A stretch of DNA of 64,000 nucleotides, from assembly GCA_026419785.1 (NCBI GenBank), contig JAODTK010003765.1:434001-498000 (forward strand), given 5' to 3'. The stretch is from Sclerodactyla briareus (lineage: Eukaryota > Echinodermata > Holothuroidea > Dendrochirotida > Sclerodactylidae). Both the position numbers and the translations under genes were made by a program. How positions within the stretch are numbered: the stretch's first letter is position 1; the number at the start of each line of letters is the position of its first letter. The notes beneath the pieces were generated by a model that saw nothing but the letters and a program-made list of their open reading frames with translations, made no database searches and was not told where the DNA came from. Positions 1 through 64,000 of the stretch are shown in pieces.

Positions 1-180
1 CAGGCTATGGAGAAAAAGACTGTTGCAACAAGCTATCACTGCTGATTTCTCCAAACATTTTCATTCTTGGCCTGGTTTCCTCTGTGGGCAGTACAGGAAG
101 GGAAATGACATTCCAAAGAGGTTGCTGGAACCTTTGCATGCACCATCTGGTGTTGGGGATGTCAGCGGTAATGGACTAAC

Positions 181-224
181 CTTTTGTGGCGGAGGAATAC
201 TTTCTGTGACAGCTGCTGGGGTCT
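181..224 (-). CDS. Exon of multi-exon charged/proline-rich protein
   Basis: A 44-nt internal exon read on the minus strand. The acceptor is pyrimidine-rich (ttacttcctcctggcag) and the donor is AAAG|GTTAGT. It enters in phase 1 and leaves in phase 0, giving TPAAVTESIPPPQK after a split codon. The upstream exon at 1369 ends with a single G, so the joined codon is GAG (Glu), and the frame stays open across the 1.1-kb intron. The composition (Pro, Thr, Ala, Glu) matches that exon. The gene continues beyond the left edge of the window. I do not recognise the protein. Confidence 0.6.
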
Positions 225-481
225 CTGCCAGGAGGAAGTAACATTTCCTGCTCTGAAAGTATACATGACATATCTACGATTAACCAGGTAGATCAATTAT
301 GGTACAATAAAGTCCTAGGATAAGCAATGGATCTGAAATTCTTGTTCTACCAAGTGTCTTGGAGACATGATCATATATGTTGTCACTCAGAACGCACACT
401 TAGTGACGACAACATTGACACTATGGGGACAGTGTTATAGCTAAATATTAGTACACTGGCACTCTAACCACCTCTTGATGT

Positions 482-700
482 ATGGTTACCCGTACTTCAT
501 TAACTATGTTCCCCGCTTATGGAACTTCCCTTCCTGTTTATTTGAGGTCCCTTGATTCTATTGATCTTTTCAGACGTCATCTGAAAACTTTTCTTTTTCC
601 CAGTCCTAAATTTTACACTGCACTCTCAGCACCCCTAAAGCCATTGAACAACTCTTTTTTGTTGGAGTTTGCACTATATAAGACTAGTTAATTATTACTA
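482..700 (+). mobile_element. 3' end of a non-LTR retrotransposon (RT C-terminal tail)
   Basis: A 69-codon open frame (482-691) ends in a stop and is followed by AT-rich sequence. It has the layout of the C-terminal tail of LINE reverse transcriptases of the CR1/L2/RTE kind: a 'slP..LRs..s...Fr..LKtfLF' block, here LPVYLRSLDSIDLFRRHLKT, then a short tail. The rest of the polymerase is absent, so this is a 5'-truncated copy. It lies in the intron between the exons at 181 and 1369 and opposite in strand to that gene. The clade cannot be set from so little sequence. Confidence 0.55.
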
Positions 701-1368
701 TTATTTAGTAATGAATTAGATTCATATAGCACTATACAATGTAAAACATACCCAAGCACAGAGATACAACAAAAGAATAAACTCAGTAGACAAAGTTGAG
801 AACAAATTGAGGAGACAAAAAAAAAAAAACCTCAGTGATTCAATGAGTAGAGCGATCGTGCACATTATCTGCAGCGGTGCAGGCAGCCAGTAAAGATATT
901 TCAGGATCTGTTTCATATGAGCCTGTTCCCCACATTTTGAGACTCGTCTAGCTGCAGAATTCCATAAACCAGATTCTTGAAAAAGCATTGCTTGGAGGAG
1001 CTGCTCAACAATGAATTATGACTTAATAAACCGCATATTGTTCCAACTACCTGTTTCAGCTTTTGGTTATAATATCTGAGCAAACCATGAATCATAATAA
1101 AGGACAACTTGCAGGCTTGGATACAATAGAAGCCAGATCATGGTCAATGGGAACGATAGGTCCAAACCCCATTTCAATCTGTTCCTATGTGAAGTTATTC
1201 GTCTTGATGCATGTAATTTTTCTGCAGCTACTATATTAGCCGTTTCATGACTTATCCTACAGTGTGTCCCTTTCACGTGCTTACAATAATGTGCAATGGT
1301 ACTCAACAAGTAGAGGGATTGGGAATGAAGCATGTCTCAAATCCACTAGAGCTGACTGTAATACTCAC

Positions 1369-1577
1369 CTTTGACCTGCTGTTCTTTGGGAGGAGTGACC
1401 ACAGGTGGCAGTTTCTCCTTCGGTGCGTCCGCCGCAGCTGGTTCAGATTCGGGCGGGGTAACCTGCTTCACCTCCGGCTCCTGTGTGGTTTGTGGAGGAG
1501 GCACGGCTACCTCTGGTCTGGCCCCCAGGCGGATGGGATACCAATTATAAATCCTCGCCTGATCATTTGGAGAGAGA
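1369..1577 (-). CDS. Exon of multi-exon charged/proline-rich protein
   Basis: Minus-strand exon with donor CAAAG|GTGAGT (intron begins at 1368). Two acceptors are possible: a strong one ending at 1592 (ccctcccttctttaatacag) and a second AG 14 nt further in (exon end 1577). The second is the one that keeps frame with the exon at 2115 (phase 2 in, phase 1 out). The open frame contains DQARIYNWYPIRLGARPEV followed by a Pro/Glu/Ala-rich tract with repeated TPP motifs (VTPPESEP, VTPPKEQQ). It runs into the exon at 181 without a stop. Such tails are typical of disordered nuclear proteins, but I recognise no family. Confidence 0.6.
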
Positions 1578-2114
1578 CTACAGGTTTGGGACTGTATTAA
1601 AGAAGGGAGGGTGGGAGGGTGAGGGCGGCAAAGAAGTCCACAGTGTGATGAAATAATGCTAGCCTAGCAGCCAGCAGGGCACCCTCAAACTGAACCCCTG
1701 TGCTTAACCATCATGGTATGAGTATACTGCATATGGCATCATGCAGGTTTTGATGATTCTCTCTGCACCTCGGAAACCCGCCTCCGGGTTCGAAAGGACC
1801 AAGTGATCATCAGTTCTGTCCAGGATATTGTATCCTGCTTGTGATCCTGAGTTCCCAGTTCGCATCCATGTTGCACTCCCTGAGCACGTATTATCTTGAT
1901 TGCTCATGAGGGGTAGACAATTTGCATGTGGCCTCATACGTTAATTACCTCCAGGCTCCTTCACATTGTACTCATGCTATAGAGATTGTGTGGATTCACA
2001 GCTGACCACAGTGCAGTATCAAGGTCTGCTCCCTTGCAAGGCCTTGTAAAGGTTTGAGCCCATGTCTGGTAATTCAACCATATAAATGAAAGAATAGAAC
2101 ATCAAACAACTGAC

Positions 2115-2257
2115 CTTTGGACCTCCTCCCTGGTTTCTTTGACCTCTTCCTGTTTCTGGCTGGTGTCCATTGGTTCTTCCTCATCTTTCCCGTCCTTTTC
2201 CGTGGGGTCCTCGGCGGGTGGTTTATGTTGTCGTTCCGTCCGTGTCGTATCACCTTT
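2115..2257 (-). CDS. Exon of multi-exon charged protein (acidic tract)
   Basis: Minus-strand exon with donor CCAAAG|GTCAGT. With the acceptor at ...accgcattag it reads in phase 0 as an acidic tract including EKDGKDEEEPMDTSQKQEEV, and leaves in phase 2, which fits the exon at 1577. A stronger acceptor (ttctctgtctccattcag) would extend the exon to 2300 and open a different, arginine/lysine-rich frame. That frame leaves in phase 1 and meets stops in the next exon, so I prefer the acidic reading. An EEPMDTS-type stretch is common in nuclear regulators. This is composition, not homology. Confidence 0.5.
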
Positions 2258-2799
2258 CTAATGCGGTTAAGGGTTGTCTCTCCTCGTTTCTTACTTTGTT
2301 CTGAATGGAGACAGAGAACAACGACAAGAATATTATTTGTTAACGATTGACCCATCCAATGTTTATTACAGAAGTCTTCATCATGTAGGGGGGACCAGGA
2401 CGAGTCCTATTCTTTTGTGATGATCACTATGTAAAGATATCTCAGTGAACAAAATAAGAAAAGAAACTGAGATGAGAAATGAATACATACTGCTACGCAT
2501 TGCTTAAGAGGGCATATGTCCAATGCATGGTGGTGTAACATGGCCAAACGCCAAACTAACTGAAGGGTTTGAGTGATGTGTTGAGGTTGAACCTAAGACT
2601 TTCTGCTATAGTTTGAAAATGGGTGTAGGAAATGAGAAACGGGATAGCAGGGAGTGGAATAAAACTTATCTGGCTTATGGCCCAAATGGGGGAGTTGCGA
2701 GCTGTGCTCGGTAGTGCTTAAAACTTGAATGAATGAAACAGGACAGTTTTGTTTATTAATCTGGAAAACTACAAGTTATTTACCCCACATTGCATTAGC

Positions 2800-2930
2800 C
2801 ACGGCGAAAAAAACAGGGGGGCGGGGGCAATTCGCCCCCGAAAGTTAAAAAAAGAGCTCTCGAATCACATTTCAGGGGGCGAAAAAAAAACTATCAAAAA
2901 TTTTGGGAAATCGCCCCTGAAAAAATTCTT
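2800..2930. repeat. G/C-run and A-rich repeat, copy 1
   Basis: A degenerate segment with alternating G or C runs and poly-A runs (tcgcccccgaaagtt, cagggggcgaaaaaaa, tcgcccctgaaaaaa). The same motif style recurs at 4080-4200 and 4440-4545, so it is a small local repeat family within the introns of the minus-strand gene. No coding signal is seen. Confidence 0.45.
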
Positions 2931-3904
2931 CATTTTGTGCATTGGGTTGTACAGAAAAAAAGCGATTCTGATTAGAGCCGAATTACCAATCGAAAATGTT
3001 TTATGATTTCTGTTGAATCACAATCGTTTGTAAGACCACTGTCTCATTATAAATCACGTACATCGATTTAAATATTCCAGTGAGGCACACACATGGGTAC
3101 TGCATTGAACCTCCCCACTGCCCCACCCATATATATACATGTACGTATGTACACTCGCAAGCGAAGCAGTGCGCGGGGTGCCGCTCAGGATGATCACGAT
3201 CGACAGCGTCGAGTCAATCGAAGTCATTAAATACCCATTCACAGAAACCCAAAGGTGTTTTGCAGGTACCGTTCTCAAATTTAGTTGGGATTTTATTACA
3301 TTAATTATTTGTCGTAACACGGCAGCAACATGTTGTGAAATGTTAGAATTCCTTGCAAGGAAGGTATGAGACCTGGATACAAGCTGATTTGTTCCAAATC
3401 AAACCTAAAAAAACCCCAATTAAAATGAAAGTATGACCAAAAATTCGGAAGGATTGCCTGGGGGGCCTAATGTTAAATTGCCTACTACAGTGTGTAGTTA
3501 GGATACAAGGTTTTTGAGCTTGATTTTGTGATCGCAGGTATCAATTCCCTCATGTCACCTCCCAGACATGTACAAGTATGACAGGATTAGCACAAGAACA
3601 TGTACTGGCACTCCAGGAAACCAGAAATATATTGAGATTTTTTGAGTGAAAATCTTACGAAGCCGACCTGAGAATTAATTGGTTAGATTTGGGAGTATCT
3701 AGTTTTTGGAGTGTCTAGGCTGCAGTATCCTTAAATAACACAACAAGAGCAGTGCCTTACTCCTCCGGCCCCACTCCACAGGTGAGGTCACTGCTAACAT
3801 TCATGAATAAAAACCTGCGCAAAAATCCCTTTACAGCTGTAGCAGCTCAGCTACTGCAGAGAGCGTCTTGCTCTATATGGGTGGGGGGGCGGGGCATGCA
3901 TGGG

Positions 3905-3985
3905 CCCAGTTTTCCCCAAAAGTTGAGAAATTAAATGGCCGCATTCCCCCAAAAGTTGAGAAATTAATGGAGGGCATTTTCGTTG
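3905..3985 (+). repeat. Two-copy short tandem repeat
   Basis: Two adjacent copies of a roughly 43-bp unit containing ccccaaaagttgagaaatta (around 3914 and 3950), each followed by a ggcatt/gcatt block. Non-coding intron sequence. Confidence 0.5.
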
Positions 3986-4079
3986 TTCTCCGATTGCCAC
4001 CCATGCGCTCAAACAAATAACCTGTAGGCATAGTCACCCTGTTTTTTTATCATTACCATAAATGTTAGGTAGCACTCTG

Positions 4080-4545
4080 AAAAGGAAACCCAAAATGATT
4101 GAGAGGGCAACTTTTTTTCTGAAAAAAAAAAATAAAAACTCCCCCCAAAAAAAATTTTCGGAAAAAGTATTTCGAACCCTGACAAGAAACATTGTTTTGC
4201 CGTGCGATTTATAGTGTAACCTTGCAGGTTTGCAGCCTAAAAGAGGACCACATGATGCTGGAAGCCCTGTACCACCCTCCCAGCTTCGCTTCCAATTACC
4301 CACCTCTGGGGAGAGACAAATTTCCTACCCCTTCCTTACTGCAGGGCTCATTCTAAGTGACTCACCACAGGGCATTATACAAGTCATCAGTTTGCATAGC
4401 CATTTTTTGAGGGTTATTTTCGAATCAAATTATTGTTTATTCAAGTGCCCGAAAGCTCTCATAGCCCCGAAAATATTTTTAGAGGGGGGCAATTTTTTTT
4501 CAAAATAGCCCCCGAAAATTGAAAACGTAATTCGGACCCTGCATT
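4080..4545. repeat. Inverted pair of G/C-run, A-rich repeats
   Basis: The segment at 4080-4200 read on the minus strand and the segment at 4440-4545 read on the minus strand both begin 'cagggt(t/c)cgaa' and then carry T-rich and G-rich runs in the same order. The central 240 bp differs. They resemble the copy at 2800-2930. This may be a non-autonomous element or an old duplication. The orientation relation is approximate because the runs are low complexity. Confidence 0.3.
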
Positions 4546-4944
4546 GAGCAAATTTACGAAACACTATCCTTGCTAATATGTATTTGCGAAGGTGTAGGCA
4601 CTACACCAGTCCTTTGTGTTGTTGTGAGATGTTAATGGGTGGGTGCAGGGTCCAATTTTTTTTAACAAGTGATAAGAGGATGGGCAAACCCGTAACTGCC
4701 CACGATGTAAGGCAACCCCTCTACACAAGAGAGATTAGCTTGTTGGTTCTCTTTGGAACAGCTGGAGTATAAGGGCACACTTCTCGCAGAAGCATGTAAC
4801 CAGACACGCAAAGTGCAAGGAAAAAAGAACAAACGTAGTCGCAGTGCGAGAGAAGGCACAACCAGAGATTTGCACATCCAACGCAGTCAGAATGCTGCTA
4901 TGAATAACTTATTATTTGTACAGTGAATTATCTCCTTATCTTAC

Positions 4945-4995
4945 CTTCTTTCTTCTCCTCTGTAAGCTTCTCAATGCCGCCGTTCTGAGCTGCAT
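4945..4995 (-). CDS. Small 51-nt exon of the charged protein gene
   Basis: A 51-nt minus-strand exon, symmetric in length. The donor is GAAG|GTAAGA and the acceptor is ...ttcaatcacag. Phase 0 reads MQLRTAALRSLQRRRKK and fits both neighbours (6110-6270 leaves in phase 0; 2115-2257 enters in phase 0). Phase 1 reads DAAQNGGIEKLTEEKKE, which looks more protein-like but would need different neighbouring splice sites. The borders are strong. The frame choice is uncertain. Confidence 0.5.
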
Positions 4996-6109
4996 CTGTG
5001 ATTGAATTTAAAGAAAATCCTCTTTTTCTCCCCGGTACTAGGCTCAATAAAAAATTCGTTTTTTTTTTCTATCATCCTTACTGTATGCATTCCCAGGCTT
5101 TACAACCTAACTGACCTATTGAAAAGCTGCTAGCCAATCTGCCAGAAATCTAAATGTTGGAAACTTCAGGGATAAATACTTTGACGTCTAGGGAAAGAGA
5201 TAACTCCTCTGTTACTCATGTGTACTCAACAGAGCTACGTAGGTGAATTGCATCAGGTATGGCCAGTAAGTCACCACAGGGGTTTGATGTACTAGATACA
5301 CTGGCCTACTGTGTCATATTGCCAGTATAGCTCAGGGGGGTGTAACCGTCATAAATAATCGTGAGTGAATATTAAAGGCATGTTGTAGTGATTTTTGGCA
5401 ACAGCCTCTTCACGCAACCTGTTTTGTTTCTTCTGGCCACTTTTGTTGTGCATCTCACATACTCCGACCACTGTGGTCAGAACAAGGGGCTTCAGGGGTA
5501 ACTGTGAGTTTTTAGGAGCGATGACTATTACCGTTTCTTCGCTAGGCGCCCATCCTCCCGTTAGCGCCCACCCAACTTTTTGGCACTGCAGATTGATTAC
5601 CCATAACCGTCATGGGCTGCATGGAGATTGCAACATTTACTGCTCGAAATTGGAACACTTTGTGTAAACACACTTCAAATATTGCACAGGTTGAGGCAAA
5701 CATGTCTAGCTAAATCCAACATGCAGTGCTTCCACCTCCCCCCCCCCTTTACAACCCACTGTCCACCATAAATCAAACTCACCAACGATCGTTCATTCTA
5801 TTCTCCGTACCTAGGTTAATTGCTGTGCATCCACGCGCTATACGTCAGTATCAGTACAATGTATAACCTCTGAATGCTTGGATTATCGAAAAATAATTAT
5901 ACCTCGTGAGTCGCCCATGCCTGAAACTTGCAATCGCCCTGGCGCTTAGCGGAATGCATACGGTAATCACTTAAATGTCCTTTGGAGATGACCTAGCACC
6001 CCCCCCCACCCCTTCCTGAGGAGACCTGAATGACAAGCGCCAGTAGATGTGGGACTGGTATCAGTTTTCGCCACCTGTATCCCTTGGCCCTACCTCCTCC
6101 TCGTCTCAC

Positions 6110-6270
6110 CCCTGGGGCTTCAGCGGGGTGTGCCTCCTCTTCCTCCATCTCTTCCCTCCTCAGAATTTCCTCCTTAAGGTTGCAGCCTTCTCCTCTGGTT
6201 CCTCCTCTGCCCGGGACTCTGCCCTTCCTCTTGCGCCCCCTGGCAGGGGTATCCCTCTTAGGAGTGTTGT
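6110..6270 (-). CDS. Exon of the charged protein gene (basic then acidic)
   Basis: Minus-strand exon with a good acceptor (tatgttcttgacttctcag) and donor CCAGGG|GTGAGA. It enters in phase 1 and leaves in phase 0, and is open for 53 codons. It begins with a basic, nuclear-localisation-like patch, TPKRDTPARGRKRKGR. A glycine/arginine stretch follows, then a strongly acidic run LKEEILRREEMEEEEAH. Alternating basic and acidic blocks recall chromatin-binding proteins such as the linker of HDGF/LEDGF proteins. No PWWP or integrase-binding fold is visible in the window, so that is only a suggestion. Confidence 0.5.
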
Positions 6271-7739
6271 CTGAGAAGTCAAGAACATAGAGTTTATTCC
6301 ACTATACCTACCTATTCCATCAGTAGAACATACTGCGCACACTGCAATGCTTGAATAGGAGTGTCGATAAAACATTATGTGTCGACCTATCCCTGTATAG
6401 AATGATACCTTATTCACGCACCATAGAATATGCTCTCCAAATATTGAAAAAACCCATCTTCACTGTAGTCATGCTCATTGTTTGAAAATTTGCTGACGAG
6501 GGTAGTTTGAAGGAGAGAAGGAAAATAATCAAAGGAATATCATGGCCAAACCCTTAGCTGTATGTATCATACATGAAACTCTCAGTTGATCATTCATAAA
6601 CCTAGTACTAGCAAGGGGTGCCATCAACTTTTAAGGCAATGGTCATGTTACAGATTCTCTTCATCTAGCATGGCTGAAACAGAGGGCAGTCAACATCCAC
6701 CACTGATCTCCCAATTGGAGACTCCAGCAAGTTGCATTCTTGCTTATTTTCAATTTAACCTTTTCTTGAGAAATTGGGGAATCATGACATCACGGGGGAT
6801 GATTCAGAGCTTCCATAGACTCTAACACAGTAAATGCTGGTTTGGGAGCTGATAGATAATATGAAAATAGGTTTCACTTAAAAATGAATGAAATCATTCT
6901 TTCATATTTGTGGTGAACCCTTTGTGATCTTTTATTGGATCCCATCTAAGTTTGCTTGTAGTTACAGGGTTTTCACGAGTTGCATGTTTTTACATTGACT
7001 TTTGTTATATCCAGGGGATCTTGTGTTTTCCCCCTGTGATGTCACAAGTCCAATTTTGCAATAGCGGATTGCACTTTAGGGCGGCTCACTCAGATTGCTG
7101 AATTCGATTGAGTTTGACTGCCATAATGCAATATATAAGGCCTAAAATTCACAAGTCATAACCTACATTACCATTGGCCTTTGAATGATCCAATTATAGG
7201 TAGTACTCAAAATTAACAATATCGGTCTTTCCCACGTGAACGGTTCCTGCATGTAACATTTGACTATCGATACAGAAACAATTAGACACATTTGGAAGGA
7301 GATGCAACAGACAGGCACTCCCACTTTTGGCAGTTATTAGAAATAAAATTTTGAAATATTAAGCCTAAGAAACTTAGTTACGTAAATAGTCTTGAATGTG
7401 CCATCTGCCATGTACAGGCACCATTATGCAGCTGTCCCCTGCTTTTGAAAGCCAAAATTGGCCCAAAGAGAACGAGAGGGGGGGGGCCCCCAACTCTTTT
7501 TCCCCTTCCCCTTAGAGACCCCTCCTTAGGAATGGCTTTTTAATCTCATTTTAAAAATTGTAAATTTTATATTTGTTTTTTACCCCTTTTCCTATTTATA
7601 GTAAATTGTATTTAGTTGGCAATTTGTAACTGGAAGCATAACAACAACCAATCCAATCAATCCGATCTAGTCCTTTTTTTTTTGCCACCTCAGTGTTGAA
7701 AATTTCTTTGTACAACTCTACAAACTTGCACAAAATTAC

Positions 7740-7960
7740 CTCTTTGGAGGGGAAGCTTTAGGTTTTTGTGGCGATGTCATTGGATCGCCGTGGTCTGGTG
7801 CTGCTGGGGGAAGGCTTCTCCGCAGCAGCCTGTCGTGTGGGCAGCTCTGAGAGGTCCTTTCTTGGCTTGGCAGAGAGAGCCGGGAGCTCCTGCGGGCCGG
7901 GCCTCAGACGACTCCCCCTGATATGATCTCCTCCGTGGCAATGATGGATGCTGGCGACTA
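7740..7960 (-). CDS. Possible further upstream exon, boundaries and frame unresolved
   Basis: GC-rich segment with a plausible minus-strand donor (AAAGAG|GTAATT, intron begins at 7739) and a candidate acceptor after tttttcatcttcag (exon end near 7961). The frame open up to the donor ends in MTSPQKPKASPPKR but has an in-frame stop about 160 nt upstream, so it needs the weak acceptor cggcccgcag. Another frame is open for the whole segment (KPRKDLSELPTRQ) but stops 18 nt before the donor. Its composition fits the downstream exons. It is either an exon with an indel or a chance frame. Confidence 0.3.
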
Positions 7961-7965
7961 GAGCA

Positions 7966-10900
7966 ACTGAAGATGAAAAAATAATATCTATACTAGTAGC
8001 GGTTAATATCAAGACGGTGACAAGATTTAGAATGGAATGGAGATTACAGAGTATGAACATGTTTATATCGGGAATTTTTGGCATTTGCATGGAATTTCGA
8101 AGAAATCAGCGTGAAATAATGCTATCCCGTTTCCTGGCAGCCTCGCTCCTCATGTTCAAAACTGATTGTTTATTTATACTAAGTTAATGTCAATACTAAG
8201 TCACATACTCACCCCAGTCTCCATTGCAATGTGGTCCTTAGTACAGTGCTTGAGTCTCGCCTATTCATCTATGTATGTCATAGTTTTTGACATTCAGTGC
8301 CAACTTGTGTTCATTCATTCATCCATACCTTCCATTGGCTTCGGCTGATGGCTATTAGAACTGACACACACCTTTCTATTGACAAGCTTTGAACTGGTCA
8401 GTCAAGGCTTTAAATTCTGAGAAGTGTGACCAATGAATAGCTACATACAATACAGGCTACTTACCCCATTCGATACTAATGATGAATCTATCAGCACCTT
8501 CAAATCATCAAAAATCCTATTAGAATAACCATTCTTGAGAGAAGTCTGGTTCCTATATGTATAGAAGATTCCATCTACATAAGACCCCTTGCTACATGTA
8601 AAAACAACAGATCCTGGTTATGAAGGCAATTAATCCAGTCTGTATCCGCACACCTCATAGACACATTGTCATGAAATTAAGGATCCAAGTGTTCCATGTA
8701 TAGGCCTTTCTATATCTTTAAACTGTTCAGTTCAGCTTGTCAGAGCAGGCCCCGAATTTGAGTGTGCTATATTAGCAAAACTGCAGACAATCAGACTGTT
8801 GTGTATGTCCTCGAAACAGAGGCTAAAATGCATTACAGTATGATCGTACAACTTCAGTGCTACACATTAATCCATTCTGATTCATGAATATTTCAAGGTT
8901 TCCACGTTGAAAACTATTGTAACTCAATGTCCTTTTTCGGGAAAGTGCTCTTTTTTTCCGCGCTAAGGCTGCACGGTTTCTCGGTTAAACTGACAACCGT
9001 TTGGACTCGTCTCGGTTAGACTTGGTACGTAATTTAAGCAGATAACCCCATACTAACTCCAAAAAATGTGTCATCATTAATAAACCGCCAACAACCAAGT
9101 CCTCCAAACAGAAATTATCTGGGCACACGCGCGCAGTGCGACGGACGTCACAAAGCCCTGAACAGAATTGAAACATCAGTTATCGCCACGAGGCACATAT
9201 TCACGAAGACTCGCATGCATGAATCACCACGGAATAACTGTCCGTGCAGTTAGTCAGTGTGTACATTATTTTTCGGATGAAATCCCAGGCCGCGGACCTC
9301 ACAGCTTTATTGTACCAGGTGAAATAAAACTGCATCCATGTCTCGCAGCTCACTCGCCCTATGCTGTGCACACGTTCAAACCTATAAACATAAGCCCTCT
9401 TTGGAACACCGTGATCCCGATTCCCACTGACAATGTACGTGCGCTCCCAGCGCTCCTATTGAATTATTTCGTGGACAGACCGACGACGACATCAAACCTT
9501 TTCTGCTACACTATCTCAACGTGAATTCCTACCATTGACTCTGTGATTAAGGACGGACTGAATTTATTCACGATCATGATCCCGATATACTGACAAAATA
9601 AATTCGCGTGGGGCCTACAATTCCATGAACGAATGGAACCGTGATTATTAGGAAATTGGGGGATAAAACAAATATACATAAAGGTTTAGCATTGATTTCT
9701 TTTTTCTTTTTTCGTTGTTTCTTCTTGGTAAAATAATCAACCTCTACGTTTTGGGCTAACTGGTAACTGCACTAGCGATCTGTTTGTAATGTGCAGGTGC
9801 GGGGTACATACATAGTTATGTATGGAAATGTAGTAGTTGTACATTCATTCTGCCTGCCTACCTACATACAGTGGTCGCTTGAGTATCGATCAAACCGAAA
9901 ATATAACATTTATATATAGCACACTTTTTTTTGGAAATCTTCTTACATAATGGAATGTGGTAAAAAGACATTTGAAAATAGACGTTTCATGCAAGTGGGC
10001 TAGAAGTATGCATTGTAGTATATTAGGCTTTGCGAACGTCTCGTGCTTTTCTTGACACTGTACAGGCCTTCCAGGAAGGAAATTGACGGCATACGTGGGA
10101 CGTGGATAACCGAAAATGTTGTACTCGGTTTTATCTAGAAAGAGATACGTGCGCTTACTCTTCGCTCCTTTATTCTCTCAATGGCTCAATTTTCACTGCA
10201 CTACACTTATAGGGTTAACATTCTATATCCGACTTGTAGCATTCTTAAATCAATTAATCATCTCAGTGATTATTACAATACGTGACTGGTTGTTACATCA
10301 TGAAGATTTTCAGTAAAAAGTAGAGAAAGACGTTATTTTGAGCGATTATCCACCGAAAAGACGAGAGTAAGTCCACTATAAATTCTGTGTATGCAGCATG
10401 ACGCATCGAGTCGAAGAAATATGGTCGACTAACAAAAGACTAACTGTACTCATGACACCATGGAAACCAAAGTGCACAGTCTCTCTGTGCGGACAGATCA
10501 GAGGGTTTTTATACATGTCGTCCTAATCAGGCTAGCGTCTCCCACAGTCCCTGAGGCATCTTTACAGAGACTTGAGCAAGCCTGGGAGCCATCACTCGTT
10601 TGAGTCATTCCACTGATTCATTGCTTTTGTAGAGTTGGCAAGTTACTAATGTAGTTGCCAACCTTCAGTCGATCGAATTAACTTGGAAAATACACTTGCA
10701 TTTTCATATATTATTCCATTGAGTAGAAGAATTAATATCTTGTTTTTACAACTTCGAACCTAATGTTTCTCTTATTCATGCATAAATTCTGGATTCGGTG
10801 AGTTTTCCTGTCAAATCGTCAATCTCAGTACTGTAGGCTATATAAAAATATTTTTATCTAGTTCGCATGAAGTGTTCTATTTCGTCTACAGCCGCCGACT

Positions 10901-12655
10901 GATCTCAATTCTGGATCCGAGATACGCGCTACACGTATGTCACAATTGCCAAAAATCACGCACAGCCGGCCCACAACCGTCATGGGTGTAATCTTGTAAA
11001 ACTCAATGGACTTCACTCGTTTTTCAAACTTTTTACACACTTTTATGTATCAGTTCCTTCCAGTTCACTAACAGCTAATGTTTCCATCAATATTTTGTAC
11101 TGTGCATACATTTTGCAAACACCATTTAATGTACAAAAGCTAATCCGACATTAAAAGTTTAGGCTAAGCCCTTCAGTGTGCAACAAATAACGTTAGGCCG
11201 CATTGCGTACACGCGCGAGGTAACGCCGAATCATGAATACTGGCATTTGGAAGTCGTTGGGATTTGGTTCTTTGCCCCTTTTGTGTAAAGCAGAGGGAGC
11301 CTAAAGTTACGAGCGCCTGTGGTTACTGTAGAGGCTGAAGGCCTAGCACAGTAAAGGTCTGGCACCAAAGTGACAGTCGAGAAGTAATATGTAATTGTAC
11401 TCTCTGTAAACAATAGGGGAGAATGAAACACGCACTGGTAGCCTACCTACTGTAACAAAGCATTAGCTAGGCCAAATAGGGCCTGGCCCTGGGCCCAACT
11501 TAGGCAGTCTTAGGCTACAGATTGTCAACTTGAGCTAACATTTCTTGGCCACAATCAACGCATTTCTGCATAATAAATATGAATTAGGAAACCCAATCCT
11601 GCAAGTTAACAAGCCATCAGTGGAAACTCACGTTTCCCAAAGAACAGCCTGAGTAAAGGAGCAAAGTACTTCAGTTCCAAGGGGCTAGCCAGTGCAAAAA
11701 GATAACACTAGGCCCGCGCACACAAATGTACCAAACGACTGTCACTCGAAATCTACACGTGATACCCCCCAAAACCCACACATCAATATCATACGGCCAC
11801 GATAATCGTCTGGCAACTACGCACGTATACACCGAAGAATGGCCCTGATTCTGTAGGAAAATGCTATTTTAACGAGAATGAAATAATTCCTTGCTCACAC
11901 AATCGTTCTATTGGAGTCCCGATAATAACTACAGCATACCTTCAATGTCTTGCTTCAAATATTGCGAGAGAAAGTGTAAAACTCCGGCTTTTGGGGATCC
12001 GAGCATCCACACGAACATGCCAGCCAAGCAAACAACGCTGACCTCGGAAGTGATGGCGCTACAGCTCCACAAAAAATTCGTTACTGGGCCTGATTTTTCA
12101 TATGGCCGGTGGCCGTTTTGCCTCGATGAAGTTCAAACTATTTCAACTAGCACAGTAACACTCGAAATGACAGCAGAATGCTTCAAGGCATATATGGGGA
12201 GAACGCATTTGTAACTCGGAATTTGGAGTTTCAAACCCATTCTTTTTTATTCTTCATTTACATTTTTCTTCACTTAAACGGCGAATCGGTGTCCAGCAAC
12301 CTAGCAAATACGGACGCACCGTTCGCATGATATCACCAGCATGGAATATCGCCCAACGTAATAATCGGAATTATTGCAAATAGACTTTTTCGCAAATAGC
12401 ATGTTGCGGTGCGATTGGGCATACTTTTGATGCATGCTGGAATACTTTAGGGGCCGTTTTGTGTTAGCATGTATTGGAAAAAACTTGTAAATTTCCATTA
12501 TTTTTCTTATTATTTGGGGCCTCTCTCTCAAAATTTCTTATTTTGTCCCCGATATTTTTTTTTTACAAAAATCTTTATATCGGTGCCAAATCTGACTGAA
12601 ATGTGGCTATTTTTCTCCCGAGAACAAAAATCATTTTTTTTTTTTTCCGCTGTAC
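7966..12655. other. Non-coding stretch, no gene seen
   Basis: About 4.7 kb without convincing exons, repeat structure or RNA genes. Open frames here are short, lack family motifs on both strands and have no good paired splice sites. It probably holds introns or intergenic DNA upstream of the minus-strand gene. Confidence 0.5.
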
Positions 12656-12659
12656 ATCC

Positions 12660-12816
12660 TATTGGTTTGGCCTTCCATAGATTGCCTACTTTGCCCCCTG
12701 AAGCTAGACCACAATGCATTGCGAGAAGCTATTTGCGAAAGGCTAATTGGCATATCAGAATGACGAATGTACTGTATTATATATATTCACTGGGGCGGTT
12801 TTCCGTCGTGACGTCA
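12660..12816. promoter_or_regulatory. Promoter-like cluster of factor sites
   Basis: Within about 155 bp there are four sites: an inverted CCAAT box (cctattggt, around 12658-12666); CCACAATGCATTGCG (12709-12723), close to the ZNF143/SBS consensus; a GC box GGGGCGG (12792-12798); and a perfect palindromic cAMP-response element TGACGTCA (12809-12816). This combination is typical of TATA-less, often bidirectional housekeeping promoters in animals. The minus-strand gene to the left is a possible target. No transcript start is visible, so the assignment is inference. Confidence 0.4.
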
Positions 12817-12829
12817 TGGAAGGAGACGC

Positions 12830-15690
12830 CGTCGCTAGTTCGCCAGTTACTACCTGACGACAATGACTCTCCAAGTTTTCAGCATCAGGATTCCCTGGCG
12901 TGGCATTCAAAGATTTGCACCCTGTTCTCAGACATTTGAATAGACACACATCCCAGACAAATAGCCTGACCTCAGGGTAGGAAGGGGCCTATGGGGTAAT
13001 GTTCAGGGCTAGTTGTCCGGTAACCCCGTGCCCGCACTCCTGCACCGTTCCGCCAATGTTTGAATTAACGATTAATTAGCACCACTGCAAGACGGTCGCA
13101 ACTACGGGCTTCCACAGTGCCAGTAGCCCTCGGTCGATCGAGGGTAAACGTATATCTCACAAAGAGAAAGGAAGGAAAGAAGAGAGAAATGTTCTATTTG
13201 GCTTCCCTCCTATGTTCCCCTTTCTGATATGCTCGATGACAGCGGTCCGCTGATAAATACTATCGCTGGGAATACCCTAAAATCAGCGCGTGTGCGAAAG
13301 TGTCAGCTGTGAGTCTAGTAAGTAGGAACGGCCTGGAGGTCAACCGTTACATGTTCAATGCAGACGCGATTCTAATTCTTCTATATGTCTATAAGCACGC
13401 AAATTGTTTCATGCATGTAAATGCATGAAACACAAAGTCTCCAGAATGACAAGAGTGGATTTTAAATACCCTTTCCGGGAATTTGAGGGACCTGAAAAGA
13501 AATGTCCTGATACTTGGCTCTCCCCCGTGCAGATTATCAACACCATAAAAACCCCCCCCCCCTCCCCCAATGTGAGGTCTCTACACGTATACCCGTGTAT
13601 ATAATGGAGAACGCCTATGCGAAACACGCACTTTCCTTGCACCCCTTCACCTTCCAAAACATGAACAGGAACTGTGGAAGGAGTTATATTCCTCAGCCCT
13701 TGTAAGCATATCTGGCGGCAGTTACAGTCTTCCCTCAGGCCCTCTCTCTTTCTCACTTTCCTCGTAACGGATCCCCTGGAAGGTAACAATCCTGCCTAAT
13801 ATCTGAATTCTTACCGAAGTGGCGAACGGAGATGATATGGGGAATGGGGGTGAGGGGGTAATGATCGTGGAATGGGGACATTGGAACACACACGGATGAC
13901 GATATGCAGCTGCTACCCTCACCGCCTCGACTGACACTGCTGTCTACAAAAAGGTCCCCTCCCTGGCTGTGCTGGCCGTTTGTGGAAATCCGCTGTGAGC
14001 AACCGGGTTGTTCGCATACGCTATGCATAGCGCTCTAGGCAATGCGCACTACTGTGCTACTTCCCTCTAGACTGGCCGCGGTCTTTTTTTCCAGATTACT
14101 TTCCTCTTTCCTTCGCGAACGTTCAGCATAGCGCCTCAATTTAATTTCTGTTGTTTGTTGGTTGTTGTGGAATGTATATTACGAGCAGTCCCCACGAGGT
14201 TGGAGCCTGACATGGATAATAATGGTTCAGTTGTAAAGAATATTCTCTAATACTCTGTCCCGAACTGTACGACAATATTATTCTGTCACGGCAATTATAT
14301 GATTCTGTTATGCCATATTTTTAATTCCGTCGCGGATCGTAACTCGTATTCGTAACATGATAACCTCGTTCAAGATGACATCGAATACAATGACCTGCTG
14401 CATGGTTCCAGCTATCCTCAAAGTGATGTGGTCAAGTCTATTCATGGATTTCCAGTTTTCTCAAGAACTAATGCATGACTAATGTCCATGTGTTCTCTCT
14501 TCACTTTCCTTCATTTTAGCTCCTCTGGTTGTTCGGCAGTACCTCATCATATACGGACCAGATCAGCTCACACAGCACAGACAGACAGACTGGTGTCAGA
14601 ATCGTCCGGAAGAACCCGCGAATCTGCGCAATCACAAGCTCTGTTTGGCAGATTCAAATCGAATACTGCATCATTATGGGACAACGTTCGCCGTCCACGC
14701 TCGCTTTGGCAGTCATTTCGCACTCCGCATTCGCGGCACCTCTGCATGCAATCTCACTTTTTATGCACTTGCAGACTAGGACATACTATATGTGCATAAG
14801 TGCTTCCAGACATGCCATGATTAACCATCGAACTAAGATATACTTGCCAGAAAAAGGATGTGTAACCATACAAGACCCCTCCTGGGTCTGGATAATACTA
14901 GGCTACACATCGTCCACAGACACGTGATAACATTAACACAATCTAACTCAAAGTGACCGCAAGCACGGGGGATCTAGCCAAACACTGAAGGGGGGGGGGC
15001 ATTCGCCTCATGGGGGCGGCAGATTTTGTTTTTGCCATTTATTCGTGGACTATCTAAGCAGAGCGCGACCATCGGTTGGCGCGGAGGCGTACACTAAATT
15101 TTTGAAAAATTTAGCCTCCCAGATCACCCGGAAATGGCCTTTCCCATCTGCGAAAGGGCATTGGATAGTCGTCTTATTTATTATATTCAAAATACTATTA
15201 TACAATACTATTATCTATATTTATATTTTGTTTTGGAAGGGTTTAAATTCTCGGGGGAGGCAAAGCACCCCTAACCCAGTAAAAAAAGAGGATACTGTTG
15301 TGTGAGGGGTTCAGAGGTGGAGTGCTGCTGGCTGCTCATTTTTAGTTCTATTCATTTCTATTTTAGAAAGGAAGTATTCTTGCCAAGAGCTCCCATGGTT
15401 TGAGATGATATTCGTGAAGTTTAAGTGTCCGTTAGGAGTAGTGAATGGACGGGTTGTATTTTGAGGATTTTTGGGGACTGCAAGTCCCTATGGAGACAGT
15501 TTAGTAACAGCCTAACAGCCTAAGCTAGTTCAGTGTACTGAGTGTATGTCTGACGTACTTGCTTAGGCAGCCTATACATCCAACAGCCTAGCTCTAACAG
15601 CCACCTGGCCTATACGCCATCCTAGCCTTACAGCCCAGCCTAGCCAGTCCAGTCTACACAGCCCTAGGCTAAACTGAACATTTACACAGG
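12830..15690. other. Non-coding stretch with low-complexity patches
   Basis: No exon or RNA gene can be supported. Visible items are a purine-rich patch near 13160-13190, a C-run at 13551-13564, a G-run near 14991-14999, one copy of the dispersed hairpin repeat (15051-15140), and a stretch at 15500-15680 dense in 'agcct/cctag' words. Open frames on both strands at 13400-14030 and 14480-14930 overlap one another and show no domain. Confidence 0.5.
15051..15140 (+). repeat. Dispersed hairpin repeat, copy 1
   Basis: Contains tatctaagcagagcgcgacc, then ggttggcgcggaggcgtac and, 40 bp on, a block ending cggaaatggc. The same word order occurs at 21961, 22543, 23815 and 24360. The central GCGC...GCGC words can pair. 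Non-coding. Confidence 0.5.
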
Positions 15691-15699
15691 CCTTTTGTT

Positions 15700-18690
15700 T
15701 GAGATTGGATATTTGGCATATTTCAAGAAGAAGATTTATTTGGACCGCTTATTTGGACCACTTTTCATGGGACTTTGGATATTTTTGGTGAATCATGGCA
15801 GCCCCAAGATCCAAAACGCGAAGATGGATTCCACACTGAGATTGAAAGAAGTAGTGGCATGTGACAGCCAACCCAAAACATGAACAAAGATAGTATTGAC
15901 ATATGTGGTACTTGATATCTCGGGAGTGCCAGGATAAAAATGACTGAACTGTTCGAGTGATAAGAAATTTTGGACATGAGGATCACCAGCAGCTACCCCG
16001 GTGGCAGTGCAAACTGTGCAGGAGATACGTAAGCTTAGATGGTTGAGAGTTGTTGTCACGCATCAAGCTGAAGCAGGACAAAATGGAGAAGAAGATGGAC
16101 GTCTTAGAAGTCCGGCAACTCAAACGGAGAGTCATAGTGGAGCACGTGAGAATAAACTGAAGGAGAATGAGGTCACCATGCATGAAATGCAGCCGAAAAA
16201 GCAAGGCACTGAAGCAACATGAAGCAAGCCAACAAAGAGAGGGAGGGCAAGGATTGCAAAGCTGTATTACGAGGAGATAAACGAGGCGTTGCAGCGAAAA
16301 AGAGAAAGAACAGAGTGGTCATCATCAATTTAGTAGTATAAGGATACGGAGGAAGAAGTCCGCAGCAAAGTGGAACGTAGTTGTGCCCCAAAATTCATGA
16401 TACCACACCAGCGAGGTATTGCGAACCATCAAACTGAAAGATCCAAGATTTTGTGACGTCGAAATGAAGGCATATGGAGAGCCGCAACGAACTCTCAAAC
16501 ACGAGCAAAGGAACTAAAGCAGACGGTGCACTACACAAATGTATTTATCAGAGCTGACTCACAACAAGAAACGTGGAAGACCGAAAGCGACTAAGGCAAA
16601 GAATGGAAACGGAAGATTGCACAGCGGAGAAAGAAATTTGAAAATCGTTAAAGGGAAGATAGTTCAAGCGGACGGGAGTGCTCACAGAAAGATGCAGCAG
16701 CCACCCTGTTTCGGAGAGCAGCCTGGGCGTCGCTCCTTTCTCGAGTAAAGATTGGAATTGTACCAGACATGTGGGTTACATAGCGAAGAGAGTTTACACT
16801 GGACTGTTTTTATATAATCATCAATGCAAGAAGTCTTAGGAATAAACTGTCAGCGTTACAGGTTTATGCTGCGGCAGGAAGAACAATTGATATTATATTG
16901 TGTCATAGACGAGACTTGTACCAGAACATTTACAGAATGAGAAAGAAATATAAATGGCTACCAGTGTTTTCAGACAAGACGAGTAGGGACGAGTTGGTGG
17001 AGTGTACTATTTAATGTTTAGAAATGTGTATACTTTTTGCGAGAGACTGAGACAAGTGGGATTATTTCACGAAAGCATGTGGTGCAAACTACGTGGGCAA
17101 GGAGTCGCACTATATAGCAGTTTTACCCGAGTCCCCATATGACATTTGAACGAAGAAGAAATCTTCCTGAGAACATCTCCGAAATGTTGAAATGGGACGA
17201 GTTATTATTGTGGGAGATTTCATTCAATTAACCCGGATATCAACTGGGACATGTTGCACGACAGAGAGACTGGGCCCTCAAGAAGCATTCCTGGATTTAT
17301 ACGGGTAATACTGGTTCCACCAGTGTGAAAAATTGCACAGGAAAATGGGCTACTTTGGGACTTGGTGATTGACCAATCTGAAGAAAAAATGATAGAAGAT
17401 ATTGAAGTAGGAGAGGTCCGTCGAGGCAGAGCCGGACCACAATTAATTAGATGAATTTCATTATCCATGGATCAGAAGACACATGGTCCAAATGCAACGG
17501 ATTCTTGACTTCACAGAGCAGAATTTGATTCCTGAAGGCGGAGTTGCATTTATAGACTGGAAACGAGATACTTAAGGATAAAAATGGCCAATGAAAATGT
17601 GGGAGTTTGCTTCAAAGTAGAATTGAACAAAAGTGTACAAGAACATGTACCAACCAGATCAGTTGCAAAGAAAGAGTGCCCCAGTGGATAAAAAACAAGA
17701 AGCTGAAGAAACTGATCAGAAGGAAAGGAAAGCATGGAAGGATACCAGATTTGAGTACGACTGATGCATGGGACATTACAACATTTGCAAAGACAGACTA
17801 TAAATCGAGCAGAGACGAGGCAAAACTTAATTTTGAGAGGAAAGGCTGGCGGACAACATAAAGGAGGATCCAAGTCCTTTTAATTACAAAACGTGAGATT
17901 AAACAGAAGATTAAAGATGCTGTAGGACCACCTGAAGGATGAGCACGGCATGGCGAGTTACGCACGCCAAAGATGTAGTGGAGTGCCTGAACAGAACTTT
18001 TGCCAGTGGTTCCCAGGTAGAAGGAGGGTTTCCCACAATGAGCAGAAGTATGTGGGAGACTGCAAGATGAAAGAAATATTTATAACGAAGAAAAAAATGT
18101 TTGGAACAGACTGAAAGCGTAGCTTTCACAATCGGCAGGACAGACAAAATATATCCACGAGTACGGACCAACTGGCATAAGAACTGGTAAAGCCATTGAC
18201 AGTGGTGTTTCAACAGTTCTAGCCGATGGCTCAGTCCCCGCAGATTTGGAAATTGCCCATATCACACGCCATTTAATAAAAAGAACAAAATCGGACCCGT
18301 TACACTACAGACCGGTCAATAAATACATCGTTTGCAGGAAATTAAATGGAGATGATTGTGGAAGGACAAATGACAAGTTTTTTGGAGAGCAACAATCTTA
18401 TACAGAGAAAACAGCAGGTTTTTTCGAACAGGGAGATCATGTAACAACACGAACTGTTGGAATACGGGATGTTGTTACGAAACGATTGACAAGTATACCA
18501 GTTGAATGCAATCTACTTGGACCTTATACAGCATATCGCGACAACTGTTCCGCACAAAGACCTTCTCCTGAAACTAAGATCGTAATGGAATTGCTGGGAA
18601 ATATATAACTCTGGATTCGAGGACTTGGCTCCGCGGAGGACTCAAAGGTAGTCATGGATGGAATGGATCAAGAAGTCTTACAGATGTGAC
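15700..18690 (+). mobile_element. CR1-type non-LTR retrotransposon, 5' part, decayed
   Basis: Plus-strand remains of a CR1-clade LINE in the usual order. An ORF1-like lysine/glutamate-rich segment spans about 16060-16760. An endonuclease domain begins near 16820 with INARSLRNKLSALQ and continues to the DFN-type block around 17200-17270. A linker with lysine-rich helices follows (17600-17900). The reverse transcriptase starts near 18110, with RPVNKYIV as a worn RPVSLT motif near 18312. Frame shifts and stops are frequent, so it is inactive. The element is cut at 18690 by an insertion and resumes at 20477. The 5' limit is approximate, as CR1 copies lack clear 5' borders. Confidence 0.75.
18685..18690. 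repeat. Target-site duplication, left copy (TGTGAC)
   Basis: Six-base direct repeat matching 20477-20482. It flanks the insertion in the CR1 element. Confidence 0.65.
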
Positions 18691-20476
18691 TGTCACCACA
18701 CACCATAGCCACGGTACACTTTAAGGAAGTTGGGTTTTTCGGTTACGTTGTTGGGGTTACTTTGACGCTTCCGTACTAGATTACTTGCGGGCCGACATAT
18801 AGGGACTACGGGGATGAAAAGGTGGGTTAATTGGCGTGGTTTTTTGCTGGCTGGTAATTGTTTATTTAATCGAGGAGGTATGGGGCGCGTTTGTTGGTTA
18901 GTATGTGATTAGGTCCACGACGCTGTCAGGATTTATTGTTGGATTGGGCGTTGGTTGTAGGTTCGATTCCCCGTTAGGTATCACTACGGTTTTGACTGGG
19001 TTGAAAACGTTGTCGCCGTGAGGTAGTCGGCCGTATGTCTGTTTTCAGGCGATCGTCTCCATATCGTCAAGGTTGGTTCGAATAGGTATTGGCGTCGGGT
19101 GTACGTTTTTTGGTTCTTTTGCCTGTATTCTCTCCTCGGATTGTCTAGGGAGTATTTGTTCCACAGCGTTTGTGGCTACAGGCGTGCGGGGAACGGAGTG
19201 TCCCCCCCGTCTGCCGTCCGTTGTGCCGGGATTCTGCCTTACTGGCAGGAGTTTCTTCTTCGCCATTTTAACCACTGTGAGAGTACATTTACCTTTGTTA
19301 CATATAGGCCGCGGCTGGAGGGGGCTGTGCGTGTGTAGGTTGCCGTGTAGGGATTTTGGTCGAGTTTGGGCTGTTTAGGCATGGCTAGGATGGTGTAGAT
19401 TCCTACCACGGTAGTAGTCAGATTTAGGGTTGTGGCTTTGTAATTTAGTTGTTGGCCGTTTGAAATTCGCATTCGTTTGTTATGTATTCATTTTCACGTA
19501 TTATTGTATTTGGTGGTGGTTGTTTGTTTTTGTCTTTTCGGAATTTTCAGGATTTGGGTGCTTGGCACTAGTGGCGTTGTACATTCTCTCTCCGCAGCAA
19601 TGACGGTGGTCATGCTGCCACGCGGAAATTAGTAAGCAGTTTTTTAGGGTTTTGTTATTTCACGGGCCTTTGTTTTTTCTCCTTCCAGTGCTACCGGGGT
19701 GGGTACGTACTGGGAGGCAGTCGGATCGATCGTTGACCCGGGCCTGAGGACACAAATGCCGGGACTATCGTGGGGCGAGCTGCTGGGTGTGCAGCGGTAG
19801 CAGAGCCGGAGTTTGTGTCGAGTCACGGATTTTCGAGATTGAGGTTTGATAGAAAACTGAACAGAACGTTTGAGATTGTGTGGACGGGGTTGGAGAGAGC
19901 TGGGCGCGGTGACTCCGTTAGGAATTCATGTTTGAGGGGAGAGAGAGAATTGGTATATTTGGAATTGATGGAGAGAGTAATTGGATATTTTGGAATTGAG
20001 AGAGAGAGAGATTAGGTATTTTGGAACTGAGGTATTTTGTCAATCTAATTTGTGGACGTGGATTTTTCATTTCTGTGTTGGTGCGAATCGTTCTTGGTGT
20101 TGCCTTTCGAAAAACCTAAAAAATGTAATCGTTGAAGCCTTAGCAAGGAGAATCTATTGTGTGGTTGATAGGAAGAGGAACACCGTATTTAATGGATTAG
20201 CAATATACGTGTGTGATATTTCGTCTAGGAAGGTTCGGCGGGCAATAGGGTATAGCGGGGAGTGCATTAGATTCGTTGAACAGAATACTACAGAGTTATT
20301 TAGAATTATATTTCCATTAAATGTTGTATAGTAATTTAGAGAAGGTCCTCTATGCATTTTGTGTGAGAGTGAGAATAGAGGTACTTATATTATTTCCTTG
20401 TATGTGTACTGTCGTTTAGATTTCAGCATAGGCATTTCAAGCCGTATTCGGAAAAGTTTTTTTTTGTTTTGTTTTT
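18691..20476. mobile_element. 1786-bp insertion of unknown class inside CR1
   Basis: G/T-rich on the plus strand, unlike the flanking element, and bounded by TGTGAC repeats. Keeping one TGTGAC makes the CR1 frame continuous from the segment before the insertion into the conserved QGSVLGP block after it, which fixes both borders. The left end is tgtcaccacac and the right end is a T-rich tail. On the minus strand an open frame begins MAKKKLLPVRQNPGTTD (start near 19266), about 74 codons of basic, proline-rich sequence resembling a retroelement ORF1 start, but nothing decisive. A tRNA B-box word (ggttcgattcc, 18960-18970) is present. No terminal inverted repeats are seen. Confidence 0.6.
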
Positions 20477-21445
20477 TGTGACAGTGACCAGCTCGGTTAT
20501 ACAAGGCTCTGTCCTGGGCCCATTATGTTTTTATCATATATATGATGATCTGGACAACGGTCTATCATCGCTTGTGAGGTAAGTTTGCGGATTGACACTA
20601 AACTTGTTCAGGCAAGAGAAGTGACAGAGACAGAATGTGGCTACAGGAGGACCTAAATAAGTTGATGCTCTGGACACAGAAATCGGCAAATGAATTTTAA
20701 TATTGATAAGTGTTGTGTACTGCATTTTGGTTACAATAACCACGAGGAGTGTACGAAATGAATGGAACAGCAATAATTTAAAAGTTTAAAAGAGGAAAAG
20801 GACCTGGGTGTGTACATAAGTACATCCATGAAGCCGACCAAACAGTGTGCAGAGGTGGTGAAGAAGGCAAATAGAACGATGGGTATTATCCGCAGGAACT
20901 TCAAGAAACATGGACCGAAAAAATCATCATCCAGTTATATAAGACGTTGGTAAGACCGATCGTCATAAATGGTGTCCAAGTGTGGAAGCCGTACATGAAA
21001 AAAGACATTGAGCTTATCGAAGGAGTGCAAAGACGCATGACAAAGATGATACCAGACCTCGAAGCCTTAGCTACGATCAGAGACTAAAGAAATTGAATTT
21101 AATAAAGGCAGGAGGACATGAGAAAGACTCAATACTGGTCTACAATTGGCAGCAAAAATGGATAGGAACTCCTGGCGATATTCTTGATGTGGAAACAGGG
21201 AAGCGTACGAGAGGCAATTCTAAGGAAATAAAGCCACAATATACAAGACTAGAAGTCAGAAAAAATACATTTTTCGAGGGAAGAACTGGAAAAACTGGAA
21301 GAACTGTCGAAAGAGCAGCACAGCACCAACAATACGTAACCTTCAAGAAAATTATTGACAAGAAGGGTTCATCAACGACGGAAGTCTCTTATCCCTAAAA
21401 AAAACAGCCATGTTATTGCAATGTGGCTGTTCAGGTAAATTCAGG
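20477..21445 (+). mobile_element. CR1-type non-LTR retrotransposon, 3' part
   Basis: Continuation of the CR1 element after the insertion. The reverse-transcriptase core restarts at QGSVLGPLCF (around 20503), followed by FNIDKCCVLHFGYN-type sequence (20695-20740) and YISTSMKPTKQCAEVVKKAN (20815-20875), the conserved CR1 'thumb' order. The C-terminal region is one long frame, with VYNWQQKW and KRTRGNSKEIKP, ending near 21398. It terminates before a C-run at 21451. The tail shows isolated frameshifts but is better preserved than the 5' half, as is usual for truncation-prone LINE copies. Confidence 0.75.
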
Positions 21446-21449
21446 TAAT

Positions 21450-21480
21450 ACCCCCCCCCCTCCCCTCCCCCGTAGATCCG
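21450..21480 (+). repeat. C-rich low-complexity run
   Basis: A cytosine run broken by single T bases immediately follows the end of the CR1 copy. Similar homopolymer C-runs occur at 22106-22126 and 22775-22782. Confidence 0.7.
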
Positions 21481-21960
21481 TGCCTGCGTCAGATTCTAAG
21501 GGAGCCGGATTGAGTAAAAAATGTAACAATATATGTAGCCCAAGGGCAAGAACGGGGACGATTCGGATAAACACACCATTCAAACTATGATAAACGAATG
21601 TTGACCGTTTGCACGATCAAGTGATTATGTAGGCCTCTATGAGGTAAACATGTATATAAAGCGGCCAGATGAAGACATCAGTTAGAATGAAACGAGGCAA
21701 GTGACATATACAGGAATCGCTGTTTCGTATTGGGAATAGTTTCCTTATAGACATACTTATCGTCGATGCGATAACTAGAATATCAAACTAGTTAAGGCTG
21801 ATCTAGCTTTTCAATTTCGATCGGCTTGTCTGCGGTATACGATACGGAAGCTATCTGAACATAGGTGACGGACAGTGTTCAGGGGCGGATCTAGGAATAT
21901 TCGGTTTGGTTAGAGGGGCGCAAAATATTTTGACAAAGGAGGGTTTCAGGATAACCTTTG

Positions 21961-22200
21961 CACTATCTGAGCGGAGCGCCACCACCGGTTTGGCGCGAAC
22001 GTACAACATAGGCGCCGAACCGGGGGGACGGGGGACATGTCCCCACCAATATTCGAGACTGCTCCGATTGACTTTATGTTTTCCACACACTATTTTTTTT
22101 AATCGGCCATGTCCCCCCCCCCCCCCCAATATCGGAGACGAATCGGCGCCAAGAAAATTTGTGGCTTCACAAAACCCCCAAATGGCCGGAACCGGCACTT
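21961..22200 (+). repeat. Dispersed hairpin repeat, copy 2
   Basis: Contains tatctgagcggagcgccacc then ccggtttggcgcg. GCGCCA and TGGCGC can pair across an 8-9-base loop. After an interruption including a C-run, the copy ends with ggccggaaccggcacttcc. The best-preserved hairpin of the five copies. Non-coding. Confidence 0.55.
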
Positions 22201-22542
22201 CCTGGGTGTCTCAGTTACATGTACCCAGGATTGTCTGGGAAGGTGTTCAAGAAAATTTTGCTCTCTTGCGTCTGACGTGGCTTAGAAGCAAAACCAATTA
22301 TAAAAACTTCCAACAATTATTCATGTGATGCCTCTATTTCTTATTGTAATGAATGACAAGTTCATCTCCATACCATCCATTCACCATGCATGCCCAGGTC
22401 ATGCTGCACAACAGTCATTAGTCCATTCTCTCAAATAAAATTAAGTTGCAAAAAGAGGTCCTTTGGCCTTGTATCAAAACCCCCAAAGGCTTTTCATTCT
22501 GGGGGCACAAAGGGGGCACAATTTTGCCAGGGGGGGCACCAC

Positions 22543-22650
22543 ATTAGTCATCTACGGCGGATCGCCACCATCATTGGCGTGGAGGCGTACTAGAAACTAT
22601 TGGGTTCGACGAGCGCCCAGATGGCTGAAATGAACCCTTCCAGGGTCGTT
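22543..22650 (+). repeat. Dispersed hairpin repeat, copy 3
   Basis: tcatctacggcggatcgcca followed by ttggcgtggaggcgtac, then cccagatggctgaaatgaac and cttcc. Same order of words as the copies at 15051 and 21961. Confidence 0.5.
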
Positions 22651-23814
22651 TAACTGCTGCCATGTGTCCAAGCTTCAACACCGTCTCAAGCCGGAAAACA
22701 AAAACCACAAACAATAAAATCTAAAAAAAAGCCTCTCTAAAAAAAAATTAAGGTGGGCGCGCCGCCGGTGCGCCCCCCCCTGGATCCGCGCTGGTGTTGT
22801 GTTAGTGTAGTGACATTTTTTACATGGTCGAAATTCGTACGATGAGCGCGGGTTCATTTACGAGACAGCTCTAGTCTATGGGGCCAGTTAGTCAGTTCGT
22901 GTGTGCTCCAGTATTTGTCATGGCATATACCCGCTGACAGAACTATCTATATTATTCGGCTAACGCTAAGCAAAATGTATATGCTGCGTTTTTTTCAGCA
23001 CGAACTTTCATGGGGCGCTGTAGCTACTGTTGGCCTACTACATAGTGCCCAAGGGATTGTCAGACCAGGCTTTGATAATTGATACATGGAATTATGATTT
23101 ACAATTAGAACTTCCGAGGGCCGGGGCGCATTTTCCTGGATGGGTGGACGCAAATCCACACCCAAAATCGTGAAGGGGGGGGGGGAACTGCCCCTTGCCT
23201 ACCCCTTATTGTAGCAATCAGGATGAATACCTCAGTTGCTCAAAGGGTCCAACCCGTTCTCAAACTCAAGGGTTTGGATGAACAAACTTGACGGCTATTT
23301 AAACTATTAAACTACGCTCCGCCACGCTCCATTGGCCTAGGGCAAACATCCTGGTCCCAACCTGTCACAACAAAAAAACGGCTTGACAAATAACAGTGTA
23401 AACCGTGGACACTTACATCCTGTCCGTCTGTCAACGCTGGTGTCAAAGCAACTAACTAGGCGTCAGTTTCAGAGGAATGGATATCAATTGTGGGCTCATT
23501 GCCATCCAAAGTGACTTTTCGTGTGGGCCGTGGGGGAATCGTGAACAAGCTTCCTTTAGACTGCGTCGAGGGTCAAGACCCGAAGATCATCTTCAATTTG
23601 TTACTATTCATGCAAGATGTAACATAACGTCATTCTTGCAGTGCGCCACCTGCTGGTCTGGTTTTGGGCAGATGGCAATCACAAGTCGTTTTCTATGGAG
23701 TGGTATAGCGCTTCTTGGATATCGACGCAGTCACTCCGGGGCGTCATTGACCATCAGGGCGTCCGATCCGGTTTCGAACAGAAAGGTGAAACGAGGTGCA
23801 TTCTTCGGTTCCCC

Positions 23815-23930
23815 CTATCTTCTGAGCGGAGCGCCACCAGCAGTTGCGCTTACGTCGCCGCGTGATGTGTGGTTGTATTACCTCCTAGATTGCCGGAATG
23901 GTCACTTGGCCGGGAGCCTTATTGGCAACG
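23815..23930 (+). repeat. Dispersed hairpin repeat, copy 4
   Basis: tatcttctgagcggagcgcc followed by agttgcgcttacgtcg, then gattgccggaatggtcactt. Same unit as the other copies. Open frames through here are by-products of the GC-rich unit. Confidence 0.5.
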
Positions 23931-24359
23931 GCTGGATGTGCAATTTACGGCCCCTTTATATATTTTTGTGAAAGAACTATTTCAGCGCGTGATTACAAAA
24001 CAAAAATCGAAGAACTCACTGCAAGTTACCTTTGAGGTGGGTGGACGTAGTTGGAGCGCAACCCACCCTTCATTTTAGCCCATTAATATCTCACCGACGA
24101 AGACATATGTGTGTTAATGTACACGCCCGTTGTGAAATGTGGGAGATGACTTTGCCGTTATAATCGCATCGCAACGGGGGCGCCAGCATAGCTTGGAACA
24201 GATCGTTGAGTAAATTTGAGAGGAATAGGTTCACTCAATTGCAGAAACGGTAGTATCCGTACCCTTAAACTGAATCCAGTGGCGGTCGCCCAGAACTTTA
24301 ATCAGTGGGGGCGACGCTGGGGGGCTCAAATATTACATAGGATCGTCATTAAGTTACAA

Positions 24360-24445
24360 TATGGAGAGCCAGCTTCGGTTGCCTCGTAGCGTACACGACA
24401 ATTCGGTGAATGGGGCCTCCTTGATGCCAGGAAATGGCACTTCTC
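24360..24445 (+). repeat. Dispersed hairpin repeat, copy 5 (worn)
   Basis: gccagcttcggttgcctcgt, gcgtacacg and gccaggaaatggcacttctc occur in the family order, but the first GCGCCA arm is lost. Confidence 0.4.
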
Positions 24446-25291
24446 ACTCTTCTCTGACTCTATTTATACGGAGCTGCTGATGGCATGCCAGTGGCGTAAA
24501 GCCGTATTTTTGTAGGGTGTTGACTTGAAAGTGTGGGCTCCGTCCTTTCTATTCAATTAAATTACCCAAATCTAAAAAGCTAAGTTTCATTGAAGTTCAT
24601 TTACAGTGCCTATGGAAGAACCCCATTTTTCCACATTTAGGGGGCAATTCACGAATAAAAAATATGCGCACTCAGTATGATATTTTGGGGTAACCTTTCA
24701 GTTTTGCTGTCACCCTGCTGCGTATTTCTCCATTCTTGCCCGAATTATGGTCACTTGCCCTACTCGAGGTTTCTCGATCGATCTCACTTGGATTATGCAC
24801 TGTGTCTCTGTCTCAAATGCGCTGTGATATGGATTTGTCCTCACTTGGTTTTCTATGCCACCGACCTGTAATCGCTGGCGACCCATGGGCAGGAACCTTG
24901 ACCCAATTAAGGGATATCTTTGTTTTTTTACTAAATAATCATACTCCGAGTGTGTTAAAACTTAATTTACCAGATAGCGAGTATGCCGTGTACCTGTGTA
25001 CCCACTAGGGTTAAAGTGGTAAAAGTCCTGTAATGCCACAACCATACATGAACTCGTCGGATTTTACAGTAAGATGCAGTCCTCGCCGTCACAATAAAAT
25101 GAATTCAAATAGAGCATAACGCATGTTAATGTTACTTCTGACTATATGCATGCTTCCCGCTATAGGCATGGCAGTTGTTTGTCTTTTCTATAACAAGCGA
25201 ATCGTTTTTGCAGATATAACATCATTGCGTTTTATGGAGTCCAGTTAAAAATGATTTCTCTAAACGGTCTGAACCATGTTCCATACTTGGC

Positions 25292-25340
25292 GATTCGCTG
25301 GTGGGAAAATTCAACCGCGCGCGGAGCGCGCAGATTTTCC
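25292..25340 (+). repeat. GC-rich hairpin inside the 8-kb repeat
   Basis: GGGAAAAT...CGCGCGC gga GCGCGC...ATTTTCCC forms a near-perfect stem with a 3-base loop at its core. Copy B has the same site (35261-35310) with a weaker stem. Function is unknown. It may be a structural part of the repeat. Confidence 0.6.
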
Positions 25341-25440
25341 CGTCATTAAAACACAGGCGACCATAGCGGAAAATATAGCGGTCCATGGTTTTGTGAATTG
25401 GAAGTGCCATTCCATGAATAAATGTCACCTTGGAAGTCGC

Positions 25441-25625
25441 CTGTTTAAACAGGCGTTTGACTTTCTCACCTCGTATCAGCCTCATTCACACTCATATGTG
25501 CACGGCGGCCCTTCAACCAATCGGTTGGATTTGCATGGTTTAAACAGGCGTTTGACCTTTGTTCACCTCGTACAGCCTCATTCACTCATATGTGCAGGTG
25601 GCCCTTTAACCATCGGATTTGGCCC
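25441..25625 (+). repeat. Two-unit tandem repeat (about 100 bp each)
   Basis: Two units contain gtttaaacaggcgtttgac, ttcacctcgta.cagcctcattcac and atatgtgca.g.ggccctt.aacca. Copy B keeps both units at 35400-35565. Non-coding. Confidence 0.65.
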
Positions 25626-27298
25626 TGAACAAATGATATGTTGGGTGATATCAGCCGTGATGTATCTACCGAGCGATAGCCCCCTCTTTTTTAGGAACGG
25701 CTTCTTCCATATTCTTCTGCTTGTTAGCATGCTAGCTTGGATTGGCGGGTGACTCATCCCTGGCGAAAACTTCCCCCGGCAACAGCAGCTCATCGTAGGA
25801 AGTCAATTTAGCGTGTAAAGTTAATTTGGCTGGCTAACGTGTCACGGGATCACCTACAATTTCAGCTCAAAAACAGATGCCGTGGAACGTGATCAGGGCT
25901 TGTAAATAGTTTATCTGGCGATGGCCTATGCATATTCCTAAATTCGAGAAAGTGAAGAATCAATTTCAGACTTTTTTAAAACGTAAGTTAAACCATACGG
26001 GTCGAGCCATTACCGGACGAAACTTCTGGCAAAATTGTGAAAAAGTCGGAAAGTGGCTGGACAACCAAAGGAATGCGCGCCAAGCGCGCGAAATTTCGCA
26101 CCTATCTCGGGGCATGCTTGAGCATTCGAATACAAAAACTTGGGCACTTTAAGAACTCGGCCGGCCTTATTGCTTCGCTTTTTTGCTTCAAACCTGGAAA
26201 CATGGGATTCCATTTTTTCCACACATTCCCGGATCTGCGGATTCGGGCGCCCATTATTTGGACATCGCTTGTAATATAGTATGTCTTTTTAGCAAGAGCA
26301 TGGGTGGGTTGCAGTCAATTTGTGCCTCTGACCTTATAAGGTTTTTTTTTTTCTTTCTTTTTTCATTTATTATAAGTACACTATAAAGACAGCGGGAGCC
26401 CTACTTAGGATCATTCATTTCCGCACATGCCTACAGATATGAATGGCGGAGTTTTCACTTTATCTAATACGTCTTGCCATGATCGGCGCCCTCATTGTTT
26501 TCACCGAATAAGGAATTCCATAGAATATTATCGTGTTACTTACTGGATTGGAACTACTCGTTTGGCCCTAAGAGACCGGCTTGTCAACGTTTCACAGGGG
26601 GGTGCATACGCCCCTGAGTACGCCCTCTACGACACCAGCAGTGTTTATAATTGCTTCACCTAAATACAGACCTGATTGAAGATTATTTTGGAAATAAACA
26701 TGACAGAATAGCGTAAACCCTGACCCGTCCTCTGATGATGTTTTGCTCATAAATCGTCTTACCATGATCAGCACTCCTTCCGCCGGTCGTTCACACTTCA
26801 TCATCCTCGACAGGGACCGTCAGCCGTGGTGAGGGTCTGTTGTTGTTGTTGTTGTGTCTGTAGTTTTCTGCGATTGATTGAACACCGGACGTTAGCATCT
26901 ATCGCCATAAAGCGTCCTTCCCCTCGAGTCCCTCGAGTGCCAATGACCGGAGCGGACCATCATGCATAGGTCTGTCAGCTTGCTATGAACGATGATGCAT
27001 ATTAGTGATCATCTGGCAGTTTGTGCTTGTTCTAATGAGGCCTTGCATGTGACTATAGAGCGACCGATGTTACATCAGTTTCAATTTCCCTCTCACCTCA
27101 ATTGACCGCATTGAACCTAAATACTGGAACTATATAGACCCACATGCCTCATCTACAAACGTTTCAAGCTCACACCTGAGAGGTACACCGGTAATAGTTT
27201 GTAGTATCGTATAATATAGTTCATAGGTCGGTAAACATAGTAATAACAACTTATGGAACCAATAGCCGCAATTGCTTTTCAGAATTATTCTCGGTTGT

Positions 27299-27373
27299 CG
27301 GGTATCGAACCTGCATTTTGATCTATCGAGATCATTCCAGGCGCTCTTGCCAGAGCGGTGAGTGACAGACCGG
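27299..27373 (-). repeat. tRNA-derived SINE head (minus strand)
   Basis: On the minus strand the sequence reads ccgctctggcaagagcgcc (D-arm/A-box-like) and 40 nt later GGTTCGATACC, a canonical B box, at tRNA-like spacing. Copy C keeps it at 63013-63092, and copy B keeps only the B-box end at 36867. It is tRNA-derived and not a functional tRNA, since no matching acceptor stem is seen. Confidence 0.5.
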
Positions 27374-27709
27374 TAGAATGTCCCCTCCTCAATACCTGAG
27401 GTCCCTTTTTCAAACCTCAGTGGTCGCCATCGTCACAGACACCAACTTTCACCCCGTTTTATTGGCTCGTGTAGGAAGTGCATCTGACGAGTAAGCTATA
27501 CGCTCGTATGTCGGATGAAACGTTGTATGGCGGTCCCGGGCGCAGGATTTCTCACCCCTACCTCGTTCCTCAGGGCACCCTTGAAGCAGACAGGGGGAGG
27601 GGGATAAGTAAGTCGCCTTGCAGTCAGATACTCGCAACACTTCATGCGTTGGATCTCTTAATATACATTGTGTTCATTTGATGCAAATCATTGTGATACC
27701 ACCTCGCCT

Positions 27710-28440
27710 TAACATACCATATCCCTACTTTGGAGATATATGGTTTTGGCATCGTCGTCTCCGCCGCCGCCGCCGGAATTTTCGTATTAACTCTCTAACG
27801 CCATGTCCGATTGACACGAAACTTTACACACATGTTCCGCTTACGAACTCTTGGATTAGTTCGAATGTGGGCGTCGCTGCAACCACTCTGACGGATGCAT
27901 CTTTTCACGAAAACGAGATTGATAGTGTTGTGCCTTTGTCGGATCCATATGAAACTTTGCACACATGATCGCGTAATGTAAATTTTGAACAGGTGAACCT
28001 AGTGTGCGTCGTTCCACCGCTCTGACGGCGGACATTTTGGATTTTTTTTTTTTTTTGTGAAACTGAAGGTTCTTCGCTTATTTGCGCGTTTTGAAGCATT
28101 CCGATCATTTGAGACCCAACTTTTCCGCCCCATACGACCCCACCCGGGAGCCATTTTGAATTTTTGCTGAATTTCTACAGAACAGAGTTTTTCCGCAGCT
28201 GATTTGGTGCTTTTCGAGAACACGATTTGTTATGAGACCACGTTTATTTCTGCCCATACAACCCAACCCGACGGCCATTTTAAACCTCTCGGGTTACATG
28301 ATTTTTCCTCCATTTTTTGCCACAAAACGAATCCTTTTCAGACCTCATTTCGAATTTCTGACAGATCTGATTTCACTGGATTTGTATATTTCGAAGCATG
28401 GTGTGTGCATTGGAATTAACCTCCACTCCACCGGGTCATG
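27710..28440 (+). repeat. Internal array of roughly 125-bp modules
   Basis: At least three degenerate modules, each with 'gagac(c/cc)aac..t...ccccatacgacc.aaccc..cggccattttgaa'. They lie near 28105, 28230 and 28330 in this copy, at 37520, 37640 and 37745 in copy B, and once in copy C (63730-63790). The spacer differs in length. Open frames crossing the array are not conserved between copies. Confidence 0.55.
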
Positions 28441-28639
28441 CATCGCTCAACAAGACTGAGCAATAATGTCACCCTCTGATTGATGGAAGTGGGGATACAC
28501 TTGGCGGTTTACCCGCAGCGATGTCTATAGTTCACCCTGTCCAGCTCTTTCACCAAACTGAACGCCAGCGAGAAGGATTGAACGTCGAATCTTTCATTAA
28601 TTTTCATTAATTTAATATTGAATTACTACAGGATCTTAA

Positions 28640-29840
28640 CACCAATTTCAAAACCCGGAAAAACTAAAGCCCCCAGTATTAACCTGTGGATCTTACTTTC
28701 GACCCTGAGGAAACTCCTCGCATTTGTATTACAAGGAGAATCCACCCCCTAATTGATGAACATATCCTTCCCGTCACCCAAACAGCTACACCTAGGTCGA
28801 TTGCACCGCTGAAGCTTGTTTTTGCCTTCAAATTTTAGTAAAAAAGCGGTAACTTAAATAGGCTACAACCTCAAACTTCTCATCTGGACTGAGGCAGTCG
28901 TTCGATACGATCTCAAAGAGGCATACTAATAATATTGCCAACAGATCCTCGAAACGACGAACCTATCTCATTTCACTATTACCGAACGATGTTTCATACA
29001 CGGTCAATTAGACGGCAAACTAGGAATCCTTTCATGCACGAACCTCGGGTTCTCCTCTCAGGTGACAGTGCGGGTGCATTATTCTTTATAACATACCTGC
29101 CCAACTCTTTGAAATCGATAAAAATGACAGTGCTGCAGTTATCCAACCATCTCAGTTTAGTTTTTGCTCATGACTACAGTTGCAAATATACATCGACACC
29201 TTCTTCACCGGGGACCAACATTACGCTGATTATATCTCTTGGACATCAACTGGGAACATCATCCTACAAGAACCTCGAAGAACGATGACTGAAAACTGAA
29301 CAGAAGAAATCTGAAATAACAGCATGAGACTAGAACATTTCCAATCAAATGAATGCAATGGAATTTGATGAATTATGCAATTTTTAGAAGTTTGTTTTGG
29401 AAACATAAGAATACATTAACAGCAGATTGGTATAAACAAACAACGCTTTCAACACTCTTCAAGTCAACAATTTTCAAGAGCATACGAGTAGGAACAACCA
29501 TCAAACTCCGATTTTCGATGCCCTAATAAAGTGTATTTTTCTGTATAATTGCGAACTGTGGGTCACAACGAAGGATTTTCATCCAAATTGAACTTCTTTC
29601 TCAAAACGATTACTCCGCAATGTTCTCAACATCAGATGACTCCATAAAAATGGATATCAAACGGAACTCTATGATGTGGTACCACATCCCTTGTCATCCG
29701 TAGTGGCCCAGACCGATTGGAGATTTTTCGGTCACGTCGCGAGAACATTACCAGTTTTTGAGGAAGGCATACACCTTGCGCACGATCGTGATTCGTGGGC
29801 TGATCACTGAGCCATGTCAGATAGACGAGAGACTCAACTC
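28640..29840 (+). pseudogene. Non-LTR reverse transcriptase, C-terminal half, broken
   Basis: Plus-strand reverse-transcriptase remains. A readable frame (28935-29288) carries PRNDEPISFHYYRTMFHTRS, LFFITYLPNSLKSI and then FAHD at 29163-29174, in the place of the catalytic F/YxDD pair, with one Asp replaced. The C-terminal block with FFGHVAR lies at 29721-29744, and a tail in other frames has the usual 'nLAqnRd.Wr' order, better seen in copy B around 39352-39380. Several frameshifts separate these blocks, so it cannot be translated as it stands. The clade is not certain; the C-terminal order suits RTE- or R2-like non-LTR elements. Confidence 0.6.
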
Positions 29841-29859
29841 AGACTCCCTACTATACTAC

Positions 29860-29955
29860 CACCACACCACCACCACCACCCCCCACCACCACCCCCACCA
29901 CCACCACCACCACCACCCACCACTCTACTACTACTACTACTACTACTACTACTTT
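29860..29955 (+). repeat. (CAC)n then (CTA)n microsatellite
   Basis: Trinucleotide run of cac/acc followed by tac/act triplets, right after the reverse-transcriptase tail. Copy B has a short (cta)n at 39422-39436. This may be the expanded 3' tail of the retrotransposon. Confidence 0.85.
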
Positions 29956-32460
29956 GCCCCCTGGCCAGCCAGTGTTCCGCGGATTTTACGTTCAATCGCA
30001 TATCGCATGCTACAACGGCATACCTTCCCAGTCTGCCACTGCCCCGCCTTTAAAAATCCGGTGCCGGTCGTTTTTTCTCCTGTCCGTTATGTTGTCACTT
30101 TGTGACAATTCTATCTCAATGTCGCTGGGTGATGTACCTTTCTCAAGGTTTCAGTCTGAGAACTCTGTCTCCATTTGATATGCCAAAGGGCAAAACCCTG
30201 CGAAACACTAACCCTGTTAAGTAAGCGGATTATTCCCGGAGTGTGCCCACCATCCTTGTGCTTCCACTATCATCGGAAGCAGCAGGGTACTACCGTGATG
30301 GTCAAAATATCGTAGCTGTTAGTAGCCTACTCTTTCGTAGCCAACGGCTACACCCCGATGTTTTCCATCGATCCATCTATTCTTTCTTTGGAAACTTTTT
30401 TTACTTCTTGTTTATTCCTCTTGTTCAAAATGTAACAACAAAGGATTACAATTCCAAGCATACTGTTTATACTCTAACAATAACCAGTACACGACCACTA
30501 CCGTGTTATATCCACAACAACCATTACACTACACATACACACCGGTGTTATAGCTACAACCGTACACCAACATACGCCACGCTTGGTATATACACGCACC
30601 CGACCAGACCACGCTGGTCCCCTAAGGCTGGGATTCAATAGGATGCGTATGCGTGTCCGGCTGGATGTGGAAATCACATATTCTCGAAAACGAACGTTTG
30701 TTTTTCAAGAAGAGAAAAACACTGTAAGTCTATGCGAAAAGACAATAAAGAGGCAGCAGCCCAGACTATTGTCGTTGCTTGGATTTTTGTAAGGAAGGTT
30801 ATGTCCACAGAAATTATAGCATCAGTTATAACGCATTGGTACATGTCAATTATTTCTCGCCTATTAGTGTGTTTGCTCATTCATAATTATTTTCGCCTCT
30901 GTGGAACAAATGTCTATCTTGCAAACAAACAAAGACATATTCATCCTGGCCCCGCTCAGTTCACGTGAACTGGCGATTTTTCACATGCGAACCGGACACG
31001 CATACGCAACGTTGGAATCAAGCATAAACGGGAAACACACGTTTGCGTGATTGCAGGTATGTCCTTGACTTAGTCAAGGGAAATGAATCCAACTTGGGGG
31101 GAAAAAACAAGGAATCCAATTGAGGAAATCTGGGATCTCGCTTTTTTTTACTGGACTGATTTGTTCCCTAATTAGTCAGGAAAGCAGTTCCCTTTCCATG
31201 CCCATATGTCAGGCCTATTTGCTGAATTGAGGCAAGGAACCACTCAACTGTATAGTTTGAGGTTGGATGTTTTGCAGTGTAACAAGAATCATATAGCGCA
31301 TCCAGGCGGAACGATCGAGCCTTAGTGCTCAATAACACCGCACGCACACGTTGACTCTGTCAAGAGAAAGACCACATAGGCTAAGTAGAATGGATTTTGT
31401 GGCATGGACATAAAACTTATATTGACATTCCGACTCAACATCAAAAAGTCTAGTATTAAAATAGGGTACGAGCTACCTCCAAGACATATTGCAGTATTTT
31501 CCCCTTTTTATTTTATTTTATAGAGTGTGAAATTGCCACTCGGTGAGGGAAAGGCGAACAATTTCAAATCAGCAGAAGGCCTTTGTATAGGACTTTTGGA
31601 CAGTGCTCGACTGGTTTCCCTTCCCTGCAACATTGCTTCTTCATCTCATAGTTATTTTTTCTAACGTTCGGAAGGGGGTTGGCGGATACGTGCCTTCACT
31701 CAGGCTTTCAGTTGCGTCTTACAAAAAACATCTTCAATGTAGTCCTTGTTGATTTTCCTATATAAACCCCATTGTTCAGGGCTCTATTGCATGAATTGAG
31801 AATGGAACATGTATATTGTGAACTTGACTAAAATCAAACATCATATACACAGTGACGTGTTTTCAGTCACGAGTTTTTAGTCAGGTCAGTTCCACAAAGA
31901 TTCAGACGACAAATTAAGAAAATTGTATTTCTAAGTCCAACAGTGAACTTCTAGTCGTGTATATAGACAGGTGGGAAATATCGCTAGTCTGCTCCATACC
32001 GCCATCAGGCTCTGGTATAGGGGACAATGTAATTAGCACGGAAAACGCATAAATAAAGTCTACACACGACGCTACCATGTACTATAGCTATTATATTGGA
32101 CCCAACTATGAGATTCTTCCGCCCTGATGTGAACTACACCAATTTACACCAACAATGCACGAGAGGTCCACATTTTGGGAAACAACGGTACGTCGGAATG
32201 CTTGTGCGATTAGGTGAATATTCGGTCCTTCAACTTTCCTATAAAAAGTACGAGAACCCTATTCTTCTCTATGAATGCTGCTTGCATTTTAAGATTGCAA
32301 GTACAAGGAAGCCATGATTATTGTTGTTGTTTTTTTTGGGGGGGGGGTACGTTTTCAGTATTTTTTAGGGGAAGGTCTGAGTTTATTGTCTAATTCTTTT
32401 TACCACGCGTATGTTTGATACTACAATACATTGTTAATTACTATACCTTTAATAAATCAA

Positions 32461-32545
32461 TAGACGGAGTAGCTCAGTCGGTAGAGCTCCAGACAGCAAA
32501 ACCATTGGCTGCGTGTTCGGAGCCATGACGTCGAGGACTCGATTC
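32461..32545 (+). repeat. tRNA-derived SINE head
   Basis: GACGGAGTAGCTCAGTCGGT begins a tRNA-like segment with a perfect A box (TAGCTCAGTCGG) and a degenerate B box (ggactcgattc, 32535-32545) at tRNA-like spacing. The anticodon region does not fold as a normal arm. The same head occurs at 56171 in the split copy, where the middle is deleted. It would supply a polymerase III promoter. This is a SINE, not a working tRNA gene. Confidence 0.55.
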
Positions 32546-33147
32546 AGCGTGTTGTTGACAAGCGGTGTCTCTGAAACTGTCCACACAAAACGTGTAAAAT
32601 GGACCTTGTGAGGTGACGGGTGATGAATAGTAGTGAGCGCTGTAGTGGATGCCACTATTGGGAAGTCCCCCGGGGCCCGATTGAAGTGAAGCCACTGAAA
32701 ATGGTGCGTCGGGAGCGAACAAGCCAGAAATGCGTGCTATTCCTATACGGGGGTGACAAGTCACAAATGATCATGGGGGTGTACCGGAATATCTGTGAAG
32801 CTGTGGAAAAAGCCGCTATTATAGGCACTGTATATTATTATTCTCTGAGTTGGATGGAGGCCGACGGCCTTTAGTTATTGCATTTGCTTCGACGGGAAAC
32901 CACGCTGTATGCAGAATCATGCATTGGGAGCGCTGGCACGTGCATAGGGCGCCAATGAGCCTACATGCATTCACCACCTACATGTAGTCGACAGTACTTA
33001 GAATAGCATAACCTTGTACATCCGGAAGACACCATGAAGTCGAATGCATACATCGGCTTGAGTCAATGCGTTCTTATAACATGCAATACTGTTTAAAGAT
33101 AAGTGTTTTCGTGAACTATTCTGACCCTATCTATGAAGATGCTATGA

Positions 33148-33217
33148 AGTTTAGTTTAGTTTAGTGTGAGTTAGTTAGTTTAGTTTAGTTTAAACTTAGT
33201 TCAGTTTAGTTTATTTA
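33148..33217 (+). repeat. (TTTAG)n-like simple repeat
   Basis: Repeats of agttt/agttagtt for about 70 bp, ending tttatttaaatgg. It lies just past the end of copy A. Confidence 0.8.
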
Positions 33218-33469
33218 AATGGTCGGGGAATGAGGATTCTCATTAAGCGCGAAACAACTACACCCCCAAACGAAGAAAAACAAAACTCAGCTGGACGCGC
33301 CCACAATTCCTGAAGAACGAATCAAGAGTATCCTGAAGCATAACCCCATGGACCAAACAACATATGCAGGGAGGCTTTTCAATGTCACTCTTGGGAGAAG
33401 AACTCACTCCGATATCTAACTGCCACGTTTGCCACGGACGCTTTGAGACTGGAACCCCTATTAGAGGTA

Positions 33470-34300
33470 GGTTTTCAGACTTTTGGCCTCTGTGACCTTA
33501 GATGAACCCCTTTGGCATTGATCCCAAAACAATAGGTTCATTACTCCCTTGGGGACCACGCACACAATAGAGCTTCAGCCATCCGGGGGAAATAAGAGTT
33601 ATCGGGTTTCACAATCCAAAAAATTGGGCAAAATGTTGACTTTTCACAAATGGGTCTATTTGAAGACGCAAACATTCACTTCCCAGACCTATACCAAAAA
33701 ACAGTGGGGTTTCATTGTACTACCCATAAGAAGCGACACACACCATTGTCAAACCTGATCGGACCAAACCATTCTGGACTAATGGTGTTTACAAGGTTCA
33801 CAGACTTGATCCTTGGTGACCTCAGATGACCTTGATCTGACCCCAAAACCACAGGGTTTAGTACTCATCATGGGGGAACACACCATACAAGTATGATCCA
33901 TCCATCCCGGTGGGTTCGAGTTATCGTGTTCACAAGCCAAAAATGGCCAAAATGTTGACTTGTCACAAATTGTCCTATTTTTTGTTGACCAAAATTTCAC
34001 TCCCGACCCCTATACCAAACCAATAGGTTCATGTACTCCCATAGGAAAGTGACACACACAATTTCACCTGATCAAACCAACCAATTCTGGACTAATGGTT
34101 TTTACAAGGTTCACAACTTTGACCTCTGGTGACCCTAAGATCAGACCTCTGACCTTACCACCCCAAAACAACATGGTTTATGTATCATCATGGGAACCCA
34201 CATACCAGTATGAGCTTCATCATCCAGTGGTTCGAGTTATCGTGTTCGACAATAAGCCAAAATTGGCCAAATATTGACTTTTCAAAAATTTTCATTTTTT
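33470..34300 (+). repeat. Tandem repeat, about 310-bp unit, nearly three copies
   Basis: Repeated words in the same order are gacct..g.tgacc.cagatga, 'ccccaaaac.a.aggtt', catcatggg..ac.caca, 'gagttatcg.gtt', ttggccaaaatgttgactt, ccaattctggactaatggt and ttacaaggttcaca. Units start near 33470, 33790 and 34105. A worn relative is present at 59440-59880. No coding function is seen. Confidence 0.7.
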
Positions 34301-34379
34301 TCCCCGAATCACCCCCACCGCCCCAGTTGAAAACCCATTATTGCAACCGGCGGCACTAGAACTATTATAGAAGGTGCGA

Positions 34380-34770
34380 ACCCAAGATTCAAATGCTCTT
34401 ACCTCACACCCAAATCATCTTAAAGGGTTGTGAATCAAATTCCAGTCCAACGACTTTCAAACGCTTTTTCAAAATCAAGAAGGAAGATTAAAAAAGAATA
34501 TGGTTTGTATCACAGTACTCGATTAAATCTAGGACGAAACGACTATTTTCACCAATAAATATAAACGGAAGGATCTGGTTGATACACCCAATATCTCCTT
34601 TAAGATGGGCTTGAGCCGACCCGCCAACTGCCTTGGCTGCAGTTTGTAGTCAGTATCCGGCGAGAGATAGGTCGATAATTACACCAAGGGGACTAAGGGT
34701 CTTGTCGTGTTTTAGGGATGAGAGTAACGAATCGACATTGTCCTTGAGAACTTTTCTTTAGTAACAGCAT
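34380..34770 (-). pseudogene. L1-type reverse-transcriptase fragment
   Basis: Minus-strand fragment with the start of an L1-clade polymerase. CNYRPIS lies at 34663-34683, and LLDFEKAFES near 34452-34481 holds the first catalytic Asp. Between them, frames show the expected 'iGENsRFVLDLIEYCD' region. Single-base frameshifts break it. Nothing of the element is visible beyond the 310-bp tandem repeat to the left. Confidence 0.6.
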
Positions 34771-34914
34771 AATTAGAGAATCCACACAAAATGTGTATTA
34801 TGGCCAGAGAACTTATAAAAAATCAATAGAGAACCCGTCCTCCAGGCGATTTTACCATTGTACCATTATTCATCTTATTTTAATAAGATAAATCAAATCG
34901 ACGAAGGTTGGTAA

Positions 34915-37900
34915 AAAGTTGGAAGTTTACAGAATAGCGACTATGCCGGTACATGTGATCCACTAGTGTTAAAGTGTAAAAGTCCGTGTATGCCACAACA
35001 CATACATGAAACTCGTGGATTACAGTAAAAGGCGTCCTCGCCGTCAGCAGAAAATGAATCAAATAGAGCAAAGAATGTTAATCGTATTCTGACTATATGA
35101 ACGCTTCCCGCCGATATGCATGGCAGGTGGCGTTTGTATTTTCTATAACAAAGCGAATCGTTGCAGATAATACAATAATACTGAGTTTTGATTAGTCAGT
35201 AATAAATTGATTTCTCTAAACGTCTGACCATGTTTCCATACTTGGCGATTACGCTGGTGGGAAAAACAACATCAACCCGCGAGCGGAGCGAGCCGATGTT
35301 CCGGTCTTACATCACAGGCGACAATAGCGGAAAATATAGCCGGTTCATGGTTTGTGATGACAGTGCCATTACATGAATAAATGTCAGCTTAAAAATACTG
35401 TTGAAACAGGCGTTTTGACTTTGGTCACATCGTATCAGCCTCATCACTTCTGTGCACGGTGGCCCTTTCACCAATCGGTGATTTGCATGTGGGAACGGAT
35501 TTGACTTGTTCACCTGTATCAGCCTCCTCATTCATATGTGCAGGGTGGCCCTTTAACCAATCGGTGAGTTGCCCTGAACAAAGATATGTTGGTGTGATTC
35601 GACCGTGGGATATATACTGAAGGAGCGATAGCCCCCTCTATTTTAGGAACGCTTCTCCATATCGTATGCTTTGGCCTTTAAGGCTAGCTGGAAGTGGCGG
35701 GTTCACTCTCCCTGGCGAAAAACTTCCCCCGGGACACAGCAGCTCACGGGGAAGTCAATTAGCGTGTAAAGTTAATAGTGATGGTAACTGTGTCACGGGG
35801 GTCACCTCAATTTCAGCTAGGATGACGTGAACGTTGATTCTGGGCTCTGTAAATAGTTTATCTGCGAGGGCTATGCATATTTCGAAATTCGAAGAAAGTG
35901 AAGAATCAATTTCAGAAGTTGAAAACGTAAGTTAAAAACATAAGGGTCTAAGCCATTACCGGGACAGAAAACTTCCTGGAAAAAATTGTGATAAAAGTCG
36001 GAAAGTGGACTGCGACAACCCGAAACGGAGGCGCGCAAAAGGCGGGAAAAATTGCGCACCTATCTCGGGCATGCTTGAGGCATTCGAGAACGAAAATGGG
36101 CACTTTAAAACTCGGCCATCATTTTGCTTTTGCTTTGTTGCTCAAACCGGGAAGATGGGATTCATTTTTTCCACCACTTCCAGGATTGCGCCCATGATTG
36201 ACATCGACTATACAATAGATGTACTTTTTTTAGCAAGAGCAGGGGTGGGGTGCAGTTCAATCTGGACCTTTATAAGGGTTTGTTTTTTCTTTCTTTTTTA
36301 ATTTATTTATAAGTGAAATTATATGAAAAGCTGGAGCCCTACATAGTTTTTTTTTTTTTTTTTTTTTGAGCATTCCATTTCCGCACAAGCCTTCAGAGAT
36401 GTGGCGGTTTTCACAGGACCGTCAGCGTGATGCGGAGTCTGGTGTTGGTGTACGTTTATGCGATTGATGAAACGGACGTTAGCAGCTATCGAAATTGAAG
36501 TCCTTCACCTCGACTCCGCGAGGCAATAAAACGGAGCGACCATATGCATAGGTCGTATGCTGCTATGAACGATGCTGATATTAGTGATAATCGCAGTTTG
36601 TGCTTGTTCTATATGAGGCCCTGCATGTGACTATAGGGCGACGTGCTACATCAGTTCAAGTTTCCTGTCACCTCAATTGACCGCATTGAACTAAATAAGG
36701 AATATATAGAACACATGCTCTATCTACAAACGTTTCACGCCAAACTGAAGGTTACCGGTAGTAGTAAGTTATCTTATAATATAGTGCAAAGGTCGGTAAA
36801 CATAGTGATGATAACAACTTTATGGAACAAATGCGCAATATGCTAGTCAGATTATCTCGGTTGTAGGGTATCGAACCTTGCAAGTTTTGATATATTCTAT
36901 GTCGCGACCTCAATACCTGAGTCCTGGTTTCAAAACCTCAGTGTGTCCACAGACCACCAAACGTTCACCCGTTTTATGCTAGTGTAGAAAGTAGCTACAC
37001 GAGTAAAGCTATACTCTCGGCTGTCGGAGGAAACGTTGTATGCAGGTCCCGGGAGCAGGAATTCTCACCATACCTCGTTACTCAGGGCATCCTGGAAGAA
37101 GAACAGGGGGGGGGGGGTATAAGTAGCGCCTTGCGTCAGATAATCGACAACACTTCTATGGCGTGATCTCTGGTAATATGACATTGTGGACCATGTGATG
37201 GACACTACATTGTGATACACACCTCGAATTACCATATCCCTACTGTGGAGATATTATGGTTTTGGCATCGTCATCGCCGCCGCCGCCGCCGCTGCACCAC
37301 TCTGGCGGATGCCATTCTTTCAACGAAAACGGACATAATAGTGTGTGCCTTGTTCGGATCCATATGAAACTTTACACCACATTGATCGCTGATGGAAAAT
37401 TTGACCCGGATCAACTGTGGGCGGAGTCCGACCGAATATCACCGGAAATGTGGATTTTTTTTTTGTGAAACGAGTTCTTCGCTTATTTGGCGCGGTTTTG
37501 ACCGATGGCGCTTACTTTGAGACCAACTCTTTCCGACCCCATACCAACCCCACCCGAAGGCCATTTTGAACTTGTGCTAAATTTCTACCAAAAACAGAGT
37601 TTTGGGCGTTTCGAGGCTGTGCGATTGTTCTGAGACCAACGTTTATATTTCATGCCCCATACGACCAACCAGACGACCATTTTAATTTTAAAACCTATCG
37701 GGTAAATGATTTCCTTCCAGTTTTGCACAATAACGATCATTTTCAGACCATATTTTGCCCCATATATAGGACGCACCCAACGACCATTTTAAATATCTGA
37801 CAGATCTGATTTCACTGCAGATTGCATTATTTAGGAGCATGGGTGGCATTGGAACTCAACCTCAAACTTCCCTGGGTCATGCATCCCCTATTCAACAAGA

Positions 37901-40900
37901 TGAAAATGACATGCACCCTCTGATTATCCGAAAATAGTGGGGATATACAGTGGCGGTTTACGAGCGATGTCTAGTTCACCCCTGTTCAGGCTCTTTCACA
38001 AAATTGAACGCCAAGCGAGAAGGGATTGAACGTCGAATCTTTCATTATTTTCTTAAAAGGGTTTATATTGAAGGTAAACAGGAATATAACAACCAATCAA
38101 AAACCCGGAAAACACGAACCGCCCCCAGAACCCCAGAACAAATTTAGGACCTGTGATCTTACTTTCGACTCTGAGGAAAATCGAGCATTGTATTACAAGG
38201 AGAATCCACCCCCTAATTGATGAACATAATTCCGTCACCCAAACCAGCCACACCTAAGGTTAGATGCACCGCTGAGCTGGTTTGGCCATTCAAAATTTAG
38301 CAAAAAGCGGTGGGAAAAAACTTTCAATAGGATACAACAGCAATTGTCAATGCTTGACCGTGAGCAAGGCGTTCGAAACGATCCAAAGAGGCACACTAAT
38401 AAATGATTTGCAACAGATCCTCGCGAACAACGAAATATGAAAGATGTTCATACACGGTCAAATTAGACGCCAAACTAGGAAATCTATCAGCACGAACATC
38501 GGGAAACCCAGGGTGACAGGCGATGTGCATTATTCTTATAACATACCTGGCCAACTATTTGAAATCGGATGAAGATGACATTGATGCAGTTATCCACCCC
38601 TCTCAGTTAGTTGAATCATGACTACAGCACACAATAACACCGAAACTTGTCACCGTGGACCAACAATAACGCTGCGATGAATCTCTGGGCCATAAAATGG
38701 GGAACATATACTACAACATCGAACAACGAGTGAATGAGAAACTGACAAGAAGAAATCTGAAAATCAACAGCATGTAACTGAGAAAATTTCAATCCATAGA
38801 AAATGGAATGGAAGTTGGAAGAAATGGAAAATTGTAGAAGTTTGTGGGTTACCGAGAAGACCTAACAGAAGAATGGTATAACCAACAACGCTTTCAACAC
38901 TCTGTCAAAAAATTCAAGAGCAGAGAGTCGGAACCAAGCATGCAAACTCGGATTTCGTCCCTAAATAAAGAATAATTTTCTCTGTATAATTGCGAACTGG
39001 GCAGGTCCACAACGAAGGATCTTGATCACAACAATTGACACTTTCCAAAGAAGGACTACTCCGCAAGTGTCTCAAAAATCAGATGGACCAATAACAATTG
39101 GATATCAAAACGATGAACTCTATAGATGTGGCCAACCAAAGCCTTGGTCATCCGTATTAGACATAGACGATTGACATTTCAGTCACGTCGCGAGACTCCG
39201 AGGAAGAAGCTCCAGCGAGATCGCTCTGAGAGAAGAAACTTTGAGACATTACTACTAAGCCCAGTTGGGAGACCCGTGAGTGACTACCTTGCTCGGAAAA
39301 ATCGAATCGCATTGCAGGGACAATAAACATATAACTTTTGAGAAGGCAATAAACCTTGCACAAAATCGTGATACGTGGCGGATGTTGATCAGTGAGCATG
39401 TCGGATAGACGAGACTCACACCTACTACTACTACACTATATACTACGTTATCGTCAGATCGCAGATAAGCATACTACTACAGCAAGACCTTCCCAGTCTG
39501 CCACTCCGCCTGCAAATTACCGGACCGGTCGTTTTTTCTCCTGTTCCGGTATTTCACTTAGTTAAAAATCTAAAAAAAAAAGGCTTTTAAAAATCTCATT
39601 GTCCGATGGGTGATGTACCTTTTTCAAGGTTTGCCAGTCTGAGAACTCTGTAATCCAATTAAAAAAAAAAAAAAAACAAACAAACTGCGAAACACTAACC
39701 CTTTAGTGATGAGGATTAGTCCGGCAGTGTGACACAGTCTTGTGCTTCCACTAACATCGGAGCAAAAGCAGGATTTAAAACCGTGACTGTCAGAAATTCG
39801 TTAGCTGTTAGTAGCTTACTATTGAGCAAACGGCTACACACCGATGTTTTCCATCGATCACTCTACTCTTTGGAAACTTTTTAAACTCTATTTTTATGGC
39901 CTCGTGGTTCAACATGTTAAAAAAAGGGGTTTTTTAAAATTCCCAAGCATACTTTTAGTACTCTACATATTGACCAGTACACGAACAATACACGTGTTGA
40001 ATACACCAGTACACCGGACCATACACACGGTGTTGTTATAGCCTACACGGTGACACAACACATACGCACGCGTGGTATATACAAGCACACGACCATAACA
40101 CGGCTGTTATAAAAAACCGTCCACTAAGGATGGGATTCAATGTAGATGCGTATGCGTGTCCGGCCTGGATGTGAAAAAATCACATATTTTCCAAACGAAC
40201 GTTTGTTTCAGAAGAGAAAACACTGTAAGTCTATGCGAAAATACACATAAAATGCAGCAGCCCATGTAAATGTCGGTACTTGCCTTTTTTAAGTAAGATA
40301 TTCCACAAAAATATTCGCATCCGCATGAGACTTAGTACATGTACTTTTCGCCTATTTAGTGTTGGTGGCTTCTTATAATGATTTTTGCCTCTTGGAAATA
40401 ATATCTATCTTCGCAAACTAATTAAATAGGACATATCAATCACTGGCCCCGCTCAGTCACCGGAACTGGCGCGATTTTTCACTGCCTACTGGACCGCATA
40501 TATAAGTATCTCTGGGTCCCAGCCTAACACTGGACACCCACGTTGCGATTTCAGGTAGTCACTGACGTTGTGCAGAAATGAAAAGCCAAAATCGGGGGAA
40601 GGAAACACATGAATCGCAATTTGATGAAAAGCTGGGATCTGGCTCTCTACTGACTTATGTTCCTAAATAGTCAGGGAAGTAACAGTTCCATTTCCCCATA
40701 CAACGGTCAGTCTTTGCGGGACTTGGGGCCAGAAGAACCATCAACTGTATTAGTTTGAGGTGGGAGGTTTTGCTAGCTGTAACAAGAATTATTAGGCATC
40801 GCAGGCGGACATGATCGAGCTTATTCGTCAAGGACACCCACACGAACAGGACTGTATGGTCAAGAGAACGATCATCATAGGCATATAGAATGGATTTTGT

Positions 40901-41086
40901 GGCAGTGAATAGTATTTACATAACGTATATAAACATTCCCATTCAACATCAAAAAGTCGATGATAAAATAGGGTACCGAGTCCCTCCCCACGCATAGCAG
41001 TTTATTTAAATATAGAGTGTGAAATTGCCACCTCGATAGGAGGAAAAGGCGAAACAATTTCAAAATCTATGCAGAAGGCTTTGAGT
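34915..41086 (+). repeat. 8-kb repeat, copy B, left part (interrupted by the Polinton)
   Basis: Matches copy A from 24950 to about 31583, with many one- or two-base indels, then ends at 41086 where the Polinton begins. The match to copy A resumes at 55387. It carries its own reverse-transcriptase remains (38400-39410), the GC-rich hairpin (35261-35310) and the module array (37500-37810). The SINE at the position of 27299 is mostly deleted. A poly-T run at 36348-36367 is private to this copy. Confidence 0.75.
38400..39410 (+). pseudogene. Reverse-transcriptase remains in copy B
   Basis: Homologous to 28900-29830 in copy A. ITYLANYLKS (38541-38570) and KAINLAQNRDTWRMLISEH near 39343-39400 are in readable frames. 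The FxDD region is more damaged than in copy A. Frame changes are frequent and lie at different places from those in copy A. It is the same plus-strand non-LTR polymerase. Confidence 0.6.
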
Positions 41087-41230
41087 AGTATGGAAAATGG
41101 GGATCCTGCCCCTTTCACCCACAACATCACCCAAGGTTCTCTCTGAAAATAATTGGGGGGAGTAGTCATGATACCTCAGGTCGAAAATCCATAGCCCTCG
41201 TCGTGAAACACCTCTGGTGTTCACATGTTG
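41087..41230 (+). repeat. Polinton left terminal inverted repeat
   Basis: Matches the reverse complement of 55245-55386: agtatg, aaaatggggatcctgcc, tcaccc, atcacccaaggt, ctctct, and more weakly on to cgtcgt.gaacacc. The pairing is good for about 75 bp and weaker for the remainder. Confidence 0.85.
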
Positions 41231-41279
41231 ACTAAGATATAGGAATCGGGATTATAAGGAGGGGGTCTTCATTATGGTT

Positions 41280-41510
41280 TTTCCAGATCCATGTCCAATT
41301 ATCATCTATTTTAAACCTGACGCCGAATTCATAAATTTTGAAAAAGCTCCTTTTTTGTTTATCTAAAGCTGCTTGTACGAGTTTATCCTTATCTGGTTAC
41401 AGATGCAGTTTTTGCTTTTTTAATTACTGTTCTTTCATTTCCTGGCACTTGGCCAGTTTTTGGTATAAGTAGAAATTCTCTTGGATGATCGGCACCATCA
41501 TCCAGAGCTT
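41280..41510 (-). CDS. Polinton left-arm protein fragment, minus strand
   Basis: Minus-strand coding signal in two frames joined by a shift near 41400. The upstream part reads DDGADHPREFLLIPKTGQVP. The downstream part reads DKDKLVQAALDKQKRSFFKI and then FGVRFKIDDNWTWIW. Charged composition and length continuity argue for a real gene broken by an indel. I do not recognise the family. It lies next to the left terminal repeat and would end inside or near it, as terminal genes of Polintons often do. Opposite-strand frames here are short. Confidence 0.45.
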
Positions 41511-41519
41511 GTGAAATTA

Positions 41520-43940
41520 TTCACCAATCGTATTTAGTTTGACCTGCCAAATTCGAATTTCATTATTTTTTTTAGTTTAGTTGTTAAGTGTTTTGGCAAA
41601 AATCATACTTATGAATAACTATTCAACAGACCATAGGCTGGTGATGAAAAACATCCCACATAAGAGTTATTCCCATGAAGTCATTAACAAGATTGGTTGT
41701 TACATTATTTGGTCATTTCCCATGAGGTTTTTCCATATTAATAATCATACATTAATACAGCCTCATTGATATCTGAATTCATATTGCAGGTTGCTATTGT
41801 ATGGAATGATCTGTCTCGGTTTACTTCCAAATCTACTCATTAGTAACATTAGTTTATTTCTAAGTAAATTCTCAGTGGCAGCCCTTTATTATTAATCTCA
41901 TTACCATCTGCATCTTTGATCCTGAATGTCATTACAAATATGATCTTTCCAACGGTTTTTAAATTGTAGTGCTCCATGCTGTATGTATGCTACTTCCGTA
42001 GTATGGGTCATAACCAATGGAATGACACCCAACATGTTAGATGGTTTTCCGTTATTATATTATTGGTGGAAGAATTTGATCACAGTGTAAATTAAATACG
42101 CTTGAATGGTGCATGTCCACTTTTCCAATGTGGCGACCACGAGACAAACCATCGTATTAACGTGGAAAAAAGTCTTGCAATAGCTTCAGAAAATTTAATA
42201 GAACTATTTTTGGAACTACAAGTTTCAAATTCACATTGTATGAGTGACCTCATCGGCCCACCAGAGATAATCTATGGTGATCAAATGCAGTTGATCCACA
42301 TTGTAAAGGCACCAGCGGTAAAGGAAAATTTCTTAATCCACTCCAACCCTATATTTATTGGTTCACCTGTAGAATATTGTAATACCTATCCAAAATATAG
42401 CTGATTTCAAAGTCATTTTTAAATTCCCTGACCTATGTCTATAGATTGTTAACCACGTCAAAATGACTTTTCAAATGTTTAATTCCTAAGTCTAGTCATT
42501 ATTTAAAATAGAGTTTTTTAAAATAAAAAAAAACAGGTTACCACCAGCCATTTCAAAGCAATTATTCAAAAAGATACAAAGTTAGTAGTATATATTCACC
42601 ACCAGGCAAATAAAGAGCCTTTGAGCAAAACAGACTTACAAGCATAGAACTATTCAAATATTGAAACATTTGGCATCGATATCTACCAGATATGTGAAAC
42701 TTATGTAGTACCAAAGGTAATCTGATGAGGTCTATAACGATTGGAAATCAACCCGATGAATTTTGGGCCAAAATAAAATTTAAACTTTGTAATTTGGTTA
42801 GTAGGACATGAAGGTGTGGGGTCAGCTAAGGCCACCTACCAACCATACAGACAGTTAGAATAGACAGCGTGAGTGGTTCATGGTCTAGTAGCTTGTCGAA
42901 GGCTGCGGAAAGAAATGAGGTGTAACACCATGCAAAATCATTATAAAGCATTGAATAATAATATAGAAATGTCAGCATATGGAAACATATGTCATCGGTT
43001 CCTGTTGCACAGATTGGAAGCAACACGTCAATATCCATAGTAATTGTGGGGCACGTTATGCGGGAATTCAAATGTATTAGACGGTAATTATGCCATAGTA
43101 GTGTACAAATACACATGAAGGCGTACACAGATTGCAAATTAAGGGCTTCTTCTGGTAAAATCAAAACCTAGTGCAGCTAGATACACAGTTTCTCACCTTT
43201 CTTAAGGTAAACAAGTAGTAGGCGCTTGGAGAGGGTTGGTCATACCACAATAAGAAGGTTTTCTACAGATATTGGCCACAGAGAGACACTCAATGATAGT
43301 GAGAGAACTTTTGTTTATTGTATTTTAGGGGGCCACAAACTCAAACAAAATAAGTTTTTGACACCGGGCACATCTAGATGCTATTAACCTGAGGTCAGTT
43401 TGTCTATATTAGAAGGATGGTATTAAGATCAGTAGATATACAAAGTAGTTTAAATCGCTACAAAGCTACTGCAATTGTCGGAGCAAAGTAGATTTGTAGT
43501 CGGTCCAGAATGTTACATGATGCCTACAGATATAAACTTGAGGATGGTACATATAGGTTATAATAATGCAAATTCAAATAGCCCCAGAAACAACCACAAC
43601 AAATCGGTACGAATGATTATTTTAATCCTGCGGGTGTTATTGAGATGAAGCTGCGAAGAAGGCCATATAACATACCACAATCACCTGGTAGTGAACCTGT
43701 AAGTGAGTTTGATGATATGACTAGCGATGAACCAAATGCCAACTTCAAATCATGTTGAGAAATAACAACTAAACAGTGAATCAAAACTATAGGCACACCA
43801 GATCCACAAATATCCGAACTGCAAGTGAACATGTGAAATGACAAAATTGCCATCATCGTTGGGGTATGGGATTGCAAGTGTATATTTCATATAGCTTTAT
43901 GAGGTACTTAAAATACTCTACTTCAGATGTCTATTTTCAA
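41520..43940. other. Polinton left arm, coding density high but genes unresolved
   Basis: AT-rich DNA with competing open frames on both strands: a 100-codon plus frame at 42102-42404, a 112-codon minus frame at 42826-43164 and an 86-codon minus frame at 43617-43877. A plus-frame stretch at 43626-43740 reads KLRRRPYNIPQSPGSEPVSE. None shows a motif I can place. Polintons usually carry capsid and cysteine protease genes, and these are the most likely occupants. Which strand codes is not settled. Confidence 0.3.
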
Positions 43941-43954
43941 GTAAATAACTACCA

Positions 43955-44280
43955 AAGCTAAAACTACCAGTAACAAATGCCCACCACCATTTTCTGACAG
44001 GCCATCAACAGACCACTCAGTGCATTTACTAGCCCAAGATCAAAACACACCCGATGATGCATGCAGTGCATCAGCCGTTTAGAACCTAATTTTCCATACA
44101 TTTGCCAAGCTTTGTAGGGAATATCATTTAATCTGTTGTTTAATACCACCACGCGGGGTTGGACTTGGTTTGGGTTGTAGGGTAGGCACAACACTTTTAA
44201 CACCTGCTAGGATGCTTACAACAATAGTGCTAATAGCTAATGCTCTAGCAGGTCATTTTACGAACCACGATTTAACATGT
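43955..44280 (-). CDS. Small Polinton protein with hydrophobic segments
   Basis: Minus-strand frames with LARALAISTIVVSILAGVKS (hydrophobic helix), then a proline-rich linker PTLQPKPSPTPRGGIKQQI. After a frameshift come KLGSKRLM and a second hydrophobic stretch, ending near 43965. Frames change at about 44125 and 44060. Small proteins with two hydrophobic helices recur in invertebrate Polintons and could be capsid-associated or membrane-active. That is inference from layout. It lies immediately downstream of the coiled-coil-like gene on the same strand. Confidence 0.4.
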
Positions 44281-44289
44281 TCTCTAAAT

Positions 44290-44740
44290 AAAATTCTGAC
44301 TTTTTCCGATAGTGTCGTATTTGTTTAAAATTTGATGATAGTTCTTTTAGTCTGTTAATCTGACCACGCAATGCTCTATCAATTATACTTGCAGCTTCCA
44401 ATATACACTTAATCTTTATTGCCAAAGTCGTTTATTCGTGCTTTGATTTCTTTTTCAGCTTCTCATTTTCCCTATCGTGCTTTGCGCTAGTTTTTTTGTT
44501 CTGATAATATAAAATCGTCTGATTCTTTCAGTTTTGGCCAGTATTGACAAGCTCGCCACGAGATTTTTGTAGAGCTTAATCGCGGGAGTTCTTATACTAA
44601 GATCTGTTGGGTATAAACTGTCACATCCTCTGTTCTAGCTAACACATTATAGAATAGTGCTTGCAATCTCACCCTGTATTGATTGATCAATATCATTAGC
44701 AATTCTGGAAGGTCTTCTATTTACAATACTTAGTATTCAG
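44290..44740 (-). CDS. Polinton helical/coiled-coil-like protein, minus strand
   Basis: A strongly charged minus-strand coding segment, read as RRPSRIANDIDQSIQGEIAS, then TPAIKLYKNLVASLSILAKT, then (after shifts) KARINDFG and ELSSNFKQIRHYRKKSEFYL near the end at about 44290. Lysine/glutamate richness and heptad-like hydrophobic spacing suggest long helices. Three or four single-base shifts break it. No enzymatic motif is present. It is probably a structural or accessory protein of the element. Confidence 0.45.
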
Positions 44741-44749
44741 GAGCGCAGA

Positions 44750-45238
44750 TTTTTTTATATTTCAATAGCTTGTCTGTGCTTTGGTGGTAACTTTTTGGTG
44801 GATGTGGAGTAGTCAAACAAACCTTTTATTCCGTATAGTATTTACATTACAATTGTGATTATAATACTATAGTATTTACAGTAAAATTGTTATATTACTG
44901 TATAGAACTTGTTTTTATCTTTTATGAGTTACTGTTTATATCCTTCTCTTTTTTACTAAAGATAAATTCTTAAGTTTTAAAATTATCATTAATTTTTACA
45001 TTGGGACTTAATCTTATCTTCTTTCATATGGCTCATAGAAATCATTAATTTAGTTATTTTTAATGACTCATCAATTCGTCTAGATCATTAACCCACAGGC
45101 ACCTTCTTATTTATTAGTGATCATCAAATGAATAATCATTGATGAAATGATGTTTATCAGCATCATCTTCCAGTGCGGGATTTTCTTCCCTCACATAATC
45201 ATCCAATGCAAAGTCATCCCATTGTTATTAAAAAGTAA
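44750..45238 (-). CDS. Possible start of the left-arm operon-like unit, fragmentary
   Basis: Minus-strand patches: an acidic frame DDYVREENPALEDDADKHHF (about 45150-45210) and TPHPPKSYHQSTDKLL or, one frame over, STKKLPPKHRQAIE (around 44760-44810). Between them lies a very AT-rich stretch (44830-45100) with many stops and small repeats such as tacagtaaaattgtta. It is probably the 5' part of the preceding gene plus an intergenic gap. It meets the plus-strand genes head to head near 45240. Confidence 0.3.
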
Positions 45239-45239
45239 T

Positions 45240-46460
45240 ATTGTATTAAATAAAATTGACAACGCAATACGGCCCACAAATTATAAAATCGTTACAGAAA
45301 AGTACGTTAGCATTGGCTGGTGAAGGTATTAGACATCGAAATGTTAAGGTTAGATTTCCAAATTGGTGAGGCTTGATGTCATAGACCGGGTCAACCAGAC
45401 TAGCTTTACATTGAATTAGTATTGCCGATGCAAACAGAACGACCTGTACCACAATATTGGTTTCTAGAAGCAATTGTAAAACGATAAGTGGTAAAATAGT
45501 GAAGGCAATGAAATTCAGTCCGGGACGATGAGATGTGTATCACTGGCTTATAGCGATTTCATGGTTACCAAGCGATCGGCTCGAATATGGGGGTATCAGG
45601 GTTATTGTAACTGAGAATACATTGAAATTGAAAATGAATTGCGAAGATAAAGACATTCACCAAACGATGGTACAAGATAAAAGCCATTGCCGATGCCTAT
45701 GGGAACCGATTTTACGTCCTCTGGAATTTGAGCTGCTGAAAATCATATGCCCTATTACCAAGCTGGCCTCAGTGACCGTCTGGGTATTGACTTAAATGTA
45801 CGGAGTTATGGTCGTGTGATTAAATGCACAGACACACCCGCTAGTTATAAAAGATAGTGGAACTCAGTTGAATAGAAATGATACCTAATGCAGAGCTAGT
45901 AGAATGATTAGGAAATCAGTATACAAAACAAAATGGCTTTGACTTTATGAAAGGACTATTGAGACACAGAACAATGATTGAAACAAAAGAGAAACAACTT
46001 GGATATATTCTGAAACAACACAGCAAAAAGCTAGTGAAGGGTAACTATGGTAGTTGAGGATCCCTTGAAAGGGGGCTCGAATTATCGGTAGAACACTGAG
46101 TCAAATTCCGTACAATCCAAAAATTAAATAAGTAACCAGGACTATCGAAGGCAGTCCGAATCAAGTGGTGCGCAAGGCATGCAAGATATAAACTTTTGGT
46201 TGACTTTTCGGTGTATTTGTAAGAACATTTTTTGTCAACTCCCGTTCTTAAACTGGAGATTTGCTAGGCATTGTTAAAGAACTGACCTTTGTGATGTAAC
46301 TCTGGCGGATTATTTGAAAGATAAATACGCTCTGTGGTTAGACATGAGAGTAGTGATGATAAAAAAATCACGGAGGGTAGGAGATCGAAAATGGTTCGGA
46401 AGGTCTACAATTCACGGGAGGAAATCTGCAGAAACCGCGGGAACCGGAATGGTAGATTAG
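45240..46460 (+). CDS. Candidate Polinton structural protein
   Basis: A long plus-strand coding region split by indels. Readable blocks in order are RPTNYKIVTEKYVSIG (45270-45317), DRLEYGGIRVIVTENTLKLK (within 45535-45795), ERTIETQ (around 45951) and, near the end, DVTLADYLKDKYALWLDMR (46292-46348), then a C-terminal part in another frame. About 400 residues in all. It is transcribed toward the ATPase and lies directly upstream of it, where Polintons often place morphogenesis genes. I cannot prove a capsid fold, so 'structural' is inferred from position and from the absence of enzyme motifs. Confidence 0.5.
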
Positions 46461-46470
46461 TTCAGCACAT

Positions 46471-46573
46471 TAAATTATATATATATATTATATATATATA
46501 TAGATCTAGATATATATATATTATATTATATTATATCATATATATAGATATAGATATATATATATCTATATAT
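46471..46573 (+). repeat. (TA)n/(GATA) microsatellite
   Basis: About 100 bp of ta repeats with interspersed ga and tta units, between the candidate structural gene and the ATPase gene. Such runs are prone to length error in assembly. Confidence 0.9.
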
Positions 46574-46579
46574 GAATAA

Positions 46580-47185
46580 ATGTGTTCCCCAAGTATCCTC
46601 ATTCGGCAATCGTATGCGGTCAAACCGGGTGTGGAAAACAGACAGTTTGTGTTAAATCTAGTAGAAAATGAATAAAAAATAGTTTGAACCAGCGTTATCA
46701 TTTGTCCCGCTGGCGTGGAGAACGCTTATAAAAAACAGGGACTGGGTCGGCAAGAGTCGGAGGATGTATCTCTTGGATTCTACCAATTACATGATATTCA
46801 AGAGATATTACGAACGTTTCAAAGGGGATGAAACGTTTCCCCATTATAAACCGCTGATTGTGAGCAACTAAGGATTTGTATATAGGAAAACATAAAGATT
46901 CTAATTGCATGATCGAGCCGAATAGCGTGTTTTAGTGGTTAGACATGCCAATTCAAAGTTGTTGGATGTTGTCACAAAAATATAATAGTTGTTATGAAAA
47001 GATTGAGAGAAACGACAAAATGGTTGTGTTTCTTTATTGCAAGATCGGATATACGAAAATTGTTTGAACGAAAATTGATGTCATACGGAGTATAAAAACA
47101 ACTAGGAGCAAAATAAATGAAATTTTAAAGGCAAAAATCATTCAAAACTTATACTTAAAAAAGATAAACCTACAAGGTAAAGGTG
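46580..47185 (+). CDS. Polinton packaging ATPase (FtsK/HerA, A32-like)
   Basis: Plus-strand ATPase of the FtsK/HerA type used by Polintons and related DNA viruses to package genomes into capsids. The Walker A loop is clear at 46597-46638: PHSAIVCGQTGCGK. The base after the Lys codon is lost or gained, so the Thr/Ser falls out of frame. A short block before Walker B reads NRDWVGKSRRMYLLDSTNY (46731-46790). The Walker B region near 46830-46860 is scrambled by a frameshift and the acidic pair cannot be read. Further blocks (LSQKYNS at about 46970, and a tail ending near 47175) keep family order. About 200 residues, the usual length. Confident by family, but broken as sequenced. Confidence 0.8.
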
Positions 47186-47199
47186 GGTGTAGTTGGTAA

Positions 47200-48880
47200 G
47201 AACTAGAGTTATTGTAATAAGAAGTTACAAAGTTTGTAATAAGAAGTTAACAAGGTATGGAAGAAGTCCCTATGTTTACCACAATTATCCGCTTGAGCTA
47301 CCTATAATTTCAGGAGTATATTATATTAACTACAGAAACATTATCAAATCTTTTCTATTGTAAATTATATCCCTCTTTAGTAAAACCAGGATGATTAGCA
47401 CAAATTCTACACGAAGATGTAGAAAAGAATGTGCCAGTGGGAAAAAAAGCCTGTGTTGATAAGCAGGATTAGCACATGTCATTAGGGTGGTGATTCCGCT
47501 AATATTTTCCGGAAACCATTATTCCTTGAAAGTTTCGAAACTCGGAATTACGAAGAACTTCAAAAATACATTATAGATACGACGAAATTGGTCATAGGAT
47601 GAATCAGGTACTTAGGTTGATAAATAAACAATTTGGTTAAAGCTCTTGTTATGGAGTAGAGGAAGTAATGCAGAAATGATGTTTGAGCTTTATCTAACAA
47701 CGAATTAGAGAATGATCCAATAGTCTCAAATGCTTTATCACATTTTTTTGGTGAGATTAATTATAAATTTGGAATAATCTTATAGCTCCACTTGCTGCTG
47801 AACTTATAACTGCAAGAACTGTGTCATGTAAAAATAATAGTGATACTCATATAAATGAACCAAGTGGAGGGAGAGGAACCCCAACAAGGGAAAAACAAGT
47901 ACTTAAGGTTACAAAAAAGAAAACCAGGTAGAGTTGCTGCCGACCAAGACTGCAGAGTACAATGAAAACAAAGGAAAAACAAAAAATTGAACGAACACAA
48001 CAAGAAACATTCCTCCAGATGATGGTGTTGAAAGTTGATTTACTTGCCTTACATAGGATTAACTGCATTTGCATTGTAGTGGCGGTTTATGATTATCAAA
48101 GTTTAAAACTCATGAAAAGTGAACCAAACGTTCAAGTGTCTGAAGCAGTCGACTCTTTTCATTTCGAATAATAATTAAAAAATTAAAGATAATAACAAAA
48201 AATGCCAATCAGAGTACGATAATATCGTAACACCTGTATATCACGGAGAAATGGTCTTGGGGGTAAAAGTATTGCATATAGCATGCTTGCCGAGTAAAAT
48301 GCTAAAATTAAACCCCGCCGATCTTGGTAACTGGGACGTCAACGAGGTTTCAAATTGACTGTACTGTTAGCAGTGCAATAGCAAAAACAAGGAATGGTGG
48401 TGAATCAGGGTCTACTACCAGATAAATTATAAAGCCAACAACTTAAATATTTAAAAGGGCAACAATAGCTAGCTGGTAGTGGTGCGATTATAAATGCGGA
48501 GTTTTAGTGTACAATATTTCTTATTTTCTAATCTAAAGATGGTTGGCAGAGGCTCACGAAGAAAGAAAAAAGCCCGAATTTAGCTTTAGAACACAAACTC
48601 GCAGAGAGAACGAAAATGGCCGAAGAAAGACCTAGACCATCTGGATTTTAATTAATGAAAAACTATGCAACGAGGAAGGCACCAAAGCAAACTCTTTTTC
48701 GAACATCGATCGAGCTAGGCAAGAATACTACATCAGGAAGGTCCAAGGTATGATTTACCTGAAACTGTTGAAGCGCTGCAACCGATGTAAGTGATTTCTA
48801 TAACCCAGTGAAAGTAAAAAAACAGGTGTGAAAATATTGGTCGTTATAATTGGCAGGGTCGTTGTCGTCATTGCAAGTTA
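47200..48880 (+). other. Polinton region between ATPase and integrase, genes unresolved
   Basis: Plus-strand coding patches: YEELQKYIIDTTKLV (47550-47600), NNELENDPIVSNALSHFFGE (around 47698-47757), PSGGRGTPTREKQ (47860-47900) and MKTKEKQKIERTQQETF (47962). A later segment, 48614-48760, is basic and may be a small core-like protein before the integrase. No protease triad or capsid motif can be read. The region is about 1.7 kb, room for one or two genes. Confidence 0.35.
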
Positions 48881-48889
48881 TGAATTACT

Positions 48890-49900
48890 TAAAAAGTAAA
48901 CAACCAGATTATCACTATGGATAAAAGAATGACAATAAATTAAAAAAGATATACTCTTCTAGAGGTTATTGGGAAAGGTTGAAGGTGCAGAACAAAATGG
49001 CAGAAGCCACACAAGTCCCAAAGGAAAAAACAAGAGCATGGCTATCAAAGCGGCAAATGTGGCAAAAATTTACAAAGCACCGCCAAAACTAATTTCCAGA
49101 CCAACCGGTAAACAGGTTTAATGCAATTCCAAATGATATGCACCAAGAAGATCTTTTATTTTTCCACATGATAAAAATGGTAAGCAAACTTATAGTATGC
49201 TTTAACCGTAGGCGACGTAGCCAGTAGATACAAAGAGAGCAGAAGGTCACTAACGGACAAACTGACAACCCAAGTAGCGAGTGCACTAGAAAGAATATTT
49301 AAAGAAAGCCCATGACTTATCATTAAAACAATCAAGTAGATCCTGGGGGAAAGAATTCACGGAAGGCGTCATAAAATTCATGCGTGAGAAAGGTGTTACA
49401 CTACAAGAGGACGACGTCGGAAAACCACAGAGCGCAAGGGATGTAGAACGGTTAACAGAAACGCCCTAGCAGAGAGTTATTTCACAATAATATGCTCAAG
49501 GAATGAACCTAGAAGGTAAAAAATACAAAGCGCTGGGGAAAAAAATTACCAGAGTGGTCCGAATTAAATCATGAAAAAAACTGATAATAGCGCTGAAACT
49601 ATTGATGCAAATTAAAGGAAAAATCTTCGAACACCTTCGCTAACACATTAGTGCAGAAAGAAGGAAAAAAAATTGATGGTGCGAAAGTTAGGAACTTGTA
49701 TGCCCCAGGTGAAGCGAACAAGATCCAGAAGAGAGCAACAGACCATATGGTCGATTTAAAACATATGGATCGACAATGCTTTCACAAAGGCAGCCAACCG
49801 GGATTACTTAGCAAATGGCTCAAATGAGCACTTTGTCAGAGCGGAAATGCAGATTATACCAACAGGTACACGAATTACCGCCGAAATGAATTGGCTTGTG
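48890..49900 (+). CDS. Polinton integrase (retroviral-type DDE)
   Basis: Plus-strand retroviral-like integrase. The N-terminal part includes GYWERLKVQNKMAEATQVPK (from about 48968), then a basic helix and the 'PhDkNGkqTY' strand. The catalytic core shows the first Asp in VGDVASRY (49208-49231), the second in VDPG (49336-49347) and the Glu in VE R near 49443-49451, in an 'hraQG.vER' setting. The spacing fits a DDE core. The C-terminal region continues to about 49890 with proline-rich end sequence and no readable chromodomain. At least six frameshifts separate the blocks. It would catalyse insertion of the element. It lies between the unresolved unit and the polymerase, all on one strand. Confidence 0.8.
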
Positions 49901-49949
49901 TATAACTGGCTATATGGAATTCCCCCAGAGCCTCAGTTTTTCGTGTCTT

Positions 49950-51470
49950 GCAAACTTGAAATATTACAAATTTGAAATCAACCGTGACGTTGCCAAGACC
50001 ATGATGTTGAAAAAGACTTCAGTGGACGTTATATATAATATTTTTAACATTCATTACTCGGGGGGTGGTTGGGTGAAGCGGTAGGACAGAGCGCTTAGGA
50101 TTAATGGAGAAGTTAAGGGATACGTAAATGTATAAGTGAACGTGTTTCGCGTCCTTGCAAAGACGTGCGTGAAAGTGCCCGGCACAGCAGAGGTTAAAAC
50201 AAATCGACCAATATGCAAGTGGAAAATCATAACCGAACAACAGAGGTAAATTACTCGGGCTAGGACTGAACATACAAAGGATGACACAGGCCATTATAAT
50301 TCTGTGTAAGAAACAACTCTCACAATGTTAATTAACAGAGCTCACATGTGTAATACAAAGAGAGGTTTAAAGCTGACCACGGGCAAATAATAAGGTGTAA
50401 GGAAGAAACCTCCCAATGTAACTAAACGAGGGGTTTCCTCCAGATGTGGACCGAGTGTGGCGAGAGATGTATAGAGAAGAGAGGCGGTCGGTCCACATCA
50501 TGGGAGTTCTGTTGATTTTACGAAAATGGTTTTAAAAGCAATGAAAGTAGATTTAATGCATTTCTCTGTAAGGATTCAAAAACTGATGAAACCACCATGT
50601 GCGAGGCGAAGTCTGTGAAGATTATTGATACCTGCAATAAACCTAAAGATTACAATGGTGTTAAACACGTTAAATACGTTAATACGGGTTTCAGGAACTT
50701 AGTGGGGACATAATGATAAAAAATGTCTCGAATTGCAGTGGTAGTACTGCACGAAAACATGAGAGCCATTCAGTGCGTAAAAGAACCCCGGCCTGTACAA
50801 GTGTGGCGTTATACAAAAGTCTGTGAACCTCATGAGGTAAAATGTGGACGTGATTAATGCAATGCAAGCTCTTTATATCACGAGAAAAAAATCTAAAAAA
50901 ACAAATACAAAAAAGTATAAAAGAAGTTTTCGAACATTTAGGGCAGTACATATTTTTTATCACTCTAAAAAAGTGATAATAAATGGCTTAAATAAATAAA
51001 AAATCTATAATAAGATGGTAAAATGTCAAGATTTTACAGATTGAAATGTGCGAATTGAAGTCATATGTTGAACAAAATAATATCGCTTACCAGAAATCAC
51101 CATCTGGGAAGAGAGGATTCATTAAAAAGATTACCTCAGGGACATAGTGGAACCATAAATCTAATCGGCAGCAGTTTCAAAGGGAACGTTTGCAGACTTG
51201 AAGTTAATTGTTGCACCCAATATATGCTTTACCAGAGACACCATCGGGGAAAGAGGAGGATTACATTAAAAAAGAGTACATGCAAGACATCAGAGGTTGT
51301 GAACGACAAGAAACTCAGATTGTAGAGGTCGGACTGGTTCAGTATCTGAGAACTTGGGTAATGGACGTGCCAAACAACTATCACAAGAGTAGACCAAAAA
51401 ATGTTGTACGAACAGCTAAAAGTGCAGTAAAAACGAAAACTGATTGAAGAATTATGGAAATTAGGAAGTT
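49950..51470 (+). CDS. Polinton genes of unknown function between integrase and polymerase
   Basis: Plus-strand patches: an open block of about 60 codons, FYENGFKSNESRFNAFLCKD then KSVKIIDTCNKPKDYNGVKH (50517-50705), ending at a stop after FRNLVGT; MSRIAVVVLHENMRAIQCVK (50723 on); and YALPETPSGKEEDYIKKEY (51216 on), open to a stop at 51445. These could be two or three small genes. No homology is claimed. Bases 51090-51140 and 51231-51285 are near copies of one another (accaga.a.caccatc.ggga), which may be a local duplication or an assembly error. Confidence 0.35.
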
Positions 51471-51479
51471 TCAGTTTCA

Positions 51480-54400
51480 ACAAAATTTTGAAATAAAATT
51501 GAAAAAAGATTTAAAACAAGATGGAATACTGAGTTGTTGGGGGAGATATTCAAAATGGCAAAAAAGCGATTTTAAACCGGGTGAATTGGAGGCTAACTTA
51601 CAAACAGCAGATTGAAATACTCGAAAAAGCTTGAAAAAATGGACAATCAGGTTCGGGGTTTATAGGCGAAAGAGTCCTAAATTGACTCTGAACAATGGTA
51701 AATATATGAACCATTTAAAGGTGGTGGGTCTTACATGTTTTACCTACTAAATTGAAAGATACAAAAGTGTTAATAATGTGAAAGAACAAATGGTGACTGT
51801 TAAGGTGGGCTTAGAAGTGCCCTATTTCCAGTATGTAAAACTCAGAGAGGACCCCCGAAGTTATCAAGAGTGCTGGTTTAAAATTTGAGATTGATAAAGT
51901 GCTCAAACCTCCTATTTCACAAGACCAAAGTAGAAAGACCAAACGATTTATCTATTCATGGCTTGATTGGGAAGGTGGTGCGGTCTGGGCATATCTATTT
52001 CGAATCATCGAGTAACAAAAGAGGATTGATGTAATGTTATGAGAAAGATAATAAATATATACACATGGATAAAAAGTCTCAGTCGTTATGGAACGATCAA
52101 GAAACACAATGCAAATGGTATCTGTTCGAAAATGCCTCTACACAATTTTTATTCGGGGGAGTTCTTGAGGGGCACAAGGAAGACTTGTAATGGAATTGGA
52201 GACAGAGGATCAAAAATTGTAATGCCCTAAGAAATGGCGCGAAATAAACTAAAGACTCTGAAGAAAAAAAAATGGTTGAGTGGAAAAATGAGAAATTTAA
52301 AAATCACGCTAGGACAGATGAAGGTTAAATACGGCATATGCTGATTGTGAATGTAATCAACCGAGAAGTCGGGGTGTGCGGTAATCCGATAAATCAAATA
52401 CGCAGAATACTCCAAACTGATTTTTCTAGTATGGTACAGCATTGTAAGATGGGATGGAAAAGTTGGTAAGCCTAAGGTATAAGAGGGACCAAATGCTGCT
52501 GAACATTTGCTAAAATCCTCGAAAAATCTACTGAACAAAAAATTTATAGAGTATGAAAAAACCGAAACCTATTGTTATGACATCGATGATAGAGCGACGA
52601 CATGAAAGGCAAAACACATTGTCCATATGTAAAAAGAATTTTAATATGGCGAAAGTGTAAAAAGACCATTGTCACATAACGGGAGAAATAGAGGCGCAGC
52701 CTCACGATTAATGTAATCTAAAATTAAAAATTACAACCGGATAAAACGTCATTCCCGTCATTTTCACAATCTAGGGGTAGACGCTCATCTTATCATGCAA
52801 GCTGTTAGTAATTCAAGGGGGGAAATTGGTTGTATTCCAAACATAGGAAAAAAATATTTTGTATTTCGAACATTTTAAAATCAAGCAGAAAGAGAAGGTT
52901 AATACGTCATTTATGATGATGTTGAAGTAATCTAACCGAGATTTCGGGGTGGGCTGATAATCCCGATAAAACAAGTACGCAGAATACTCCCACATGATGT
53001 TTTAGTTATTGTACATCATTGTAAGATGGATGGCAAAAGTTGGTAAGCCAACGGTATACAGAGGACCAAATGCTGCTGAACATTTGCTAAAATCCCTCGA
53101 GAAGTTACTAAAAAAATTAACTAGAGTATTTGAAAAACCAGAAACCTATTGTTATGACATCAGGGATTGATAGAGGAGACATGAAAGTGCAACACTTTGT
53201 CATATCTGTAAAAGACTGTTAATTGTTTTTTTTTATGGGAACGTTGTAAAAAGCCCCCATGTCACATCCGGGAAAATATAGAGGCGCAGTACGATACTGT
53301 AATCTAAAATTAACAATACAAACCGGATTTTAAAAACTGTCATTCCGTCATTTTTCACATTTAGGGTTATGACATTTATCAGGCAAGTGTTACTTCAAGT
53401 GGGGAAATTGGTTGTATTACAAACAATATGGAAAAAAATTGTCTTCAACATGGGCAATTAAGATTTAAGACTACCTCAAATTCCTCAATTCGTGCATTAG
53501 ACAAATTTGGGTAAGAACACGATAAAAATCCTGGGAGGAATAACTAGGAAGATGGTTCGACAAGAAATTGATGGTAACTGAAAGGGTGTTAATCCATATG
53601 AGTACATGGAATAGTTGGGGGAAAGATTTGAGAAAATACATTCACATAAGAAGCATTACAGTCCGTTGAATGATACAACCAACACTGATGATTATGAACA
53701 TGCCCAAATGTGTGGAATACTTTTGAATGTAAAACCTTGGGTGAATCACGATTATACCTGAAAAACTGACTGGGTTGTAATGGCGGATGTTCTTGAGAAT
53801 TTAAACAATAATTCTTTAGAAACTCACAGCTTAGACCCTGCTTTACTATAATCTCCCCGGTTTGTTGGGTGGTGCTCTAATTAAAAATTCGAAAAAGAAT
53901 TAGAGACTCCTGATACGACAACACTTGTTTGTAGGATGAAAGGTTTAGGGCACCGGGTATTTCAATGGTGTGTTAGTAAGCGGTATGCAAAAGCTAATAA
54001 TTAATACATACCCGAATCAGAATATAATCTGATGAACCTAAACAGTGTTATTCAAGATCGAGATGCGAAAATCTCTATCGGTGGGTATGAGTCAATTACG
54101 TACCAGTCAATACGTTCAACGGGACAGGCTGGACCGAAAAAAAATTTGAAATAAAAGACTTAAACACTGGAAACCAGATTCTTTCTTTTTTTTTTTTTTT
54201 TTTCTTTTTGATGTTGGGGATTATTAGAAGGTGATTGGAGTATCCAAGAGAGTTGCATAAATCAATAAGATTATATTTGGCTCCAGAAATTGATTCCCCA
54301 AAAAAAGAGTGGTTCTCGGATTATCAACTACAATTGGTGGGTGAGCTCACCTGCTCCAAATATTTAAAAATTAACTCCAAAAATATAATGAACAAAGAAA

Positions 54401-55290
54401 CTATGTACTGCATTATAGAAAATTGCCAATTATACCTAAGCCGTGGGCGTAAAGTTGCCAAAAACCTAGGATACTGGAATTTCACCAGGCCTTGGATGAA
54501 GTATACATAGATTAAATACAAAATTACGCAAAGGAGCTAAGAGTGACTTCGAGAAAGACATGTTCAAAATCATGACAAGGTGTGTTTGGAAAAACATGGA
54601 AAATGTAGAAATAAGATCGGTGGAGTTGGTTAAATCAAGTGAAAGAACCTGATGCGCAACTAATAGCAAACAATTATGCTAGTCATAAAATTTGCGATCT
54701 AGGTGCTGTGCACATGATAAAACAAACACTTGTTGAATAAACGACTGGAGGTATGGCTATTTTGGATCTTAGCAAGTGGTATGTATGATTTTTTTACCAC
54801 AACTTGAAAAAAAAATACAATGACAAGTTAATTTATTAATACATATTACAGATATACTCATTTTAATAAAAATAAAGATTATATACTCTGATATGGCCAA
54901 AGATAGCATATGCATGACACAGTAAACCTACCCCAAAACACATTCAATGTTCAGCGAAATTAATAAAAAGTTGTAGGGAGGGAAAATGAAGATGAGGTGA
55001 AGGGACTCAATAATTGAGATATCGGTATAAGACAAAAAATTATCGAGACATTGTTGAATGATGTCTTGATGCCAAAGAAGGCAAAGGGTGTGAAAGGATC
55101 GAGTCACGAAAGAAATATATAACACAGAAAACTACACGGAAGCACTCTTGAAAAGAAAACTTTCGTGCACGGTAGGAACTTTATTAGAATGAAGGTAATT
55201 TAAGCTTTAGTCACCGTGTAAACCAAGGTATCACTCGATCCGTTAGATACCAAGAGGTTGCAAACGGAGATGGTGTTCAACGACGTGCTT
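51480..55290 (+). CDS. Polinton protein-primed family B DNA polymerase
   Basis: A plus-strand protein-primed B polymerase that would copy the element. The 5' part (51480-52330) is poorly resolved (FEIKLKKDLKQDG; DRGSKIVMP). The exonuclease I motif appears as YADCE (52337-52351) with the DxE pair. A family-specific Cys/His insertion shows as CHIC (53198-53209). Palm and thumb blocks follow: VSKRYAKANN (53972-54001), a long open frame 54235-54510 with SDYQLQLVGEL and YLSRGRKVAK, then EINKKL (54957) and VTKEIYNTENYTEALLKRK (55105-55160). The DTDS metal-binding motif near 54850 is damaged. The end runs into the right terminal repeat. About 1100 residues once the internal duplication is set aside. 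Confidence 0.85.
52275..53440 (+). repeat. Direct duplication inside the polymerase gene, about 580-bp unit
   Basis: Unit 1 (52275-52850) and unit 2 (52850-53440) share in order: gaaggttaa.tac, aatc.aaccgag, tacgcagaatactcc, cattgtaagatgg, gaccaaatgctgctgaacat, cctattgttatgacatc, atagaggcgcag and ggggaaattggttgtatt. They differ by many single indels, and neither unit is intact. It repeats the polymerase's exonuclease region and zinc-finger-like segment. Confidence 0.75.
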
Positions 55291-55386
55291 AGGATTTAGA
55301 CGGAGTATTATGAATCCAAAGTTATTTAGAGAGACCTTGGGTGATTTGGGGTGTGAATGAGGTAGGATCCCCATTTTACACATACT
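55245..55386 (-). repeat. Polinton right terminal inverted repeat
   Basis: The reverse complement begins AGTATGTGTAAAATGGGG and goes on to atcctacc, tcaccc, atcacccaaggt and ctctct, matching 41087-41230. The polymerase reading frame ends just inside it. Confidence 0.85.
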
Positions 55387-56434
55387 ATTTGTATAGGATT
55401 TTGGACAGGTTGCTTCGATGGTTTACCCTTCCCTGCACCCATGCTTCTATCATAGTATGTTTAAACGTTCGGGAAGGGGGTGGCGGATACGTGCCTTCAC
55501 TCAGGCTTCAGGGTTTTACGAAACAACAGCTTCATATGTCCGGGTTGATTTCATATCTACTAAACCACATTGTTCAAGGCCTCTATTGATGGCCTGAGAT
55601 GGAAATGTATATTGTGAAACTAAAACTAAAATCAAACATATAATACACAGTGACGGTTTACAGTCAGAGTTTTAGTCAGGTTCAGTTACACAACTATTCA
55701 GCGCCACATTATATAATATAGTATTCATTAGGGTCCAGCAGTAATTCTAGTGTGTCTATAGACAGGTGGGAAATATCGCTAGTCTGCTCTATACCGCCAT
55801 CAGGTCTGGTATAGGGTGACAATAATGTACTTAGCACGAAAACGCATAAATAAAAGTCGACACAAGATGTTAGCTGTGAACTAAGCTGTATATTGGACTA
55901 TCAACTATAGGATGTTCCGCCCTGATGTGAACTACACCAATTTACACCAACAATGCACGAGAGGTCCAACAAATTTGTGAACACGGTACGTCTGTAGAAT
56001 GCTGCTGCGATAGGTTGATGATCTGTCCGTCACCTTTTCTTTATAGAGGGTTACGTTTTCAGTAATTTTTAGGGGAAGGTCTGAGTTTATTGTCTTATCT
56101 TTTTATCCATGCGCTATTGTTGATTACTACAATACATTTGTAATTACGTTAATATTAATTAACATTAATAGACGGATTAGCTCAGGCGGTGAGCTCAAGA
56201 CGGCAAAACAGTTGGGAGGGAACAAGACAGGGAAATGCGTGCTTATCTTAGTACGGGGGGACAAGTCACAAATGATCATGGGTAATATCGGTGACGCATG
56301 TGGAAAAAGTGCTAACTAAGCACATGATATTAATATTCTTGAGTGATTGGAGCGGACGGCTCTCTGTTACTGCATCTTGCTCTGACGGGAGCCTACCGCT
56401 GTATGCAGAATCATTGCATTGGGAGCTATAATTT
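55387..56434 (+). repeat. 8-kb repeat, copy B, right part
   Basis: Resumes the match to copy A at tttgtatagga (31583 in A) and continues with gcggatacgtgccttcactc, tagacaggtgggaaatatcg, ctacaccaatttacaccaac and cacaaatgatcatggg, to a common end at attgcattgggagc (56434, 32932). Relative to A it lacks about 210 bp (32507-32716 of A), including the distal part of the SINE. Confidence 0.8.
56171..56216 (+). repeat. tRNA-derived SINE head, truncated copy
   Basis: GACGGATTAGCTCAGGCGGT retains the A box. The B-box half is missing because of the deletion described for this copy. Confidence 0.5.
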
Positions 56435-56654
56435 CTTGCTTCTGTGATCTTTCCGCAAGAGTGGAAACTTAAAATTCCCAGGACTTAACCACTGCCCGCC
56501 ACGCAACTTTGAGTTGCAGAGGGGGTGATTCGAGAATAAAGTGGATTGGATCAGAGGACCAACAAAATCAAACAGTAGGGACCATGTACGGCATTGGGGG
56601 CACACTCAATAAGTATGAGCTCCATCAACTCAGAGCTGATCAAGCAGGCGTCAC

Positions 56655-56780
56655 TCACAAAGACACAAACATTAACACAACCACAAACACATACAACACA
56701 ACACACCCAACACTCACACACACACGCACGCACTCCCACACACGCACACACAAACACACACACAAACACACACGACAGGA
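56655..56780 (+). repeat. (CA)n-rich microsatellite
   Basis: Imperfect ca/aca run of about 120 bp (acacacacgcac..., cacaaacacacac). Confidence 0.9.
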
Positions 56781-56849
56781 TGCATAGATTCATTCGTCAA
56801 GGAAGCAAGAACCACTCTTGAACCCACTCAGGACCTTGCCGGGGTACCC

Positions 56850-57300
56850 AACACTCTCCAATTTGAGTAAGAGGGACGTTTTATGAGGATTCCTGAAAGT
56901 CCAAGGAATAACTCAACAAACTTACCATTATCGGAGAATTAGTACATCCTCCAGAAAATTATAGCAGATTAGTCGGAACACGAACGATTCAACTCATGTT
57001 GAGATCTTGTGATCAGATTATAATAATTGAAAAAAATAAACATGATCGCTATAATCGATTCATAAATCTGGAAACCAAACATGGTGAGACCCTGGTCTGT
57101 AATTACAAGAAATGAGGACCGATTAACATCATGGTAAAATAGGTAGAACATTTGCCTTCCTCTATCCTCAGGAACAACACCTCCTCATTGTTTCGGGAAA
57201 TACAATGGAACAGACAATTGGTCAGCAAACGACTTCAGAAGAAACGGGTGAACTCCGTCCGGACCAGGAGCTTTACAATGTTTGAGATTCTGGAAGTTCC
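56850..57300 (-). pseudogene. CR1/L2-like reverse-transcriptase fragment
   Basis: On the minus strand the frame opens with LKHCKAPGPDGVHPFLLKSF (57227-57285), the conserved start of the CR1-group reverse-transcriptase domain. It continues through GVVPED and a worn 'NYRP' region, to NYYNLITRSQHEL near 56998-57036. Stops and shifts break it, and it is cut at the CA repeat. It is opposite in strand to the LINE tail at 57540. Confidence 0.65.
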
Positions 57301-57539
57301 TCCTCAACCAAATCACGCGTACAAACAAACATCATTGGTACCAATAGCAGACATCAACAACGAGATTGTATCAAAATTACTCCAAGTTCCTTTGTGAGAA
57401 CCAAAGAAAAATATTGTTAAGAACCTTAGACATATCTGACTATCGCTGGTCGTACCTTCTGTCACTGGATATAAACAGAACCATTGTTGCTTAAAGTAAG
57501 TAAAGTTAACATAAGTGAGAGCGCACGAGCATCGTCTTA

Positions 57540-57852
57540 ATGTATATAGTGGCTATCTGCCTCTCAAACTAGAACCAGGGAAACGAAACATGCTTGACTA
57601 ACTTTTGTTGTGCTTTTATCTCTTCCAGTGCACAGAGCAGAAGAACGCTGAGACGCCACAGGTTTCGCTCTCTTTTTATTGCTAGAAAAAACATCCGTGT
57701 CGCCAACAAGACGTTTTGTTTCGTATCGTGATTCCTTTTTCTTTTTCTTTTCTTTCTTTTTCTGGTTGTATTTTAATGTTATCCTTCTAGTCTGATTCGA
57801 GCGTTTAATTACCATGTGCGGGTGTAATAAAATGAATCTTATCTTATCTTAA
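57540..57852 (+). mobile_element. 3' tail of another non-LTR element
   Basis: A plus-strand segment with a T/C-rich stretch, a gtgtaataaaatgaat ending and a (tctta)n tail, the kind of 3' end seen in I/Jockey/RTE-like LINEs. No coding part is left. It lies beside the minus-strand CR1-like fragment. Confidence 0.45.
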
Positions 57853-58261
57853 ATTTACACTTCCAATGACCCTCTAAACTTCTCATGAAAAGATCCATGA
57901 GTCAACAGAATGTCAAACCCGATAACAAAATCAGGCCAATTGACGGTTTACTCAGGAACCCAGAAATTCATCCAAATCCGCCTCCAGGAAACACGAATGA
58001 GCTCTAGACAGGAGGAATATTGACGGGACAATACACAGCGAAAGAATAAATATCGTGATCATTGCACCAAGCGTACTGATACTCTCCACATGTTCCGACT
58101 GAATCAGGATCACTCACAGACCAACTATCGCCTTTAGTTTAACGCGACTGTCAAACCGACGTCAAACCGTAGGATACCGCCAACGCAATTTTCGACTGGT
58201 AGCTTCAGCCTACATATCAATTCTCTCAAACGAGATTTTTCAACGCTCCGAGCGTCACTCC

Positions 58262-58371
58262 TGAGGTTGCTAGTCCCTACCGGGGACGTTGTCAGGAACA
58301 TTGCAGGGACACATCTTGTAACCTCTTACAAGATGTGTCCTGACAACGTCAGGTAGAGACTAACAACCTCA
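58262..58371. repeat. Long imperfect palindrome (hairpin)
   Basis: The left arm (58262-58321) and right arm (58326-58371) pair around a 4-base loop (cctc). Perfect blocks are TTACAAGATGTGTCC with its complement and TGACAACGTC with its complement, and the outer CAACCTCA pairs with TGAGGTTG. The left arm has about 14 extra bases in two bulges. It may be a foldback element, a cruciform-forming site or an inverted duplication. Confidence 0.8.
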
Positions 58372-59439
58372 TGGTTTTTACCCATTGGAGTCCATGTATT
58401 GGATTATATGAAACAGAGTATTTCTGTTTCATTCAGGAAGACAAAGGCTTGGTTGATTCTTGGACCACGAACATCGGTACAATAATCAATTTTCCCAAAT
58501 TCCCCACTAGTTAATAGAATGAAACCGGTCAACAACGACAAACAACAACGAGGGTGGACACGGAATTTTCGTGTTTGTATTGAAAGCCTTTCCCCAGAAC
58601 CTGCTATATCGATCCATATAAAGGAATACTTACTTCAACACGAAGATGTAAAAAATCACCTGATACCCTTAATAAAAAGTTACTAACCGTGTAAAATCAC
58701 TCTACCGTGTGAAGTAAAATACCGCTAACTGTCAGACATTCTATGAACAAATAAATGAAAAAACGCCGATACCAGAAAATGGTCTCAGCAGATGAACGTA
58801 ACAGAAGCCAAACGTATAGGGACCGTGACTAATAATCCTGAACTTGATCAAGCTGAGCGTTGTTGACCGTCGTTTACAAGATCTTACATAACAACATCTA
58901 TAACACCGGAATTCCTGTCAGATTTGAATCTCATTCCATTTTGTGAGCTTGCAAACAGTCTGCTGCCAAATCCAGTCACGATGACTGTCATACCTTCAGT
59001 ACTTTGAGGAACAGAGCCTGATGACTTGAGTACCAAACCTGTAAGGCTAAAATAATTTGCACTGATTCTGATCCTATTAACATAATAATTCAATCATGTG
59101 TTGTTATTTCTCGACTTGGTCTGACTATATATTTCCATGAAATTTAGGAATAACAAATAGCCCAACATCAGCGGACCTCATTGACTCCGAGTTGGTGAGA
59201 TCACCTAGCTCGAGGACGATATAGCCGCGCAGTGTTGCCTTTAACATCAGAAACTCTTTTCTGGTTCAACACGTGTGGAACAGTCAACTTTATGTGCTTA
59301 TCGCTGGCAGCGAGACCCATGGGGGATAGGCAAATATTGTTCTCAGAATATCTCATGGAGAGGCTGAAAAATTAGCCACTGAACAGCTACACTTTATAAC
59401 TCCTATGATCCCAAACAAATGGTCTGTGTTCAACCAGGG

Positions 59440-59880
59440 GAGGCAAAAGGAATGATTCTTGACTGCCTTATGATTGTGACTTTCGATGACCTCTTGACCC
59501 CAGAACAATAGGGGTACTGTTCTCATTAGAGCGAACACCCATATCAAGTTAGAGCCTGGGTATTATGTTCACTCGCCTAAATGGCCGACGAAATGTCCAT
59601 CTTCCAAATTTACCATATTTTTTCACCAACGAAACGTACCCGATCTAACCTATAAAATCATTCTTCCCAACCATAGAAAAGATGCTGCCAACTTTCAGTC
59701 GCCTTGATCAGACAAGGCATTCTGGACTTTGGACGTGTTCACAATGTGCTCGCTTTTGACCTTTTTATTTTCGAACTGACTCCAAAACCGTACAGTCCAT
59801 GTGGTTATTATGGGAGAACCCACTTACCAAATATGAAGGTGATCCACCCGGCGAGTTCGAGCAGGTTACGTGTTAACTAG
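59440..59880 (+). repeat. Worn copy of the 310-bp tandem repeat family
   Basis: Shares gaccccagaacaatagg, cattctggact, 'acaatgtgctcgcttttgacc', attatgggagaacccac and ggcgagttcgag with 33470-34300, in the same order. About 1.4 units. Confidence 0.5.
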
Positions 59881-60309
59881 GCGTTACACACTCACGCACA
59901 AGCCACCACACACACTTCACACACAACACACTATCATGACTGCAATCGTTCTTCGACTTCGTTCAAGGAAAAAAAAATCAAAGAAACGTTTATAACCAGG
60001 CTTTAGTTCACACAAATCATGTGACATGTTATCCTTTCATGACCATATTGTTGTCTACCTCAGATCCGCGAGTGTTCCAGCAATATTACACACTGGCAAT
60101 CTGACAATCTGACCATTGATCAAGTAGTCAAAAAACGTTTTAAAGCTCTGTTAACTCGCATTGGCCAATCTTCAGATGTTCAACTGTTTTTCGTCAATCA
60201 CTGTTGTACACGTTAGCATAATTACCAGCGCCCTGGTCATTTCCACCGACATCCTGTTGGAACGGGTCTCAGACTACTGTTTCATATTTCAGGCTCTCCA
60301 TCTCTTTCA

Positions 60310-60525
60310 TCGTAACCTTTTATTCGCATTCCCATTTGAGTCCCCTTCACACGAGTAGGGAAGATCACCTTTTTCGTCATGTTGATTTCTCGGTTCCACG
60401 AATGAGTTCATGTTGACCAGCTGTAGTGTAGCTCTCCGGGTTGATAAGGACGGATGCACCAACAAGCTCTTTTCATTGTGATTTTCGATCCTGATTCGAA
60501 TATTGTCCTGCCTCGCCTTGACCAT
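60310..60525 (-). CDS. Possible cytoplasmic exon of the Ig receptor gene
   Basis: A minus-strand open frame of 72 codons, hydrophilic, with RPSLSTRR-like basic/serine sequence (as seen: HPSLSTRRATLQLVNMNSFV) and DEKGDLPYSCEGDSNGNANK toward the end. A possible donor is AAAAG|GTTACG near 60317. It lies about 350 bp downstream of the membrane segment on the same strand, the expected place for a cytoplasmic tail. No ITIM/ITAM motif is seen. It could equally be a chance frame. Confidence 0.3.
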
Positions 60526-60869
60526 TTGTGTACCGTTTGCGTGCTATTATTATCGTGTGTTGGGATCCTTCATGGAAGCGTTAGTTACCCGTCAACCGTT
60601 GGTCGAAAAAAAAAAAAAAAAAACAAGCCTGTGTTTCCAACATTGGTGGCAATTATCCGAACATTCTCACTGATGAGAAGTGGCATAACTAGGCCACCCC
60701 CGGAGGGCCGAGTTCCAATTCAGATTTAGCTTTACTAACATCGCATGTGCGTGTGGCCAGTTTCTCTCTCTTACAGAGGTGATGTCACATTTTGTTACCG
60801 GTGGCTCCCACCTCCATCATGTGTACACTGAACACTGCTAGAGACTGCAGCGGAATGGGGAGGGCTAGA

Positions 60870-61258
60870 CGATGTTTTCTACTGTGGACGTTGGAAGGCA
60901 GGGTTACGCCATGTTTCATTCCTCTTTCGGATTCTTGAACACGTGACCTCACGGCGTAACAGATCGCGACAGTCAACAACAGAACTCGTCACAGCTAAGA
61001 CGGCAGCTGCTATCCCCACAAAAAGTCCTGCTTGTGTCGTTTGTTGGTTGTAGTGCCTGTAAATAATGTGGAATGTGGAGCCTCACTGGACAGTGGATTA
61101 ACAGACGAGTGTAGTGTCCTGCAGGGATAACTCAACATGCGGAATGTTACTCCTTGGATGACAAGAGTTGTCGAGGTTGCTGAGATGTCATTCATTTTAA
61201 AACGGGTGAAGTGACGTCGGGTATAGGCTTCATTCGAAACACATGCCGTCATGATAGG
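60870..61258 (-). CDS. Ig receptor gene: end of Ig domain and membrane segment
   Basis: Minus-strand coding segment: NDISATSTTLVIQGVTF (E-strand-like), then a damaged F-strand with Cys (SYPCRTLHSS), SVNPLSSEAPHSTLF, a short stalk, and a hydrophobic run GIAAAVLAVTSSVV followed by basic residues (RDLLRREVTCSRIRKR). This order of Ig C-terminal half, stalk, membrane helix and basic stop-transfer fits a type I immunoglobulin-superfamily receptor. The D-x-G-x-Y-x-C motif is disrupted by a 1-2 base loss. The frame stays open past the membrane segment to about 60880. Near-duplicate of 61270-61585. Confidence 0.45.
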
Positions 61259-61590
61259 AAAAAATACACGGTAAAACTCAAATGAATCCAGACGGCAGCT
61301 GCTATCCCAAACAAAGTCTGCTTGTGATCGTTGTCTGTTGTGTTGTAGTTGAACTGTAAAACTACTGTTGTGTGTGGAGCCTCACTGGACAGTGGATTAA
61401 CAGACCCGGTGTAGTGTAGTGTCTTTCCGGGATAACTCAACCTGCGTTGACGTATCCTGATGACCAAGAGTTTGAGAGGTGGTTGCATGAGATGTCATTT
61501 AATTAAAAATGGTGAAGTCGGTATATAGTTAATCGAAACAACAATGCAGTCATGATAGGAAAAATACACGGTAAACTCAAATGAATCCAC
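60983..61590. repeat. Tandem duplication of an exon-sized segment, about 300-bp unit
   Basis: Unit 1 (60983-61285) and unit 2 (61288-61590) share gacggcagctgctatcc, gagcctcactggacagtgga, gggataactcaac, gagatgtcatt and tcatgataggaaaaa.tacacggtaaa, in order. Unit length is about 300 bp. They differ by small indels. Confidence 0.8.
61270..61585 (-). CDS. Ig receptor gene: duplicated exon
   Basis: The second unit of the duplication, read on the minus strand: LVIRIRQRRLSYPGKTL, then SVNPLSSEAPHTTVVL, then a stalk and GIAAAVW. The hydrophobic run is cut short compared with unit 1. It is either a real duplicated membrane exon allowing alternative splicing or a collapsed haplotype or assembly duplicate. 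The Cys of the F strand is not in frame here. Confidence 0.35.
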
Positions 61591-61791
61591 AGTGATAGCA
61601 TTCTGTATGGTCACGTTTTGGTTTCGTTCAAACGAGCCGTTTCCTGGCGCACTAACAAGCCTAGGAGAACTATGGCAAAAACCTGAAATCCGTTATTCTC
61701 CAAAGTTAATTAGTCAGTATGCTTGTTCTCCATGGACTGGACAGAGTTATGCACAATTGGAGGTTAGCCACAGGTACTGCAAATTGTTATC

Positions 61792-62001
61792 TCACACGTA
61801 GAAACACATTGGGGCCAGTTGGATTCTACCCTCAACTGAATTTTGATCAGTTAAAATAAACTGACTGCTTCTTGCAGTACATGGTAAGTATCCAGCATCA
61901 GAAAGACGTACTCCTCTGAAAACAATGATAACCTCATTCGCAGGGGTTGTATTCAAGATGTCCATCGGTTGTTTGGCGTCATGGTCCGCGTTACTTCTCA
62001 T
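61792..62001 (-). CDS. Ig receptor gene: V-like Ig domain half
   Basis: Minus-strand open frame with the diagnostic immunoglobulin F-strand motif DAGYLPC, in VRLSDAGYLPCTARSS, preceded by EVIIVF (E strand) and followed by FILTDQNSVEGRIQL (G strand). The spacing fits the C-terminal half of a V-type Ig domain. The N-terminal half with the first Cys may lie at 62010-62240, where frames with 'TVTLSLNVRISSW' occur but are shifted. The domain lies upstream of the membrane segments on the same strand, as expected. The type of receptor cannot be named. Confidence 0.5.
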   Translation of the reverse strand: MRSNADHDAKQPMDILNTTPANEVIIVFRGVRLSDAGYLPCTARSSQFILTDQNSVEGRIQLAPMCFYV

Positions 62002-62639
62002 AAAACATAAATTGTTCTAATGAAGTGATATGGTGACAGTATTCATTTTGCATCACTGCAGTCACTACGCATTCCAGGAAGATATTCTCACGTTCAAAGA
62101 CAACGTCACGGTATTCACTAACGGTCATAAAATCACATTAGTACCCAATGGGCATACTGCTACGATTGACAAGAGTGAAACTCCCATGGAATACATAACA
62201 TAGTTTGAAAATCGCCATTTTCAACATACAGTAAGTAATGATTTCGACATTGATTTCCTGACGTTGAAATAACGTGCCTGCCGCCGGTGAGAGAGGCACA
62301 TCGAAAAAAAATGTCAGAAATCACTGTAAGGCAGTGTAAACTCCACTGACGGCTGCTCGCGATATATTCACTTCTATCATATCACAGAGAAGGAACCTAA
62401 ATGTACTTCCGCTTCTGCAGTGCGATACTGTGTTCCCAGGTCAATACGAACGGACATGCAGCCGTCCTTTGGAAATCGATGGACCAGTGGAGACATTTAC
62501 CCTCGTGAGCGACCTAAATTTAAAAGCGATGCGCGGAACTTGGATTGGTGCTAGATAATAAAATAAATGGAATAAAAAATCAAATGATACCAGAAAGCCC
62601 AAAAGCTTAGTGAATTCATTACTGCTCGATAGTCAATGG

Positions 62640-64000
62640 CATTAGATGACATGCCCGACTCCGAAACAATGAATGGAGCGACATTATGCTAGTCGTCAGC
62701 ATGATATAAAACGATGCTGCATATAATGATATGCAGTTGGTGTTGTTTCTATAAGAGCCTTGTTACAATATATGCGACGTTCGGTGTTCACATCAGTTCA
62801 AGCTTACATGTCTTACCTCAATTGGCCGCATTGAACTAAATACGGAATAGACCATATGCCTTCATCTCAAACGGTTTCAATGCTCACACCTGAGAGGGAT
62901 ACCGGTAGTAGTACGTAGAATCGTGTAACTATAGTGCATAGGTCGGTAAAACATAGTCAATAACAACTTTATGAAACTGATAGAGTAATATGCCAGTTAG
63001 AATTAATCTCTGTGTAGGGTATTGAACCTTTTTGAAACAGTTGTACCTATTCAAGACATGTCAGGCGCCTTGCAGTAAGCGGTGAGGTGACAGGAACGGT
63101 AGAATGTCTGCTAGCAATACCTGTGGATCCTGATTCAAAGCATCGATCGCACAGACAGCAACTTCACCCCGTTAGTGCTTGTTTGGAAGTGACTGCAAGG
63201 TGAGGAATGTAAAGAAATCATCTGGTCTGGTCGGATGGAGACGTTATAGCGGGGTACCGGGAGCAGGAAGTAAGTATCACCCTGCCTCGACTCAGGGCAC
63301 TCTTCGAAAAGAGTACACGAGATTCACTATGTCCTACCACAACCAAAATTGGGAGCCTCTACGATTCCGCTAAGGATTCCTTTAGTCTGCGAAGCACCCT
63401 TCGATGTGGAGTATTAAGGAGGGGTAGAAGTAAGCGCTTGCAGTCAGTTACTTGCACACTTCCTATGGCGTGATCTCTTGTAATATGACATGTGGGCATT
63501 TATGACAAATCATTGTAATACACACATGAATCCCACTTGGTAGGAGATATTATGGTTTGGGCATCGTCGTTCGCCGCCGGCCCGGGAAAAAAAAAAAGAT
63601 TTTTCGTAGGCTATAACGCAATAACTCTTAACGCAATTGTCCGATTGACACGAAACCTTGCACACATGTTCGCCCCGTACGAATCTTTTCCGGATTGTGC
63701 GGCCACGTTTCGGCACAAAACGATCATTTCAGACCAGAGTCGCCCCATATAGAGGACCAACCCAACGACCATTTCGAATTTCTGACAGAATTGATTTTAC
63801 TGCAGGTTTGCATATTCGGAGTATGGGTTCAATTGGAATCAACCTCAACCACTTTCGATACTTCCCTGGGTATGCATCCCCTCCTTATAAATACAAGGTG
63901 AACAATTCACCCTCTTGATTGATCGAAGTGGGGATATACCGTTGGCGGTTTTTTTCCCGCAGGCGATGTCTAGTTCACACCCTGTCTGCTTCACCAACTG
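62640..64000 (+). repeat. 8-kb repeat, copy C (runs off the window)
   Basis: Matches copy A from about 26950 to beyond 28540: cacatcagttcaag, ccgcattgaactaaatac, accggtagtag, the SINE B box region (gggtattgaacc), ggttt.ggcatcgtcgt and ccatttcgaatttctgacag. It lacks most of the first two modules of the internal array. It ends at the window edge. Confidence 0.75.

Follow-up and report, generated by a model that had tools for sequence, protein, structure and literature searches.

The element, its ends and its insertion site

The window, a stretch of 64,000 nucleotides from Sclerodactyla briareus, carries an element of ~14.3 kb inserted at about 41084-55389, limits that were fixed by a matching empty host site in the same window. 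By within-window alignment, a paralogous host segment on the plus strand (24966-32931) matches 34926-41082 plus 55388-56426, and the empty site (TTTGTA at 31582-31587) is unbroken in it at about 31582. The arms of this host duplication differ by 10.4-11.5% substitutions and 80-92 indels per kb, and a third partial copy of the host segment lies at 62656-63986. Five host open reading frames of at least 150 codons in the window were tested and gave no noteworthy family, and no Rfam families or tRNAs were matched in the window. The empty site provides a defined locus for presence/absence testing.

The two ends of the element aligned as inverted repeats (41086-41152 with 55387-55322; 81% over 69 columns), as the earlier note had proposed. 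The left terminal inverted repeat (41084-41215, inner limit approximate; plus strand) starts AGTAGTATGG. The right one (55270-55389, inner limit approximate; minus strand), placed by the inverted alignment and by the left end of copy L052, has the outer end CATACTATT, one letter from (ACT)2. A longer, gappy alignment of the two ends scored 133 vs at most 79 among 300 random pairs; past the first 69 columns the score was reached by 4 of 1000 random pairs and is modestly above chance. The left end of copy L052 aligned with the right end of the window copy over 183 bp and with its left end over 127 bp. The inverted ends claimed earlier therefore stand, and the repeat length of about 140 bp given with them is plausible for the window copy.

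With respect to the end motif (AGT)2//(ACT)2, the element reads AGTAGT on the left and ACTATT, one letter off, on the right. Of 11 distinct left ends, the window counted, 6 have AGT before AGTATG (one with an inserted base) and 5 lack it. If the element is taken as 41086-55387, TTTG is present on both flanks, which read TTTGAG vs TTTGTA (empty site: TTTGTA); if it is taken as 41084-55389, TG alone is doubled. A clean 6-bp target site duplication was not found at the two junctions of the window copy.

Genes of the element and their arrangement

A family B polymerase (PolB) region extends over 51635-55130 on the plus strand, with outer limits from the alignment of copy L054 and a weak profile match there. 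All 120 listed PolB relatives matched the window, and all 363 HSPs at E<=1e-3 fell inside the element (at 52544-54860) and were colinear in 108 of 108 queries with more than one HSP. Reversed queries, used as control, gave 0 HSPs, and the polymerase named in the earlier note is thereby confirmed. A genome search with Pfam PF03175, in which all 3 candidates were scored, gave a single place outside the window (C1756, L001) and no match in the window. Within-window alignment also revealed a tandem duplication on the plus strand inside the PolB region (52295-53439; units 52295-52855 and 52872-53439). The duplicated stretch is single in L054, the sole fetched copy covering that place, and the duplication may be an assembly fault.

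A candidate rve integrase core with a DVASRYK block lies at 49196-49466 on the plus strand, where an integrase profile matched weakly (E 0.11); in copy L047 the same profile gave E 0.0024 over overlapping profile columns. In Pfam, the L047 piece matched rve at E 0.03, which falls short of the curated threshold, and the window piece matched no family. The best of 120 integrases compared with the window by tblastn had E 0.13, and one integrase (P0199) searched against the genome hit two weak places, neither among the fetched copies. The match is weak, yet it occurs at one place in two copies, and judged by its sequence the element likely encodes an rve-type integrase.

Upstream, a P-loop (AIVCGQTGCGKQ; 46576-46668, plus strand) marks a candidate packaging ATPase, and copies L045 and L049 read similarly. 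The loop reads GQTGCGKQ, the final S/T being absent, and its weak Pfam match was to Zeta_toxin, a P-loop family (E 0.12). No ATPase profile matched at the P-loop, and 120 ATPases of the L021 type (see below) found nothing in the window. The element had been credited with all three enzymes: the polymerase holds and the integrase is likely, its first-Asp block being weakly recovered, but for the packaging ATPase the Walker A loop was seen without support from an ATPase family, and that part was overstated.

The left arm (41216-46300, no strand assigned) is colinear with other copies and lacks a stretch of 556-610 bp at 41594/41597 that is present in 10 of 10 fetched copies. When 104 pieces of the left arm, taken from the window copy and from further copies, were searched, Pfam returned nothing virus-like and PHROG gave no match. 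Neither a capsid nor an adenovirus-like protease was recognised in them, and the several candidate structural genes proposed earlier found no support. Conversely, the stretch at 49925-50516 (no strand assigned) has no counterpart in the copy alignment in any of the 4 fetched copies spanning the place and is, on sequence comparison, likely a window-specific insertion. P-loop, integrase and PolB all lie on the plus strand, with PolB reading outwards, and the suggested layout of a minus-strand left arm against a plus-strand right arm was not shown.

Pfam searches with 10 stop-free window pieces returned one chance-level name; with 10 pieces from the window and copies, they returned the weak rve match on L047 and chance-level names on the others. 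No relative was found when viral contigs were scanned with two window pieces, and the first window piece gave chance matches only against PDB sequences. A literature search, which was not by host species and shows little, returned nothing that could be tied to this Polinton family.

PolB, inverted ends, size and empty site concur, and on this sequence evidence the 14.3-kb element is a Polinton/Maverick, as the earlier note had claimed. Its length lies inside the Polinton range of 12.7-24.6 kb given for vertebrate Polinton/Mavericks in excerpts of PMC8097293.

Copies in the genome and the origin of the damage

The search for other copies that had been suggested earlier detected the left end in 43 rows at no fewer than 40 distinct places, the window counted (40 of 97 candidates scored; 319-Mb genome). 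PolB was present in at least 41 rows (37 of 167 candidates scored) and the integrase region in at least 43 (40 of 61 candidates scored). Order is conserved across the ten fetched copies, and the copies include two length classes and one internally deleted copy. This eukaryote genome thus contains a Polinton/Maverick family of at least about 40 copies, a further member of an already known kind.

Among the matches listed, 39 of 41 PolB rows carry stops and the other two have at most 56 codons. Pairs of Polinton copies differ by 9.0-13.0% substitutions and 59-95 indels per kb, with K2P distances of 0.115-0.162 across 45 pairs (window vs copies: 0.142-0.178). Across 17 comparisons covering both element and host sequence, the transition:transversion ratio was 0.15-0.73 (<=0.54 in 16 of them), with 0.41-1.16 indel events per substitution. 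Values of this kind are not a pattern of natural decay. Two histone clusters (L055 and L056) differ alike, by 183 substitutions (52 transitions, 131 transversions) and 267 indels in 2262 bases, corresponding to 8.1% substitutions and 118 indels per kb; H4 is spread over three frames in L055, and H3 is split between two frames there and in L057. Because transitions are few, indels are many and histone copies are affected in the same way, we conclude that assembly or read error left in repeats probably accounts for most of the stops and frameshifts. The differences between Polinton copies exceed the histone level by a few percent, and we infer that the copies probably truly differ by that amount and that the family is probably young. 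Neither the integrity of open reading frames nor age is readable from assembly GCA_026419785.1. Frames broken throughout would speak against calling the element recent; that description is nevertheless favoured, though unproven, because of the read-error signature and the similarly broken histone genes.

The same Polinton family could instead be truly old, with real stops and frameshifts from neutral decay since a past burst. The stops in nearly all listed PolB rows would fit, and vertebrate Polintons are mostly degraded according to excerpts of PMC8097293. Moreover, 14 of 16 actin rows were stop-free (one open exon of 402 bp) and the one U6 gene found was nearly perfect (48 of 23887 candidates scored); error must therefore be uneven, and it would have to be higher in repeats than in unique sequence. 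H3 pairs with L057 (3 of 6) have ratios of 0.5-1.2, without a strong transversion excess, and fewer differences (3.7-8.1%), so that the error floor is not one number. Letters common to at least three of ten sequences numbered 194 vs 43 in one simulation of independent errors, and part of the divergence must therefore be real. In the columns of the ten-sequence alignment, error and divergence are not cleanly separable. Against great age, the ratio and indel pattern is unlike natural decay and recurs in the host duplications and histone clusters, and the copy pairs fall within a narrow band of distances; we regard an old family as unlikely. The window itself admits another reading, in which the assembler has set both haplotypes of a single locus in tandem, as the two host segments, and the element is a heterozygous insertion. 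The difference between the arms is little over that of the histone clusters, which would suit haplotypes, but the third partial copy points to a real tandem family and makes this reading improbable.

Taken together, we favour, with a probability of roughly 0.75, one copy of a Polinton/Maverick family of at least about 40 copies in which the damage is mostly assembly error and which is probably young. A fuller version, to which we give somewhat less than even odds, is a young and recently mobile family with 40 or more copies. In it, P-loop, integrase and PolB share a strand, PolB reads outwards, a 1.2-kb module separates two length classes, and the copies would seem dead solely because repeats were left uncorrected in the assembly. 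By analogy with known Polintons, the rve integrase would join the element ends to a staggered target cut and a protein-primed polymerase would copy the linear element; provided that there are capsid genes, packaging would fall to the P-loop ATPase. The case is mainly a caution: a draft assembly with broken frames can give a misleading age, as inexpensive controls show (the ratio of transitions to transversions, the number of indels relative to substitutions, and histone copies). Should the family be young, its host would be a useful place to seek Polinton activity.

Comparison with known systems

Motif patterns for PolB, integrase and P-loop gave one useful result, the Polinton-like IMG/VR contig 3300028392_002905 (L005/L021); the P-loop pattern otherwise matched other P-loop proteins, many of them phage clamp loader-like by eye. 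The contig has long open frames. It shares PolB with the window (best 38% identity over 91 columns) and has an rve integrase (PF00665, E 6.7e-8) of the type proposed here, but on the strand opposite to PolB. Its other open reading frames of at least 100 codons, including the ATPase and a gene that we take to encode a capsid protein, did not match the window at E<=0.05. The presumed capsid protein also had no match in the genome, an empty answer of a kind that is uninformative.

Adintoviruses combine PolB with an rve integrase, as does the element if its candidate integrase is accepted, and excerpts of PMC11071296 define them by an OTU-like PolB domain, an integrase chromodomain and a hexon. 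The element might be a large DNA element of a different kind that also has a family B polymerase, either adintovirus-like or from some other group of Polinton-like viruses, and not a Polinton in the strict sense; that capsid genes were not recognised and that integrase and ATPase are weak would agree with this. Size, inverted repeats, end motif, many chromosomal copies and PolB relatives, however, suit Polintons, and the groups overlap by definition. We consider this assignment very unlikely and retain that of a Polinton/Maverick.

In vertebrate Polintons, as described in excerpts of PMC8097293, the modules as a rule point inwards, PolB and ATPase being encoded on one strand and integrase and capsid genes on the other. 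The element differs from this usual layout in that P-loop, integrase and PolB share the plus strand, with PolB reading outwards. The same excerpts report exceptions: modules face away from each other in the cane toad and lie on one strand in the clawed frog. They also give (AGT)2//(ACT)2 as the commonest, not the sole, end motif. With the vertebrate Polintons described there, the element shares inverted terminal repeats, end motif, size, a protein-primed PolB, a likely rve integrase and many copies.

Insertion site and ends of the element

The host segment around the element occurs twice in the window: alignment within the window pairs 24966-32931 with 34926-41082 followed by 55388-56426, and the intervening 14.3 kb is absent from the first copy. 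The earlier note had placed a Polinton at 41087..55386, and the paralogous host segment lacking this DNA demonstrates that a real insertion was located. The left junction reads GAAGGC-TTTG-AGTAGTATGG and the right junction CATACTATTTGTATAGG; the empty copy reads GAAGGCCTTTGTATAGG, with TTTGTA at 31582-31587. If the element is taken to span 41086-55387, it is flanked by TTTGAG and TTTGTA; with limits of 41084-55389, TG alone is doubled, versus an expected 6 bp.

A third, partial copy of the host segment lies at 62656-63986, giving at least three in the window. The sides differ at approximately the level of the histone clusters described below and therefore stem either from recent duplication or from misplacement of haplotypes. 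If they are a duplication, the insertion is younger than it. Host sequence also contains two-copy tandem repeats at 33596-34301 and 60998-61589 (periods of ~319 and ~299 bp).

The two ends of the element align as inverted repeats, as had been proposed, with 81% identity over the first 69 columns. A longer, gappy alignment scored 133 (maximum among 300 random pairs: 79), although past column 69 it is only modestly above chance (4 of 1000 random pairs reach its score). Several copies of the element start with AGTAGTATGTAAAATGG. A fuzzy end-pattern search of 25 loci matched 14, three of which were repeats of loci already counted; the remaining 11 left ends, that of the window among them, are distinct. 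AGTATG is preceded by AGT in six of these, one of which has an inserted base; the other five lack the AGT. The right end in the window reads ACTATT.

Coding content

A pattern for a PolB motif picked out a Polinton-like IMG/VR contig (3300028392_002905, later extended) with a PolB frame of 1299 codons. Among 7992 candidates scored, 7213 were relatives of its PolB, and the best 120 were used as queries. All 120 matched the window, which bears out the family B polymerase claimed from the sequence. The 363 HSPs at E≤1e-3 all fell inside the element, spanning 52544-54860 in three frames, and were colinear in each of the 108 queries with multiple HSPs; reversed queries gave no HSPs in the window. 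The region contains a tandem duplication of ~570 bp (52295-53439) whose halves differ by 6 transitions and 39 transversions. This stretch is single in the copy L054, and the duplication could be an artefact of assembly. The contig of the window holds a further PolB copy of this family, ~340 kb away (C2317:145563-146870). A second polymerase piece in the assembly (C1756:139567-139674; PF03175, E 1.3e-4) was not matched by the IMG/VR PolB and perhaps belongs to another Polinton lineage.

Integrase and ATPase queries came from the same IMG/VR contig (best 120 of 462 and best 120 of 1767 relatives, respectively). With tblastn, neither set gave anything better than E 0.13 in the window. We then ran a profile of the 120 integrases over 3826 stop-free pieces from ten copies and the window. 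It matched copy L047 (E 0.0024) and window 49196-49312 (E 0.11) at corresponding places and in overlapping profile columns (89-127 and 92-127); a third match (E 0.45) lay at a non-corresponding place. Pfam rve was the sole family on the L047 piece (E 0.03; 15 bits, cut-off 32.6), and Pfam named no family on the window piece. The proposed integrase thus gains a profile match at one place in two copies, but a weak one, with rve below its cut-off. The P-loop at 46576-46668 is a real motif, with a similar reading in copies L045 and L049, but no ATPase profile lies behind it and the packaging ATPase is a candidate only. For the left arm we searched 104 stop-free pieces: of the 136 in the ten copies and the window that reach 58 codons, 102 were used, together with two shorter ones from the window. 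In Pfam they matched two families, both at chance level, and in PHROG nothing, and the suggested structural genes were not borne out, neither capsid nor protease being recognised. PolB alone is firm.

Copies in the genome and the cause of broken frames

In the assembly (319 Mb, 3171 contigs), the left end was found in 43 rows at 40 distinct places including the window (40 of 97 candidates scored), so at least 40. The integrase region gave 43 rows including the window (40 of 61 candidates scored) and PolB 41 rows besides it (37 of 167). In ten copies, of which 8.7-9.9 kb each was compared, order is conserved wherever they match. All ten carry 556-610 bp absent from the window at 41594/41597, and window 49925-50516 has no counterpart in the four copies spanning that place. 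Copies L049, L050 and L051 share ~1.2 kb at window ~47250, bordered by short repeats and containing a 101-codon stop-free piece in L050; the window and the other spanning copies (L045-L048) lack it. L054 has an internal deletion from 42169 to 51635 and ~4 kb of different sequence in the PolB region.

The longest stop-free frame in the element is at most 113 codons, and 39 of the 41 PolB rows contain stops. Decay was our initial reading; we no longer favour it, because differences between copies are atypical. In 17 comparisons (the window with ten copies, two other copy pairs, two host-duplication sides and three tandem duplications), ts:tv was 0.15-0.73 (at most 0.54 in 16) and indel events per substitution were 0.41-1.16, mostly single bases. 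Natural divergence produces more transitions and far fewer indels; uncorrected long reads produce few transitions and many, mostly single-base, indels, like these differences. We conclude, with a probability of roughly three in four, that read error is the main cause of the damage.

Host-essential genes bear the same type of damage, worst on short contigs, since histone copies differ likewise. None of the four histone rows (7 of 7 candidates scored) was full length and one had a stop. At locus L055, H4 is spread over three frames and one H3 over two; at L057, H3 is split across two. Among the histone loci examined, two further H3 copies are each in a single frame (44-52% identity to the H3 query sequence). 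Aligned over 2262 bases, the clusters L055 and L056, on the short, error-rich contigs C1362 and C2362, show 183 substitutions (52 ts, 131 tv) and 267 indels. H3 copies on the short contigs diverge pairwise by 7.3-10.4% (ts:tv 0.1-0.6; 92-126 indels/kb); for the three pairs that include L057, which lies on a contig of 508 kb, the figure is 3.7-8.1% (ts:tv 0.5-1.2). Against uniform error, the sole U6 found is nearly perfect and stops are absent from 14 of 16 actin rows, one open exon reaching 402 bp; two other actin regions are broken, the first by one frameshift and the second by two frameshifts and a stop. The assembly seems uncorrected in repeats, and we infer as the simplest account that correction reached the unique sequence but left out the repeats.

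For comparison, the histone clusters show about 8% substitutions and 118 indels/kb. Polinton pairs differ by 9.0-13.0% (59-95 indels/kb) and host-segment arms by 10.4-11.5% (80-92 indels/kb); their substitutions above this level therefore suggest a few percent true divergence. It exceeds zero, because 194 letters were shared by at least three of ten sequences (43 simulated). With so little divergence a young family is favoured. The earlier suggestion of a recent element gains support to that extent.

Comparison with known Polintons

For vertebrate Polintons/Mavericks, PMC8097293 reports sizes of 12.7-24.6 kb and inverted repeats of 46-1447 bp. Our element resembles them in its polymerase and ends, and its size and inverted-repeat length lie within these ranges. 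It departs from the usual vertebrate layout described there in having P-loop, candidate integrase and PolB all on one strand, with PolB reading outward; exceptions to that layout are reported in the same source. The commonest end motif given there for vertebrate Mavericks, (AGT)2//(ACT)2, is the motif seen at left ends of our family.
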